NCBI GenBank assembly: GCA_001632425.1
Contig: KV425595.1
Span: 1-64,000, forward strand
DNA: 64,000 bases
Reading direction: 5' to 3'
DNA from: Neolentinus lepideus HHB14362 ss-1
Taxonomy: Eukaryota; Basidiomycota; Agaricomycetes; Gloeophyllales; Gloeophyllaceae
Every line of letters starts with the position of its first letter. Within the stretch, counting starts at the first letter, position 1. The position numbers and the translations under genes were made by a program. Of the stretch, positions 1-64,000 are shown in pieces. The notes beneath the pieces were generated by a model, which was given only the letters and a program-made list of their open reading frames with translations, was not told where the DNA came from and ran no database searches.

Positions 1-2114
1 ATGACTCGGAACGGTTCGCTGAGTACCCCATTTATCATGACTTGTGTTGTCGCTGTTTTATAAAGGTTCTGGATTATGTTGATAAACTGTTCTGGGAAGC
101 CAAAGTGTTTCATGGTTTCCCAAAGATATTCGTGATCTATTTTGTCATATGCCTTCTCTTGGTCGAGGGCAACAATAACCCCATTAATTTCTTCAGCTTC
201 TGCATAGTCTACAACAATTTGCGCTAATTGGGTTTGGTTTAGGATGGATCTTCCCGGGAGGAAGCCAGCTTGGCTCTCATGAATGATTTTCGTGGCCGCG
301 GTGGTGAGTCGTAGCGCCAGGGCTTTTGTGTATACTTTGTAGTCAGTGTTGAGGAGGGTGATGGGTCTGTAGTTTTCGATGTCCCTCTTATCTTTCTTTT
401 TGTATAGCGGGCACATCCATCCTTCCGTGAACTTTGATTGTGGAGCAATGCCGTGAACTTCTATGTCATTGAAGACTTCAGTCAGTATTTGCAGGATGCT
501 GAAGACAGTTTTGCCCGTGATGGGGTCTCTTTTGGTTGAGTCACGTAGGCTCTTCCACACTTCAACGGATATGCCGTCTAGGCCGGGGGCCTTTCCATTT
601 TTTGATAGCTTGAGGGCGTTGGCCACTTCTTCAGTTGTCATTGGTTCAGTTAGGGGGACTGACTCGGGGGGGGAGAGTCTGACTTTGACGTGACTTAGGA
701 CTGTTTCAGTTGCCACCTCTAGCGCAGCACCTGTGAGGGCTGGGTCTTCAGACTGTATGTCCTCGTGATAGTCACGGGCAAGTTGTGCCATTTCTTCGGT
801 GCGGTTAACGTATATGGGGGGGTTTGACCCTTGCTTTCTCAGGCTGTACATGGTGTCTCGGGGTGACTTAGGCTTGCTCATCGCGGAGAGGAGTTTCCCA
901 GGTGTCCGGCCTTCAGTCCGGACCCGTGCAGACACAGCTCGGCGGTCACGGGTGTGTTTGGTTACCTCCAGTTCCTTGATTTTTTGTCGTAGTTCAGCGT
1001 AGGCTGTATGGTCTGGCTTGTTGTGGTCGAGTGTCTTTTTTAATTGCTTTTTAAGGTGGTTTAGTTGGCCTTCCATGGTGAGTGGGATGATTTTCTTTGC
1101 TCGGGCACGTGTTAGGTTCGAGAGGTCGGTCTTGAAGTCTCTCCACAAGGTCTGTTTGTTGTTGTCTGGGTCCCAATTGTGGGATTTGTCAAGTTCCTCA
1201 AATTTGGCTGTCAGTGAGGTGCCAAGATTTTGTATATCATTAGCAAGAGTTTTGTCTTTTAGTAGGTGGTGTGGGAGCACCCAGCGCCCGGTGCCTACGT
1301 ATGGTGCTACAGGGTCCACAATTCGGACTGAGACTATTCTGTGGTCCGTCGGAATGGGGGGTTCATCAATGTCCCAGTCAAGTGCGTGGTCTAGGATGGG
1401 TTGAGTGACGTATATACGGTCAAGTCGCGAGAGGGAGTGTGTCGAGTGGAACGTGTAGTTTAGGTCATCGGGGTATGTGTGTCTCCATCCATCTTGTAGG
1501 AGAAAGTCTCCTTTGAGCCGGATTAGCTCTTGGACTGCCCTGTTGTTGTCTGGGCGGCTTGGGAATCGGTCCTGGGTGCTCTCAGTGATATTGAAGTCTC
1601 CGAGTACTATGTCGGGATTTGGTAGGTGGTTGTCACGCCATTTTTCCCGGATCTCTCGCCAGAAGCTATGGTTGGCAAGCATTGAGTCATTCGGGGCATA
1701 TACATTTAGTATGGGTAGGGTCAGGGTTGCATGCCATGCAATTGTGAGGAGGGTGGCTCGTCCTGGTATAATGACCTCGATTTTTGCATCATTTACTGGG
1801 ATTATGTCCCTATTTAATACAAATGCTATGCCTGCCGCAGATGATTCCCGCCCGGGTAGGGAGGAGTGGAGGATTTTGAGGCGCTTACCAAATATTTGGT
1901 GTAGGGAGGTGACGTACTCATCTGTCAGGTGAGCCTCCTGGACAGCGAGGATGCCAATTTTTCGTTGTCTCATCATTTGATTAATATGGAACCATTTCCC
2001 GGAGTTGATGTTCCCTCCTCCGGTTCCTTTCATATTTAGAGAAGCTACACGTAAGGATGCTTTTGTTTTCTTTTTTATGTGGATGGTGCGACGCAGTCTG
2101 CATTGATCTCTCAT
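1..2114 (-). CDS. LINE ORF2: endonuclease-reverse transcriptase (partial, runs off left edge)
   Basis: This is a 704-codon open frame with no stop in the window, starting at ATG 2114. The N-terminus has the exonuclease-endonuclease-phosphatase fold: S-L-N-M-K-G-T-G-G-G-N near residue 30, a Q-E-A-H motif, L-G-D-F-N-I (around 1598) and T-D-H-R-I-V. A linker follows, then RT motifs: G-K-A-P-G-L-D-G (around 578), N-Y-R-P-I-T-L-L-N, and motif A around 146 as V-A-L-D-Q-E-K-A-Y-D. Frame agreement was checked at 2114, 1598, 578 and 146. The frame stays open upstream to a stop near 2472 without another ATG, so the start is a choice. The endonuclease nicks the target and the RT copies the RNA at the nick. 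The YADD-type motif C is off the window. Confidence 0.9.
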   Translation of the reverse strand, partial: MRDQCRLRRTIHIKKKTKASLRVASLNMKGTGGGNINSGKWFHINQMMRQRKIGILAVQEAHLTDEYVTSLHQIFGKRLKILHSSLPGRESSAAGIAFVLNRDIIPVNDAKIEVIIPGRATLLTIAWHATLTLPILNVYAPNDSMLANHSFWREIREKWRDNHLPNPDIVLGDFNITESTQDRFPSRPDNNRAVQELIRLKGDFLLQDGWRHTYPDDLNYTFHSTHSLSRLDRIYVTQPILDHALDWDIDEPPIPTDHRIVSVRIVDPVAPYVGTGRWVLPHHLLKDKTLANDIQNLGTSLTAKFEELDKSHNWDPDNNKQTLWRDFKTDLSNLTRARAKKIIPLTMEGQLNHLKKQLKKTLDHNKPDHTAYAELRQKIKELEVTKHTRDRRAVSARVRTEGRTPGKLLSAMSKPKSPRDTMYSLRKQGSNPPIYVNRTEEMAQLARDYHEDIQSEDPALTGAALEVATETVLSHVKVRLSPPESVPLTEPMTTEEVANALKLSKNGKAPGLDGISVEVWKSLRDSTKRDPITGKTVFSILQILTEVFNDIEVHGIAPQSKFTEGWMCPLYKKKDKRDIENYRPITLLNTDYKVYTKALALRLTTAATKIIHESQAGFLPGRSILNQTQLAQIVVDYAEAEEINGVIVALDQEKAYDKIDHEYLWETMKHFGFPEQFINIIQNLYKTATTQVMINGVLSEPFRV

Positions 2115-2829
2115 TGACTGTGTAATGAATGGGAGGTCATCTGGGTCAGAGTGTGGGGTTTCCGTACACTCTGTGTGCTCATCGTGTCCGAGAGCATTGC
2201 CTGGCGGGGTCCCAGGCGCTCGCTGGTGGGCGAGGGATTGATTAGAGGGGCAGGGGACCACCTCTGGTCCGTCACCGATCTCCTGCGCCTCGTCCTCGGA
2301 GGTGTTATTGACGGCATAGTTTGCACCTCCTCGAGATACGTGGAGGCTTGCCTGTTGCCGAAGTAATACACCTGGTGAAGAGTTAATGTTAGTTCCCGCT
2401 GCTGCTTTGATGTCCCCCGCCGTACAGCAATCCAGAGAGGTAAGGAGTGAATACCTGCACTCCACAGGTGGCTATGTCTACGCTACTATACCCATATCCG
2501 CCCGACCGGGCTATGGATTGTTCACGGAGACTTCAGCTTCTCAGCACGGCACGCCAAGACCTAAATAGGTCGCCGTTTGTGCCCGGTTTACAACCAGGCA
2601 TGCAGCTTACTTGCTTTCCTGTCCCGAAATGGTCAGTAAATGTGGGCAAGTAATTGTGCTGCTAGTGGTTCGGGCACTATTCTTTGGACTTATGGTGGGA
2701 TATCGCATCGGTGTATTATAGTACGTATGATACCTTACATCACTAAGTTTGGTTATCAATATTTTACGCGCGCAGGCGAGTGGAAGCAAGTTCGTAGACG
2801 GTGTGCGTGAAAGTCCAAGATTAGTGCTG
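2115..2829 (-). other. LINE intercistronic region between ORF1 and ORF2
   Basis: About 715 bp separate the ORF1 stop from the ORF2 ATG. The ORF2 frame is open back to about 2472 but has no ATG there, so roughly 120 upstream codons could only be read by non-AUG start, frameshift or splicing. The stretch from 2472 to 2829 has stops in this frame and I see no further gene in it. Confidence 0.6.
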
Positions 2830-4152
2830 TTAGGCCCGTCCTCTCCCACGTCGGTTAGCTCGCCCACCTCTGTCATTGCGGCGCGGGTTTTTGTTGTTGC
2901 CCGGCGTAGCGTGGTGGGACTTGGTCTGTTTTGGGGCACGGTCGGGGCCTTCGAGGATTTCGGCTATAGCGTTTTCGGGGGCAAGTAGGAAGTCACCCAC
3001 TCTGCTAGCTGCGGTAGGCGCAGGCACAGGAGGTGCATTTGATTCCTCAGGTGGGGGTCCCAGCCATCCAGGAGTGAGGGGGAGCGGGCAAAGGCCAGAT
3101 GGGTGGTCTGCGCCATGGCACCTGGTGCAGTGGAAGGGGGCGCGGAAAGTGCCATGGCCAAAGAACGAGTGTCGGTAGGATTGTTTTGAGAATACTTTGA
3201 CAAGCGCGTCGCGGTGCGAGGGATTGTATGTTGGCAGTTTCCCATATACATTTGCGGTCGGGCGTTCAGTTCCACCTGGGCCTCGGGTTGGGATAATGTC
3301 TATCCGGATCGAGTGGAGGAACGTGTCTACTAGGATCTGTGTATTAATAGTAGCATAGTATGGGTCTTGAGCAGCGTAGCGTAGGACTTCCTGACGGACC
3401 TCGTCCCGTTGTAGGATTGAGATCACCACACTGCGCAGGTGCTGAGAGTTGTCCGTTGAGAAGTCCACCAGGCTCAGGAGGTATGATTCCAGGGGAAGGT
3501 GGGGTGAGAGTGGCTGGAAGATTATCGTGAGGGTAGTCGTGCACAGGACTTGCATATCCAAGAGTCTCTGGGTCTGGGCTGGTTGGAGACCCCACCCGAG
3601 GATGCCGAAGGGACCAAGAGCGAGGAACTGTGGGGTAGTGCTAGCAGGCTGCGGGGGGCTCACGCCGACGTCATCTGGTGTTATCCCGAGATACTGGCCT
3701 ATGACGCTGCGAATTTCTTTTGACTTCGAGAATGTCAACCGGGCGTCCATAACGCCAAGGTCATATATGAACATGATTACTGCAGTCATCGGGTCGACCA
3801 CCTCCCACTCCCTGACCTGGTCCGCACGGAGGTTGAGGAGTGGTCCCCATGCGGAGCGGAGACGGGGCATGGCCCAACCCTCCGCAGGCCGGGGGGTGTG
3901 CGTCAGGATGGGGGAGCCCTGGGTACCTTGCCCGAGTACAAGAGGCGGCATGCCTTGGTCCGGGGTAGGTGTGTGTTCTTGCTCGTGTGTGCTGGCATCC
4001 GCTAAGGCGTCTGCGGGGTGGTCGTGTATGTTGGCCGGGTTCGCGTTCGTGTGGTGTACATTCGCATGGTGTGGTGCATGCATGGACGCGTTTACACCTG
4101 TTCTGGGATTGGACGATGGACCAGGCGTTGGGCCTCGGCTGCGAGAGGTCAT
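2830..4152 (-). CDS. LINE ORF1: gag-like protein with CCHC zinc knuckle
   Basis: The protein has 440 residues. The N-terminal 60 residues are rich in H, N, A and P. The middle is globular, and a single zinc knuckle C-x2-C-x4-H-x4-C (C-T-R-C-H-G-A-D-H-P-S-G-L-C) lies near residue 350. It is followed by a Pro-rich stretch and a basic R/G/N tail. LINE ORF1 proteins bind element RNA and form the ribonucleoprotein, and this layout fits that role. The start codon overlaps the stop of the upstream ORF as ATGA (4149-4152), which suggests coupled termination-reinitiation rather than its own cap-dependent start. Confidence 0.82.
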   Translation of the reverse strand: MTSRSRGPTPGPSSNPRTGVNASMHAPHHANVHHTNANPANIHDHPADALADASTHEQEHTPTPDQGMPPLVLGQGTQGSPILTHTPRPAEGWAMPRLRSAWGPLLNLRADQVREWEVVDPMTAVIMFIYDLGVMDARLTFSKSKEIRSVIGQYLGITPDDVGVSPPQPASTTPQFLALGPFGILGWGLQPAQTQRLLDMQVLCTTTLTIIFQPLSPHLPLESYLLSLVDFSTDNSQHLRSVVISILQRDEVRQEVLRYAAQDPYYATINTQILVDTFLHSIRIDIIPTRGPGGTERPTANVYGKLPTYNPSHRDALVKVFSKQSYRHSFFGHGTFRAPFHCTRCHGADHPSGLCPLPLTPGWLGPPPEESNAPPVPAPTAASRVGDFLLAPENAIAEILEGPDRAPKQTKSHHATPGNNKNPRRNDRGGRANRRGRGRA

Positions 4153-5069
4153 AGGTGCAGCCTGGTAGGTGGCTGCCTGGCCAATAGATGGCCTTGGGCC
4201 GTCTTGGTAGGGTTGGTTAGTTGGGGATGGGCGACGGTGGGTGAGTGGGACTCACCGTGCATCACCCGGTGGGGGGAGTCTTCAGCTTGATGGTCTAGCT
4301 GTATACGCATCTCACTGTTAGGCGAGTGGTCCTCCCATAGACGCTTCTTGCTCCGCATAAGTGATGGCTCGTCCATCGCGGGGGATGGAGAGCTAGGGGT
4401 GGGCGATATCTCGTCCATGTTCTGGTCCGCGTCCAGAGCCGAGCTATAAGAGGCAGCTAGGGCTTCAGTAGCGGCACTGATACCGGCAAGGGACGCTCCA
4501 GGTGGCGCGAGGCTGGAGTTGTCGATGGAAGACATTGACATGTCGCTTGATGTATGGTCGTCGGGTGTGCGGCCCCTTGCACCAAAAAGGGAGCCTGTTG
4601 CGCCGGGGGTGGGCAGCCGGGGCTCAGAGGGGGGGACAGTGGCGGTGACGTTCGGGGCAGGGGGGGAGCGGGCGCGGTTTTTACCCTTTTTGTTCCTGGT
4701 CACGATGGTGAATCCATCCTCGGGGGGAGCACCTTTCGTGGTTTTGGGTTTGAGGTAGGCGGGGATGCGGATGGTTGGGGTGTTGGAGGCCGTGGTCGCT
4801 GGCACCCGAGGGGGGAGCTGGGGGAATTCGGTCATGGAGTCTAGATCAGGCGTAGGAGATCGGGAGGAGGGGGTGCTGTTGGCAGATGAGCGTTCGGTTT
4901 GCATCTCGAGGACGGGTTGGCTTAGTTGGGCGTATAGAGTTTTTTCGTGGGTTGCGGTGAACGTGTAGTTTCGCGTGTGGGTATATATGAGGGGGGTCAG
5001 TATTGTAAATTCCGTTGTGATTGGAGGTGAGTGACGCACTTCGTTCTCCGTCTCGGTGCCTAGTTCCAT
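4149..5069 (-). CDS. LINE first ORF, gag-like / unknown (306 aa)
   Basis: This 306-residue frame lies directly upstream of the zinc-knuckle ORF and overlaps it by 4 nt. It is low-complexity, rich in S, P, T and acidic residues. A short basic patch D-G-F-T-I-V-T-R-N-K-K-G-K-N-R-A-R near residue 115 resembles motifs at the start of fungal LINE ORF1 proteins. I recognise no enzymatic domain. It may be the N-terminal half of an ancestral single ORF1 split by a frameshift, or a separate reading frame that feeds translation of the next one. It is plausible as coding because it is long, uninterrupted and precisely overlapped. Confidence 0.6.
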   Translation of the reverse strand: MELGTETENEVRHSPPITTEFTILTPLIYTHTRNYTFTATHEKTLYAQLSQPVLEMQTERSSANSTPSSRSPTPDLDSMTEFPQLPPRVPATTASNTPTIRIPAYLKPKTTKGAPPEDGFTIVTRNKKGKNRARSPPAPNVTATVPPSEPRLPTPGATGSLFGARGRTPDDHTSSDMSMSSIDNSSLAPPGASLAGISAATEALAASYSSALDADQNMDEISPTPSSPSPAMDEPSLMRSKKRLWEDHSPNSEMRIQLDHQAEDSPHRVMHGESHSPTVAHPQLTNPTKTAQGHLLARQPPTRLHL

Positions 5070-5755
5070 GTGATGGGTGGTTTATGGTCTTTGGGTAGCG
5101 TCGTGTGTGATGTGTTGGGTCTCGGCCTTGGTGTGTCTGTGTTTCAGTGTTAGGATGTGTATGCGGAGCATGACGGGATAGGTACGGTTTGGCAGTCTGT
5201 GGGCGTTCAAGGTGTGGGTGGATCACTTTGGGTACTAGGGATATAGGGTACTCACGTAAGGTGTGTCGATTTTGGAGTTTGTGGGGTGTCGAATGACCAT
5301 CTCAGAAGGCCGGGGAGTGCGGAGGGTAGTGCGTCGCGGGGTTTATCGGGGGGTAGGCGAGGTTGTTCGAGGTTATTTGAGTGTTGTGGGGCGCCGTACT
5401 CGTCGGTAGTTGCTTTGCGTAGGGTGTTATGCGTTCGGCGTGGTTTATTGTTGTTCATTTGGCATTATTTGTACTCTGTGGCCATATTCGGTCCGGGGTC
5501 CCTGGTCGGTACTTTTCGTCGTCTTAGACGATGGGGACCATGTGTGCTGTGTGTGTATAGGCATCGTGTGTAGGATTGCGTTCTCGTTATGTCTGGAGGG
5601 GGTTGGGTGCGATATAGTCATATATGTGTATGTGGAGGTGTCTGGTAGACTGAACACGGTGGTTCGGGCGAGTTGCCCAGCCGGCAGGCTGTGGTCGTCG
5701 GTGGTGACGACTGTATCGCCTGGGGTAGGCGTCGTGGTGCGGCTAGTGGATTGAA
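5070..5755 (-). other. Probable LINE 5' leader
   Basis: This stretch is G/T-rich on the plus strand (C/A-rich in the element's sense) and holds only short, unsupported frames. By position it should contain the element's internal promoter and 5' UTR. No repeat units, tRNA or host gene were recognised. Confidence 0.4.
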
Positions 5756-5760
5756 CTTAC

Positions 5761-6099
5761 CTTCTGCGATGTCCTGAGGATAATCGGGTTCCAGCACCGC
5801 GTTCCTGCCATTTTCCAGTTTTCGATGGTGGTCAAATAATGCGAATTTCTTACGCAGAATCTCATGAGTGCTCGTCATCGCTCAAGTTGAAGTCTGCGTC
5901 TCAAGATGCATTTGAAGATGCATTTGAACTTACATCGAGCGCAGCCAGATGGTATGATGGTCGAGCTCCCATCAACAAACATATTTGCCGAGACTCTAAT
6001 TGCCGGTGCGCCGTTTGGACTTAGCGAAATCTCAATGTCCGCTCGATGCTTGTATGGGGGACTCTGTTTCATAGCACACCACAGGCACCAAATTGCCAC
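5761..6099 (-). other. Possible host exons on the minus strand beside the LINE
   Basis: Two short minus-strand frames end at good splice donors. The frame from 5878 ends at 5761 in AAG|GTAAGTTC, and the frame from 6099 ends near 5947 in GAT|GTAAGTTC. Both look like exons of a small spliced gene, but I recognise no family and could not join them with certainty. The second donor falls a few bases from the supposed 5' end of the LINE, so the element may sit in an intron of this gene. The direct duplication of AGATGCATTTGA around 5905-5930 is next to it. Treat as tentative. Confidence 0.25.
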
Positions 6100-6552
6100 A
6101 TCAGGTCATCAGTGATATTTTGGACAAGGTAAAAGTCCGAATGATGACAGCTAGTATATGTATATGTACGGCAGTGCTTTCAGGCCTAATGTACATGGGC
6201 ATACATACAATGCTGATGGAGGACTTCCAAAGCGGGGACAAGGATATGTAACATAAGTAAATGTCTTACGGTACATTTGTAATCAAATGCAAGACTTCCA
6301 GCCGTCTGCAAACACTTATAGGACAACCGCAGCTCTTCTAGTCGTGGTGCAAAGCCTTATAAGGCCTTACGAGGTGGCGTCGGACTTGTCTTTCCTTATA
6401 AGTTCTACAACGCCATAACAGATCAAAGCCAAATCTGTGATGACAAGTCCACAGCTCTGTCTACTGCATCCACATCGCCCGTGCTCGTCTCGGTGACTAC
6501 ATAGCTGAAATCTACCAGCACCCTCTATTGCCTCGATTGTGGGACATCTGTA
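6100..6552. other. Intergenic, SDR promoter side
   Basis: No supported gene was found. The stretch upstream of the SDR start codon at 6553 presumably holds its promoter, but I see no clear TATA element or repeat. Confidence 0.5.
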
Positions 6553-7986
6553 ATGGTGGTTCAAGTACTCTGGAGTGCGGTAAATGCAATAATTCCCAAA
6601 GGCTACTACTGGCATGTTGCGATTAGCGTGCTGGCCATCGTAATTGTGCATGCATTCGCTCAAGGTCGTACAACGAATCGCGAGCGTGATCTCCATGCTC
6701 GTGTTATACTTGTCACTGTCAGTACCTAAGGCAGCTCCTTAATTATGTACTGAAAGGATGCGGAACTTAAGGGCGGCTTCACCCCGCTAGGATTGACACT
6801 TCTCCAGGCGTTAGCGCAACGCGGCGCTCATATTATTGCATTATCACCTGAGCCGGTGGACTCCTTCCAGACAGAGACGTTCATAGACCTGTTACGGTCG
6901 ACGACATCAAATGAGCAGATCTATGCGGAAGAATGTGACCTGTCGTCGCCAGAGTCCATTCGGGCATTCTGCACGCGTTTCCTCACAGGCCAGGAAACTC
7001 GGCTCGACGCCATCCTCTTCGCACATGAGTACCAGCACGTAGGTTCCCTATTTGCCGCCAAAAGTACTGCAGAGGCCTTGGAACACCAACGGCAGTCCGG
7101 CTCCATGGCAACCTTCCTAATGACCACGCTCCTACTTCCCGTCCTCCTCACTGCCCCGGTCGAGCGGGACATCCGCATCATCAACATTGTGAACCCTTTC
7201 TACGCAGCCGCAGTGCCGGTCTTTTCTCCTTCAGTTACTTCGCCGCCGTCCACCTCGACTCTCCTGCGTGAGGGCTGGCGCGCGCTGCGGCAGATAGTCC
7301 TGACGCGCCACCTACAACGCGTGCTGGATGCGCTGCCGTCGGGCGCGCAGGTCCCCACTACAGATGAGAGTAGCACGGTCCCGGTCGTTAGTGATAAAGC
7401 ACAGCGCTCGAACATCGTGGCCGTGTCCGTTTCGCCTGGCATCAGCAGGGCAGACACTATCGCGGGATTGCTGGGTGCCCACGTGGGATCCAATCGTTCC
7501 ACCTCTGGACTGATATTGTGAGTGTACACTGTCTTGTCGTAGAATCCTGCATTTATCCTGAGCGCCGAATCCAGGTACATGTTACTCCAACCTCTCCTTC
7601 GTCTTATAACGAAGTCGCCTTACGCCGCGATGCAAAGTGCCCTGCACGCTCTCTTCCTCCCGACTCCTTACAAGGAACATTCATCCGAGGCTCAGCTCAC
7701 AGAGGTCCTGAAACCCGGCGCCCTCTATTCGGAGTGTGCTGTGGTCATTCTCCGTGTACCGCCGCTGCCTGAGGCTGAGAAGGAGAAGCTCGGGTTGAAA
7801 GTGGAAGCTGAAGCTGGGAAGCAGGGGGAAGTGAAAGACGATGGGGAGATGGGCGGGCAAGATGTAGGCAGGGTGGTCTGGGAAGGATTTGAGGAATCAT
7901 TGAAGCGCTGGGAAGCTTCTGTCTCTTTGAGAGATGAGAAGTCTGGAAGTGTTACGCCCCCTTCTGTCGATACCCCTAATACATGA
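6553..7986 (+). CDS. Membrane-anchored short-chain dehydrogenase/reductase (SDR) family protein
   Basis: Three exons, 6553-6717, 6772-7517 and 7575-7986, give 440 residues with matching phases (introns of 54 and 57 nt). Residues about 18-36 form a hydrophobic anchor. The Rossmann glycine motif T-G-G-F-T-P-L-G spans the first splice junction (residues 55-62), followed by beta-2 and an acidic-turn region typical of NAD(P)-binding SDRs. The usual Y-x3-K catalytic pair is not evident where expected: after I-I-N-I-V-N-P-F-Y the chain continues with no Lys four residues on. The protein may therefore be a divergent or regulatory SDR, in the style of fungal membrane SDRs of unknown substrate. The C-terminus is Glu/Lys-rich. 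A decayed copy of the 3' end lies at 13440-13640. Confidence 0.82.
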
Positions 7987-8653
7987 CAGAATCTCTAGTC
8001 CCATCATGGTGGTCAATCATGAAAGCATGTTGTTTCATGTTCTGGTTTTGCACAGTCCAGCATACGTAGCTGCCTTACCGGAAGGAAAGGACCTCGGAAG
8101 CACTACAGGGCCGACGGAGAGTTCGACCGGCCGTGATCGCAACACTTTCGGTCATGTCATCGCTGCTAAGTTGAACGTCCGCCTCCACCTTTGGAACATC
8201 CCTCCAAATGCTCGAGCACTCTGATACTGTCCAAAGTGTGGCATATATATCACCTCAAGCGCTGCCGTGTTCTCCTCTCAGTCATACTCGCGGTCTTCTA
8301 CTCAGTTTAGTTGCAGATCACGTTGAAGTATTGAAGCGATAAACGTTACGTTGCTAAAGGCTCCTTCGACAGATGTTTCACATGAAGCAGGGCGAAGTTC
8401 TGACATGGCCTCGACGACACCCACCTTTCGTCGATTAGCTTGGTGTGCAGGGCTTAAGTTATGTCTGGCGAAGCACTACAATAGACGAACAAGAAGAAAC
8501 TTTGGACTTTCTGTTATACACGCCGTGCTGACTACTGAACTGTACGAGTACTAGAGAGTATTACAAGTGCATTGCACTCCAGCCTTCCCCATGAAGTCAG
8601 TCCTCTCCGAGATACACAATAGATGCCGGACTCCTGTCACATGCCAGTGGGTG
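7987..8653. other. Intergenic between convergent SDR and Hsp70-like gene A
   Basis: This holds the 3' flanks of the SDR gene and of Hsp70-like gene A. No supported coding frame, repeat or RNA gene was found. Part of it resembles sequence around 13600-13700 weakly, in line with the cassette duplication. Confidence 0.5.
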
Positions 8654-11085
8654 TCAGTGTGGAAACAACAGAACTGCAGGTTGACAATACCTCTTCTCTT
8701 CACCCTGAACGAGGCAAGAGATGATTATTTAGCGTGTAACTATGGGCTTGCAAAGAAACATTCCACGCACATTTTCCATCCATGCAATTTGAGCCTTAAG
8801 TTCGGCCAGTCCGAATTTCAACACAACTTTGTATCCAAAGCAATAGTATTTTTGTCCTTCGTGACCCCGGAGAGGTTTCAGCGATGATACTGCCTTAGAT
8901 ATATCGGCATGGACAGTGCACAATGCACGGTATGATTCTAGAAGTTGCCAGTAAGCCCGCAGATCCGAACTCGCCACATCTGTCATGCTCACCAGGTTCA
9001 ACATCATCTGTCCACCGGGGTTTAATGGAGCTACCATCGTAGGTCGTGATGTCGAAAGTTTTGTATCGCACACTGACACCTAGGAAATCTGACTCGGACC
9101 ATTTGGTACAGAGATCGATTGTAAATTCTTGCTCAATTCTGACTTTCCTATCCTAGTTATAATGAATGATCGCAGTACAAGTGAATTCATCCAATTCTTC
9201 CACTCACTTTCGGTACTATGCAATGATATGCCTTAGGCAGGTTCCAAGACCCAGAAGGGCACCGATACTTGCTCTGCTTGCGTGCAATATGCTCTAGGTC
9301 ACTGGGGTCATACCTGATGGAGCCCTTGACACCATATGCGGTCCGCGTCATGCGGGCAGATACAACATGGTCCATGTAGAATGCTACGGCTCCATCAGCC
9401 ACGGCCTTGTTTCTGTCCAAAGGTGCGTTTGGTGGTTTAGGCATCATGAGCGTGAAGACAGAAGTGGAATCTTGCTCACATGTGTCCGTCTGGACGTGAG
9501 ATTTCCGTGCCAGCGCCGCCTAGTTCTCTGCGCAAGCCGTCGAACAGGTAGTCACTGGCAGCGAAACCGCCCACGAAGAGGATCCTCTGTAGCCAGTATT
9601 CCAGGTTTAGGTACCGGATGCAAATGATGAGGGGCATACTTTTATAGATCCACCTGCCCGTCTTTGCTCTTGAATAGCGGCAAGTATAGCTTCCAGGGAA
9701 GGATCGAAGAGACGGGCCATGTCCGTCCTGGGTTCGTAAGATCGTTGTCACGCTCCTCGATAGGGATTCGCTGCCGACGCACCCCGTTAACTTCAGAATT
9801 CCTCTCGAAATCCCGTATTCTGGGTCATTGTCATTCCTAGTTCCAAATCGGATATGTGCTGTCTCGCCAACAGTCTTGAATCTACGCTTCACGGTCTTCT
9901 CGAAGCAATGTACGATATTGTCAATGTCTTGAGGGTCATCATAGATGGAACCCTTGAGCTTGTCTGGCCGGCACGAGTGCCGAGACAAAAATCAGAGCAG
10001 CTGGACCCTCGATGAAAGCGCGTACCGAAAAGGAACGACGATGCTCGTTGATTCACAAAAACAGCTCCTTGTAGACGACCTAATAGAAGGTCAATCCATA
10101 CCATAGGAAGAAAATCTGATCTCACGTACAGCCGGGCGATGCGACTTCCTCTACTTTGATAGGGCGGGTCTCCGTGATGAGATAAGAGCTTAGATCAATT
10201 GTCCCTCCACCTGCATCAACGACCATGATCTTGTTCCCGGTCTGAAAAACACAACTGTTGTCAATATACCGGCGAGGCCGTTACAGCTGACTTGAATCAA
10301 ACCTTGATTATATCAGAGGATAAGCCGTTTTCCAGACAATAATACAGACTCGCTTCTCCTTCAGTCACAAACTGTATCCTGTTTTCGGCGGCGTTCATAT
10401 CAGGCACCAGACCCGCCTGCACGGCGGCTATCCGCATCATTTGCTCCTGCAACCCTCCCCATCCGTTCGGATGTCCCATCACAAAATCGATATCTCCGTC
10501 CAGTGAGCGAAGGAGGGCATCACCAGCTGCGTGTGTAGTTCTGATGTACTCCTTCGCACACTCATAGAGATACATAAGGAAATCAGCAACAATAGTGGTG
10601 ATCGTCGTAAATGCCGGGAGTTGAGGTATGCAGTCATCTCTGACATGAGAAACATTCGAGTTCTTTGGCCGGAGATGAAGCTTGAACCTATACAAGAGAA
10701 CATTGAGGATAGTACCAGGCTGACACTGAAGATACTAACCACTCGACTCGGACCCATTCATTGTCCTCAGCTTCGCCATTTTCATACCGATTTTCTGCTT
10801 CCTGACCAACAGCCTGCAGGACACCGTTTACATCATAATAAAGCACCGATGGAACCTTAGAATCATGTTCGGCGTCGGTCTGGCCTGGAAACCTGATGCA
10901 GACTCGTTAGCAAAAGATGCGCTCCATGAGATCCGGGCGTACTTTGTCACCGTACAAAGCTTGGGCACCTCTCCTGGATCCAAAAGGGTGTATGAGACTC
11001 CGCTGCAAGTCGTCCCAACGTCTAAAGAAAGGACGAGCTTGCGCCTGGGACCCTTGTATGGTTTGCGAAACTGAGCACTGGACAT
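8654..11085 (-). CDS. HSPA12-like Hsp70 family ATPase (copy A)
   Basis: Twelve exons close in phase to 601 residues: 11085-10943, 10892-10740, 10687-10303, 10241-10130, 10079-10026, 9963-9783, 9727-9640, 9586-9480, 9412-9208, 9152-8993, 8937-8771, 8704-8654. The actin/Hsp70 ATPase motifs are present: phosphate-1 D-V-G-T-T-C-S-G-V-S-Y near residue 22, phosphate-2 D-A-G-G-G-T-I-D-L-S-S-Y near 236, and adenosine motif L-F-V-G-G-F-A-A-S-D near 375. No canonical Hsp70 peptide-binding domain or EEVD tail follows, as in HSPA12-type proteins, which are strongly expanded in basidiomycetes. The client is unknown. It lies head-to-head with the coiled-coil gene at 11400, and a TATA-like element sits about 50 bp upstream of the ATG. 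Confidence 0.9.
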
Positions 11086-11399
11086 GAGGATAAGCTATGA
11101 AGAGACAAGTATCGAAGCAGATGGAGCTACCTTATATATGGTCCGGCTAAGCGCACTCGTGACGCGGCTGCCTTATCATTATGACGAACACACATACATC
11201 TGTACTCGTATTAGGCTTCGGCGAAGGATGCACACATATCAATATCAATTCAATAGAAGATTCTCACCAAGGACACCTTTATGAGGGTTTGATTACTACT
11301 CAAGGCCCCTTATCAGTTCGAGATTTGTCAAGGCCATCCTTGATCCGAAAGACGGACTATATATACGTTATGTGGCGGCTTTTCGTTATTCATCGAGAC
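11086..11399. promoter_or_regulatory. Shared divergent promoter, cassette A
   Basis: About 315 bp separate the start codons of Hsp70-like gene A (minus) and the coiled-coil gene (plus). For the minus gene there is TATATAAG at 11131-11140, and for the plus gene TATATATA at 11358-11365. A GAA-n2-TTC inverted pair at 11256-11263 resembles one heat-shock element unit. CCTTATCAG (a GATA-type site) at 11308-11316 recurs in the second cassette at 16695-16703. Confidence 0.5.
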
Positions 11400-12919
11400 A
11401 TGATAGGAATCCGGACTTGTCTGCGTGTGCTGAAAGCTTGTGCTTTTCGTATTCTCCTCGCCCTGATTCCGACCCGTACAGATTCCACGGTGGGTTTCTG
11501 CCGGTCTTCGGACTATGATGAAGAGCGCGGTGACCAGGATGAAGAGGGCGTACTATTGAGAGAAATCCAGCGTAACGGGGTTGGAGGGTCAGGCGCTAGA
11601 TCAGAAAATTCAGGCGATGCAGAGGAATTGAGGAGACTCCTAGAGGAAAGCGAGGAGCTGCTGAAGCATGAGAAGCACAGAGGGAGACAGCTGGATGCCG
11701 ACTGTCGCAGGTTGGCGCAGGAGAAGGAAGCAGAGACCGATCGCATGAAGGGGGACATTGCAGAGCGGGATCGACGTATCCAGGAGCTCGAGACGGAACA
11801 CGCTATGTTCGCAAGACGATACGAAGACCAGAGGAAGTTATTGGAAGCTCGATCGGCGGAACTTCACGTCGCCCAGACGTTCCTCACGAAGGCGGACACG
11901 ATATCTGTCACAGAGGTCAAAAACATGATCAGCGATCTGAACATTGATATTTTCCAGATGTCCGCTACACTAGTGGATGTGCTGGACCTGAGCATGAGAA
12001 GAAAGAATGGAGGAGCAGAAGCGTTGCAGGCCCAAGAGGAAGTCAAAGCCTGGTTGACACCAGACTTTGCTCTCGCCTTGGGCACTGCTGACGATCCATC
12101 TATTTTGTGCACTGCAATTCAAGGTGTTATGTGCTCTTATTGTGACGCTCTCATCAGGAGCTTGCCCCATCACTTCTCAGCAGGCAGAGCGCAGAATAAT
12201 AACACGTACAGAGTGCTGTACCGCGCCATTAAAGAATGTGGTCAGTATCCCATCTTTCGCAGTTGATGCATTGAGTGAGACGGTGTACTATAGAACCCCA
12301 AGCCGTAGCAGGTCGCTGGCGCTCTCTAACTCGTGAACACCTACGACGAGCAGGAAATAGCGAGGAAGCTGAATATGAATCCTTCCTTTCGGAAGTATTC
12401 ACAGCGATCCAGCTCCTTTGCGCCGCAACAGGCTGCATCGAGTTCTCGTCATCGATTGGCCAGACCGCACAACACAATATAGGCGGTATTATCCAACTTG
12501 CCCTGCACCTACGGAACGTGATGGGGGAGAAGATCACTTCCTGTGATTTCAAGACACTGCTGGTAGATCCGGGGAGGCCATTTGAAAGTGGATGGATGGA
12601 AGAGGATGGAGCAGACACATCAGAGAATCAAGGGTATCTGAGCGATTCTCGGGTAATATGCACCACGGAACTGGGCCTCTTGCGCAGCGAAAGAATAAGC
12701 ACAGAGGACGGACAGACAAAGGACAATGAAGACGTGATCATGAAGCCGAAAGTAGCCTTGCAAACGCTCCTCCAAGCTCCGCCGATCCAGACACCCCCGG
12801 CAAGGCGTAGGAGACGCAGAAAGTCAGACAGCAGCTCCCGCCGAGCTTCTTCGCCCACGGAAGGTGCTTCACGGGAGGAATGGAGAAGCCATACAGGATT
12901 CGCAGGTGGATGTCGTTGA
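11400..12919 (+). CDS. Coiled-coil protein of unknown function, family member 1 (C-T-T-E-L-G-L family)
   Basis: Two exons, 11400-12240 and 12294-12919, are joined by a 53-nt phase-1 intron (about 488 residues). A heptad-like Glu/Arg/Leu-rich coiled coil is followed by T-F-L-T-K-A-D-T-I-S ... D-L-N-I-D-I-F. A helical block comes next (D-P-S-I-L-C-T-A-I-Q-G). Directly after the intron is E-P-Q-A-V-A-G-R-W-R-S-L-T-R-E-H-L, and near the end C-T-T-E-L-G-L and M-K-P-K-V-A-L-Q-T-L-L. The same order occurs at 16815, 41834 and 55576, so it is a local four-member family. I do not recognise a described domain. The start is uncertain: in-frame ATGs exist at 11181, 11370 and 11400, and 11400 was taken because of the TATA box at 11358. 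The tail is basic. Confidence 0.78.
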
Positions 12920-14032
12920 AGTGTAATCGACAAAACATCTGAGCTCGCTGGGAGTCCTCTCGACAAGCCTGTTGCGTTTTGTAATGTTGTTTGGTGTCCT
13001 GCATTGACTGTGTTTCTACTACGATGGTCCGAATTGACGTACGTTTTTGTATACATAGCAAAGAAACACAGTTTATCATCGCCAAGACTATCTGGAGTCG
13101 GAGCGTGGACTGGACATCGACATTATTGTTTTTTTGTTCCGAAGCTTCATCTTCATCGATCACGGTCCGAGGAACGGCAAAGGAAACGTGAACACAACAT
13201 TAGTCGACAACGGTCAGTCTTGGAATTGAGAAGGCTGTTGCTCGGCGTAGCCAGGCCTTAGTGTCATCTCATCAATAATGTGAAAGAGAAACATCTCGTC
13301 ACGGTGTCTGTCCCACGAGACTAGTCGATATATCCAGCTTCTTTCGTTGTCGCTTGGCGTCATCCGAGTGTGTAGGTTATATGAATTCGTGCGACGACCA
13401 CGTCGAAGATCCAAGATGCTGAATACAACATCTGAACCATACACCCTCCGAGTCCCAGCTTTGCGTACGCATGGGACTGATGAACCCAGCGCCCTCTGCG
13501 TACTGCCGCAGCCTGAGGCTGAGGGGGGAAGCTCGGGTCAGTTGCTCGCCTACTAAGTCTTTTTTAGGAGACGCGTACCAAGTCTAGAATTTGCCATTCA
13601 CCTTCTGTTGATATCCGTGATACATGACTGGATCTGGTCACGCATCAATGTGGAAAGTAATGACCGGTGCGCATCGCATCTTGTGCCATATATGTGTATG
13701 CCAGTGAATGCTCGAGGCTTGCAAGTGGAGTCAGTTCCCTATGTGCTGTATGATTCTACGAAACAAAATGTCTCCATCACGTTGGCTCAAGCCTCAGGCC
13801 TGCAAGTTTGTCGGCAGAATCAACAGTCATATGCAAGTGAGACTCGTTCCAGGATCGTAAATTGCCTTAGACTTATAGCTAGATTTGTACTGCCATCCCA
13901 ATATACATCACACTGTTGGTCAAGCTATGAACTTTGGGCACCAGAGCACAATGATGCCGCCGGGACCGCAGCCTAGTCCTCATGATACACAATGGTCACT
14001 GGACTTCTGGATATACGACTGCGTCAAAGCGG
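12920..14032. other. Spacer between cassettes A and B
   Basis: Apart from the decayed SDR fragment at 13440-13640 there is no supported gene. It carries the 3' flank of the coiled-coil gene and of Hsp70-like gene B. Confidence 0.5.
13440..13640 (+). pseudogene. Decayed 3' fragment of the SDR gene
   Basis: This stretch matches the last exon of the SDR gene in patches and in order. GAACCCAGCGCCCTCT matches the copy at about 7714. GCCTGAGGCTGAG then GAAGCTCGGGT matches about 7768-7795. TTCTGTTGATATCCGTGATACATGAC matches the SDR stop-codon region at about 7960-7988. Several deletions and frameshifts separate the patches. It precedes Hsp70-like gene B exactly as the SDR gene precedes Hsp70-like gene A, so it marks one edge of a tandem segmental duplication. 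Confidence 0.65.
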
Positions 14033-16439
14033 TTATTGTTGAAGGAATAATGTATCATACCTCTTTTCGACACCCTGATGAGTGCAAACGGTCAATGATC
14101 AGCCTGTTATCGTCCAGGGTAGTAGGCAGCAAACTCTACTTACGTCCTCCGTCCATCTCATATGAGCTTTGAGCTCCGTAAGTCCAAAATTCAACACGAT
14201 CCTAAAGTGAAATTGATAGTAAAGTTGACCACTCGGGCCTCGCATAGGCTTCAGGGATCTTGCTGCCTGTGATACATTGGCGTTGATGGTGCAAAGTGTG
14301 TGATATGATTCTAACAATGGCAGGTTAGTTCGTGAATCCTTCAGAATCTTGCCTCGGCGGTTCACCAGGATCGACGTCAGTCCACTGCGGGTCAACAGAA
14401 TCGCCACTATAGGTAGTGATGGTGACCGAAATAGAGATTACAGTATTCAGCGTCGCCGACTCTCTAAAGAAGTCCTCAGAATATTCTTCTTCGGTATCGA
14501 TTTTGCTCCCCTAGAGAAATAACGAATCTCAGAACGTACGGACAGATCAGAAACTGCTGCGTACTTTGGAGACTATGCAGAGGTATGCGTCAGGCAACAT
14601 CCGGCGTCCCGAAGGTTGGACGAAGATCTTCCGCAACCGTACCATATGACTCAATTTGCTAGGATCGTAGCTTCTGGTACCCTCAACACCATATGTTATT
14701 CGAGCCACCCGTTTCGACACAACATGGTCCAGGTAGAAAGCTAGTGCACCGTCGGCAACTGCCTTATTACTGGCCACGAAAACAATTTATCCGTAGTGAC
14801 GACGTGGTGAAGGAAGTAGGATCATAGGAACTTACGTGTATCCGTCAGGACGGGAGATTTCGACGCCAATGCCTGCCAGTTCTCCGCGCAATTTGCCGAA
14901 CAGGTAGTCGTTGGCAGCGAAACCCCCGACTAAGAAGATTGTCTGTAGTGAAGGTTAAGTATAAACTAGACTGTCCATGCTGAGAGCTTAACCTTTATAT
15001 CTCCCCCTTCCCGCCTTTGCTCTTGGATAGCGTCCAACATGGCGTCCAACGAGGGGTCAAAGAACCCTGATACCTCTTTCCTGATCCAGATACTACTTGT
15101 CAACAAGACCAAAATAGAAAATGCGAAAGATCTACCCAGTTAGCTTCAAAACGCCTTTCGAGATACCGTACTCTGGATCATTATCATTCCTTGATCCGAA
15201 GCGGATATGGACTGTCCCAGTGGATGCCTTGAATATGCGCTTCACAGTCTTCTCGAATGACTGCACAATATTTTCTATCTCTTGGGGATCATCGTATATG
15301 GAGCCCTTGAGTTTCTCTGCTTGGCGCATAGCACCGCGTGAACATAAGTTAGGATGCACCAAGGCAGGGACCGCACCCAAAAGAAAAGTAGACGCTCGGT
15401 CGTTGACGAAACTGGAGCCTTGCAAACGGCCTAGGGCAATGTCACAGAGAGTTGCCGACGCGATTGTGGGTTACTTACAGCCGGGAGCCGCAACTTCTTC
15501 CGCTCTGACAGGCCCAATCTTCGTGATACGATAAGAGCTGAGGTCGATGGTCCCTCCACCTACATCCACAATCATGATCTTATTATCAGGCTAAGAAGAG
15601 ATGGGATCTGTCAAAAGCACAGAACGAGAGGTTACGCAAATCCGACCTTGATGACATCGGACGATAGGCCGTTCTCCAGACAGTAGTACAGGCTGGCTTC
15701 CCCTTCCGTCACGAATTGAATCCTTTTTTGGGCAGCTTCCATATCAGGGACTAGTCCAGCATGGACGGCTGCCTTCCGCATTCGCTGTTGCTGTGGGCCA
15801 CCCCAGCCGTTAGGATGTCCCATTACAAAATCTATATTCCCCTCCAATGACAGGAGGAGCGCATCACCAGCTGCATGGGCAGTTCTGATATAGCCCTTTG
15901 CACAGCTGAAAAGATATGCCAGAAAATCAGCGAAAACGTCGATAATGGTCTTAAGCACCGGGAGTCGAGGTAGCTGGTCGTCTGTGATATGAGGAGCGTT
16001 CATACGGTTTGGCCTAAGATGCAACTTGAACCTGCATATGGAATCGTCACTGGCGCTTATACCAAGGGCAGAAAGCAAACGTGCCATTGAACTCGAATCC
16101 AATCATTATCCTCCGCTTCTCCACTTTCGCGCAAGTTCTCCGCTTCTTGGCCAACTGCTTCGACGACACCATCGACATCGTAGTAAATGATGGAAGGTAT
16201 CTTGGAGTCCCCTCCAGACTTTGTCTGACCAGGATACCTTAAGAAATTACGGTCATTCAAGAGGGAAAGCCAGCCTTGCGCAAGTCGTACGTCGTCACAG
16301 TGAATATCTTTGGAATTTGCCCAGGGTCCAAAATAGTGTACGATATCCCACTGAACGTCGTACCGATATCCAAGGCAAGTACGAGCTTGCGACTAGAGCC
16401 GTCGTACGGTTCCCGAAATTGGGACTGAGTGAGCAGCAT
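14033..16439 (-). CDS. HSPA12-like Hsp70 family ATPase (copy B)
   Basis: Twelve exons at positions equivalent to copy A give 596 residues: 16439-16291, 16237-16085, 16031-15647, 15590-15479, 15430-15377, 15319-15136, 15080-14993, 14942-14836, 14769-14565, 14510-14366, 14310-14144, 14074-14033. Motifs include D-I-G-T-T-F-S-G-I-S-Y, D-V-G-G-G-T-I-D-L-S-S-Y and F-L-V-G-G-F-A-A-N-D. Eight exons have exactly the length of their counterparts in copy A, confirming tandem duplication. Sequence divergence is large enough that the event is old. Intron 2 starts with GC (TG|GCACGT) where copy A has GT, so it may be spliced inefficiently. An upstream in-frame ATG exists, but 16439 was chosen by homology with copy A. 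Confidence 0.9.
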
Positions 16440-16814
16440 GACAGAGGACTGTAGTAAATCTGCCACGCGGAGAGCGGTCTGTTTGTAGGGGGAAGAGTGG
16501 GAAAACAAGGGATTCTCGCGAGCAATGTATCTTATAGACCGTGGGGGTCCATGTGGCGCTGCTGCATCATGGCGAGCGCCCACAGAGCAGGGACCCCTGC
16601 TGGACTTCAACGCAGATAAGAACTGAATGTGAATTGAATAGAACCCCACCGGTGCTAGTACCGATATGACAATTCTTTCGCCACCCAAGGACCTCCTTAT
16701 CAGGCTTGCTGGTAGAAGTAGAGCATCCGCAGTAAAATTTGTAGGCATATACTAACGACCCTGGGGTTGCTCCTGCATCCTTTCATCCTATTGACGAACC
16801 TCTCAGAGGTTACG
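16440..16814. promoter_or_regulatory. Shared divergent promoter, cassette B
   Basis: About 375 bp lie between the start codons of Hsp70-like gene B and its coiled-coil partner. A TATAAG element on the minus strand lies at 16531-16540. CCTTATCAG at 16695-16703 matches the site in the first cassette at a similar distance from the plus-strand start (112 versus 84 bp). Confidence 0.45.
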
Positions 16815-18264
16815 ATGTCCGGTTTCTGGTCTTTAGGCATCATAGGAAGACACGAATGGAGTCAAACATTCACGTCGAGACATGGCCAAACTGTTGAAAT
16901 GGCAGGATCGTACCATGCACCCGTGGATCAAAGAGTTTTCGAGGAGTTGAGGGAAGCAGTGAGGGAAGCAGTAAGGGAAGCAGCAAGGGATCGCGATGCA
17001 ATGATAGAGCACGAGAATCGAAGACGAGTGGAGACAGAATCCGCACTTGTCCAGCTACACCAGCTACAACAAGAAAAGGAGAGAGATGTTGGTCGGTGGA
17101 GGGAGGCCCTTATGAGCCGCGATAGCAAAATCGCAGAACTGGAGACGCGCTGCACTAGTTTGGGGAGACAGTTGGTGGAACGGGACAAACTCCTAGAGGC
17201 TCGCACGACAGAACTCCAGGTCGCGCAAACGTTTCTGGCAAAGACGGATACAAGATCCGCCACCGAGATCAAGAATATGGTCAGCGATCTCAATGCCGAT
17301 GTCTTCCAGATGGCGGCCACAATAGCTGATAACGTGGATTTCGGAAGGAGAGCTGAACAGTGGCGAGCGGACACGACTGAAGCACATAATAGTGTTCAAC
17401 GCTGGCTGGGGCGCGACCTCGCTTTCGAATTGGGAAGAACAGACGATTCTTCTATCCTACAGATTGCGCTGCAAGCTGTCATATGCTGCTGTTGCAACGA
17501 CATTGTTAGCGGCTGGCCTGTCAATGTGGGGGAAGAACAGGTTCTCGAAAATACGACATATCAGAGGACCTACCACAGCATCCGAAAGTACCGTTAGTAC
17601 TTCCCCTTGCCAGACCTGGATATTAGGACTAATACGGATCCCAACAGAGCATCAGGCCGTGGCAGGTCGCTGGCGCTCCCTCGCCCGCGAGCACCTGCGA
17701 CGATGGGGCACAGGAGATCAAGCAGAATCGCAGTATTTTCTAGCACACGCTCGGGAAGGGATCCAGTCTGTATGTGCAGCCACTGGTTGCGTCAGCGCTG
17801 CGGAACTACAGGATTTGATTCATCGCGCCAGTCATGACAACTTGACCGCAATAATCCAACTAGCTCTTCGTCTACGGAATACGCTCGGAGAAGAAGTCAC
17901 GTCCTGCGATTTTGGGACATTGCTATATGCTTCGGGGCACCTCGTCGATCCTCGATGCATGGAGGACGATGAAGGGCAACCGTTAAGGCACAATGATTCT
18001 CCCGTGTTGTGTACCACAGAGCTGGGCTTGATACGGAAGGAGGAAATTGACATGGAGGATAATGAAGCGGAGGTCAGCCAAGATGTGATCCTCAAGGCCA
18101 GAGTAGCGCTAGTTTCGCTCCTGCGATCCTCACAGGCACAGACGCAAACGATGGGGAGGGGTTACGCCAGGAAGTCCAAGAAACAGGGAAAGAGTCCCAA
18201 TCAAAACTTAGGAGCAGGCGCAGCTTTACAGGGAGTGTCCAAGTCCAAGGATAATCATGTGTAA
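16815..18264 (+). CDS. Coiled-coil protein of unknown function, family member 2
   Basis: Exons 16815-17592 and 17648-18264 (phase-1 intron, 55 nt) give 464 residues. ATG 16815 has A at -3 and was preferred to the in-frame ATG at 16767. The coiled coil covers about residues 35-135 and includes a repeated R-E-A-V pattern. It is followed by T-F-L-A-K-T-D-T-R-S ... D-L-N-A-D-V-F, then S-S-I-L-Q-I-A-L-Q-A. After the intron comes H-Q-A-V-A-G-R-W-R-S-L-A-R-E-H-L, and near the end C-T-T-E-L-G-L and L-K-A-R-V-A-L. It is closest to member 1 at 11400 and has the same divergent partner, so both arose by cassette duplication. No known domain was recognised. The C-terminal tail is basic and low-complexity. 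Confidence 0.82.
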
Positions 18265-18766
18265 GTGCGTTTTCCAAAGTACACGGCATGCCTAGAGCGA
18301 AGGCCGAAGGACACGACATATATATACGCTCCGGTTGACCTCAATGTCTCCTGTATATTGCCTAGTTATCAGTAGTGTGCTGTTTCAGATATGGCCATAC
18401 ACATGCACCTTTCTATGCATAAAGTTGACGTCGGACATACCTGTTCTATTTGAGTTGGCTGCAAAGGTGCTAATGCGTTCTATTTGTTCCGAACTCGATG
18501 GCGTTTAGAATCCCACAATAGAACTCATCAAAGTCCAGTAAGATCTATGGGCGAACATATATACCCTGCAACAGATCGTTCTCGCGTCGTCGTTGTGGAA
18601 GAGAACATATCGTGAGTGTCTCTGAGTCTGACTCCAGGCCGGTCTGGCCCGCAAGGCCAGTCGATATTTCCTGCTCTTGTCTTTGCGGCGCCCATGTGCA
18701 TCGCGGAGACGTGGCTGTCGATGCGACGACCGATCCTGAAATTCAAGACAGAAATCCAAGAGGAAA
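18265..18766. other. Intergenic
   Basis: No supported gene was found. A TATATATA run at about 18319-18327 lies in the 3' flank of the coiled-coil gene. The region presumably carries the promoter of the zinc-finger gene at 18767. Confidence 0.4.
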
Positions 18767-20209
18767 ATGATGCAAAACACGACCCTCCAGCCTCCGACCT
18801 TTGCGTGCCGATGGGATTGGTGCCGGGCCACGTTCTCGTCCAACAAGTCCCTTGTCGATCATGTCACGGAAGACCATATCAAGACTGCCAAACCTGTGAA
18901 GAGGAGGGAACTGCCCTTGATACAGCGAGCAGAGGAAGGAACCAGTGGTCTGACGGGTGAGTTTCCTTCATACAAGACAGGAGGAGAGGAATGTGGCACT
19001 CATTTTCCGAGTCCTGTGTTATTCAAAACATACTGACTTCGCTGATTTTTAGACAGTCTACTCGGCAGTACCGGACAGTCCTCCTCGCAAACTATTGATT
19101 CTGCATCTGCCGCTGCTCTATTCCATGAGCCCTCACCGGTGGTGACTATTCGCACCCCTTCGCCCTCCCGCGCCTACCACTCTCCAGCATTGACACCCCC
19201 ATTCAGCACTCCCCCTCGTGCAGTACAGAATCAACGGTCTCCTGGACTGACATTCAGCCACTATGTCACTCAGTCATCTCCGGCTGTAACACCGTCGGCC
19301 CCCTCCGTATCTGAATCCCCGGCTCTCACCAATTTAGTGGCGAATGCGATCAATGATTTTTCCTCCAGTGTACCTGGCCGTCAGTCGCGCGGGTCCCCCG
19401 TGGCTAAGCGTCAGGCCTCGGATACGAGCTCTTCCTCCCCTAGCATGGCATCAACACCATCGCATGCTATAAATACAGATAGCCCCGCCATTCCCAACGT
19501 GTCCGGGCACAGTGTTGGCGAGATCCCAACGTCCCATATGGCCCCTGACTCGATAGATTTCAGCATTAGTACCACATCCTCACAAGATGTTGAAAGTCAG
19601 TTGACGCAAGGATTTGATGTTCATCAAATACCATCGCAATCGTCATCACAATTACAACTCGAGGGCCAGAACGTGCAGTCTCCACGACCTGCAGCCTTAT
19701 CCCCCGCATACCAGATCCGCACGCAGGCTTGGTATCAGTCCCATTCCCATCCTTCGAGTTCCTTCGCTGTGCAAAGTCCGAGCCATTCAGTACACCAACA
19801 AAAGAAGCTTCAAGGTCACATCCAGGCTCATTCACATCCGCACCACCCATTTACATTTCCTTTCCGCTCGAGTAACATGAGGATATCTCCTGGACCGTCT
19901 ACCCACGCCAGCGGGGAAGGCACGAGCTCCCGGCCTCTTTCCGCCTTGGGAGAGAGACACGGTATCATCGTCCACCATGTCCACCACAATCACCGGCATG
20001 ACCATCCACACTCACAGCTGATGTCGGATGAGTCAGGTGCTTCAACTCCCTCACAGTCGTCCACCCGTCTGCATGATGACGAACAAGTCACCCAAGCTGT
20101 CACAGGGAATGACTCACAACAGAGCTTGCCGCTGCATCTCCAGCTGCAGACGCAGGCGCCTTATCAGAGTCAGCCGGAGAGCCAAAGTACCAACAGCGAC
20201 CGTCAATGA
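18767..20209 (+). CDS. Single C2H2 zinc-finger protein with Ser/Pro/His-rich tail
   Basis: Exons 18767-18956 and 19053-20209 (96-nt intron, phase 1) give 448 residues. A C2H2 finger lies at the very N-terminus: C14-x4-C19-x12-H32-x4-H37. The remaining chain is disordered, rich in S, P and T, with a His cluster (V-H-H-V-H-H-N-H-R-H-D-H) around residue 370 and a Gln/Ser-rich end. A C2H2 finger with a long disordered tail suggests a nuclear DNA- or RNA-binding regulator, but one finger alone rarely gives sequence-specific DNA binding. The target is unknown. The gene converges with the fucosidase gene, whose stop is 136 bp away. Confidence 0.72.
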
Positions 20210-20344
20210 CACATTAATTGCTCAGACTGAAGTTAGTGTCTGTAAGCGAGCGTACATGTCAGGAATGTCTCATATTTTTATTGCTTCGTGTCGTATGTAC
20301 GATTATAACGGCTTCAAATTCATCATTCTCGTCTTTATTGCTAC

Positions 20345-23300
20345 TCAACGCGCTTTGTATCTGACTTGGAAGGCCCATGCTTCCGCGCCGCCGATCGGAT
20401 TCAGGCGGACGTTGTTTAGATCAACCGTCAAGTACCCAGTGTTCGGATCGGTGGACCACGCCAGAGGGCTGACCTCGGTGTTGGAGTCGCCCAGGTATAC
20501 GATCTCATCTCCTAGGAGTATTGGGATCTGTGTGTTAACTGATAATGTCTGCGAGGGCTGGACCAGCGATACGATGCAAAACGTATCAGGCGTCGTCAGG
20601 AATCGCAGTGTTCCGTTGACGGAGTCCTGAGCCCCTTTAAACCAGTATGACTAGAATAGGTTGTCGTTAGTATTAGCACAGTGAAAGGTAAGAGTGCTCA
20701 CGGTATTGTATACACAACCTCCAGAGCTTCCAAGCCATTCCCCTGCAGCTAAGAGATTGTTTGCCATGGGTGCAATTATTTCACCTTCAGCTGTTGGTCC
20801 TACATCTAGAAGACTAGGATGCAGTCAATATCTAGCGATATACGCTAGCGCCTGAGCTTACTAGTTGCCGTTCTTGGAGACAACGTCGACCAATGTCTGG
20901 ATGATCGTAGTCGCATTCTTGTACTGGCTTGCATTTGTATTTGAGTTGAGTCCGTAGCTGAACGGATCCATTCCTTCGTTGGTCTCCCATTTTTGTGTCT
21001 GGATCGCTGCTAGAGTTTGATATTCGGGGGTGAAGAAATCAGGCACGGCGCCACATCCTACAACGAAATCACGAAAAGGCCACCTCACCAAAAATAGTTC
21101 TGGACGTACGATTATTGATAGCCACTTGGAGACCTTTCGCCATCGCATTGTTGTAAAACTGAGCAGCAAATTCTGGCGTCCTGTTTGGACCACCGATGTC
21201 GCACCACTTAATGTATGCGCTGTCAGCGGCGACAGCAGATTCAGAACTTAGCGTACTTGCCATGATCTCAGTTTCATACGTCTCTGCTAGAGTCAGCATA
21301 TGTGGAAGCTGCAGGTCTGCTAGATAATCTGATATGTTGAGCCGGCCCGTGTAAGGCTCTAACTCGGATGGATAGAATACATTCCGGGCAAGTCCTCCCG
21401 GCCATTCAGAAAATCCGTATGGCGCGTAATCAGGACTGAACCTGTCAGAGACGGTCAGATCGTGGTACTCATAAGATATCAAAATGCATACCACTCGGGC
21501 ATGGAGTAGTAGGTACCACGATGCAGCCACGGCTTTTTCTCTTTGGCAGCGTGGAACAGCTCAGCGAGCAAGTCTCGCTGGGGTCCCATATATACACTGC
21601 CCCTATGAGTTGTGTTGCCCGTATCGAAGAGGGCAAACCCATCATGATGTTTCTGTGAGGACGAGGACATGGTAAGGAAGTGTTTCCAGTATCGACCTTG
21701 GGAAGGTTACCGTCACAAGCACGAAATATTTTGCGCCAGCGCTATCGAAGAGATCTACCCAAGCACTTGCGTTGAATTTGCTAGCTGTGAAGTTGGCGAT
21801 GAAATCATCGTAAACCACGCTCTGGAGCAATGGAGAGTCGGATCATTGGATGAGATCACAGGGTACATGAAGCTAGATTACTTACGGGTCCATATGTGTC
21901 CAGCTGATGTACATAGAACGGGTTACCCGAGTTAGGTGGGTTGTGCAAATCCCAACTACATGCAACTGGAGTCGTGGAATAGGAATGAAATTTGATAAAT
22001 ACACCTACTTATACCATTCAGCATATGTACCCTCAGGCGCCTGCGCATGAAATATCAGACAACTGGGAAGTATGAGAAGGCCGACACGCACCCACGCAGG
22101 CACACTGTACACGCCCCAATGGACGCTGAAGCATACATGATTCATTTACCGAATGCACACGGAATTTAGAAATACATACAAAATCCCATATTTGGCTTGA
22201 TTGTACTTTGGGCATTGTTAGCACACCAATCTCCGTCGGAGGACATTGAATTCTTACCCAAGTTGGAGTTTCGTGGGTACCTAAGAGCTCCGGATCTGCC
22301 GTCCACTCTGCAGGTATAGGCATAGCCGGCCATCCGCCAGACAGCCCTACTACCGTGCCTTGCTCGTCTTTGATCGTGACAGTGGCATTCGAAGTCCCAT
22401 TTGTGATGACCAATACATCGACGCTAACCTGGTCAGAGGGGACCAGTCGCTTGATTGTCCCCGACACGACAGTAGATACTGTAGGCCCAGATATCTCGAT
22501 TGTGTAAGGCGAATTGATGGACGTATTCGCAGAAAGCGCACTGATTGGGAGCAGATTCGCCAGGGTCACTTGCACAGCTTGTGCACGAGTCTCATTTACC
22601 TGAGCCCATCGGGTCGAGAACTGCGCACGACGAATGGACAGGATGAGACCAGTCACGTTTTCCGATGATGACGGTGCAGACGGTGTGATTGATATGGCAA
22701 ATATATGAAGACGAGAGCCAGGTTCAGTGTCCGGTGGCAGCGTTATACTTTCCAGTGCGCTGCGAGAAGGGACTGAGGCCGACCATTGAAATATGGAAGT
22801 TGCATTCAAATTCTTCACCGACGTCTGATTGACAAACGAATACGGGCTAGTAGAATAACGTGAGCAATTGACTTCACCGGAAGAGAAAGGTACCAACGTG
22901 TTTATGACTCCAAGGTTGATCTCCGGCCATTGCCACCAAGCTTTGGCGGACACTAAGAAGACCCGTTATGTTGACCCTCTCTCAGAGTCAGGATAGATGA
23001 GGGTAAGGGCGCACTTTGTATTTCCTCTGCGGACTGATCCGCAAAATGAAAGACGAATGTCTTCGCCGTATCCACTAGTCCAGTCAACAGTTCAGCGGTT
23101 CGACTTCACAGTAACAGATCTCAAGTACCTTGAGTGCTATCCAAAGCATACAACATGTGGATCTCGTGAAGAGTCGTAGGTTCCGGCAAAGTCAACGCTT
23201 GACTTTGAGTCACGACGTTATCGTTCCCTCCGTGAGTACCGTCGTCCCAAGGTAACTCGTACTAGATAATATAGTCAGAGAACATTGCAATGCCGATCTT

Positions 23301-23534
23301 GTGCAGTACGCCACTTACACTAATCCCATCGTAAGTCCACACTCCGGTGGGCAGAAGAGTCACATCGTAGCTCGACCCCGACCCATCGAAGTTGCCCCCT
23401 GATCCACTTACCGAAGCTGCCTGATTATTGAACAGGTCAGTGAGGGAGACAGCAGTCGACGTGAAAGGCACGAGGCTGACAGCCAGCACGCCCGAGAAGT
23501 TCAGCGCCACAAATACGACTTGAAGCGACCTCAT
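20345..23534 (-). CDS. Secreted GH29 alpha-L-fucosidase with long N-terminal domain
   Basis: Fifteen exons close in phase to 809 residues. Exon 1 (23534-23319) begins with a signal-peptide-like M-R-S-L-Q-V-V-F-V-A-L stretch. Exons 2-4 encode about 300 residues with a beta-sandwich-like composition and many N-x-S/T sites. The GH29 barrel starts near residue 369: Y-G-I-F-V-H-W-G-V-Y-S-V-P-A, then K-H-H-D-G-F-A, then W-C-D-I-G-G, where the Asp is the family nucleophile. V-G-P-T-A-E-G-E-I closes the barrel, and a C-terminal beta domain follows. The enzyme hydrolyses terminal alpha-L-fucose from glycans outside the cell, retaining configuration. The intron before W-C-D-I-G-G is GC-AG (21260-21207). 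In classical GH29 enzymes the catalytic domain comes first, so the N-terminal extension is notable. Confidence 0.9.
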
Positions 23535-23964
23535 GTTGAGGAGCTTCTAGCGCGAGTAATCAACCACCACGATGGCTTTTATATCTCACAGAGCACGTTT
23601 CCATCGAAATCGGCCTTAAGATCACTTGATAAGGCCGAAGTAACGTTTACCATGAAGTTGAGGGTGCTACGGACAGCCGCACGGATACGGAGAAGGTCTT
23701 CTCGGAGGTAGTTCTCGGCCCGGTCGAAGACTGAAGACCCAACCCAATGACGTTGGAGTAAAGACGAAGAACACCGTTCTATACCAAGCACTGTCAAGAT
23801 TGTCGCATATGCTATATTCGTCCTACAAAGTCGGTGCCTGTAAATCCAGCTGATCATAGCCGAAAACAATATCAGTGCTCACCTACTAACACCTATTAGC
23901 ATGATCAGGTCCATTCCATCCAGTTTTTATCCCTGAACGAGTCTGTGTCAAGATGTGGCGTACG
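23535..23964. other. Intergenic, fucosidase promoter
   Basis: This lies upstream of the fucosidase and downstream of the F-box gene, both on the minus strand. The 96-codon minus-strand frame inside it shows no recognisable features. No repeat was seen. Confidence 0.4.
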
Positions 23965-26260
23965 CTACTCGTAAAAAAGAATAAATATCTTCCCCTCGCT
24001 GACAGAGAGAATAATTGACCCCTGGCTCTGGTCAATATTAATCGTCTCCACGCTGTCCAGGTTCAACTCTTCCGGAATCTCCAGCGTCCGCACCCGTCCC
24101 TCCACCTCCCTTCCCATTATATTTTCCTCCTTCCCCTTCCCTTTCCTCACATACCCAATCCCAACACTTATATACCCATTTCTTGCAACCTGCTCCTCTG
24201 GAGATGATATTGGCGGGAACGAAACGAAACGCAGCCTCTTGCCGGGGATAGGATCATCATCGGGCGCATACTCGATCCACGCAGCATGCCCAAAGTCAAC
24301 CGCCACAAGCGGCCTTCGCCGACCACCAAACATCCCGTCTTCTTCCTCGTCCATTGCCTCCGGGACGCCAACGACCTCAAATGGTGTGCTCACGTACCAC
24401 ATACGCATCATATCCGAGTGAGTATACTCTTCATTCACGTCTTCCGGATTTTGTAACTTATATTTATTATATAACGATGACGGCGAAGATGACTGGGGAG
24501 ATAATTGACCCTCTGGCGAGGGTTCGGAAGAGTCGTCCAGGGGCACCTTGAAGTAGTGCTGGGTCAAGATATATGAATCTTGGTGCGTAACGGGATCGTG
24601 CGAGGCCAAAAGAACGACCGTACAGCTTAGCCGCGGGATGTCGGGCAGTGTAGGCCACCACTGGCGGACGAAATGCGCGGACTCGGGGTACCAGGGAGGA
24701 AAAGGATAAGGATTCAGCGTGTTAGGATTGTCTGGGTTACCATTGTCTATGAAAGACAGAATAAAGTTAGTTGAAGGGGGGATGTGTAGGTGAAGGTCGT
24801 GTGGCGCACCAGCATTTCCATTAGCGTTTATCACGGGTATCATTAGTGGGGGAGCATCCCCTGCAGGCGCGTGAATCTGAATCTGGATAGTCACCCCCGC
24901 TCCATTGGCGGCGTGTCCGTTCACAATCCCGTTCCCGTTGGCATTTTGTGTTAAATCCAAGTCGTCTTGATCACTGTCAGACTCGGTCTCCACCTCTGCT
25001 TCCGTCAGCAGATCCGGTATAGGGAACGCGAACGGCTGGCTGATTGTGAACACGGGCTGTACGCGATCGCTAAGGAACGGAACGAAGGATGACGAGTGGT
25101 ACACCGGATGTGCGTGCTTTTGTAGGAGAGAAAGGGGATAAAAGTGTTGGAATGCGGATTCGGACTCTTCGGCGTGGATGACAATGCTTTGGTCGTAAAA
25201 TATACAGGACCAGTTCGATGAGAAGGACTGTATGTGAATGTGATCTTGTTAATCGGGTGGCCAGTATGGTAGAAAGAGAGGAGCTCAGAACTCACGCATT
25301 CAATTCCGGTGTCGATGAAGACGTATTCGGGCTCGTCCCAGTCCAGGAGACTGTACAGACCAATCGAATTGGAGAGCGGTACCCAGACGAAGGCAGCGAG
25401 AAGGCGCGATATCGGATCAAGTAGGAAAACATTCATTACTATTCCGATCGTCCGGAATCGTGTGACTTCAGAAAACGCAGGTATGTTCAATTTCGGATCG
25501 CCTTCCCCTCTTGAGGGAAACTGGAGCTTCATGAGCATGAACTCCATGATCCTTTCTTCAGCCCTGGGGGAACATAGTTAGTTCATATTCGTATCAGGAA
25601 TGCAATGCAATCGGACTTACACGCCTTGCACGACCTTGGCCATGGCGAAGAACACTGTTCGTTCTTCGAATTCCACTCTACACTTCCACAATTCCCACCG
25701 CTCCTTGGGATCCCACTGGGCAAGCAAGACGTCGCGTTGAACGTCCCAGCAGATCACTTTCCCGCTTTTTGTAGCACAAAGAGTGTAACTGGACGTGATC
25801 GGTGATAGCCAGTCAACTTCTTCGCCTGGCGGAGCACTCACGACCCTGTACCAGCTTTTCGGATGGGAGCACTTGACCAGGGACTTGGAATCATCATAAG
25901 GAGTGCTTGTAGCAGGTCTCGGTGCTCTGGTTGTCCAGGCGCGCTCGAGCCGATCAGCCTTAATAACCGCGTAGGCCAACTGTTCTGTTGATAGGTCGCA
26001 TATTCGCTGAAATCCAAGCAGAGGTAGGGCACGACAGCGGCGCAGCAGTACATAGGCTAGATTCCTGAAGACTGGACGAGTTGCCGCGAAGTCCCTCAAA
26101 GTCCTGCAGCACTAAGTTGGCGTACGCGGATGGTCAGAAGACAGAGTAACGTAACGCGTCAAAGACTGACCGACTGCAGGGAGTAGATGTCCCTAAGCTC
26201 CAGGTATTGAACGACGTTGAGAAGGAGGTCGTACGGCAGCGTGTGCAGGTTGAGGTCCAT
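23965..26260 (-). CDS. F-box protein
   Basis: Four exons, 26260-26171, 26111-25621, 25563-25296 and 25227-23965, give 703 residues. Residues about 5-50 match an F-box: L-P-Y-D-L-L-L-N-V-V-Q-Y-L-E-L-R-D-I-Y-S, ending in a Cys-rich helix. The following 400 residues look beta-rich, with repeated W-D and V-I-C-W-D-V-like strands that suggest a propeller. An acidic, Asn/Gly-rich spacer (around residue 360) breaks this fold. F-box proteins recruit substrates to SCF ubiquitin ligases through Skp1. The substrate cannot be told from sequence. Paralogues of this architecture are common in agaricomycetes. Confidence 0.8.
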
Positions 26261-27126
26261 GGTGCCACACTCACTAGGCCACAGCGTCTGAGAGCAAGTC
26301 GATTGAACTCGGCGTTGTGGCTGAGTATAGCCGGACCGTAGCCACGTGTGGCTTTGCCTTTACATAACGCTGCGAGGGTTTGAATCCGGCCTTGATGGCC
26401 TTAAAGAACATAGGCTAAGCTTGACGAATACGCAAGGACAGAATACATATAGACTTGAGAGCCGTTATCAAGTGTCTGATGAACCATGTCCTCGACAGTG
26501 CATGTTAACAGAGGAACCGGCGAGCGTGTATATCAAGAGGATGAAAGACAGGAGCATTTAAAGATAGAGAGACATTCTCGCAATAGCTACCTTGATACAT
26601 GGGGCAGGGGATGAGGCAGAACAGCCATGAAAGTTACTGCAGTTGATGTAGTTGAGATGCGGACGTGCCAGATATGGTTATTGAGCTACTCGATATGGAA
26701 GAACGTATGTCAAAAGCTTCCGTATGTCGTACTTTGTCTTTCCACATTCGCATTAATACTTTAGGCATATAAAGGTGGTCGTCTGCGATCGCGATTCCCA
26801 TTAATGTTCTTTTCCATTCACCATTTTCTTGCACTCGCTGCAGCGACCCTATCGACCTCCTGCGTCTCCTCGGTCCTCTGTGCATTTTCAAAGAAAAAAA
26901 GTTCACCGGCTCTGTAGTCTATTTTTTTTATCTTTGACGGCGCGTCTACTTGAGTTGCAGGTCATAACAACGGGTTTCTATTGCAGACTGGCGCCCACAA
27001 TGTCGGCTCTCTCCGCCTATGCACGTGACCGGTAAGCTGCTTTTGTGGCTTCACGAGCAGGCGTTGGACCATTGCTTGGCTGCTATCCATCTGTATCTGG
27101 TACTCCTTGCAGTCCCTCTTATCAGG
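26261..27126. other. Divergent intergenic region, F-box / PAC1
   Basis: This is the bidirectional spacer between the F-box gene and PAC1. It contains a short ATG frame at 27000-27031 ending in a good donor (CG|GTAAGC). If spliced to 27126, that frame would add an 11-residue in-frame extension to PAC1. Otherwise nothing was recognised. Confidence 0.45.
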
Positions 27127-28779
27127 ATGTCGTTACTATCGGACAGACATAAGGATGAACTGTGAGGGCTACATTTTTCTGTTGGTCGGACCATTCGCTG
27201 AAGTTGTCTTGGTAGCAATAAATCGATCATGGAGTATCTGCATTCACAGGGCCATATGCAGGCCCTTGCTGCGTTCAAGGATGAGACAGGTTTGGAGTAC
27301 TCGCCAGATCCAAAGTCCAAGTATGCTGGACTGCTCGAGAAGAAATGGATGAGTGTCATTCGGTTGCAGAAGAAGGTGAGTCTGTCTCGGTGCGTATCAC
27401 CAAGGACGAGTCAGCGATAGGGCCTGCGTATAGATTATGGACTTGGAAAATCGGAACTCTGCTCTGCAAGAAGAATTGAACTCTGCGCCTGCGCGGCGTG
27501 TTACGTCTCAGAGTGACTGGCTACCCCGTGCTCCCGCCCGCTACACACTCACTGGGCACCGCTCTCCTATAACACGAGTCGCTTTCCATCCACGCTTCTC
27601 TCTGCTCGCATCAGCAAGCGAAGATGCTACTGTGAAGATATGGGACTGGGAGACCGGCACGTTTGAGCGTACTTTGAAGGGTCACACTCGGGAGGTTTGG
27701 GGAGTCGATTTTGATTCAAAGGGCAGTTTCCTTGGTGCGTGCCAGTGCTATCAATCCCACTAACAGATCTTCATCTAACCTGTGCAGCTTCATGCTCTTC
27801 CGATCTTACCATTCGAGTGTGGGACACGCAGGAGTGGGAGAACCCAGGCTATAGTGGCAAGACATTGCGAGGACACGAACACACTGTGTCAACAATCCGT
27901 TTCGTTCCTGGAGACGACTTTCTCGTCAGTGCCAGCAGAGATAAGACGATCCGCGTTTGGGAGGTGGCCACTGCGTGTGTTGCAATAATTACGCTCCGCA
28001 GCAGCGCATGCTGATACATACGGACAGCTTCTGTGTACGGACAATTACGGGGCATGATAGCTGGGTACGGATGGTCGTCCCTTCATCTGATGGCGCGTTC
28101 TTTGGGAGCTGTTCAAATGATAACGTACACCACCCTTCTCACCTCCTAACTTGACTTGCTAACAGGTATATCTAGACTGCGCGGATATGGGATGCAAAGT
28201 CGGGCGCAGTGAAGCAGGAGCTCCGTGGGCACGAGCACAACGTCGAAGTTGTCACATTTGCACCTGTCACCGCTTACGCCGACCTATGCACACTAGCGGG
28301 CCTCACAGTACGTCCCCTTCCTCTTCATGTACCCTGAATCCAAAGCGTCTGTTAGAACGTCCCGAAATCACCCGGAGCGTACATCGCCACTGGATCGCGT
28401 GACAAGACCATCCGGTTATGGGATACCCAGAATGGGCGGGAGCTCAAAGCCCTGGTGCGTCTCGTCCTCCTGCTCTACTGCTCCTCCTCCTTTTCTTAGC
28501 ACTCACCTCCCTTTGCCCTTGCAGGCCGGCCACAACGACTGGATCCGCGGGCTCGAGTTCCACCCGTCGGGCAAATTCTTACTATCTGCATCGGACGACA
28601 AGACTGTGCGCGTGTGGGAGTTGTCAACGGGGCGCTGCATGAAGACGATCGAGGCGCACTCACATTTTGTGACGTGCATCGCATGGGGCCCCCCAGACGC
28701 CTCTGCGCCTGAGGAGAAGCGCGTCAACGTGGTGGCAACGGGCAGCGTCGATCAGACTGTCAGACTTTGGATGCCTTAG
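27127..28779 (+). CDS. PAC1: Nuclear distribution protein PAC1 / LIS1 (dynein regulator)
   Basis: Eight exons give 421 residues: 27127-27161, 27216-27375, 27434-27734, 27788-27974, 28028-28124, 28176-28307, 28356-28454, 28525-28779. An N-terminal LisH motif ([10 protein letters not shown]) is followed by a short coiled coil and seven WD40 repeats. These include [22 protein letters not shown] and [12 protein letters not shown]. The protein ends in [10 protein letters not shown]. Length and order fit fungal LIS1/NudF, which binds the dynein motor domain and NudE and drives nuclear migration and spindle positioning. M-S-L-L-S-D-R at 27127 is the family-like start. An extra upstream ATG exon at 27000 is possible. 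Confidence 0.95.
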
Positions 28780-30683
28780 CCCGCCGCCCCAACCCCCCCC
28801 GTCGCATTGCTATCGCCTGTCGCTGCTCTGTTATTATACGTACGTTGGTCACGGTCAGCCATGTGCATTGTCTCCCTGTTAGATCTCTATTCACCATTAC
28901 TACGACTTGCCCCGCATTTTTATATCCTTTCTTTCGATATACCAACTGCATGTCATTTGTAATAAGTATTTTATATTCTACCGAGGTATATGACTCAGCA
29001 AGACATACTGTCGTTACAACACATGTCCGGAGGACCTAACCCTAATCCCTTCAAATCGGAACCTATACAAGGATTAGGTTTGTGTACAGGAAATCGAAAG
29101 CTTGTAAGCAGACTTATATTGTGCGAAGTACTATGCACAAGACTGCCGTCCGGTCACCTAGTTGCGAGGTTGTTCAGATTCATGTACAAACCATCCTCGC
29201 GTCTCTTCAGATCTGACTCAGACTATATGTGTGTTCTCCGAGCCGAGTTTGAAATGAGAAACTTACTCTCCTAGGAAGACAGATCGTATCAGTACTTTAT
29301 TCAAGTCTAAAAGCCACGCGTCTGTCTGCTATCACCGCACCGAGGCTCGATGCATCGAGAAGTGATGATGGTCACGGTTGCGTTCTCCTAGAGAGAAGTA
29401 TCTGGAATGTATTTGAGGCATGAAGTACTTACGACATTGATGCGTTGCGTAGCCCCTAGTGGCAGAAGCCATATTCATACTGGAAAGTGGCTATGAAGGG
29501 GTTGGTATCTTTCACACCAAGATACAAAACAACCTGCAAAGTAAGTCATTCCGCATGAGCACAATAGTCCCATCTTATTCATTTGTAGTCGCAGTGGACA
29601 ATGGAAACATGTCAATGTCGACTTGCCTGAGCTATGTACACGATTGATAGATGATCGGGAACTATCACAGGCGATTGTTCCGACACTTAAGCTTGATTAT
29701 GCGTCGACACGATGAATGGCGGTGGCGTGAGACGGGCATCAAAGTGACAGATCCATACGAGAAGAAGTGTGGTTGCGACGGACTGTGGAAGTACGGGAGA
29801 AGGAGATGAGCAGCTCCCGTGGAGACGGAGTTAACGTAATTGAAGAGGCGAATCTAGGTGTCAAAATCTTTGCAAGTCTCGAAGGTAGAACGGTCGAGTT
29901 CACTTGCCTGCATCTCATCAGACTCGTCTTCAGTATCGGACAACCTTATGCAGATGTGTCCCGTTAGTCTCCCAAACTCTGAAAGCTTACCGCCATGACG
30001 CCTGTATATATGACACTTGACAACTGTATGGAAGATCAAAGCGTTGCTTGAGAATCTGGATGCGACGGTCGCTGTTCCTCAGATGCTGTCAATGTTTGGT
30101 ATTGTTCGGTACCTGGTTGATGCATTAGTACGAAACGCAAGGGCGAGACTTCGCTCACTCGAGATCCAAGGACCGAGCTGAGAAACTGACTCACTGAGGC
30201 GACGTGCAAAGGAGACCGAGTTCCTATAATGGAGGCGATTACACCGTAACAAGATCGAATTTTGCCGATGCATTAGGCCGTGCCACAGTTGCCCGCTCCT
30301 CGTTATTCCTTTCATTACTGCTGCGCAAGAAATCTGGCCAGGCAACAAAGCCATTCGTCATCACGCTCGAGTCGAGGCTGGATCAAACGCTCGAAATAGC
30401 AAGCACGAATCAGAGAAAGAGATCAAAGGGGAAGCGGACATTACCGCGTGTATTTCCGTCTAGTCTGCTACGCGAACTAGACTACTTTCGTCCACCTCAC
30501 TCTCTCGGTCGACGTCGACGTGCACCCTCTTGCTTTTGCCCAGGTCATTGCTGCGAGGAGGCGGGAACGGAAGAGCAATCGAAACCCGCGCAACGCGCGT
30601 CGGACACAACTGTCACTGCTGTATATTTGTAGCCAAGGTGTAATTTACACGCTCTTTCTATCGCGGTAGCGGCATAGGAGACG
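28780..30683. other. 1.9 kb intergenic region without a supported gene
   Basis: Only short frames without splice consistency or recognisable domains occur here. No LTR, terminal repeat, tRNA or tandem array was seen. The right end lies upstream of the RhoGAP gene. Confidence 0.4.
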
Positions 30684-33600
30684 ATGAAGAAAGGCGGGCA
30701 GCCCCCTCCGAACTCGCTGAACCCACCGGATCCTTCCACGCCCTCATCTGGTACTCCTCCTGGCTTCCATATCTTCCCTCGTTCCACTTCTCCTGGTATC
30801 ACGACCTTCTTCTCTAAACCTTCCAAATGGTTTGCCAGAATGCCGTCCAATGGCCGCCAGGTCTCTGGCAATGCTGAGCCAAGAGCCAGCACTAGTTCAA
30901 ACCCTGGGCGTAAACCGAAGATATCCCACCCTACCGATCCTAGACCCATTCTACCCTCATTGAAGTCAGATCCTTACATTTTGGGCGCCAGCAGGTGAGT
31001 ATGCTCTGTTGTATATCGGACGTATGGATGTCTGGTTAGTTCCGAAAACTGGGTGGTGAATGGGCGGGGAATGTGGTTGCTCGGAATGAGTGTATGCTGA
31101 AACTGTTCGTCCAGATCCGTCCTTGACTTATCCTTGCAACGCACCGAGAGAAGTTTCGACGCATCCGCCTCCTTCTCCAATCCTGGCTCCCCAGTCTCCC
31201 CGTTATACACTGGCAGCAGCGGCCTCGGCGACCTGCGCAGCATCTCACGTAAAGGCTGGTCGCGATCTGCGGACGACCTGGGCAAGTTCTCCGCATCTCA
31301 GGATCCGACCTTCCACACTAAAGTAGAACAGTACCGCAACCGAAGCGCAAGCAACAGCAGTTCACTCCAGTCCCAGCATCCTTTCCCGACCTACACTATT
31401 ACTCCACTCTCATCTTCCCCACCACAAAGTGTGCTCGGAGCCTCTCCAGCAGCGTTAGGTCCCTCACCTACTCCCTCGCTATCTCCTGGCCCTCCCGGGC
31501 ACGTCCACTCCCGCTCGCACTCTTTCACTCCACGTTTGCCTTCCAAGCTTGCTGCGCCGAAGCCTGCTCTAGGTCCGTCCAGCCCGAGCAGGAAAGGTTC
31601 TGCGTCCTCTGAACGCGAGATCGACACCGCCCTCAATTCCAATTTGAAGGATGCGAGGGAGAAGGATCGATACAGCCCCGCCTCCCAGGGCCGCGGCGCA
31701 TTTACCTTCTTTGGTGGCGCGGCGGCTTCGAGCAAATCGAACATCAGCACGGCTTCGAGTCTACCCACTCCTTTGCTTGCACCGCCTGCAATCATCGAAC
31801 CAGAGCAAGAGCCGGAGGATAATGGCCGCTCGAAACGCATGTCGCAGATAATACACCATTCTGGGTTTGTCAACTACCACTCAGATTTCTCCCTTGCCGC
31901 CTGCAGTAATGGCAGTCTAAATTTGAACAAGGGCTGGAAGCCATATAAGCTCGTGCTTAGGGGAACCAAGCTGTATTTCTACAAACCTCCCTCTGATAGA
32001 GCTGCTGCAGTGAAGGAGTTGTTCCCGACGTCACTTGTACCTGCCCTTGATCAGGCTCTTGATATCGAGGAATCGGAGGAGCCAGCAACAAAGGAGAAAG
32101 AAGAGGTTAAGGACACGCGGAAAAAGAGGGCGTTCTGGGGCCGAAGAACCCATCCTGAACTCGTATACGAGGGTAATACAGTTACCAAAGGCACCCTGGA
32201 AGCGCTGGTTCATGAAGCCGTCTTTGGAACAATCACTCTGGGCTCCCCTCAGGAACCAACAACAACTCTGACAAGCTTGGCTTGGCATGACTTCGCGTCG
32301 GCGGTTTTGCTGTCTTTGCCTGCACTAGCTGGACGTGGGAAGGTCGAAAGTGAGCTTATACGCTGTTGCAGCTACTTTGTGAGCGGTGCTCCAGACGAGA
32401 CAAAGGAAGCGTTACGCAGCAGGGTGACTTGGATCGTGGGCGAGTACCTCCGATACCATGGCTTCCCCGCCAATCCGGAGAGCTGGGAGGAGTTCAGAAA
32501 GGAAACTATCCCAGAATTCCCGCCTGAAGCCGCTTTTGTAGGCGAGCTGGCTTCGATGTCGGCATCTTCTTCCCTCCAGGGGCTCTATGTGCCTTCGCCT
32601 CAACTGCAAGATTCAGGCACGAACGAGTTCTCGCCGAGCTTGGGAGTGTTTTCGCCTAGGCTTGGGCAGAACGACAAAATGGTGTCTCTTCTTGATGCCC
32701 TGAATCTGCGGGACTCGTCATCGTCAAAGTCGCCGACAACCCGGAGACAGCGCCTCGATAGCACGACCACCAGTTCGTCAGCTGGTGGTGCTCTTTGGGC
32801 GTCACTCGAACGTGAGGGGTTCACAAGGGAGAACCTTCTGAAGCTGGACCCGCACCTCATTGCTTTGAGTTTGTCGGTCTTCCACAGATCTGCTCTGGAA
32901 CGTGCTCCTGTCAATCTGACCTTCGAGGAATGCATTCGCGCTGATGAAAGTGACAAAGAGACGTCCTCACCCTTCGATCTCTTTTTCGGTAGTGAAGAGC
33001 ATCTGCACTGGCTCACTAAATTGATTCTCAGCCAGATTCTGGGTGCAGAACGGTCATCACGTTTGTATCAGAGTTGTCCTCCGGTTTTTCCTGCCGGACG
33101 ACAGTCGGAGGACCGCAACCCTCAGACGTCTCGGACGCATTCACGGTCAGAGGTCATCTCTACATGGGCTAAGATTGCAGAAGTCTGTCGATTAACCGGA
33201 GACGAGTGTTCATGGCAGGCCGTCAAAGCTGCTCTTTGCTCGCTCCCCATCGCTCGTCTAGAGAAAGCATGGAAGCGGGTAGATCCTCAGGCTCAGACTG
33301 CTGTAGAGTCATGGGTTTACCCCGACGAGGATGGTGCTGTTGCCTCTGTTAAAGAGCCCAGGACCACGCCTTGGGGTGGAGATGCAACGAAACGGTTGAA
33401 GACCCTTCTGTCCAAAGCATCTGTTCCCGAGAAGGAAGATGAATGGGAACTCGCTCCTTTGCGGAGACTCAGAAGTGATTTTGAGGATCTTCGCACTACG
33501 TTCTCACTCTGTTTTCGAAGATCTGAGCTGACAGAGACGTCGGACAAAGACTTGGACAGGCTAATAGACATGTGGCACGACTACACCCTCGATGGCCCTG

Positions 33601-36600
33601 CAAATAGGAAGTTCAGTCGGTAAGCATTTTACCAGATAAATTAGTTCGCCCAGCGGCTGATTATTTCCTCCTTAGCATGGAACAATTCATGTCCCTTTCG
33701 CTTGCGGCGGAGCCACGTCGAAAAGGTTTATTCGAGCCGCATTTCTGGACAAGAGCGTCTTCTGGCGTCTCACAGTCGTCGCATCCACTTATGCCCCTTT
33801 TACTGGTAGAACCACTTCCTATTGTGACTGTCCTAGATCGGGCACCACTATTGCGAAGCCGAGTTGAGAGCGGACCAACGAGTCTGGTGATCGAAGACGC
33901 TCAATTCGAGCAGTTGATGCGATCAGGCCCTCGTCTAAGACGTCGCAGCTCCGCTCGTGTCGCAAGTAAAGGCCTGAACAGCTTGAACAGTCGTGATCTT
34001 GGAGGCACGGTCATACCTATCCTCGATGGTGAACTTGTTCTAGTAGTGCGCCAATGGAATTCCGATTCCAATGCACCGTCACGTTCATCCTCTCGTGCGC
34101 GGTCTCGCCCACCGACTGGCACCGAACCATGTAGTCTGGAGAAGCCAGTCAGCCGTGCGCCATCTATTCGGGTGAAGCCTGGTGCCCTGCAACTGGATCG
34201 CAAACCTAGCGTAGCACGCCGAAATTCCCTACCTGTCATATCGCAACGTGCCGATCCTGTCGTGTCTGACACATCCTCTGACCGACCTATGCGGGTGGGC
34301 GTGAAGGCTGGCACCCTTGATCGTTTAGTAGACGTCCTTGTTCATGGTCTGCGTGGAGTGTCTGTATCTGTGGCTGACGATAATGGTGAGATGCCTCTCA
34401 AGGAGGGCCAAACGCGCGAACTCCGGGTCGATCGGGTGGAATTCGCTAGTTTATGGTGGAACGCTTTTCGCAGTTTCGTGACTCCCCTCGTATTTTTCGA
34501 GGTAAGTCTGTATTCTAGTCTATTCGTCGGAATTTACGAAGACTGTCATTTTTGTGCAGCTGCTCGTCAAGCGATACGTTACCGCCCAGCCGAAGTCCGG
34601 ATCCGAATCTCCCACTCCCTATACTCGCGCAGTAGAAACGCGTCTCGCCGTCATTCAGGCCATCAAGGAATGGCTCGAGATCGGAGGGGGGGCTCAAGAT
34701 TGCTTAGATGATCCCCAGCTTGTCTCATCCCTGCAGACTTTCTTGAACCGCGATGATCTTGCTGCTTTCGGCGAAACTCCTACAGCGGATGATACAATGA
34801 TCCAGCAAGCCCTGGAGAGTCTGGACGTCGAGGTCAAGAGCCTTCGTCAATCGTTCTCGGCCCAAATACAGAGGCCGAAGACGGCTACGATCCAAGTTCA
34901 TGAGATCAACAGTACGACGGACAAGCACGACTATGGTCGGGAAGCGCCTGATATTGACAAGATTGGTGCCGAGGAACTAGTGGGAGATCTCGATGCGATG
35001 GCCGCGGCTGTCTTTAGCAATGTCACTGAGGAGGTAATTCCATCTGGATTCTTGTGGGAGGTCCCTTTGTTACTCATGTTGAGTCCCTAGGATCTGTTTG
35101 TTACAGCGGACTTACTCGAGGTGCAAATGGCCGATAGGACAGCTTGGTTTTTACCCCCGCAGTTCTCACAAGCCACCGAAGAAGTCGACATTCATACCAT
35201 CTACTCGCATATCTTGAACTGCGAACCTTCGCCCCTCATCGCCGAGTTGACCCATGACGCACTATATCGGCTCTTGCCTCCCAGTATCCGAAGTTGTATC
35301 CGCGCATTTACAATTCTGCATAAATGGCTAGTGTCTAAACTCGTTGCGCCGAAAAGCGGATTGCGTGTACGACAAGCGCGCATGGATCTCTACTTACGAG
35401 GCCTCGAAGTGTGTAGGTTAAGAAGTATGGATGCAAGTTCTGGCCAAACGGTCGCTAGTCGTCCCTGCTCTCGGTCCTTTGTTGAAGCGGTCATTGTCTC
35501 TGCTATACTCAGTGTAGAGAGCCGGCTCCACCACAGCGCCTGGTATAATGTAGCCGCAGCTCGGGGCACTACGTGCGAGTCCGTTTCTGCTTTTCTCAGC
35601 AAGCCTCAGGTTCAGTCGGTCGATAACAAGGAGCCACTTACCATCGACATGGGCTGGGTTCTAGAGCGCATGCTTGAAGTGATGAGTGTTCCAGACACTT
35701 TAAGCGCCTTTGAAAGCGAGACTCATACGCTAGTGAACTTCGAGAAGCGACGGTATGTCGACGTCTCCTTTGAAAATTGTGCCCTCTGAACTCGTTTTAC
35801 AGGTATTTGTGCTGTATCATCGTGAGCACAGTCTCTGGGTCAGGTCCTCGGCGGCATCGCAGGCATAGAGACATCGATCGCCGTGATTTCGAAAGATTGA
35901 ACAACATAGAAAGAGAGGTCAATCAGGTTGACTTCGATTATCGAGCCATCAAAGAAGAAGCGTATCGGGAATCTATGCAAGCAAATGGTGGTTTGGCTGG
36001 TCCTAGAAAGGGGCATCGGCCGTTCCATAGGCACGTCGTTGCCCAACAGGAAAAGAACAAGAGGGATAAGTACCTCCGAGACCGTCTTAGCAGAGAGAAG
36101 AAGTTGGAGCAACAGCGGATGGATCGACGCGAAGATTATCTCAATAAAGCCATGCACACCCGAAAAACAGTGGCTCCTGGACAACAAAAGCAGCATAGAA
36201 ACAAGAAGAGCATGTCCACCGCCTTCTTCCAATTTATGAGGCCTATCTCCACCGCGTTTATATCGGAAACCGCTCCTGGCACCTCTGTCAGACGTACTCC
36301 GGAAGAATTAGATTTCGTACCTGGCAATAAACCCTCTTTCACGTTAAGCGTCGCTGACGCTGGAGTCGCCCCTTTCATTAACAACGAACGTTCGTATCTT
36401 TTTCGACTGGACACCGAAGACGGAGGGCACTATCTTCTTCAGGCCCTCAGCAAACTGGATCTGAAGAAGTGGATGGACACCGTCAGTCGGTTGTCGAAGA
36501 GTGCTGCCCAGCGGCGACTGACGTATCTTGGACCATCACCTCAATCCGACCTCTCTGATCACATGGCTTCTGGACCTACATCTCAATCTAAAGATCCCAA

Positions 36601-37682
36601 AGCAGGCAAGTTCATCGCTGTCGATCCCAATATTCATCTGATGTCATTTCCAGTGTTCGGTGTTGACCTCGAGGCGCTGCTTCAGAGAGACAGATTGAGG
36701 GACGAAAATGACTCGGTGACTGTCCCAATCTTCGTCGAGCGCTGTTTATCCGAGATTGAGAGTCGTGGGCTCACTGAATCTGGCATATGTGGGTCGATCG
36801 CCTTTTTTTATTCGAGCCGTCATCCTCATATTTGCCAGATCGTGTGGCTGGCGCAAATTCTGATATTCAAATGCTCAAAAATGCAATCAATAGAGGTGAG
36901 TGCTCTGAATGACTGGCGGAACTAGAGCTCATGTATCATCCAGGTGAATGGCCGATCACAACCTCGACTGATATCTATGCCGTGTGCGATCTCGTCAAGC
37001 ACTGGCTTCGCGATCTACCGAAATCCGTGCTTCCTCAGTCATCATATCTGGAGATTCTTGCCGCTGCCAGTATGGTGCCTTTACAACGATTTTGCTCTTG
37101 ATACCTAACGCTGTACCTAGAACTCGATGATCTTGATTCGAAGCTGGCTCGACTGCGGGAAATTGTTCAGGCTCTCCCACCTGCTAATTTCGATTTGCTC
37201 AAACGTATGGCGGAGCACCTTGATAGGTTTGATCCTTCGTTGCTATATACAACACGCTATCTCACCAAATAACCCGCACAGAGTTACTGACTATGAAGAT
37301 CAAAACCATATGACAGCCAAGAATCTGGCCATTGTGTTCAGTCCAAGTTTATTGCGTGCTCCTGACGGCAATTTCATGGCGTTCATGAGCAATCTCGGAT
37401 ACCTCCATGACTTCGTCAAGGCCCTCATCGGTCATGTAAGCCACTTGATGCAAACTTTCGGGGAATCAAATATTGAATTTCCCTGCTTAGTTCCACGTTA
37501 TCTTCGACGAGGATCAAGAAGTTGAGGTGGAGCCAGACGAAGATACTGATGAATTTGACGAGCCTATCTTAGAGGAAGATGAGGACGAAGAAGACATGAC
37601 CCCCTCCCCGTCAATCTCTCCTGAACCCAGTTCCACACCAGCTGTATATCATGACGAAGATACCCCTCAAGGACTTTCATAG
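30684..37682 (+). CDS. BEM2-type RhoGAP with PH and RasGEF-like regions
   Basis: Eleven exons close in phase to 2132 residues, near the size of yeast Bem2. They are 30684-30994, 31115-33619, 33676-34501, 34560-35033, 35091-35752, 35803-36788, 36839-36895, 36944-37069, 37121-37226, 37282-37435 and 37491-37682. The first 340 residues are Ser/Pro-rich. A PH-like segment starts near residue 350 (G-W-K-P-Y-K-L-V-L-R-G-T-K-L-Y-F-Y). A RasGEF-like helical region spans about 660-850 and a second PH-like region about 1590-1840. RhoGAP covers about 1877-2075 with F-G-V-D-L-E-A-L and the arginine finger G-I-Y-R-V-A-G-A (R near 1923), then N-L-A-I-V-F-S-P-S-L-L-R. It should stimulate GTP hydrolysis by Rho/Cdc42 GTPases at sites of polarised growth. 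The acidic C-terminus is unusual in composition. GEF activity is unlikely, since such regions in Bem2 proteins are considered degenerate. Confidence 0.9.
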
Positions 37683-37968
37683 CCGCTGTAATACGTTCAG
37701 CACACACCCCTTCCCTTTCATTATTAGTTATTTCATGGGTTTCGGACTGTCCTTGCAAGCTTTTCGTTCCACATACGAAGCGTATATCACTCGTAGACGG
37801 CGACCTATAATCTGCATTATTACCTACTCATGTGTTCCAGTAGTGTTTCCTTTACCGTCATGCTGCCGGAGCAATAATCAAGCACCCAGCAGGCATGGGC
37901 CAGAGCAAAACTCGCTTGCGAGTGAATCAATTGATGACATCGTCTGCAGCACCGGAAAACAAATTATA

Positions 37969-39395
37969 TCAACCAGACTTCGTGGAGATCGAACCCTTCG
38001 ACACTTTCGTCCCTGCATCTCCGAGTTGTTTCCACCACTGCGCCGAACTTTTCTTCCCGTCACCAGCAGACTTCTTGTGAATCTTATCGCTATGATGGTC
38101 CCGAACATCATGTTCCCCGAACCTTTTGACGACCACTGATAATCCCGAGCTGACGCCCTTTCTGCCACCACCGGGTAACTCCGTTGTCTGACCGCCATCA
38201 TCTCCTTCCCCCTCTCCCTCTCGCTTTCGTTTTTTTGAGCCGCTCTTCGAAGTGGCTGCAAAGGCATCGGGCAGAGGCATTCTTTTGCCCTTTTCCCACT
38301 GCTTGCGGTGTAATCGATATAGAGCCATGGTTGCCCTTGCATCAGTGACCTACAAAAGGATATCGGGTTGTGGTAAACATCGCATGTTGCGGTGCTTACA
38401 CTAGAATGCTCCCCACTCTGGATCGTCATACCCAGCTCCTGCTCGACAAGTTTCCGGAGCGCCGGAAAACGACTGCGGGTCAGCTTATGCTTGCCTGCCA
38501 GATGTTGCGTATCTCTCGTTTGGGGCCAGGGATGCGACAGTAGGAGTGCCTGACATGACTTGAGTTCCACAGCACAAGACCGTTGTCCGGAAGCCTTACC
38601 TTCAAATCATTGAATACTGCATGCCCAATTAGTACTCGGTCCTTCAGTAGCCCGGCCACTTTCTCTTGCACCTCGTTGAAGGGCTTGGCTGAGACGATAT
38701 CAAGACGTCATTCTCGTTGAACACGATGACGAAAATAACGCACCGTTTGTCATATCTGATGGACGAATACCGCTGTACTGCGTTCGGTAGTCGACCACTC
38801 TTTCCCGTTGGCGCACGAACTCATCCAGCTGTATAGCTCCGTAGTAGTTGACCAAGCTGACCCTTGCAAGTGAGGATTCCGACCCATCGATCCCAACGCC
38901 CACCATCTCGCAATCGAGAGCAAGGTACTTTCCAGGACTTGGGACAGTGCCTCAGTCATATTGGATAGGAAAAGGATGTTAGCAGGACTCACGCTTGGTG
39001 AGCCGAGGAATACTCCACTTCGCCCAGAATCATCTGACGGAGCCATGGCAATGACTCCCCATTTCTGGTCGTCGGCATATCCGAAGCCGTAGAGTTAACA
39101 AACGTCGACACCTTCGACGAGGATGCATGGCTTATTTCCCTAGAACTGGCAGAGCTATTTGTAGAGATAGGCGTTTGACGGTCTTCAGTTTTTCGACGCT
39201 TCCTGGGTCGGTCATCGTCCCGTTTCGACGACTTCGAAGACGAGAGAGTGGCTGTCTGGGACAGGTATGATCAGGATATATGCTGGCACATTAGTTGGAC
39301 ACGAGACATAGGATGCAAGAAGTTTTGGTCCAGCGTACCTTCTTCAGTGCCAACCAGTTTCCCGAGGGACGACCATGACCATCCAGTTTCCCCAT
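37969..39395 (-). CDS. REX4: RNA exonuclease 4 (REX4), DEDDh 3'-5' exonuclease
   Basis: Six exons, 39395-39339, 39255-38993, 38937-38744, 38688-38600, 38549-38400 and 38349-37969, give 377 residues. A basic, Ser-rich N-terminus carries a likely nuclear signal (R-P-R-K-R-R-K). The exonuclease motifs are in order: Exo [11 protein letters not shown] (D115, E117), Exo [11 protein letters not shown], Exo III H-S-S-V-T-D. A Lys-rich C-terminal tail follows. REX4 homologues take part in pre-rRNA processing (ITS1) in the nucleolus. The gene converges with the RhoGAP gene (286 bp between stops) and diverges from the mitochondrial carrier. Confidence 0.93.
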
Positions 39396-39659
39396 TATTA
39401 TAAATAAAAAGTCACCCTATGCAAGGTGCAATACGGCGACCGTATGTTCCCCGCGAGACTGATTGAAGTGGCAGCAGAAGAAGATTATGTATACCTGTTT
39501 GTCCTTTGACAAACATACCGTATTTGGATTGCTAGAATTGCTCCTTGCGAGCGCTTGCGCCATTTCCGCCCGCTCAACGTGCTTCGCCAAGTTCACAGTG
39601 CCAGAAAATATCTCCTTTGGATAGGATCTGTACCATCAACCACTCTGTCTCTGCGCAAC
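39396..39659. promoter_or_regulatory. Divergent promoter of REX4 and mitochondrial carrier
   Basis: A 264-bp spacer lies between two divergent start codons, so both promoters must overlap here. No TATA box or repeat stands out. Confidence 0.4.
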
Positions 39660-41266
39660 ATGGCCACTCTTGAGACCGTAAACGAACTTGCAGCAGGAAG
39701 TGTGGCTGGTGCTGCTCAAGTGATTGTCGGACAACCATTGGACACTATCAAAACTCGTGCACAGATAGCTCCCAGTACGAGGCACTCATACTGTTAATGA
39801 TTGTCTATGACTCAACGATCGTACTTTTACGCAGAGGGCATGTTTGTGAGCATGGCCACAATCATGGTGACTCGACCAGGATACTGATCGTACGGCCAGA
39901 AAGGCCCCATGGACATCCTAATGCAGACCGTGAGGAAAGAGGGCGTTCTTGCACTTTACAAAGGTTGTCGAAATATCAGTGGACTTTCTTTGTTCTAATG
40001 CAGCGTTTAAGGCATGCTCAGCCCATTGGTTGGCATCGCCGGCGTGAATTCGCTATTATTTGCTGCATACGGAGCATCCAAGCGAATAGTTTCCCCGTTT
40101 CCTGACCTTTCTTTGAGAGAAATCGCCCTCGCAGGGGCCATGGCTGGGGCGGCCAACGCTATTCTAGCCAGTCCAGGCTCGTATCTTTCCATAATATATC
40201 TGAATAGGCCCTGACTATCGTGTGTGAAACAGTGGAGATGTTCAAAGTCCGGATGCAGGGTCAATACGGCAGTCTGTCTGACAAGCGATTAAGCGTAGTA
40301 GCCCGTGAAATGTGGAAAGAGTGGGGCTTCAGACAGGGTGTAATGCGCGGATATTGGGTAATACCACCAGCCGTGGCTACGCATGGCATGTTCACTAATG
40401 GTATTTCATAGGTGACGGTGGCCCGCGAGATTCCTGCGTACGCAGGGTATGTGTACCCTGCAGTATTGATATGCCCGGTTTCATGAGACTGCGACAGCTG
40501 ATCGACGCACAGTTTCTACTCTGGTGCGATTCTCGCATCATTCAGCCTTTGCCCCAGTGCTGATTGTATTGTTGGCAGCTTTTGAGTTCTCGAAACGCAA
40601 GTTTTCTAAGAAATACGGTCCGCAGCTACCTGTCTGGGCCCTTCTCGCAAGTGGTTCCACTGGCGGGGTGAGTTGCACATCTTATGTGTAATATACATCA
40701 TATCCAGATCTGCCTGTAGATAGCATACTGGCTGTCCTGCTATCCTCTAGGTTAGTCTCCTCTCCGCCTGACCGTCCCTCAATCCTGACGAATGTGTTTT
40801 TGCTAGATGTCATCAAATCCCGTGTTCAACTTCGTCCTATACCACCAACTGGAAACCCATTTCAATACATCAATGCTGAATTTAGGGCCATTCTGAGTGA
40901 ATCTGGATTGTAAGCTGTAGTCGTGCGTTGTCCGTGGTCCTTGATGCTAAACTTGGGGTACTATGCAGTGCCGGTTTGTTCAGGGGATTAACGCCGTCTC
41001 GTACGTAATTTCTGGCATTTCAAGGATCCTTGATCATTTCATATCCTTCTCCTCTTGCCTATCTAGTTTTGCGAAGGTAAAGACTTCATTGCGCCCGCGT
41101 GTATCATGGCTCATAGGAGGTCCTTCTAGTATACCCGCAGCTGCAAGTACCTTCGCGGCGTTTGAATTGACAAGAGGTATTTCTCTGATGCTTTATACAC
41201 GCAGCCAAACTACTACTGATACTGTCCAATTGCGCAGAGTACTTGAAAGAGATCACGGGCATATGA
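39660..41266 (+). CDS. Mitochondrial carrier family protein (carnitine/amino-acid carrier-like)
   Basis: Fourteen exons close in phase to 288 residues: 39660-39774, 39835-39845, 39900-39963, 40012-40176, 40233-40357, 40412-40446, 40513-40523, 40579-40667, 40720-40750, 40807-40909, 40969-41000, 41067-41076, 41130-41176, 41238-41266. Three are microexons of 11, 11 and 10 nt. The three carrier signatures are P-L-D-T-I-K-T-R-A-Q, P-V-E-M-F-K-V-R-M-Q and P-L-D-V-I-K-S-R-V-Q, one per repeat, with six transmembrane helices expected. It should exchange metabolites across the inner mitochondrial membrane. The Glu in repeat 2 is shared with carnitine and basic-amino-acid carriers, but substrate is uncertain. 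The intron at 40177 has a GC donor. Confidence 0.9.
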
Positions 41267-41833
41267 ATTTGATGTATATGCACGGGAGGAAGTATATATT
41301 GGATTCTGTTGTTCTTGCTTCCTGGCCGGACTACATGGATGAAGCATGTTGATGCTCGTGAGATTCGCGAAGCAAGCTATAAAGGTATATGATTCGCTAT
41401 CCTCAAGGACAAACCCTAAGCTATCTCGTCCTCCGTGCCGATTGATCCTGTAGACCTAACTTAGGAAAGGATACAGTGCAGGAATTATCCAGAACCTTGA
41501 TACAAACGCGGCGACTTCAGATCATAACATCTGCAAGTCCTTCGCGTACTATTTTATCGCCTGAAAGCCGCATCTCTACCACTTTCCCGAAGAGTTCCCT
41601 ATATTCCAGCAGACGAAGATCGACTGCGCCGTAGTGACGGTATGTCATACTCATGGATGGTGTGAAACTGGCACGGCGCCGAACTGACGATCGCAATGTG
41701 GCTTGCGCCAGTTTGCAGACCGGAACATAGCTTATGGACGCAGTACCACTACCACGCATACTGTGCACCATCGCAATGTCTGTTGCAACAGACCACCTCT
41801 GTTGTTGAACACTTAGAACCTTGACTACCCACG
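41267..41833. other. Intergenic
   Basis: This lies between the mitochondrial carrier and coiled-coil member 3. A minus-strand frame at 41517-41900 crosses it and overlaps the start of the coiled-coil gene. Its C-terminal half reads like ordinary protein, but it has no recognisable domain or partner exon. Confidence 0.4.
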
Positions 41834-43483
41834 ATGTTCTTGTTCCGCCGAGGAAAATCCAAGCGCACAAAGGCGAGTGCAGGCTATTCGCGAAGTACAC
41901 CAGCTACGCCGCACTTTGGTTTCCGCACGGTCGGGACGGATGATGGTCACGAAGTGCTAGGACATGCTGAAGCGAATCGAGGCGGGCTGATGGGTCGGGA
42001 GGCGGCGATGGAGGCGGAGCTGGCCGAGTTGCGCGAGCAGTGCGATGCCATGCGGGACACGATGCGGTCCTTGGCTCTGGAGCGGGATGCTGGCCTTCGC
42101 GATGCGCATGCGAAGGAGCGAGAGATACTGGAGGCGAAAAGATACATGACCACTCTGAAGGATCAGCTCGTGGCCTCTGAGAATCGGAGAGATATGCTTC
42201 AGCAAGACGCCGATGATGTTCAGAGGAGAATGTCCATACTGGAGGAGCAGGCGCAGATGGCAAATGAGCTGCTCAAGGTCAAAGTGAGTGGTCGAGAGCT
42301 TACTTATCAGCTCGTGTTCACAGCATCTTGCTTGCAGGACGGTGCTCTTATGGAACTTCAGCGTAAGAACGGCAGTCTGGCAGCATCTCATTCAAGAACG
42401 CTTGCGTTATTGCAGGCCAAGGCTGTCGAACTCGAATCTGTCCAAGCTTTTATTGACATTGGCAGAGTCGATACCGTCTCCGAAGACGACGTCTTTAGAG
42501 CAATGCGGGAGCTCAACGCCAAAATCTTGGATACCGCAATTGTTTTGGCGGATGCCCTCCAATACGAAAGTAAGCATAGGACTCCAGATGGAGACAGAAT
42601 TCCCATCGACAAGGCGACGAACCGAGTGAAGGAAATGCTAGGACCTTTAGTGGTCCAGCGGCTCAATGACTGTCCAGAGCGGGAAGACGCTGCCATCGTG
42701 ATACAGATTGCGTTTCAGGGATGTATGGTCCTTCATTGCGCTTGGCAAATTGCCGCGTGGCATTTCGACTTCGAGCTGGCCAGAGAGTGCAAGCTGCTGC
42801 AAGAAATGTACGACCATGTACGCCAAAACGGTGAGCACTACAGGCAGTAAAGTCACGCGATAACTTACACGAGCACTTAAGAACCCCAGGTCGTCTTCAG
42901 CAGATGGCGAAGCGTCGCTCGCAAACACATCCAGTCAATGCGGCACGGCGACTCGCCTGACTCCGCAACACCCTCGCTGATCTCACAACTCATCAAGCGC
43001 TTGGTGGACGTTCTACTTGTCGCCGGGTGCAACGCAACGAAGGAGTCCCAGGTACACGAGATGATCATGAACGTATATGGCGACAGACTGCAGACCGTCA
43101 TTCATCTCGCACTGGGACTGAATAAGATCGTTGGCATCGACGCGTTGTCGTGCGACTACGAGCCTGTTTGGACAAGGCCTGATGTTCCCTTCAATTCGGT
43201 GTGGATGGAAGATATGGACGGCAAAGAAGAAGGCGACAAACAGACTCTCGATGGACCTACTGTCGTTCGAGTCCTTTGCACTACGGGAGTAGGTCTACGC
43301 CAAAAGGTGAAGGCTGGGCCGCGACAGAGACGGAAGTCGCGGAGTGACTTGAAGAGTATGTTGGTCATCAAGCCGAGGGTGGCTCTCGAGACTGTGCTAC
43401 ATGAACGAAGACGCCTGGAAGTACGAAACAGCTGGTCTGCCAGTGGCGCCAGTGTCCTGGGAAGTGATGGGTCGGAAAGATGA
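41834..43483 (+). CDS. Coiled-coil protein of unknown function, family member 3
   Basis: Exons 41834-42283, 42338-42830 and 42882-43483 give 514 residues. The first intron (54 nt, no stop, divisible by three) interrupts the coiled coil. Removing it keeps the heptad pattern, so splicing is preferred, though retention would still be translatable. The N-terminus is basic (M-F-L-F-R-R-G-K-S-K-R). The coiled coil covers about 60-195, followed by I-V-I-Q-I-A-F-Q-G and a W-x3-W-H-F-D-F motif. After the phase-1 intron come E-P-Q-V-V-F-S-R-W-R-S-V-A-R-K-H-I and, near the end, L-C-T-T-G-V-G-L and I-K-P-R-V-A-L-E-T-V-L. The middle helical part is closer to member 4 than to members 1 and 2. Confidence 0.82.
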
Positions 43484-44177
43484 TGCAAGTATTGTAACGA
43501 TCTGTCTATGACTATGGCAAGATAGACTGCAGAATGCACCCAAGTATACTATACTGTACTGACATGTGAACACTAATACTCATCATTATTAATGACATTG
43601 GCTCTTTAATCTCGCACGCTTCAGTGCCCACTCCTAGCAGTGGAATCAAGAAAATGAGAGGTGAGTCCCGATACAATCATAGTCTGGATGTGTGTCGATA
43701 AAGTGGCCTTCGTTACAGCGAGCTTCCACGCGAAAGGTTACAAATCCCATACATAGTAGCTCGGAAATAACTAAGTTGAAATGATGGCTGACAGCCGGCT
43801 GCCCCAATGTTTTCAGTGCGCCTGTAGGAAAAGGCGGATGCTGCCCTTGGTCCAAGAAGACTGCCCCTGGCTGCGGACCTTGTATTTGTGGGTCCAAATA
43901 TTGTTACGCTTCCTTCGGATTCCCACGGTCTGTGCTTCTTGTGGTTTGTGGGTCCACATTTGACTTTGTTTCAGATTATAAGGGCAAGCCTTATACGGTT
44001 GCTATAGCGCAATGGACGCCTTATGCTTGATATGGAACATCGCATCGCCATCTCGTCCATGCTGTTGCCGCCTCATGGCCCGAGTGGCAGCCATAAGAAG
44101 TCGGACAATCTGCTGCAGCTTGACGCTGGCGGCGCGCTCATTGTCTCCCCATATTCGTGTCTTCGCAGAGTCTGAAG
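43484..44177. other. Intergenic or upstream exons of the 44.2 kb gene
   Basis: No complete gene was found. Two plus-strand open stretches may be unassigned 5' exons. One at about 43822-44011 is Cys-rich (C-C-P-W then C-G-P-C-I-C). One at about 44009-44170 reads R-L-M-L-D-M-E-H-R-I-A-I-S-S-M-L. Neither joins the exon at 44178 with an acceptable intron. Confidence 0.35.
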
Positions 44178-44990
44178 ATGCGGGAATATCGCTTCTTATT
44201 TCGCAAGACCTGGCAAGAGTTCTACAGCGAAGCCGAGGTGTGGAACCCCCGCGATCCCGAGCGACAGCTTATTCTAGACCAGCCGCCTCCAAAGTAAGTC
44301 CTGCCACAAATAATGCGGAGGACTACTGATGATGAATCGGTACAATTAAAACAGCCATGTCCGCATCGACTGGTACCCGTCTCTTGAAGCAATCGGCGAA
44401 TGGGATAGCAGCTTGAAATGTATCGTCACGGACTTCCCGCTGGACCCTTCAGGCAGCCTGGACCTCACGATGATCAAAAAGTATTGGTTTATGGATGAAG
44501 TTATTGTAGGCACCCGACCCCTATTTTTTGGTGAACGTCTATAACTCATAACATTTTCCTTTCCCTCGTTCCTCTCCGCTAGCCCGTAGACCCAATACGC
44601 TGGAGGCCTTTCGAACCCGCCAATCCAGACAAGCTTTCAGCCCTGGCTATCCACAATCTCACCGAGAACGGTGGCGTTCTCAAGATAATAGGTATGTGCA
44701 ACCTTCATACACTGTATACACATGATATCAACGTTTATCCTTCAGACCGCCCCAGCCCCAAGACGCGAAAGATGCGCGCTCTTCGCCTCCGCGTAATTTC
44801 ATGCGCCCGCAGCGTCGAGTCGTGGCTCGCGCACCCCCTATTCAGTCTTTTGGTGGTATTGCTGTGTTTTGCTCTTTGGTGGCAGCTTTATATCTTTGCG
44901 TACGAGTCTCTGCCATTCCCCCCAGGTCGAGAGCCATATTCTGCTATATTCGTGAGGCGTGTAAGACGGATAATGGGACGAGGAACCTGA
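44178..44990 (+). CDS. Small membrane protein of unknown function, 5' end uncertain
   Basis: Exons 44178-44293, 44355-44505, 44583-44691 and 44746-44990 close in phase to 206 residues, which argues for a real gene. The N-terminal 120 residues are soluble-looking (K-T-W-Q-E-F-Y-S-E-A-E-V-W and H-V-R-I-D-W-Y-P-S). A strongly hydrophobic segment near residues 155-180 (P-L-F-S-L-L-V-V-L-L-C-F-A-L-W-W) is followed by a basic tail, so it is probably a tail-anchored or single-pass membrane protein. I do not recognise a family. Further coding sequence upstream is possible, and the ATG at 44178 is simply the first in this frame. It converges with the PFF1 gene. Confidence 0.55.
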
Positions 44991-45202
44991 CAGACAGCGG
45001 TGGCCGTATTCTTATTTCTATTTCGACCGCTCTTCGCTCATGTAAACTCATGTCGTATATGCCGTATGTTGTATGATTCCGAATTAACCATGCATTTTTA
45101 TCACTCCAGTGTAGGCTGACCTGCAAGTCCAAGAAATACACAAGCATCCAAGACACAAACGCGTATGCTACAAGACAACCGCCATACAAGCACGAATTTA
45201 CT

Positions 45203-48200
45203 TTACACAGCAAACCTCTCCCAAGCTTCCACAAGCCCATCATTCGCGTTCGTCAACACCGCCCAATCAGGCAAAAACGCCAGCGCCTCCTCCAGCGCCG
45301 GCATACTCGCACCACCATCAGCCACCCCGGTCCCCGCCGTCCCGCTCGCGTACTCGGCCCACTCGCACGCAACGCGCCCTTCCAGCCCGCCGCCGCCGTC
45401 CTCATCCCACCCGACCTCGACCCTAAACTCCTCCTCCCACTCCCGGCTCCACAGCCGCACGTCCACCAGCCCCCTCTCCGAGACCTCGTACCCGCGCTGC
45501 ATCTCCGTGCGCTTCTCGCCGCCCTCCCAGACGTGCACATACCGCACGGGCTTGTTGTCAAAGTACAGCCTACACCCCCGCGTATTAACTCCCCGCACCC
45601 TCATCTCCGCGCTGCTCTCATTCAGCCGCGTCGCGTTGAACACCAAAAACCCCTCGGAATTGGCGGACGGCACCGGCATCAAGTCGCTGGTATCCCACTT
45701 GCACTGGGTCAAATCGCCCGAGGCGCTGCAACTAACGTGCTTCCCGTACGCAGACGGCAGCTCCGCGATGACTTTCTGCAGGTAATACGGCGCCCCGGTC
45801 AGGCTCGTCGTCGCCACCGCCCCGTGCCCACCGCCGCCGAGCTCGATCCCCTGCTGAAAAAACACCTTAAACGGCGCCGCGCGCGTGAACGGGAACGCCG
45901 TCCACGCATACAGCGTCGTCGCCACAAACACCGCTGCTGCGATAACAGTGATACTTTTGTGCATCTTGTGCATGAAGGGCGCGAGCGGGAGGAGGGTGAG
46001 GAGGGAGAGGGAGGCGGTGGCTGCGTAGACTGGGTTGGGGGTGGGAGGGGAGAGGGGGAGGTCAGCGATAATTAATCATGTGCGCTGGAAAGATGGACGT
46101 ATACGCACCAATCCACGCCTCCCCCCCGTCCACCAAGCCCTGCCCCAGCGCATGCACGACCAGGAACGCGATCTGGAGGAGGAGCACGACGGGCAAAGGG
46201 GCTGTGAGCAGCAGCTGAGCTGCCCACCACCCGATTTCCTCCTTGTCTGTGCAAAAAGGGTGAGAGGGAGAGGGAGGGAAAGGGAAATGGGACCCACGAT
46301 CCTCGTCTGCGCGCCCGAGCAGCGGCGTAATCTCCGTCGGCACCTCGTCCTCCTCTTCCTCCCCGCCCACCTCGTACCTAATCCCGTTTACATACCTCCG
46401 CTCCCTGCCCTCTCCTAGCCCCGCATGCCCCTCCCTGTCCTCTCCCAGCCCCGCATGCCCCTCCCTGTCCTCTCCCAACCCCTCCTCCCCCTCCCTGTCC
46501 TCTCCCAACCCCCCTCCCACCCCCTCCTTCCCCTCCCCCTTCCCAACAAACCCAACCAGCCCAACCACACACCCCACAAGCGCCGCGCCGTTCAGCGCCG
46601 TCACCCAGTACGTCGCCGCGACCCACCTGCTGCCCACCGCCGCGACGAGGAGGAATATCCACGTGAGGACGTACACCTCGAGCGTGACTGCGAGCTTCTG
46701 CGTTGCCGGGGGTACATGGCGGAAGAGGGAGAGGGGGCGGGGGAAGGGGAGGCGGGTAAAGTGGGAGGAAAGAAGGAGGGAGAGACAGAGGTACACGAGC
46801 GCGGTCGTAGACGCTAGGACGGTGAGCGGGCAGGAGTGGATGATCTGCACAAACATTTACCATTATCCAAGTCAACATGCGATGTGAGTATGAGAGGAGA
46901 TGGACGCACGAACGGGTTAACCCCAACATATCCCGCCACCAGCCCCACTTGCGCGATGAAGCTGACGAGGAGGGCGAACGGGAACCTGCCCCATCCCCAT
47001 CCCCTCACCCCTGCTCCACGCCGCTTGTAGTGCATCAGCCCGAGGACACCCCGCTTGCGGTACATCAGCGCCCCCAAGACGACGGGCCCCACGACGAGCA
47101 ACGCAACGTCCGCGACGACCTCCGCGCGGAGCGTGAAGAGGACGAGGCGCGAGCCCAGGACTGCGGCGCGGCTCAGCTGTAGATGGAGATGGGGAGGGTG
47201 GGTGGGGACGTACGGTCGAAGTATACTGGCCTGTCCCCGCCACCGCTCTTACTCGCCGCCCTGTCCCCGCCACCGCTCTTACCCACCGCCCTGTCCCCGC
47301 CCTTGCTCTTACCCACCGCCCTGTCCCCGCCACCGCTCTTACCCACCGCCCTGCCCCCTCTCCCGCTTTTACCTACCCGCGCACCCACCCCGTCATTTAA
47401 CAGAGCGAGCCCCGCGCCCCGCACAGCCTCCATCATCGCCCACAGCGCCCTCCGCCCACCTATCACGCAAAAAAAAAATCGAGACCAGTCAGCAATTAGA
47501 AAAATGGAAGCCAGTCGGCGATTAGAAAAATCGAAGCCACTTGGCGATTAGAAAAATCGAAGCCACTCGGCAAGCAACCACCCAACAACCCAACCTAAAC
47601 CACCCAACACCACCACCACAACAACCCAACCCAAACCACCCACTCACCCTCCGTCGTCGGCACCGCGTCCCACCGCGTATGATACCGACTCCGTCCCTTA
47701 TAAAACGCGAGGTCGCCCCCTTCCAGCCCGGCTGCTTGGTAGACGGAAAAGTCGGTGGAGGAGCGGAGGAGCGCGAGGGAGTAGGCGTCGGCGGCGAGGG
47801 CGTTGGCGTGCGGGTGTGGGAGGGGGAGGTGGGGGAGGGAGGTGGTGCGGAAGAGGATGGGGCGGCTGGGGGTGAGGAAGGGGAAGGGGAAGGGTGTGTA
47901 TTATGGGGGGTGGTTAGGGTTAGGGGAAGGGGAAGGGTATGGGAGGACGTACCCTCCTGCGCCGGCGCCTTCGAGGTTGAGGAACGCAGTGGTGATGTTG
48001 GCGTAGGGGTGCTCGAGGAAGCTGTCGAGATAGGGGCGAGTCGCACATCCAAGTTGGGTATGCGGGGGCGGACAACTCACGCGTGCGCGCCGTGCAGCCC
48101 GTCCTCCTCCCCGTTGTTGATGTTGAACACCGCGGTCTTCCTGGGGCGGTTCCCAGCGAGGAAGTCGACCATCGCGAGGAGGGCGACGACGCCGATGCCG

Positions 48201-48792
48201 TCGTCCGTCACGCCGCCCGCGGTCGAGACCGAGTCATAGTGCGCTGAAAACAGGACGGCGTCTTTGTCCACATAACTTGGGTCCGTGCCGTCGATCTTGA
48301 CGAGTATGTTCGTGGATTGAAAGTACACGGCGTGCGGGGAGGCCTTGGTCGCCCACGCGGCGGCGGCGGTGTCGTCGGCGACGTGGACGTAGCCTGGGTG
48401 TTTGGCGGCGGCGGCACGCACGCGCGCGAGGAGGTACGACCGGACGGCGTCGTTGAAGTGCGAGAGGTAGGGGTGCGGGCGGAGGGTTATCTGGGGAGTC
48501 GGGATTTAAGATTTGGCTTTGTGTGGATAATCGCGGTTCCTCCTGGAAATGCACGGCGAGGAGCGATGTATTTCCAGGACGAACTCGTCATAGGTTGTCC
48601 GGTGTCGATATCAGTACTGACCAGGTGCAAATCCACGTCCGCCAGGGTCAAATTCAGGCCATGCAAGTTGTTCGGGATGCTGGGAACGTCGTCTGTGATG
48701 CTGACGGCCAGAAACAAGACAGCGTAAATAAGGACGGCTAGGACAGTGGTTGGGACGGTGCGGAACGCCAGGGCATAGTCCTTGATAGCCAT
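45203..48792 (-). CDS. Vacuolar membrane protease PFF1-type (M28 zinc peptidase)
   Basis: Nine exons, 48792-48622, 48490-48081, 48021-47953, 47865-47648, 47459-47227, 47176-46910, 46844-46298, 46246-46109 and 46029-45203, close to 959 residues, normal for the family. An N-terminal transmembrane helix (V-L-A-V-L-I-Y-A-V-L-F-L) precedes the luminal M28 domain. Metal and catalytic motifs are F-S-A-H-Y-D-S-V, T-D-D-G-I-G, N-G-E-E-D-G-L-H-G-A-H and R-Y-H-T-R-W-D. Several membrane helices and a luminal C-terminal domain follow. It is a multipass aminopeptidase-like protease of the vacuole. Two decapeptide repeat blocks encoded by 30-bp minisatellites sit between the catalytic domain and the helices and in a loop. 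One intron (47647-47460) carries a 26-bp repeat. Confidence 0.92.
46401..46520 (-). repeat. 30-bp coding minisatellite in PFF1 loop, 4 units
   Basis: Four in-frame 30-bp units start at 46401, 46431, 46461 and 46491. On the minus strand they encode a decapeptide of the type G-L-G-E-D-R-E-G-H-A. The units are inserted in an acidic, Gly-rich loop between transmembrane segments. Confidence 0.85.
47231..47380 (-). repeat. 30-bp coding minisatellite in PFF1, 5 units
   Basis: Five 30-bp units, the last divergent, encode V-G-K-S-G-G-G-D-R-A-like decapeptides just after the peptidase domain and before the splice donor at 47226. The frame is kept in every unit. Confidence 0.85.
47491..47573. repeat. 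26-bp tandem repeat in PFF1 intron
   Basis: About three units of 26 bp with core ATTAGAAAAATCGAAGCCAC lie inside the 188-nt intron 47647-47460. They make it more than three times as long as typical introns here. Confidence 0.8.
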
Positions 48793-49302
48793 TTCAGCTG
48801 GGACAGAAGTAGTTGTCAGTAAAAGTAGTTGTCAGTAAAAGTAGTTGTCAGTAAAAGTAGTCGTCAGTAGACATGGGTCGTGGGTCCAGTTCAAATATAG
48901 AAGCCCTCTTTCCCAGTTCAGCGGTGTCATCAGTCCCAGTCCCGATTTAGACAGATTCCCCATTTAGTTATATAGTTACCTAATTGGGAATATCCACATC
49001 CTCTTCATGTCGTCGAATATAAAGTCTAGTCTCAATCACAACTCGTCTTTCTCCTCGTGAATGCTCTTGCTCGCCCTCTCCATATAGCGGCTCAGCGGTG
49101 GTATTGAGGGTCCCGGCGAGGTTACAGAGTACGCGCTTTGATCAATCTCCTATCGCCCACTCGTCGTCTGCAGCGGACAAAGCGTCTTTCGACTGAAAGG
49201 GCCTCTTTGTCCAGTATGCGATGAGTCAAAGGATACGCGGTATAAAAGTCCGTCAAAGCAGCCAGCCGTATGCCTGAATCCCCTCGTATTCAACACCCAG
49301 CC
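48793..49302. promoter_or_regulatory. Divergent promoter of PFF1 and the repeat-rich gene, with 16-bp repeat
   Basis: The PFF1 side carries four copies of AGTAGTTGTCAGTAAA at 48808-48870, directly in the leader. The opposite gene has TATAAAAG at 49241-49248, 62 bp before its chosen ATG. No other gene is visible in the 510 bp. Confidence 0.6.
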
Positions 49303-52300
49303 ATGCCCAAACGAGCCAAGACACCGCCGCCCGCCTGGGACTCGGAGCCCACATACTTTGTCGTGTACCAGCCCTACCCCATCAACGCCAACATGGAGCT
49401 CTCCGCCGACCGCATGCGCTTTGCCTTCTGGCTCGCATGCGCCCTCGGGGATCCCAGCCATCTCTTCGCCCTCTTCCACAAACCCTCCGTGCGTCCTAGC
49501 CCTTTGTGCTGACTTCCTAACTCGTTGTGCTGACTTTCCAACCCTTTGTGCTCAACCCTAAACTTAACATCCCAGTCCCCCGGCATGATCATCATCGAAG
49601 TCAACAAATCCTTCACCCCCCACTCATCGCTCCTCGGCGCGCACCAGTGGTCCGCCATCCTGCGCGCCCCCGCGCGCGACGAGGCCGAGCGCGCCAGCAA
49701 GATATACTACTGCAAATACAACACCGCGCGGCAGGTCGAGAAAGCCGGTGCGCCGAATCCAAGTATCGTGTGTTGAGGTAAAGAGCTGACGGCGACATCG
49801 CAGGGTGGAAGAGGAAGATGGTCGAGGAGGCGTGGTTCAGCAAGTGGCGGTTGGACAACTCGTGCGTCGCGATCCTCATCTCCTGTCATGTCTTCACCAC
49901 CCTCACCCCCCACACACCAGCGTCATCACCCACCCCTACCCGCCCACGCACGCCTGCGCGCTCCCCGCCGAGACCGTCACGACCGAGGGCCTCTGCCGCC
50001 CGCTCCCCGTCAGGCTCTTCCCCCGCCCTCCGGTGCCGGCGAGTAGGCTGCCGCCGCGTGAGTGGTGTTTGAGATTTTGGCTGTGTGGGGATGGTGTGCT
50101 GATTGTTTGTGTTTTGCGAATACGATACTCGATTTTGGATTTTGGATTTTGCGAATACGATACTCACTTTTGCGTTTCGCGAATCCTACACCCACTTTGC
50201 CTTTCGCGAATCCTACACCCACTTTTGCATTTCGCGAACCCTACACCCACTTTGCATTTCGCGAATCCTACACTCATTGCATTTCGCGAATCCTACACCC
50301 ACTTTTGCCTTTCGCGAACCCCATACTCATACTCACTTCCATTTTAGCCGGCTCACACGCCTACCTCGCCGCAAAAACCCAAGCCGCGTCCGCACCCAAA
50401 CCCACGAAAATCCAGGACCTCGGGCTATGTAAGCCACCCACCTTCTGATAATCGATTTGAGCTGACGTTTGTGTGTTTGTGTTTGGGCAGGGGGCGTACC
50501 GCCGTCGGGTCGTATTGCAGGAGGCGTATCCCCGTCGGGTCGTTTTGCAGGGGGCGGATCGCCGTCGGGTCGTTTTGCAGGAGGCGTATCTCCGTTGTCC
50601 GATGTACGTTTTGCAGGATGCGTACCTTCGTCGCCGTCGAGCAGCGACGTCACGCCCAGCCCGACGAGTATGTCTGTGGCGGATCCGCTTGTCCCCTTTG
50701 GCCGAGCGCCCGACTTGAAGGCCGCTGCCACATCGCCCGAGTTCGGCAGTCTCGCGACGCACGAGTCTGGCAGTCTCGCAACGCCCGAGTCCGCCGCACC
50801 AGTTAGTCTTGGTCCCCCGCCTGGCCTCGTGCACCCGAGCATGCTTTACTTGGACGAAGAGGAAGAGGAAGAGTACCTCCCTCTACCCACCCCTTCCTCT
50901 TTCCCCTTCCCTGCCTCTCCCACCCCTTCCTCCACCTGGGAGCTCGCGTCGCACATCTACGAAGCCGCCGACATGGCTGCGTCCAACATCGAAGCCGCCG
51001 ACATGGCTGCGTCCAATCCCGAAGCCGCCGACATGGCCCCCCCGTCCTCCTCTACCGATAATCTGTGGGCGGGGTACGGTAAAGAGCACGAGGAGGAGGA
51101 GGGGGAGGAGATGTGTCCGGACCACGGCGCGACATGTGGGCGGGGGATATGCGTGACAAGGAAGGAGATTGAGCGGCGGAGGAGGCGGGAGGAGAGNNNN
51201 NNNNNNNNNNNNNNNNNNNNNNNNNNNNNNNNNNNNNNNNNNNNNNNNNNNNNNNNNNNNNNNNNNNNNNNNNNNNNNNNNNNNNNNNNNNNNNNNAGGG
51301 GCAAAGGTGAGTGTCAGGGATTTTCGCGGGGTTGGGCTGACGGTGGTGGTGTGCAGGCCGGGGTTCGGGGTCGTGGGACGTCGACAAGCCGGCGTGGGAT
51401 GTGGGCTCGAGCAAGAGTAAAGCTTGGGATGTGGACTCGAGCACGAGCAAAGCTTGGGATGTGGACTCGAGCACGAGCAAAGCTTGGGATGTAGACTCGA
51501 GCACGAGCAAAGCTTGGGATGTGGACTCGAGCAAGAGTAAAGCTTGGGATGTAGACGGCCCCAAAGCGAAGTCGGCGTGCGACATCGACGGCCCCAAAGC
51601 GAAGTCGGCATGGGACATCGACGAGACTCTGAGTCCCGTATCGACTTCGGCTGGGGGTGCGTCGGACTCGGGGTCTAGCAAAGGCAAAGGCAAGGACTCT
51701 AGCAAGGGCAAAGCCTGGGATGTAGACGGTCCTGCGACCCGTCAAGTTTCGGGGTCTAGCAATGGAAAAGACGCGGGCTCTAGCAAGGGAAAAGACGCGG
51801 GCTCTAGCAAGGAAAAAGACTCGAGCAAGAGTAAAGCCTGGGATATAGACTCGAGCAAGGGTAAAGACTCAGGCTCTAGCAAGGAAAAACACTCGAGCAA
51901 GGGCAAGGCCGGGGCTGCAGCCAAGTCTGTATTGGATAAAGCCTGGGATATAAACAGCCCAAAAGCAAAGTCGGCATGGTCCATCGACGGTACGGAGACT
52001 CCGAGTCCCATATCAGAGTCGACTTCCGGTGGAGCCGTATCAGAGTCGACTTCCGGTGGAGGTACAAAGAGCACTTCAACTGGGGGCACAGAGAGCGTCG
52101 TAGGTGTGACTCTGTGGGATGTGACCGGAAAGCAGACTCAAATGTCCAGCAGCGTAGGCCGTTCCCCGTCGACTGCGGATTGGGGTGACCCGACTGCGGG
52201 CGAGCGGTGGGCCTCGGAGAGTGTCGTAGGTGCGACGCCGTGGGATGGGGCTTGGGCGGTGACCGGAAAGCAGAAGCAAAGCGCTCGTGCGGCGTCTAGC

Positions 52301-52717
52301 AAAACAGGGTGGGCGGTCGGGGATGCAAAGTCCGCTGCACCGGTGCGGGCGAGCTGGGCGGACATGGTCGCCGAGGAGGAGGAAGCCGCTGCGTCCAAGA
52401 GTAGGAAGGAGGGTGCCGCTGTGTTCAAGAGTAAGGAGGGTGCCGCTGCGTTCAAGAGTAAGGAGGGAGCGGGGTTCGTATCCGCTGCGCCTAAAAGTAG
52501 GAAGGAGGGAGCGGCTGCGGACAAGAGTAGGAAGGAGGAAGTGGCTGCGTTCAAGAGTAAGAAGAAGGGCAGGGGGGCGGCGCCCGGTGTCGGGAGAGGG
52601 AGAGGGACAGTGCCCAATGTCGGGAGAGGGACGGTCGTGAGTGTCGGCAGAGCAACAGTCGTGAGTCGGGCGCCCAGCGTCGCTAGCTGGGGGAACGTCT
52701 CTACGCCGTGGTCTTGA
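49303..52717 (+). CDS. Unknown conserved-looking protein with decapeptide repeats, interrupted by assembly gap
   Basis: Exons 49303-49488, 49576-49762, 49804-49861, 49921-50057, 50348-50428 and 50491 to the gap join in phase. After the gap a donor at about 51307 and acceptor near 51356 lead into a final exon to 52717. The N-terminal 200 residues are globular: W-D-S-E-P-T-Y-F-V-V-Y-Q-P-Y, then F-A-F-W-L-A-C-A-L-G and G-M-I-I-I-E-V-N-K. The rest is low-complexity, with G-G-V-S-P-S-G-R-F-A, E-A-A-D-M-A-A-S-N and S-K-A-W-D-V-D-S-S-T repeats, ending S-W-G-N-V-S-T-P-W-S. ATG 49303 was preferred over 49270 because of the TATA box and a purine at -3. I recognise no family, and true length is unknown because of the gap. 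Confidence 0.7.
50165..50330. repeat. Intronic tandem repeat, about six units of 25-30 bp
   Basis: Six units share TTTCGCGAA(T/C)CCTACACCCAC. They fill most of the 290-nt intron 50058-50347 of the repeat-rich gene. TTTCGCGAA is itself palindromic. Confidence 0.85.
50493..50618 (+). repeat. 30-bp coding minisatellite, 4 units
   Basis: Units start at 50493, 50523, 50553 and 50583 (the last 36 bp) and encode G-G-V-S-P-S-G-R-F-A. Each unit contains a TTTTGCAGG stretch resembling a splice acceptor, as does the real acceptor at 50490. Confidence 0.85.
50961..51044 (+). repeat. 30-bp coding repeat, nearly 3 units
   Basis: Nearly three in-frame units of GAAGCCGCCGACATGGCTGC encode E-A-A-D-M-A-A-S-N-x in the same exon as the previous array. 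Confidence 0.85.
51197..51296. other. Assembly gap (100 N)
   Basis: Exactly 100 N characters interrupt the coding sequence of the repeat-rich gene. The flanks are an Arg/Glu-rich stretch and the beginning of a repeat array, so the gap probably reflects collapsed repeats. Confidence 0.98.
51391..51540 (+). repeat. 30-bp coding minisatellite, 5 units
   Basis: Five units of AAGCTTGGGATGTGGACTCG plus AGCACGAGCA encode S-K-A-W-D-V-D-S-S-T decapeptides. Degenerate versions continue to about 51970. Many units contain a HindIII-like AAGCTT. Confidence 0.88.
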
Positions 52718-53532
52718 GCCCTTTTGTCTTCATGATCAAATGGCTGTGCGAGTCTTATCGAGATTGTGCGGAGTGGAAGTGGAAGGTGGGAGTTCTGTGT
52801 TCGCGGATGACGCTTTCTGTCTTGCCTCATGTTCCTTTGCCTCGCTCTGTTGCAATTGTTGTTGTTGAAATGCTCTCGCTCGGACTCTGACTTGGTCGAC
52901 GTTATAGCACCCATTTCAAAATCTTTTCTGCGAGCCGTTGAGTTTCTGGTAGATTTTAGCTAGCTGTTGTTTGTCTTCTTTTCTTTCTTGCCTGTATGTA
53001 GTTAGTTGTAAAGCCCTTTCGAGGCTCTATCAAATTCATATCCATGTTTATCGAAATTATCCGAGCTAGGTTTGCGTGGCCGTAAGCGCATCCCGCTTCT
53101 CCGCTAACTCTCAGGTGTGGATCATGGCCACTTCCAGGCTAGCACTACCCACGGGCATAGTCGTGATCCCCGCAGTACTGGACTACTACTCTCCCAGTCC
53201 GTCGACGCATGTTCGTTATGTTTTCCGTCTGACGTGGAAAGCTGTGTCCGACTACGCCGACTACTCCATGCTTTGATGGTACAGCTATCTGACGTATTCT
53301 GAAGCATCTCGCGGTCCTATTTGCCTCAAAGTTCAACAATAGCTGTGTTGACGAGCTCTCTTTGTCGACATCTATTCCTCTCAAAGTTTTTGACGAGCGA
53401 CGAGCAAGCGGATATCTTGTCAAATTACGACATGTGAGGCGATTTTGACTTATGAAAGCGGGCAGGCTTTTATGTTTTGACGCAGTGCTGTCGGACGTCA
53501 TATTGCAATATCTATCTATCTCTGAACGAAGA
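52718..53532. other. Intergenic
   Basis: No supported gene was found. It holds the 3' flank of the repeat-rich gene and the promoter of the membrane protein at 53533. Confidence 0.4.
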
Positions 53533-54603
53533 ATGGGAAGCTCGCAAGGAGTCAGTGCCGGCGCTCTAGCCGGAATCATCGTAGCGGTGGTCGTGACGAT
53601 CCTGCTAGCAGTGGTGATAATCGTCCCTCTGGCAAGGCGCCGCACAAAGAGCGCAGAACAGACGCAGAAGGGAGATGCTGAGCAGCAGAGCGGTCGGACA
53701 GCGCACGCGCGTATGAAATCTGGCGAGCTACCACTGCTGCATCCCATGTCACCCTTGTTCGGGGAGGCTGCGAACTTACCCACATTCCCGGATCATCCAG
53801 ACGAGAAAGGCTCTCCCCGGCGCGTGAGGATCGGCGTTTCGCATCACGGATCACCAGAGCTGCAGGGAAGTCCCCCGCCGGCGTACCATTCTCCGCACGA
53901 ACGAACGTCGTCCACAATCCTTCTCAGTACTCCGGCGGAAGTGCCGTCATCGCGACCCTCGCAATCTGCGCCATCGACCTCTGCCAAGTCTGCTGACAAT
54001 TCCAGTCGCTTGAAGAGAGGCGCCAGGCTTGGACTGCGACGGTCTCCGATGGAGACGCTCGTCGAGCAGTCCGACATATCTTCCGGGGACGAGGCTGCCC
54101 GTACCGCGCAAAGAGAGGCGCAGGACCCGCCCGAGTCGTCGCACCGACCATCTGCTATGGTCCGACTAGTCACCCAGCCCTTGACGTCCGCCTTCAGGAA
54201 CAGCCTGCGCTCCATCAGCACGCAATCATCGGGCTCTGCGCCCTCCGCCGTCCTGCAACACTACCCCTCCTTCACAGCGTCCTCCGCCACCTACGCCACG
54301 GCCGCCGAAGATGTCTCCCCCTCCGCCTCCCGAACCGACCTCTCCTTACGATCGCAAGTGTCCAGCTCACGCCCGCCGGTGCGGGCGCCGCGCCCAAGTG
54401 CACCGTCACCAGCCGCCTCGCAATCTCCCTCGCGTTCGACAACAACGACAACAAAGCGAGCGCATCTGCGCCCTTCGGACGCCGTGCAGAAACCCACTTT
54501 TCACGAAAATCCCCCGGCACCGTCTATGCCACGGCAGGCCAGCATCAACTTTGTCGAATCGTCGCCAGCGCGTGCCGATGAGAGTAGATCCTCAAGGCGA
54601 TGA
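53533..54603 (+). CDS. Single-pass membrane protein with Ser/Pro-rich cytoplasmic tail (copy 1)
   Basis: This is one uninterrupted frame of 356 residues from ATG 53533. A short, uncharged N-terminus is followed by a strong transmembrane helix (about residues 11-33, A-L-A-G-I-I-V-A-V-V-V-T-I-L-L) and a stop-transfer A-R-R-R. The rest is disordered and rich in Ser, Pro and Ala. It includes a P-P-P-A-Y motif (candidate WW-domain ligand), R-R-S-P-M-E-T-L-V-E and M-V-R-L-V-T. The gene at 58297 shares the layout, the R-S-P-M-E-x-L motif and V-R-L-V-T, so they are paralogues. By the positive-inside rule the tail should be cytoplasmic. Function is unknown; a membrane adaptor is a guess. Confidence 0.72.
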   Translation: MGSSQGVSAGALAGIIVAVVVTILLAVVIIVPLARRRTKSAEQTQKGDAEQQSGRTAHARMKSGELPLLHPMSPLFGEAANLPTFPDHPDEKGSPRRVRIGVSHHGSPELQGSPPPAYHSPHERTSSTILLSTPAEVPSSRPSQSAPSTSAKSADNSSRLKRGARLGLRRSPMETLVEQSDISSGDEAARTAQREAQDPPESSHRPSAMVRLVTQPLTSAFRNSLRSISTQSSGSAPSAVLQHYPSFTASSATYATAAEDVSPSASRTDLSLRSQVSSSRPPVRAPRPSAPSPAASQSPSRSTTTTTKRAHLRPSDAVQKPTFHENPPAPSMPRQASINFVESSPARADESRSSRR

Positions 54604-55575
54604 TGCGGCTGCGCCACACGGACTTGTCAAATTGCGTACTTCTTGATTTCGGGCGTGCGATGGACACTTTGACCCGTCTTATGTTTATAGATCTTGTATC
54701 GGTTACGACCTGCTTTTACGTTGACGTACTCAATGAATCTTCCTCCCGCTGCTGTCACGTTGTTGTTTGTCCTGCTTTCCTGCGATCCATGTCCAATCCC
54801 GTGCTGTTACGATACTCCCTACTCGTGTGTATTTTGTTGTGATCACGAATACATGTGTTTACATCCGAATAAAGCCGGTCCTCTTGTGGATGAATTAACG
54901 CCAAGACTAGGCTACTAGGAGGTAATATAATGTACCTAGTCTACCTGCGAATCTATATCAGTTAGATGTACCAAGCAGAAGCATTGCTGCCATGGACTAA
55001 TCCTCGGAGCAATCGTCAGCGTACGATTGATCAAGAGCCAAAGCTGGTAGCCGTTAGAGAAAACCTATGCAGCAGCGGCACGGCTTACACCAGGACGTCG
55101 TCCTGATGCCATGAGGCGGACGACATGGTCGCATCACGCGCGAGAACCGCGCCAGCATATAAGGGATTCATCCGCACTAAATTGTCTCCGCCCAATTAAT
55201 GCGCCCAGGCTAGAGGACCGATGGCGAGAGAGATGAAGGGCAGGTGAGCACCATAACACGCGTTTGACGGTTTCACGTCGCTTTTACGAGAGCCGAGGAG
55301 TGAGGTAGTAGTTGTGCTTCGAGTCCATATGCCGAATAATATAGGCTGGCTGAGCGCACAGAAAGTGATAAGTCACGATGGTCATACCTCAGCATAAATT
55401 GCCTGGCTGCCCTTGTCCTCATGTTCGTTCAATATTATCGCTGCATGAGGCACGCATTGACCGCAGTGAACAACGCGACACATTACTCCAAGGGCAGGAG
55501 AAAGCCAAGCAGCGAGCCCCAATAGAGTTGCTTCTCGTATTATAACTCTGAGCCGGACAGCGGCCTGAGTGCCCC
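54604..55575. other. Intergenic
   Basis: No supported gene was found. It includes the promoter of coiled-coil member 4. No tandem repeats were seen. Confidence 0.4.
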
Positions 55576-57016
55576 ATGTCAATCTTCTACTGGATATTTT
55601 CATACACAATGGGCCTTCGCGACTTCGTTTCTTACTACTTCACTCGCGCGCGAGCAGACGGGCAGGCGACGGCCACCATCGAAGAAGCTAACGGCCACCA
55701 AGTGGTCCCCAACGGGAACAGCAAGACCGACATGGAGATGCTTCAGCGAGAGATGGACGAGATGAGGAGGCGGTCGGAGGCGTTAAAGGGAGAGCTGGAC
55801 GCTGAGCGGGCAGCAATGTCTGTAGCGGAGCAGCGGCTGCAAGAAGAGGAGGAGAAGAACCAGGCTATGCGACGGGAGCTTGAGCAGAAGAAGCAAGAGT
55901 CGGTGGAGCTCGCTGATCGGCTGCACACAGTCGAGAGTCGCTTGACCACGCAGGAAGTCGAGCTGCTGAGGACCAAGGACGAGGCCGACAAGCACGTCGC
56001 CGCGCTCGCAGAGCACCAAAAGGCGCACGAGGCTCTCGTTGCGGTGCACAGCCAGCTCGTCACATCCAGCGCTGAGACGTTCTTATCGACAGCCGACGAT
56101 GTCTCCGAGAAAGACGTCATTGCGCTCGTGCAAGACGTGAACGTCGAGATCCACAAGGTCGCCCAGCTCATCGCTGACACGTACAAGTACACGGCGCACA
56201 AGATCGACGCGAGCCAGCAAGGCGTCGCTGCGCGCGAGTGGGCGGAACACGCGCTTGGCCGGCAGATGATGCAGCTCCTGCAGGAGACGGACGACCCGAC
56301 AATTGTGCAGGTCGCGTTCCAGGGAACCATTTCGATGTACGCCCATTGGACGGCGAGGTGCTGGTACTTCGACTTGTCGCGGGAAGCCGAGGTGATTGGT
56401 GATATTTATGACGATGTGTATTATCATATGCGAGAGACAGGTGAGTGTTCCTCTCTGATCTGAGAATATGCCAAACTCACGTCTTCGGCGCGTATTCCCA
56501 GAGACAGTGGCGGTCGCACGGCGATGGCGAGCCTTGACACGCAAGCATATTCAGTCTGTCGTCCACGGCGACTCCGATATCGCCGCTAGTCTTGTACCTC
56601 GTATCGCCGAGCGTCTTACCGATATTCTGCTCGTCGCGGGTTGCAAGGCTCCCCTGAAACAAGTCACTGAGACGATGAAGACAAAGTTCATGGAAAAAAT
56701 CAAGGCAATCATCGTCCGGGCTCTGAAGATAAATAAGGTCATCGGCCAAGAGGTCCTGTCGAGCGACTTCGAGGTGACGTGGGTGTCTCCCGAGGAAGCT
56801 TACGACTCCACATGGATGGACGACATCGACATCGAGCAGGAAGCCGGTAAGAAAGACAGCGAAGATGCGATCAGAGTGCTCGGCACGACGGAGCTCGGTC
56901 TTGGTCGTATGGAGAAATTGGTGAGCGATGCTGGTAGTGAAGAGTGGAAAGACTCGTGTCTGGTAAAGCCGAAGGTCGTCCTGGAGTCTATGGTAGAGTG
57001 GGACGGAGAGAAATAA
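55576..57016 (+). CDS. Coiled-coil protein of unknown function, family member 4
   Basis: Exons 55576-56440 and 56502-57016 (61-nt phase-1 intron) give 459 residues, or 448 if ATG 55609, with A at -3, is used. A hydrophobic/aromatic N-terminus (F-Y-W-I-F-S-Y and F-V-S-Y-Y-F) precedes a long Glu/Arg coiled coil (about 45-165). Then come T-F-L-S-T-A-D-D-V-S, I-V-Q-V-A-F-Q-G and W-Y-F-D-L-S-R-E. After the intron are E-T-V-A-V-A-R-R-W-R-A-L-T-R-K-H-I and, near the end, L-G-T-T-E-L-G-L and V-K-P-K-V-V-L. It has no Hsp70-like neighbour, but sits between two paralogous membrane-protein genes. The domain has no assigned function that I know. Confidence 0.82.
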
Positions 57017-58296
57017 TCTTCGAGGCCTTGATTTCGCGAGTCTTTTTATTCTGCTATTATATGACACGAAGATAACAGGTGGACTACAAAGTAGCGCAAG
57101 TATGCCATAGTCATTTACGTACGGGTATTGTCTTATTTACTCTCAACTGTAATGCTTAATTAGCATCAGAGGAAAGTCCACGTCGACGGAATAAGAAATA
57201 AAGCAGGGGATAAGATGCGTACTTGGCTATACATCACTCTGGGTGGTTCTTGAGCCATCTGCGTACGGCACTGGGCATAGGACAGGCAGTTGACTCGCCC
57301 TTATCTTGCGTAGCCTTATACATTGACTCGCAACACAAGTAAAGCTGTCGCATATGCTTCTCACATTTCTCTGGGCTATACGTGTTCTTGTTTAGACAGG
57401 ACTGCAGCTCGCATGCTATGCATCATGTCGGAACACTAGACGGGAATGCTTCACTGCTTCCGCCCACCTTGGACTTGACAGGAGTCAGATTCTTGCGGCT
57501 GCCAACAAGCCTTAGATACGCAACATTGCATTTCGACAAGAAACAGAATGTGCTCACCTTTGCCATCGCACTCAATACGCAGTGATATGCTATATTTCGA
57601 ACGTCGATGTCACAACTGCCATGCACAGGCGCTAGAGCGCTGTAATGAATTTGGTAGTCAAATTTGGGACTCCGAAATGAGGTCTTCTATTAATCTTCAT
57701 TAACGCTTTCTCTGTCGAACATACATGTATCATATTCTTCTATCCGTATCCCGGTACCTGTCGTATACGAGGCAAGTGAATTCCGGTATTTGCGCGACTG
57801 AAGTTCTGCGCACGTCCGTGGGCCCAGCGCTTGACATTCAATATCCACTGCCTAGTGCATTGCACCAATTGTTTCAGCAGATATTGCGCGCAGACGCCAC
57901 TAGTACATGTAAGAATGACATATTATATTGTTGTCCGCAGTTGATTGTAGTGGGTCGCAGATACCGGATGTTATAGTACACGTACATCAACGCCCCCATC
58001 AGTGAAGCCACACCAGTGTCCGGGCGATCTTGAGACTCTTGGACTGGGTGTCTTTCACTGTTATACGGTCCTCCAGGACATTCAGGCACCCGAAGCGAAT
58101 TCCTGACTGTTCAAATCTTACGGTCTGTCCATTGCCGCCTATGGGAAATTTAGGAACTATTTCTGAGTTCCCATAGGAGGGCAAGCACAGGATCATGCTC
58201 CGTTGTGATTGATAGATCTGACAGGACCGATGAGACGTTTCATATAAGTACTCGGTCCTGACCTTCTTCATCCCTTCCTCGCTCGACTACTCAGCC
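57017..58296. other. Intergenic, about 1.3 kb
   Basis: Only short frames lacking splice consistency or motifs occur. No repeats or RNA genes were recognised. The right end is the promoter of the membrane protein at 58297. Confidence 0.4.
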
Positions 58297-61257
58297 ATGG
58301 GCGCAGGCAGGGCCACTGCGGTCGGTTATGTTGTCGGGATCGCGGGGGGCATGGTGCTTGTGCTTGTCCTGGTGATCTTCATAGTACCTTGGGCTAGACG
58401 CCGAGCCAAGGAACGCAGGACAGTGCTAAAAGATGTCGAGCAGGCCTCCTCGTCACTCGTCGCCGCATCTCCGTCGCCTTATACACCTACCTTCTTGATC
58501 ACATCAAAGCAGGCCGATAATGACGCGAGAGAAAATTCTGGTGAAAAGGCGACCTCTGGCCGGGGCCTCATACATGGCTCCCAGATGTTTCCGAAACGGA
58601 CGTCCTACGAAAGAGATTCGGTGACGAAGTCACTCGATCGCTCTTCTGCTTGGGACCAGACATCCACAATGTCCGGAGAGAGTGGCCTTTCAAATGCATG
58701 TCCTTCCGAGTTCTCCGGTTCTTCGTGCTAACGACATCCTCAGGTCCGACTGGTCACTCCAAACGAGGTTAGGCGTCAGCCTTTGCAGCTCGCAGTCGCA
58801 CGATCCATGGAAGAACTTACCCGGACGTCTGCAGACTCGTCACCGATCCAGACGCCCAGTTTCCCCTCACCTCCAATTTCTTATCCGCCGAAGTCGTTGT
58901 CCGAACGGATAGTAGGATCGCGCCCGAAGGCAGGGCTCCCGCGCTCTCCAATGGAGCCATTGATAGAGCGGCGAGAGAGCTCCCAGTCAGGACTGTCAAA
59001 TCCAACCGATACCTTTACTAGACCGCCTTCCCAAGTCCCTTCACACCCGAATCCGGCACTTCTAGCACCTTTTCACAACCCTCCTGACCTCCACCTAATC
59101 TCGACTACTTCCACCGTTCCCAGCCATCACCTTACTTCAGCTTTCGAGGGTAGCATATCAACAGGCAACCCCTCGGTGTCGTCAAATAGCAAAGCCACAG
59201 ACTGCAGTCACAGCCTCTCAGCATCACTGTTTACAAATGAATCCGCAGTCCAGTCAGCGTCCACGGCTTCGGAAACTTTTAATCCTCTTCAAACCATGTC
59301 ATCTCCTAGGTCATCCTCTGGAACTACTGATGCCACATCTCCACCAATCACAGCGAAGCACCTAGCTTTGCGTCCGGAATCAGATGGCCAGGTTCAGATA
59401 GCGGGCGTTCTGCGTTCGTCAGAACCTATCCAGATGTTCTTACAAGCACATGATCATCAGGCAATAGCGCCTCACGTTCTCGCAATACCAACACCGCCTC
59501 CATATCCTCCACCCACGACACCGCTACCACCAACACCCAGGGATGATGATGCCTCTCTGAAGGCCAGACTACTATCGCACGGTTTACGACCGTCACCGTC
59601 GTTGTTGATGGTTTCTGAACCAGGCCAGGTCCATCTACCGATGCGGTCGCAATCTGATTGTGGGGCAAGGCAGAGCCTACTTCGACCTGTTTCACTTGCG
59701 TTGGCAGACCAGCCACAGGAACCCGTCAACTCGAACATTGGAGATCCTCCTATGCCGTCGTCCGTGGCGGCAAGCTCTGTCAATGTCCTGCCTCAGAGTC
59801 AGCCTGTCGAAGAGAGGGAAGTGTATGGCTATCCACTGAGCGACGTTCATGATGATGAGCGATCAGTATCATCGTCAGATCATGATTCTGCCAAGTCCAT
59901 GGGATTGCCAGCGCCACTGCCACTACACACGAGCACGGACACTTCTGGCAGTCACAGACCACTGTCATCGCCTCCATCGCGCAGACCGTCAGGTCCTCGG
60001 CGACCTTTGAAGCGAGGACGTGATGCACCTTTCCCTGTCGCTGCAAGATCACCAGATTCTTTGCCCGCATCGAAGATGCAACCAGTGACTCTTCCAGCGT
60101 ATTCATCAGGTATTGAGGGTTCCAATACTCTGAGCATTGTTGCTGAGATGGAGACGCCGGCTGATAGCTCGCCACCCGACGTTGATGATATCGATCCGAC
60201 ACTATCACCACCCCCACCTCGGATACCTTCCTTCCCGCCGATGACACCACTCACGCTGCGCTCGATTATGGTGTCGCTAGAGCACGAGCCAATGCCAGAG
60301 CTAAGACTAGATGATGGACAATCTGAAGCACATAGCACACTCAACTCAATGAAAGGGGTCGTACTTCCGTCAATATCTACACTGTCGACGTTGAGCCTCG
60401 GTCGTGCGTCACCCGATCGGTACCCCCTGTGCGAAGTGGAAACAGAAGCCGTTCGGGAAGATCGCCCAAACTCGCCTATGGCTTGCGAACGAGAATCACC
60501 TCCAGCCTTGCTGCTTGGACCAGATGCAAGGAGACAATCTCAGGCGGTACTAGAGACAGACATCGTCAAGGAGAGTCGCCTGGACTCGCCCGTGGCTCGC
60601 GAACAGGAATCACCTCCAGTCTGGCCGTCTATACCAGAGACAAGGAGACGATATCAGTTGGTATCAGAGACAGACACCGCTGAGGAGAGCAGCCTGGACT
60701 CACCTGTGGCTTGCGAACAAGAATCCCTCTCCGTCTTGCTGCCTAGACCAGAGGCAAAGAGACAATTTCAGTTGATGGCAGAGACAGACGCCGTCGAGGA
60801 GAACCGCTTGGACTTATCTGTAGCCCGCGAACAAGAATCACTCTCAGTTTTGCTGCCTAGACCAGAGACAAAGAGACGGTCTCAGTTGATGGTAGAGATA
60901 GACACTATCGAGGAGAACCGCCTGGACTCGCCAGTGGCTCGCGAACAAGAATCACTCCCTGTCTTACTGCCTAGACCAGATGCAAAGGAACTATTTCAGT
61001 TGGTACTGGAGACAGACACCATCGAGGAGAACCGTCCGGACTCGCCTGTGGCCCGCGAACAAGAATCACTCCCAATACTGGAGCCACCTTCCAGACGAGA
61101 GTCGAAGGAACGACCTCAGTTGGCAATAGAAACTTCATTCTTGGACGCTCATCTCGAGAACATTCGTCTTGCCTGGTTGCGACCACCATCACCGTTGAGG
61201 GTAGCGAAGCGACCTAGACCGGTATCCGACATGACATATCCGAGTCCTTCATTATGA
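58297..61257 (+). CDS. Single-pass membrane protein with long disordered, repeat-bearing tail (copy 2)
   Basis: ATG 58297 opens a frame with a transmembrane helix at about residues 8-31 (G-M-V-L-V-L-V-L-V-I-F-I-V-P-W) and A-R-R-R stop-transfer, like copy 1. This frame stops at 58731. A second frame, open from about 58743 to 61257, continues with V-R-L-V-T and R-S-P-M-E-P-L, both shared with copy 1. They are joined by an intron I could not fix: GCTAAC plus TCAG|GTC at about 58742 is a good acceptor, and the only in-phase donor is TCG|GTGACG near 58621. Otherwise a frameshift separates them. The tail is Ser/Pro-rich and ends with six copies of a 38-residue repeat. Confidence 0.65.
60439..61128 (+). 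repeat. 114-bp coding tandem repeat, 6 units
   Basis: Five units of 114 bp and a last one of 120 bp encode a 38-residue motif: E-T-D-x3-E-x-R-x-D-S-P-V-A-R-E-Q-E-S, then L-L-P-R-P-x2-K-x3-Q-L. Units diverge at DNA and protein level, but the E-Q-E-S and D-S-P core is kept, which suggests selection on the motif. Confidence 0.88.
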
Positions 61258-61588
61258 TAGCTGTACATCAAGGTGGCTTTTCTGGCCATAGACACTTCCT
61301 ACTTATTTATCATTATTCTTTTCGGAATCATACGTTGTCATTCCTTGCAGCAGCATAGTAACATTCGCATTACCCTCTACACCTGTTGTCGCATCCATAT
61401 CCTCGTCATCGTTATCGTCGCACATGCTCATGATGTATCAAATCTTTCGTATATTGTTGTATAATGACCAGAGAGGGTCTAGTTATTTGATCAATAGCTT
61501 GATGTCACAGTGTATCATCAGGATACCTTTTTTATGATATTCGGTAATATGCACGAATATAAGCACAAGATAATCCGACTACCCTCCG
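61258..61588. other. Intergenic between convergent genes
   Basis: This is AT-rich 3' flank of the membrane-protein gene and the ABC gene. No gene or terminator-like repeat was recognised. Confidence 0.4.
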
Positions 61589-63616
61589 TCAAGGCATTTC
61601 TACTCCAGATCCCTCCTGTAAGCGGAATTGTCTTACACTTTCAATGCCCTCACCCCGAGTCCAAGGAACCTCCTCTTCCCAATGAGTCACAACGACAACC
61701 GCCTGGTCATCGCCAACTCCTCCATTCCTTAGATACTGCCTGGCATTCTCAATCATATCCCCATCCATGCCACTCCATACCTCATCAAGGATGACCAGCG
61801 GTGGTCTCCCCACTAGCGCACGCATGAGTAGGACCAGACCTTGCTCTCCGGCAGACAGGTCAGCGAAATTTCTCGACCCGAACTGTTCACCCGAAACTGT
61901 CTCTCCCCAAGCGCTCGGTCCAAGCTTCCTAATGACCTCTTTGACCCGGTTGACGCGCCATTGCTCCTCTTCCTCCGTCAGCCCGCCCTGCAAACCCAGT
62001 CCGACGCGGTGCTTTCCGTGTGGTACGAAGGTACCGTCGAACCCCGTGCCGACTGCTTCCCAGACTGTCATTGCGCGGCGACGGGGGAAAGCGTTGTATA
62101 TTTCAGGCGAGACGATGCCGACACGTGTTGCGAGGAAGGACGTTGCATGTTGAGAGCGCCGCCGGCCAAAGAGCTTCAGCTCGGAATGGGGGCTGGGTTG
62201 GTTATATGATTGTGGGTGGTCACCGGTCAGAATAGAGAGTAGCGTCGTCTTGCCAGAGCCTGTATAGCCGAAGGTAAATAACAATCTTTATTGGGAAGTA
62301 GGGAAAACTACTCGCCATTTGCCCCTTGCAAATGCCAGCGGTCACCCGCGTGAATTTTCCAGTTGATATCTTTAAGAACCTGGAACAATAAAGCGTGAGT
62401 TCTTCTACCGGAGGGGAGACTTCGATTAACGCACATGGCGTTCGTGGTACTTCACGTTGACACATTTCATGTGGACGAGCACGTCTCGTTGCTCCCTGGG
62501 GACAGTGACAGACTTTTGACTGTTGGTTTTACTGTGCCAAAATTTTCCATCCAGCTTGTCGCTAAATTTACGGAGAATGTCTCCCTTCTCTCCTGTCGCA
62601 ACTGTTCCGCCCATCACCGCAGCGACATGGGTGATCCATTCCGGAACGGGATCTTGTTTCCTTAGACCAAGAATTATTCGTGGATTGCGTGCCGCATGCA
62701 GCGACTGCAGAATAGTGAGAAGTAGCGGTCGAGTGGTAGCATCCACACCAGCTATAAAATAACAGCATCAGGAAGCCATCTCACAGCGATGTCGAGGCAC
62801 ATACTAAGTGGCTCATCGAGCAGCATGAGTTCTGGTCGGACAAGAAGGGCCTTGAGGATCCTCGCTTTCCTGGTCTGGCCATTGCTCAACGCAATCAGTG
62901 GCAAGTCCAGTAGCCGTCCCAGGTCTAGTTTCTCCACGAGCTCATCAAAGAGCCTCCTGTCCTCCTCCGACATTTCCACGGAATGCACATTGTCACGGCG
63001 TGCAAACTCTGGCAGGGTTTCTGGGAACATGCTCTGCCTGAGAGTAATCTTGTCTTCCTCCCATACAGAGCCATAGCGCGCGGTGTAGTCGTAAAACTGA
63101 CCGCCTGAAGAACGTGGGCGGTGGGCGAAGGACACAAGGGAGACGGCTCTGTGGCTGCTATGAGAGGACAGGAAGGGGAAGATGCCTCCATGGGGAGGAG
63201 GTCTTAGACGATAGTTCCCATCTAAAACCTGTCCATTAGCAGCGTTATAGTGGGGAACTCAGTCTTTTATAAAGTTCAAGTAGATTGGGACACATGTGGA
63301 GGTTACCACTATTTGGGAGCATTCTCGATATTCCGGCCTGACTTGAACGTGCACACCCCAGACAAAAAGTCTTGATACTCACCTCTAACAGCATCGTCTT
63401 CTCCCCCGACCCTGCCCCGACAACAGCCCAGTTTTCACCGTCGTGCACATTCCATTGTAAATCACGGAATATGGGGGATGCACTCTTGGTGTCATCGAAC
63501 CGATAGACGTTGCATTTAGGAATATGGACTAAGGGTTCCTTCGATAAAGCACTTGTATGGGCCAGTCGTGATCCACTCTTCAAGTACGATCTAGTTGCCT
63601 GCAGAGTCAAAGACAT
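61589..63616 (-). CDS. Soluble two-NBD ABC ATPase (YDR061W-like)
   Basis: Five exons, 63616-63383, 63228-62805, 62751-62435, 62379-62316 and 62259-61589, close to 569 residues with no transmembrane segment. NBD1 has Walker A G-A-G-S-G-E-K-T (K73), signature L-S-N-G-Q-T-R-K-A-R-I and Walker B L-M-L-L-D-E-P-L. NBD2 has N-G-S-G-K-T-T-L-L (K350), L-S-A-G-E-Q-G-L and L-V-I-L-D-E-V-W-S-G-M-D. Two NBDs without membrane domains and the spacing fit the yeast YDR061W / bacterial ModF-like group, whose function is poorly known. Walker A of NBD1 has Glu where Gly is normal. The intron that splits the second Walker A starts with GC (G|GCGAGT). The N-terminus could be a mitochondrial presequence (R-S-Y-L-K-S-G-S-R-L). 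Confidence 0.88.
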
Positions 63617-64000
63617 AATTTCATACGAACGATTAATATTCAGTGTCGAGGTGGATCAAGGTTGAGGGGACATTGCAGCTGACGGGGTCATATGAGTCAC
63701 TGAACGTTGTAGTGGATTGACAGACAACGCTCATATGCAAGAACCAGCAGAACCACCATAATCGCTGTAGGGTCGTGACTCTTAAGTTTTATGCTGGCAG
63801 AACGTATCGAAGTCATTGGTGAAATTATATTCTGCGCTTTCAAACATACATGTTGTATGGCATAAAGCCATCAAGAATGGGTCCCTCAGCGCTACAAGTC
63901 CGAATATTCAAGAAAGCCTCCTGTTAATATCATACAAGGCACATCGAACTTCACTCCAAAGCATGCCTCACGGCAAACTGAGTACAGTCTGCAAGAACTG
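63617..64000. other. Right window end
   Basis: This is upstream of the ABC ATPase gene. No supported gene or repeat was found. Confidence 0.4.

Follow-up and report, generated by a model that had tools for sequence, protein, structure and literature searches.

Head-to-head pairs of HSPA12-like ATPase and coiled-coil protein genes in Neolentinus lepideus suggest a two-gene module

The window analysed here is a stretch of 64,000 nucleotides from contig C45 of the 33.8 Mb genome of the wood-rotting mushroom fungus Neolentinus lepideus HHB14362. It holds two adjacent units, A and B, in each of which a minus-strand HSPA12-like ATPase gene and a plus-strand gene from an unnamed coiled-coil protein family (CC) are arranged head to head. 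In unit A, the ATPase gene (8597..11085, minus strand; NEOLEDRAFT_1180846, P0010, deposited with 601 aa) and CC_A (11400..12919, plus strand; two exons, 11400-12240 and 12294-12919; 488 aa) have a common upstream region of 314 bp (11086..11399). Unit B is built in the same way from its ATPase gene (14099..16439, minus strand; NEOLEDRAFT_1071368, P0007, deposited with 596 aa) and CC_B (16815..18264, plus strand; two exons, 16815-17592 and 17648-18264; 464 aa), and here the common upstream region (16440..16814), like the distance from start codon to start codon, measures 375 bp as against 314 bp in unit A. The reading frames of CC_A and CC_B and the first 11 exons of both ATPase genes are free of internal stops, and the two open head-to-head units of the preliminary description are present in the order it gave. 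Two further members of the CC family, CC_C (41834..43483, plus strand) and CC_D (55579..57016, plus strand, with an approximate start codon), lie in the window as unpaired genes, no ATPase match being found beside either.

The deposited proteins P0010, P0007 and P0001 (NEOLEDRAFT_1119465, part of CC_A) match the window sequence exactly, and the gene models differ from those of the preliminary description at several ends. The ATPase A gene starts at 11085 and ends at 8597 in the deposited model and at 8654 in an alternative model with a different last exon, the end also given in the preliminary description. The NCBI model of CC_A, P0001, has 373 aa, starts at 11745 and lacks the first 115 residues; a start at 11400 is preferred because the Heliocybe protein P0130 has a similar N-terminus. 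No deposited protein identical to CC_B is among the protein-search matches listed. The exon structures of the two ATPase genes correspond, as the preliminary description held, but its count of 12 exons each with eight equal lengths varies with the gene model chosen. As deposited, the A gene has 13 exons and the B gene 11, of which five have identical length (112, 54, 88, 107 and 205), and the eight equal lengths (385, 112, 54, 181, 88, 107, 205 and 167) need three putative alternative splice choices in B.

The two units are old copies of one another. Protein identity between A and B is 64% for the ATPases and 43% for the CC proteins, and the substitution estimates (NG86) are dN 0.25 and dS 1.9 for the ATPases and dN 0.49 and dS 2.2 for CC_A and CC_B, which give dN/dS ratios of roughly 0.13 and 0.22 that are rough because dS is near saturation in both genes. 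Differences are more frequent at third than at second codon positions in the ATPases (0.55 against 0.17) and in the CC genes (0.60 against 0.32) and therefore reflect protein-coding constraint. ATPase and CC are old coding genes under purifying selection, in agreement with the earlier view of an old duplication in which both partners stayed intact.

The ATPases have the fold of the Hsp70 superfamily, a bilobed actin-like nucleotide-binding domain followed by a beta-sandwich domain, in the model of ATPase B (pLDDT 89.6). The DxGTT, GGGT and GG positions, which we take to be the two phosphate motifs (phosphate-1 and phosphate-2) and the adenosine motif of the ATPase site, are invariant in a 50-row alignment and present in both A and B. 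Matches to the Pfam family PF00012 are weak: P0007 reaches 13.2 bits where the cut-off lies at 20.6, P0010 gives no match, and 12 of 50 relatives, P0007 not among them, match at E <= 0.01. A C-terminal helical lid is absent in the model of P0007, where the last helix (540-543) is followed by strands up to residue 589, in a part encoded by a deposited last exon that is uncertain. The score below cut-off and the lid missing from the model speak against a canonical Hsp70 chaperone. The window ATPases resemble the HSPA12 subfamily of Hsp70 in that a nucleotide-binding domain of Hsp70/actin type, which carries phosphate and adenosine motifs, precedes a beta-sandwich, and in being lidless in the model; they are unlike it in being paired with a CC gene and in the weakness of the PF00012 match. 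The label "HSPA12-like" itself derives from the automatic UniProt name "Heat shock 70 kDa protein 12A" of some of the close matches only. One search returned 1115 HSPA12-like matches at E <= 1e-30, and those with names among the 120 listed belong, as judged from these names, to Agaricomycetes.

The CC proteins match no Pfam family above cut-off and have no confident match among solved structures; in the model, a long helix (57-146) is followed by a helical domain (153-346) and beta strands (390-419). The HPD motif of J-domain co-chaperones is absent in all eight CC proteins checked, and no co-chaperone family is among the Pfam matches listed. Members of the family outside Neolentinus include LshimejAT787_0410210 of Lyophyllum shimeji, OE88DRAFT_1660031 and 1660045 of Heliocybe, GLOTRDRAFT_93752 of Gloeophyllum and GGG16DRAFT_104852 of Schizophyllum. 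A hydrophobic N-terminal segment is present in CC_A, in the Heliocybe proteins P0002 and P0130, in a Lyophyllum CC protein and in the metagenome protein P0005; it is weak in CC_D and absent in CC_B, CC_C, the CC protein of contig C3 and P0129.

The genome contains at least four HSPA12-like loci, found by searches with the ATPase exons and whole proteins, namely A, B, one on contig C3 (67.2-69.57 kb) and one on contig C77 (48.3-50.7 kb), and at least five CC genes with both main exons, namely the four of the window and one at C3:70018-71617; both counts are lower bounds because the searches list best candidates only. The C3 genes form a third head-to-head pair, with the ATPase on the minus strand (start L022:5066; its model is approximate and lacks one short exon) and the CC gene on the plus strand (start L022:5519), 452 bp apart. 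Pairing thus involves three of the four HSPA12-like genes and three of the five full-length CC genes found. A partial CC relative at C3:691 kb ends up in low-complexity sequence, and the surrounding 9.9 kb contain no match to the ATPase; likewise, no CC gene was found beside the diverged ATPase on C77. Since CC_C, CC_D and the C77 ATPase stand alone, pairing is frequent, not obligatory. With random placement of CC_C, CC_D and the C3 CC gene, about 9e-5 of these genes would be expected to lie, suitably oriented, less than 1 kb upstream of either of the two other ATPases (3 x 2 x 1 kb over 2 x 33.78 Mb). When the C3 region is compared with the window by tblastx, every one of the 40 best matches that lies neither in the cassette nor in a CC gene scores below 27 bits.

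The upstream regions of the three pairs are short (314-452 bp). Region A has TATA-like sites close to both ends and no clear heat-shock element, and region B can be partly aligned with it, for example at CCTTATCAG and AATAGAA.

The position of the C3 ATPase in the family tree bears on the age of the arrangement. ATPases A and B and their relatives from Heliocybe and Gloeophyllum form one clade (100/100), which joins Jaapia (100/100), and the C3 ATPase falls on the opposite side of this latter branch from A/B and Jaapia, among rows of other orders, presumably Agaricales, Boletales, Polyporales and Atheliales. The first tree had 40 rows (38 of the 120 listed matches, the C3 and the C77 ATPases) and the second 31 rows (30 matches and the C3 ATPase), the C77 ATPase being omitted as a long branch; in an AU test with 31 rows, a tree constrained to unite C3 and the Gloeophyllales A/B rows is rejected (p-AU 0.00025). 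Since its ATPase lies outside the A/B clade, the C3 pair is no recent copy. The C3 and A/B ATPase lineages parted before a split between orders, under any rooting of the unrooted tree, and the pairing is either older than this separation or arose twice. Within this genome, the pairing thereby extends beyond the local duplication to which the preliminary description would have reduced the cassette if such pairs did not occur together beyond chance in other genomes. In the CC tree the deep part is not resolved, with long branches for the C3 gene and CC_C; the paired CC genes do not form a clade there, though such a clade is not rejected either (p-AU 0.36).

The relatives in Heliocybe indicate how the two units of the window arose. 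Among the ATPases, two Heliocybe proteins cluster with A (100/99) and another one with B (100/100); in the CC tree, CC_B groups with Heliocybe P0131 (100/99), and CC_A groups with Heliocybe P0002 and P0130 in the best tree, weakly (64/56). Trees of the CC family were made with 14 rows, with 11 rows (without P0006, P0130 and P0131) and with 9 rows (without CC_C, the C3 gene, P0005, P0006 and P0129), the last being the source of the 64/56 support and of the tests that reject the swapped groupings of CC_A with P0131 (p 4e-5) and of CC_B with P0002/P0130 (p 2e-7). P0130 (N-terminal) and P0131 (C-terminal) are partial models, which are counted as two genes because their overlapping parts differ. 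In the best trees, Heliocybe therefore has two A-type genes and one B-type gene in each family, and an extra ATPase, P0015, for which no CC counterpart is among the matches. All seven Heliocybe proteins are listed on a contig of size 1,120,927, presumably one and the same contig given the equal size, and the Gloeophyllum CC protein P0128 and ATPases P0009 and P0011 are likewise listed on a contig of size 1,857,171, again presumably a single one. The two genes were very probably duplicated jointly as a unit, and these trees fit such a duplication before the split between Neolentinus and Heliocybe. The earlier proposal that the pair was kept together through duplication is supported by the matching A-type and B-type copies of both genes on equal-sized contigs in Heliocybe, the A-type grouping of the CC genes being the weak one. 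For Jaapia, whose ATPases (at least four listed) group with A/B, there is no CC match in searches that are insensitive for this family. The CC protein searches scored only those candidates that had the largest number of words in common with the query (7993 in the first search and 7998 in the second), and P0004-P0006, present in the first, are missing from the list of the second; because the searches are word-limited and inconsistent in this way, little can be concluded for a species in which CC is not found.

The beta-sandwich region of the ATPases was compared across 115 proteins by relating the identity over residues 425-580 to that of other HSPA12-like pairs with like nucleotide-domain identity (within 0.03), with 21 pairs of seven Gloeophyllales A/B-type ATPases set against 5671 other pairs, P0015 in neither set, and the pairs not independent of one another. 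In 10 of the 21 pairs the beta-sandwich identity is in the lowest 5% for the nucleotide-domain identity, as for Heliocybe P0012/P0013 (0.53 at 0.89; 0 of 10 comparison pairs as low) and Gloeophyllum P0009/P0011 (0.47 at 0.76; 0 of 93). Six of these ten involve P0009, so that the pattern rests largely on one protein; the window pair A/B is ordinary (0.48 at 0.70; 53 of 368 comparison pairs as low), and two of the 21 pairs lie above the comparison mean, P0010/P0012 (194 of 214 at or below) and P0010/P0013 (280 of 367). Heliocybe P0012 and P0013 are about 97% identical over the first 160 residues and about 50% over the last 150, a pattern that gene conversion of the 5′ part would also give.

The same arrangement at an unlinked site, with an anciently diverged ATPase, suggests that the two proteins work together, and from it we infer a physical or functional link between them. 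The favoured reading, held tentatively and at a little under an even chance, is that the two proteins form a functional pair: the ATPase would govern how the CC protein assembles or is released, and both would be expressed together. In this ancient two-gene module, a lidless HSPA12-like ATPase and a dedicated CC partner would be served by one common upstream region that keeps their expression in step; the CC protein would assemble via its long helix, and the nucleotide cycle of the ATPase, together with its beta-sandwich (substrate-binding-like) region, would hold, release or disassemble it. The CC protein may accordingly be a client or effector under ATPase control rather than a general co-chaperone. 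The idea of a functional partner put forward in the preliminary description is strengthened by the C3 pair and by the Heliocybe copies of both genes, but a "co-factor" in the sense of a known co-chaperone finds no support in the motif and Pfam results. The main rival is passive retention of a shared-promoter pair, a substantial though lesser possibility, in which two unrelated genes of an early ancestor were by chance caught in a compact bidirectional upstream region, copied in tandem and kept together because pulling the promoters apart is harmful, with no joint function. The adjacent tandem position of A and B, the shortness of the upstream regions, the open state of the unpaired CC_C and CC_D and the existence of the unpaired C77 ATPase are all as this account would have them; the retention of the same neighbour family in the same orientation by two long-separated ATPase lineages of one genome, and trees that fit joint duplication before the Neolentinus-Heliocybe split, argue against it.

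More specific roles for the CC protein appear less probable. GrpE has a paired long helix, a helical part and a beta tip, and the coarsely parallel order of the CC model would by analogy allow a dedicated nucleotide exchange factor or other co-chaperone acting on the ATPase; this is unlikely. The helical domain of CC is larger than that of GrpE, and no sequence or confident fold match was found. GrpE is not among the Pfam matches listed (25 of 32 families), and the lack of a listed fold match excludes nothing. A sensor-executor pair of fungal immunity or allorecognition, in which the C-terminal region of the ATPase senses and controls a self-assembling, partly membrane-directed CC effector, is quite unlikely. 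The low beta-sandwich identities and the hydrophobic segment of some CC proteins are in its favour, but the former depend mostly on P0009, leave the window pair ordinary and, in Heliocybe, could also come from gene conversion of the N-terminal half, the latter is missing or weak in five of the CC proteins listed above, and no known death-effector domain is among the Pfam matches listed. According to two papers (PMC10197012, PMC3321046), cell death in fungi is often brought about by two clustered genes, one for a sensor and one for an executioner; the first paper regards such two-gene clusters, in which a pore former is joined by a sensor, as functional units and does not use the term "Hsp70" in its main text. 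The HET-S/NWD2 and gasdermin/protease clusters described there resemble the window pair in that adjacent genes for an ATPase or sensor and an effector are conserved as a unit. They differ in that the window ATPase is Hsp70-like, not STAND/NLR or a protease, that CC is without a known effector domain, and that the window pair is not known to have a death phenotype. Very unlikely, and the most far-reaching of these possibilities, is an undescribed sensor-effector module of mushroom-forming fungi. The place of an NLR would here be taken by an ATPase of Hsp70 fold, which would recognise a signal through a substrate-binding-like region that changes fast in some members and would free a self-assembling CC effector, encoded back to back with it, that is membrane-directed in some members.

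A literature search, mostly outside the subscription journals in which the pair may be described, yielded for HSPA12-like proteins in mushrooms a single table row, "Heat shock protein 12A", from the proteomics of Hypsizygus under heat stress (PMC7813762). New here are the third pair on C3, the pairing counts for the two gene families, and the Heliocybe and Gloeophyllum copies of both. HSPA12-like proteins are numerous in Agaricomycetes. With a gene that stays back to back with two long-separated ATPase lineages, the CC family offers a concrete candidate for a partner and a first handle on the role of these lidless Hsp70s, and the pair makes the question of their function testable.

Five full-length genes were identified for CC, the unnamed coiled-coil protein family, and four of them fall inside approximately 46 kb of the window. 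CC_A and CC_B lie head to head with the HSPA12-like Hsp70-fold genes ATPase A and ATPase B, and CC_C (41834-43483) and CC_D (55579-57016) are full-length genes without an ATPase partner. CC_D is flanked by two long open stretches (53449-54603 and 58234-61257), each with a hydrophobic, membrane-span-like segment near its start (LAGIIVAVVVTILL... and VGIAGGMVLVLVL..., respectively). An assembly gap, a run of 100 N at 51197-51296, interrupts a repeat-rich, coding-like stretch in which AWDVD units are repeated.

Elsewhere in the genome, a partial CC relative on contig C3 (L044:3846-4868, approximately 690.3-691.4 kb), apart from the head-to-head pair on that contig, keeps the middle motif, followed by low-complexity sequence, and its N-terminus, MNSFWSF, is similar to those of CC_B (MSGFWSL) and CC_D (MSIFYWI). 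The HSPA12-like gene on contig C77 (L023, 48.3-50.7 kb) is very diverged, with an end branch of 4.17 against a median of 0.32, and no CC neighbour of this gene was found.

The deposited splice of ATPase B intron 2 (window 16095-16015, minus strand) removes Phe-Lys from the conserved WFKLHLRP stretch, and splicing at the paralogous position would require a GC donor (GCACGT). The same two residues, whose lysine may be the counterpart of the Hsp70 catalytic lysine, are likewise missing from the deposited Heliocybe B-type protein. Two A-type ATPases of Heliocybe sulcata, P0012 and P0013, share approximately 97% identity over their first 160 residues and approximately 50% over their last 150, a contrast that could reflect either gene conversion or diversification of the C-terminal part.
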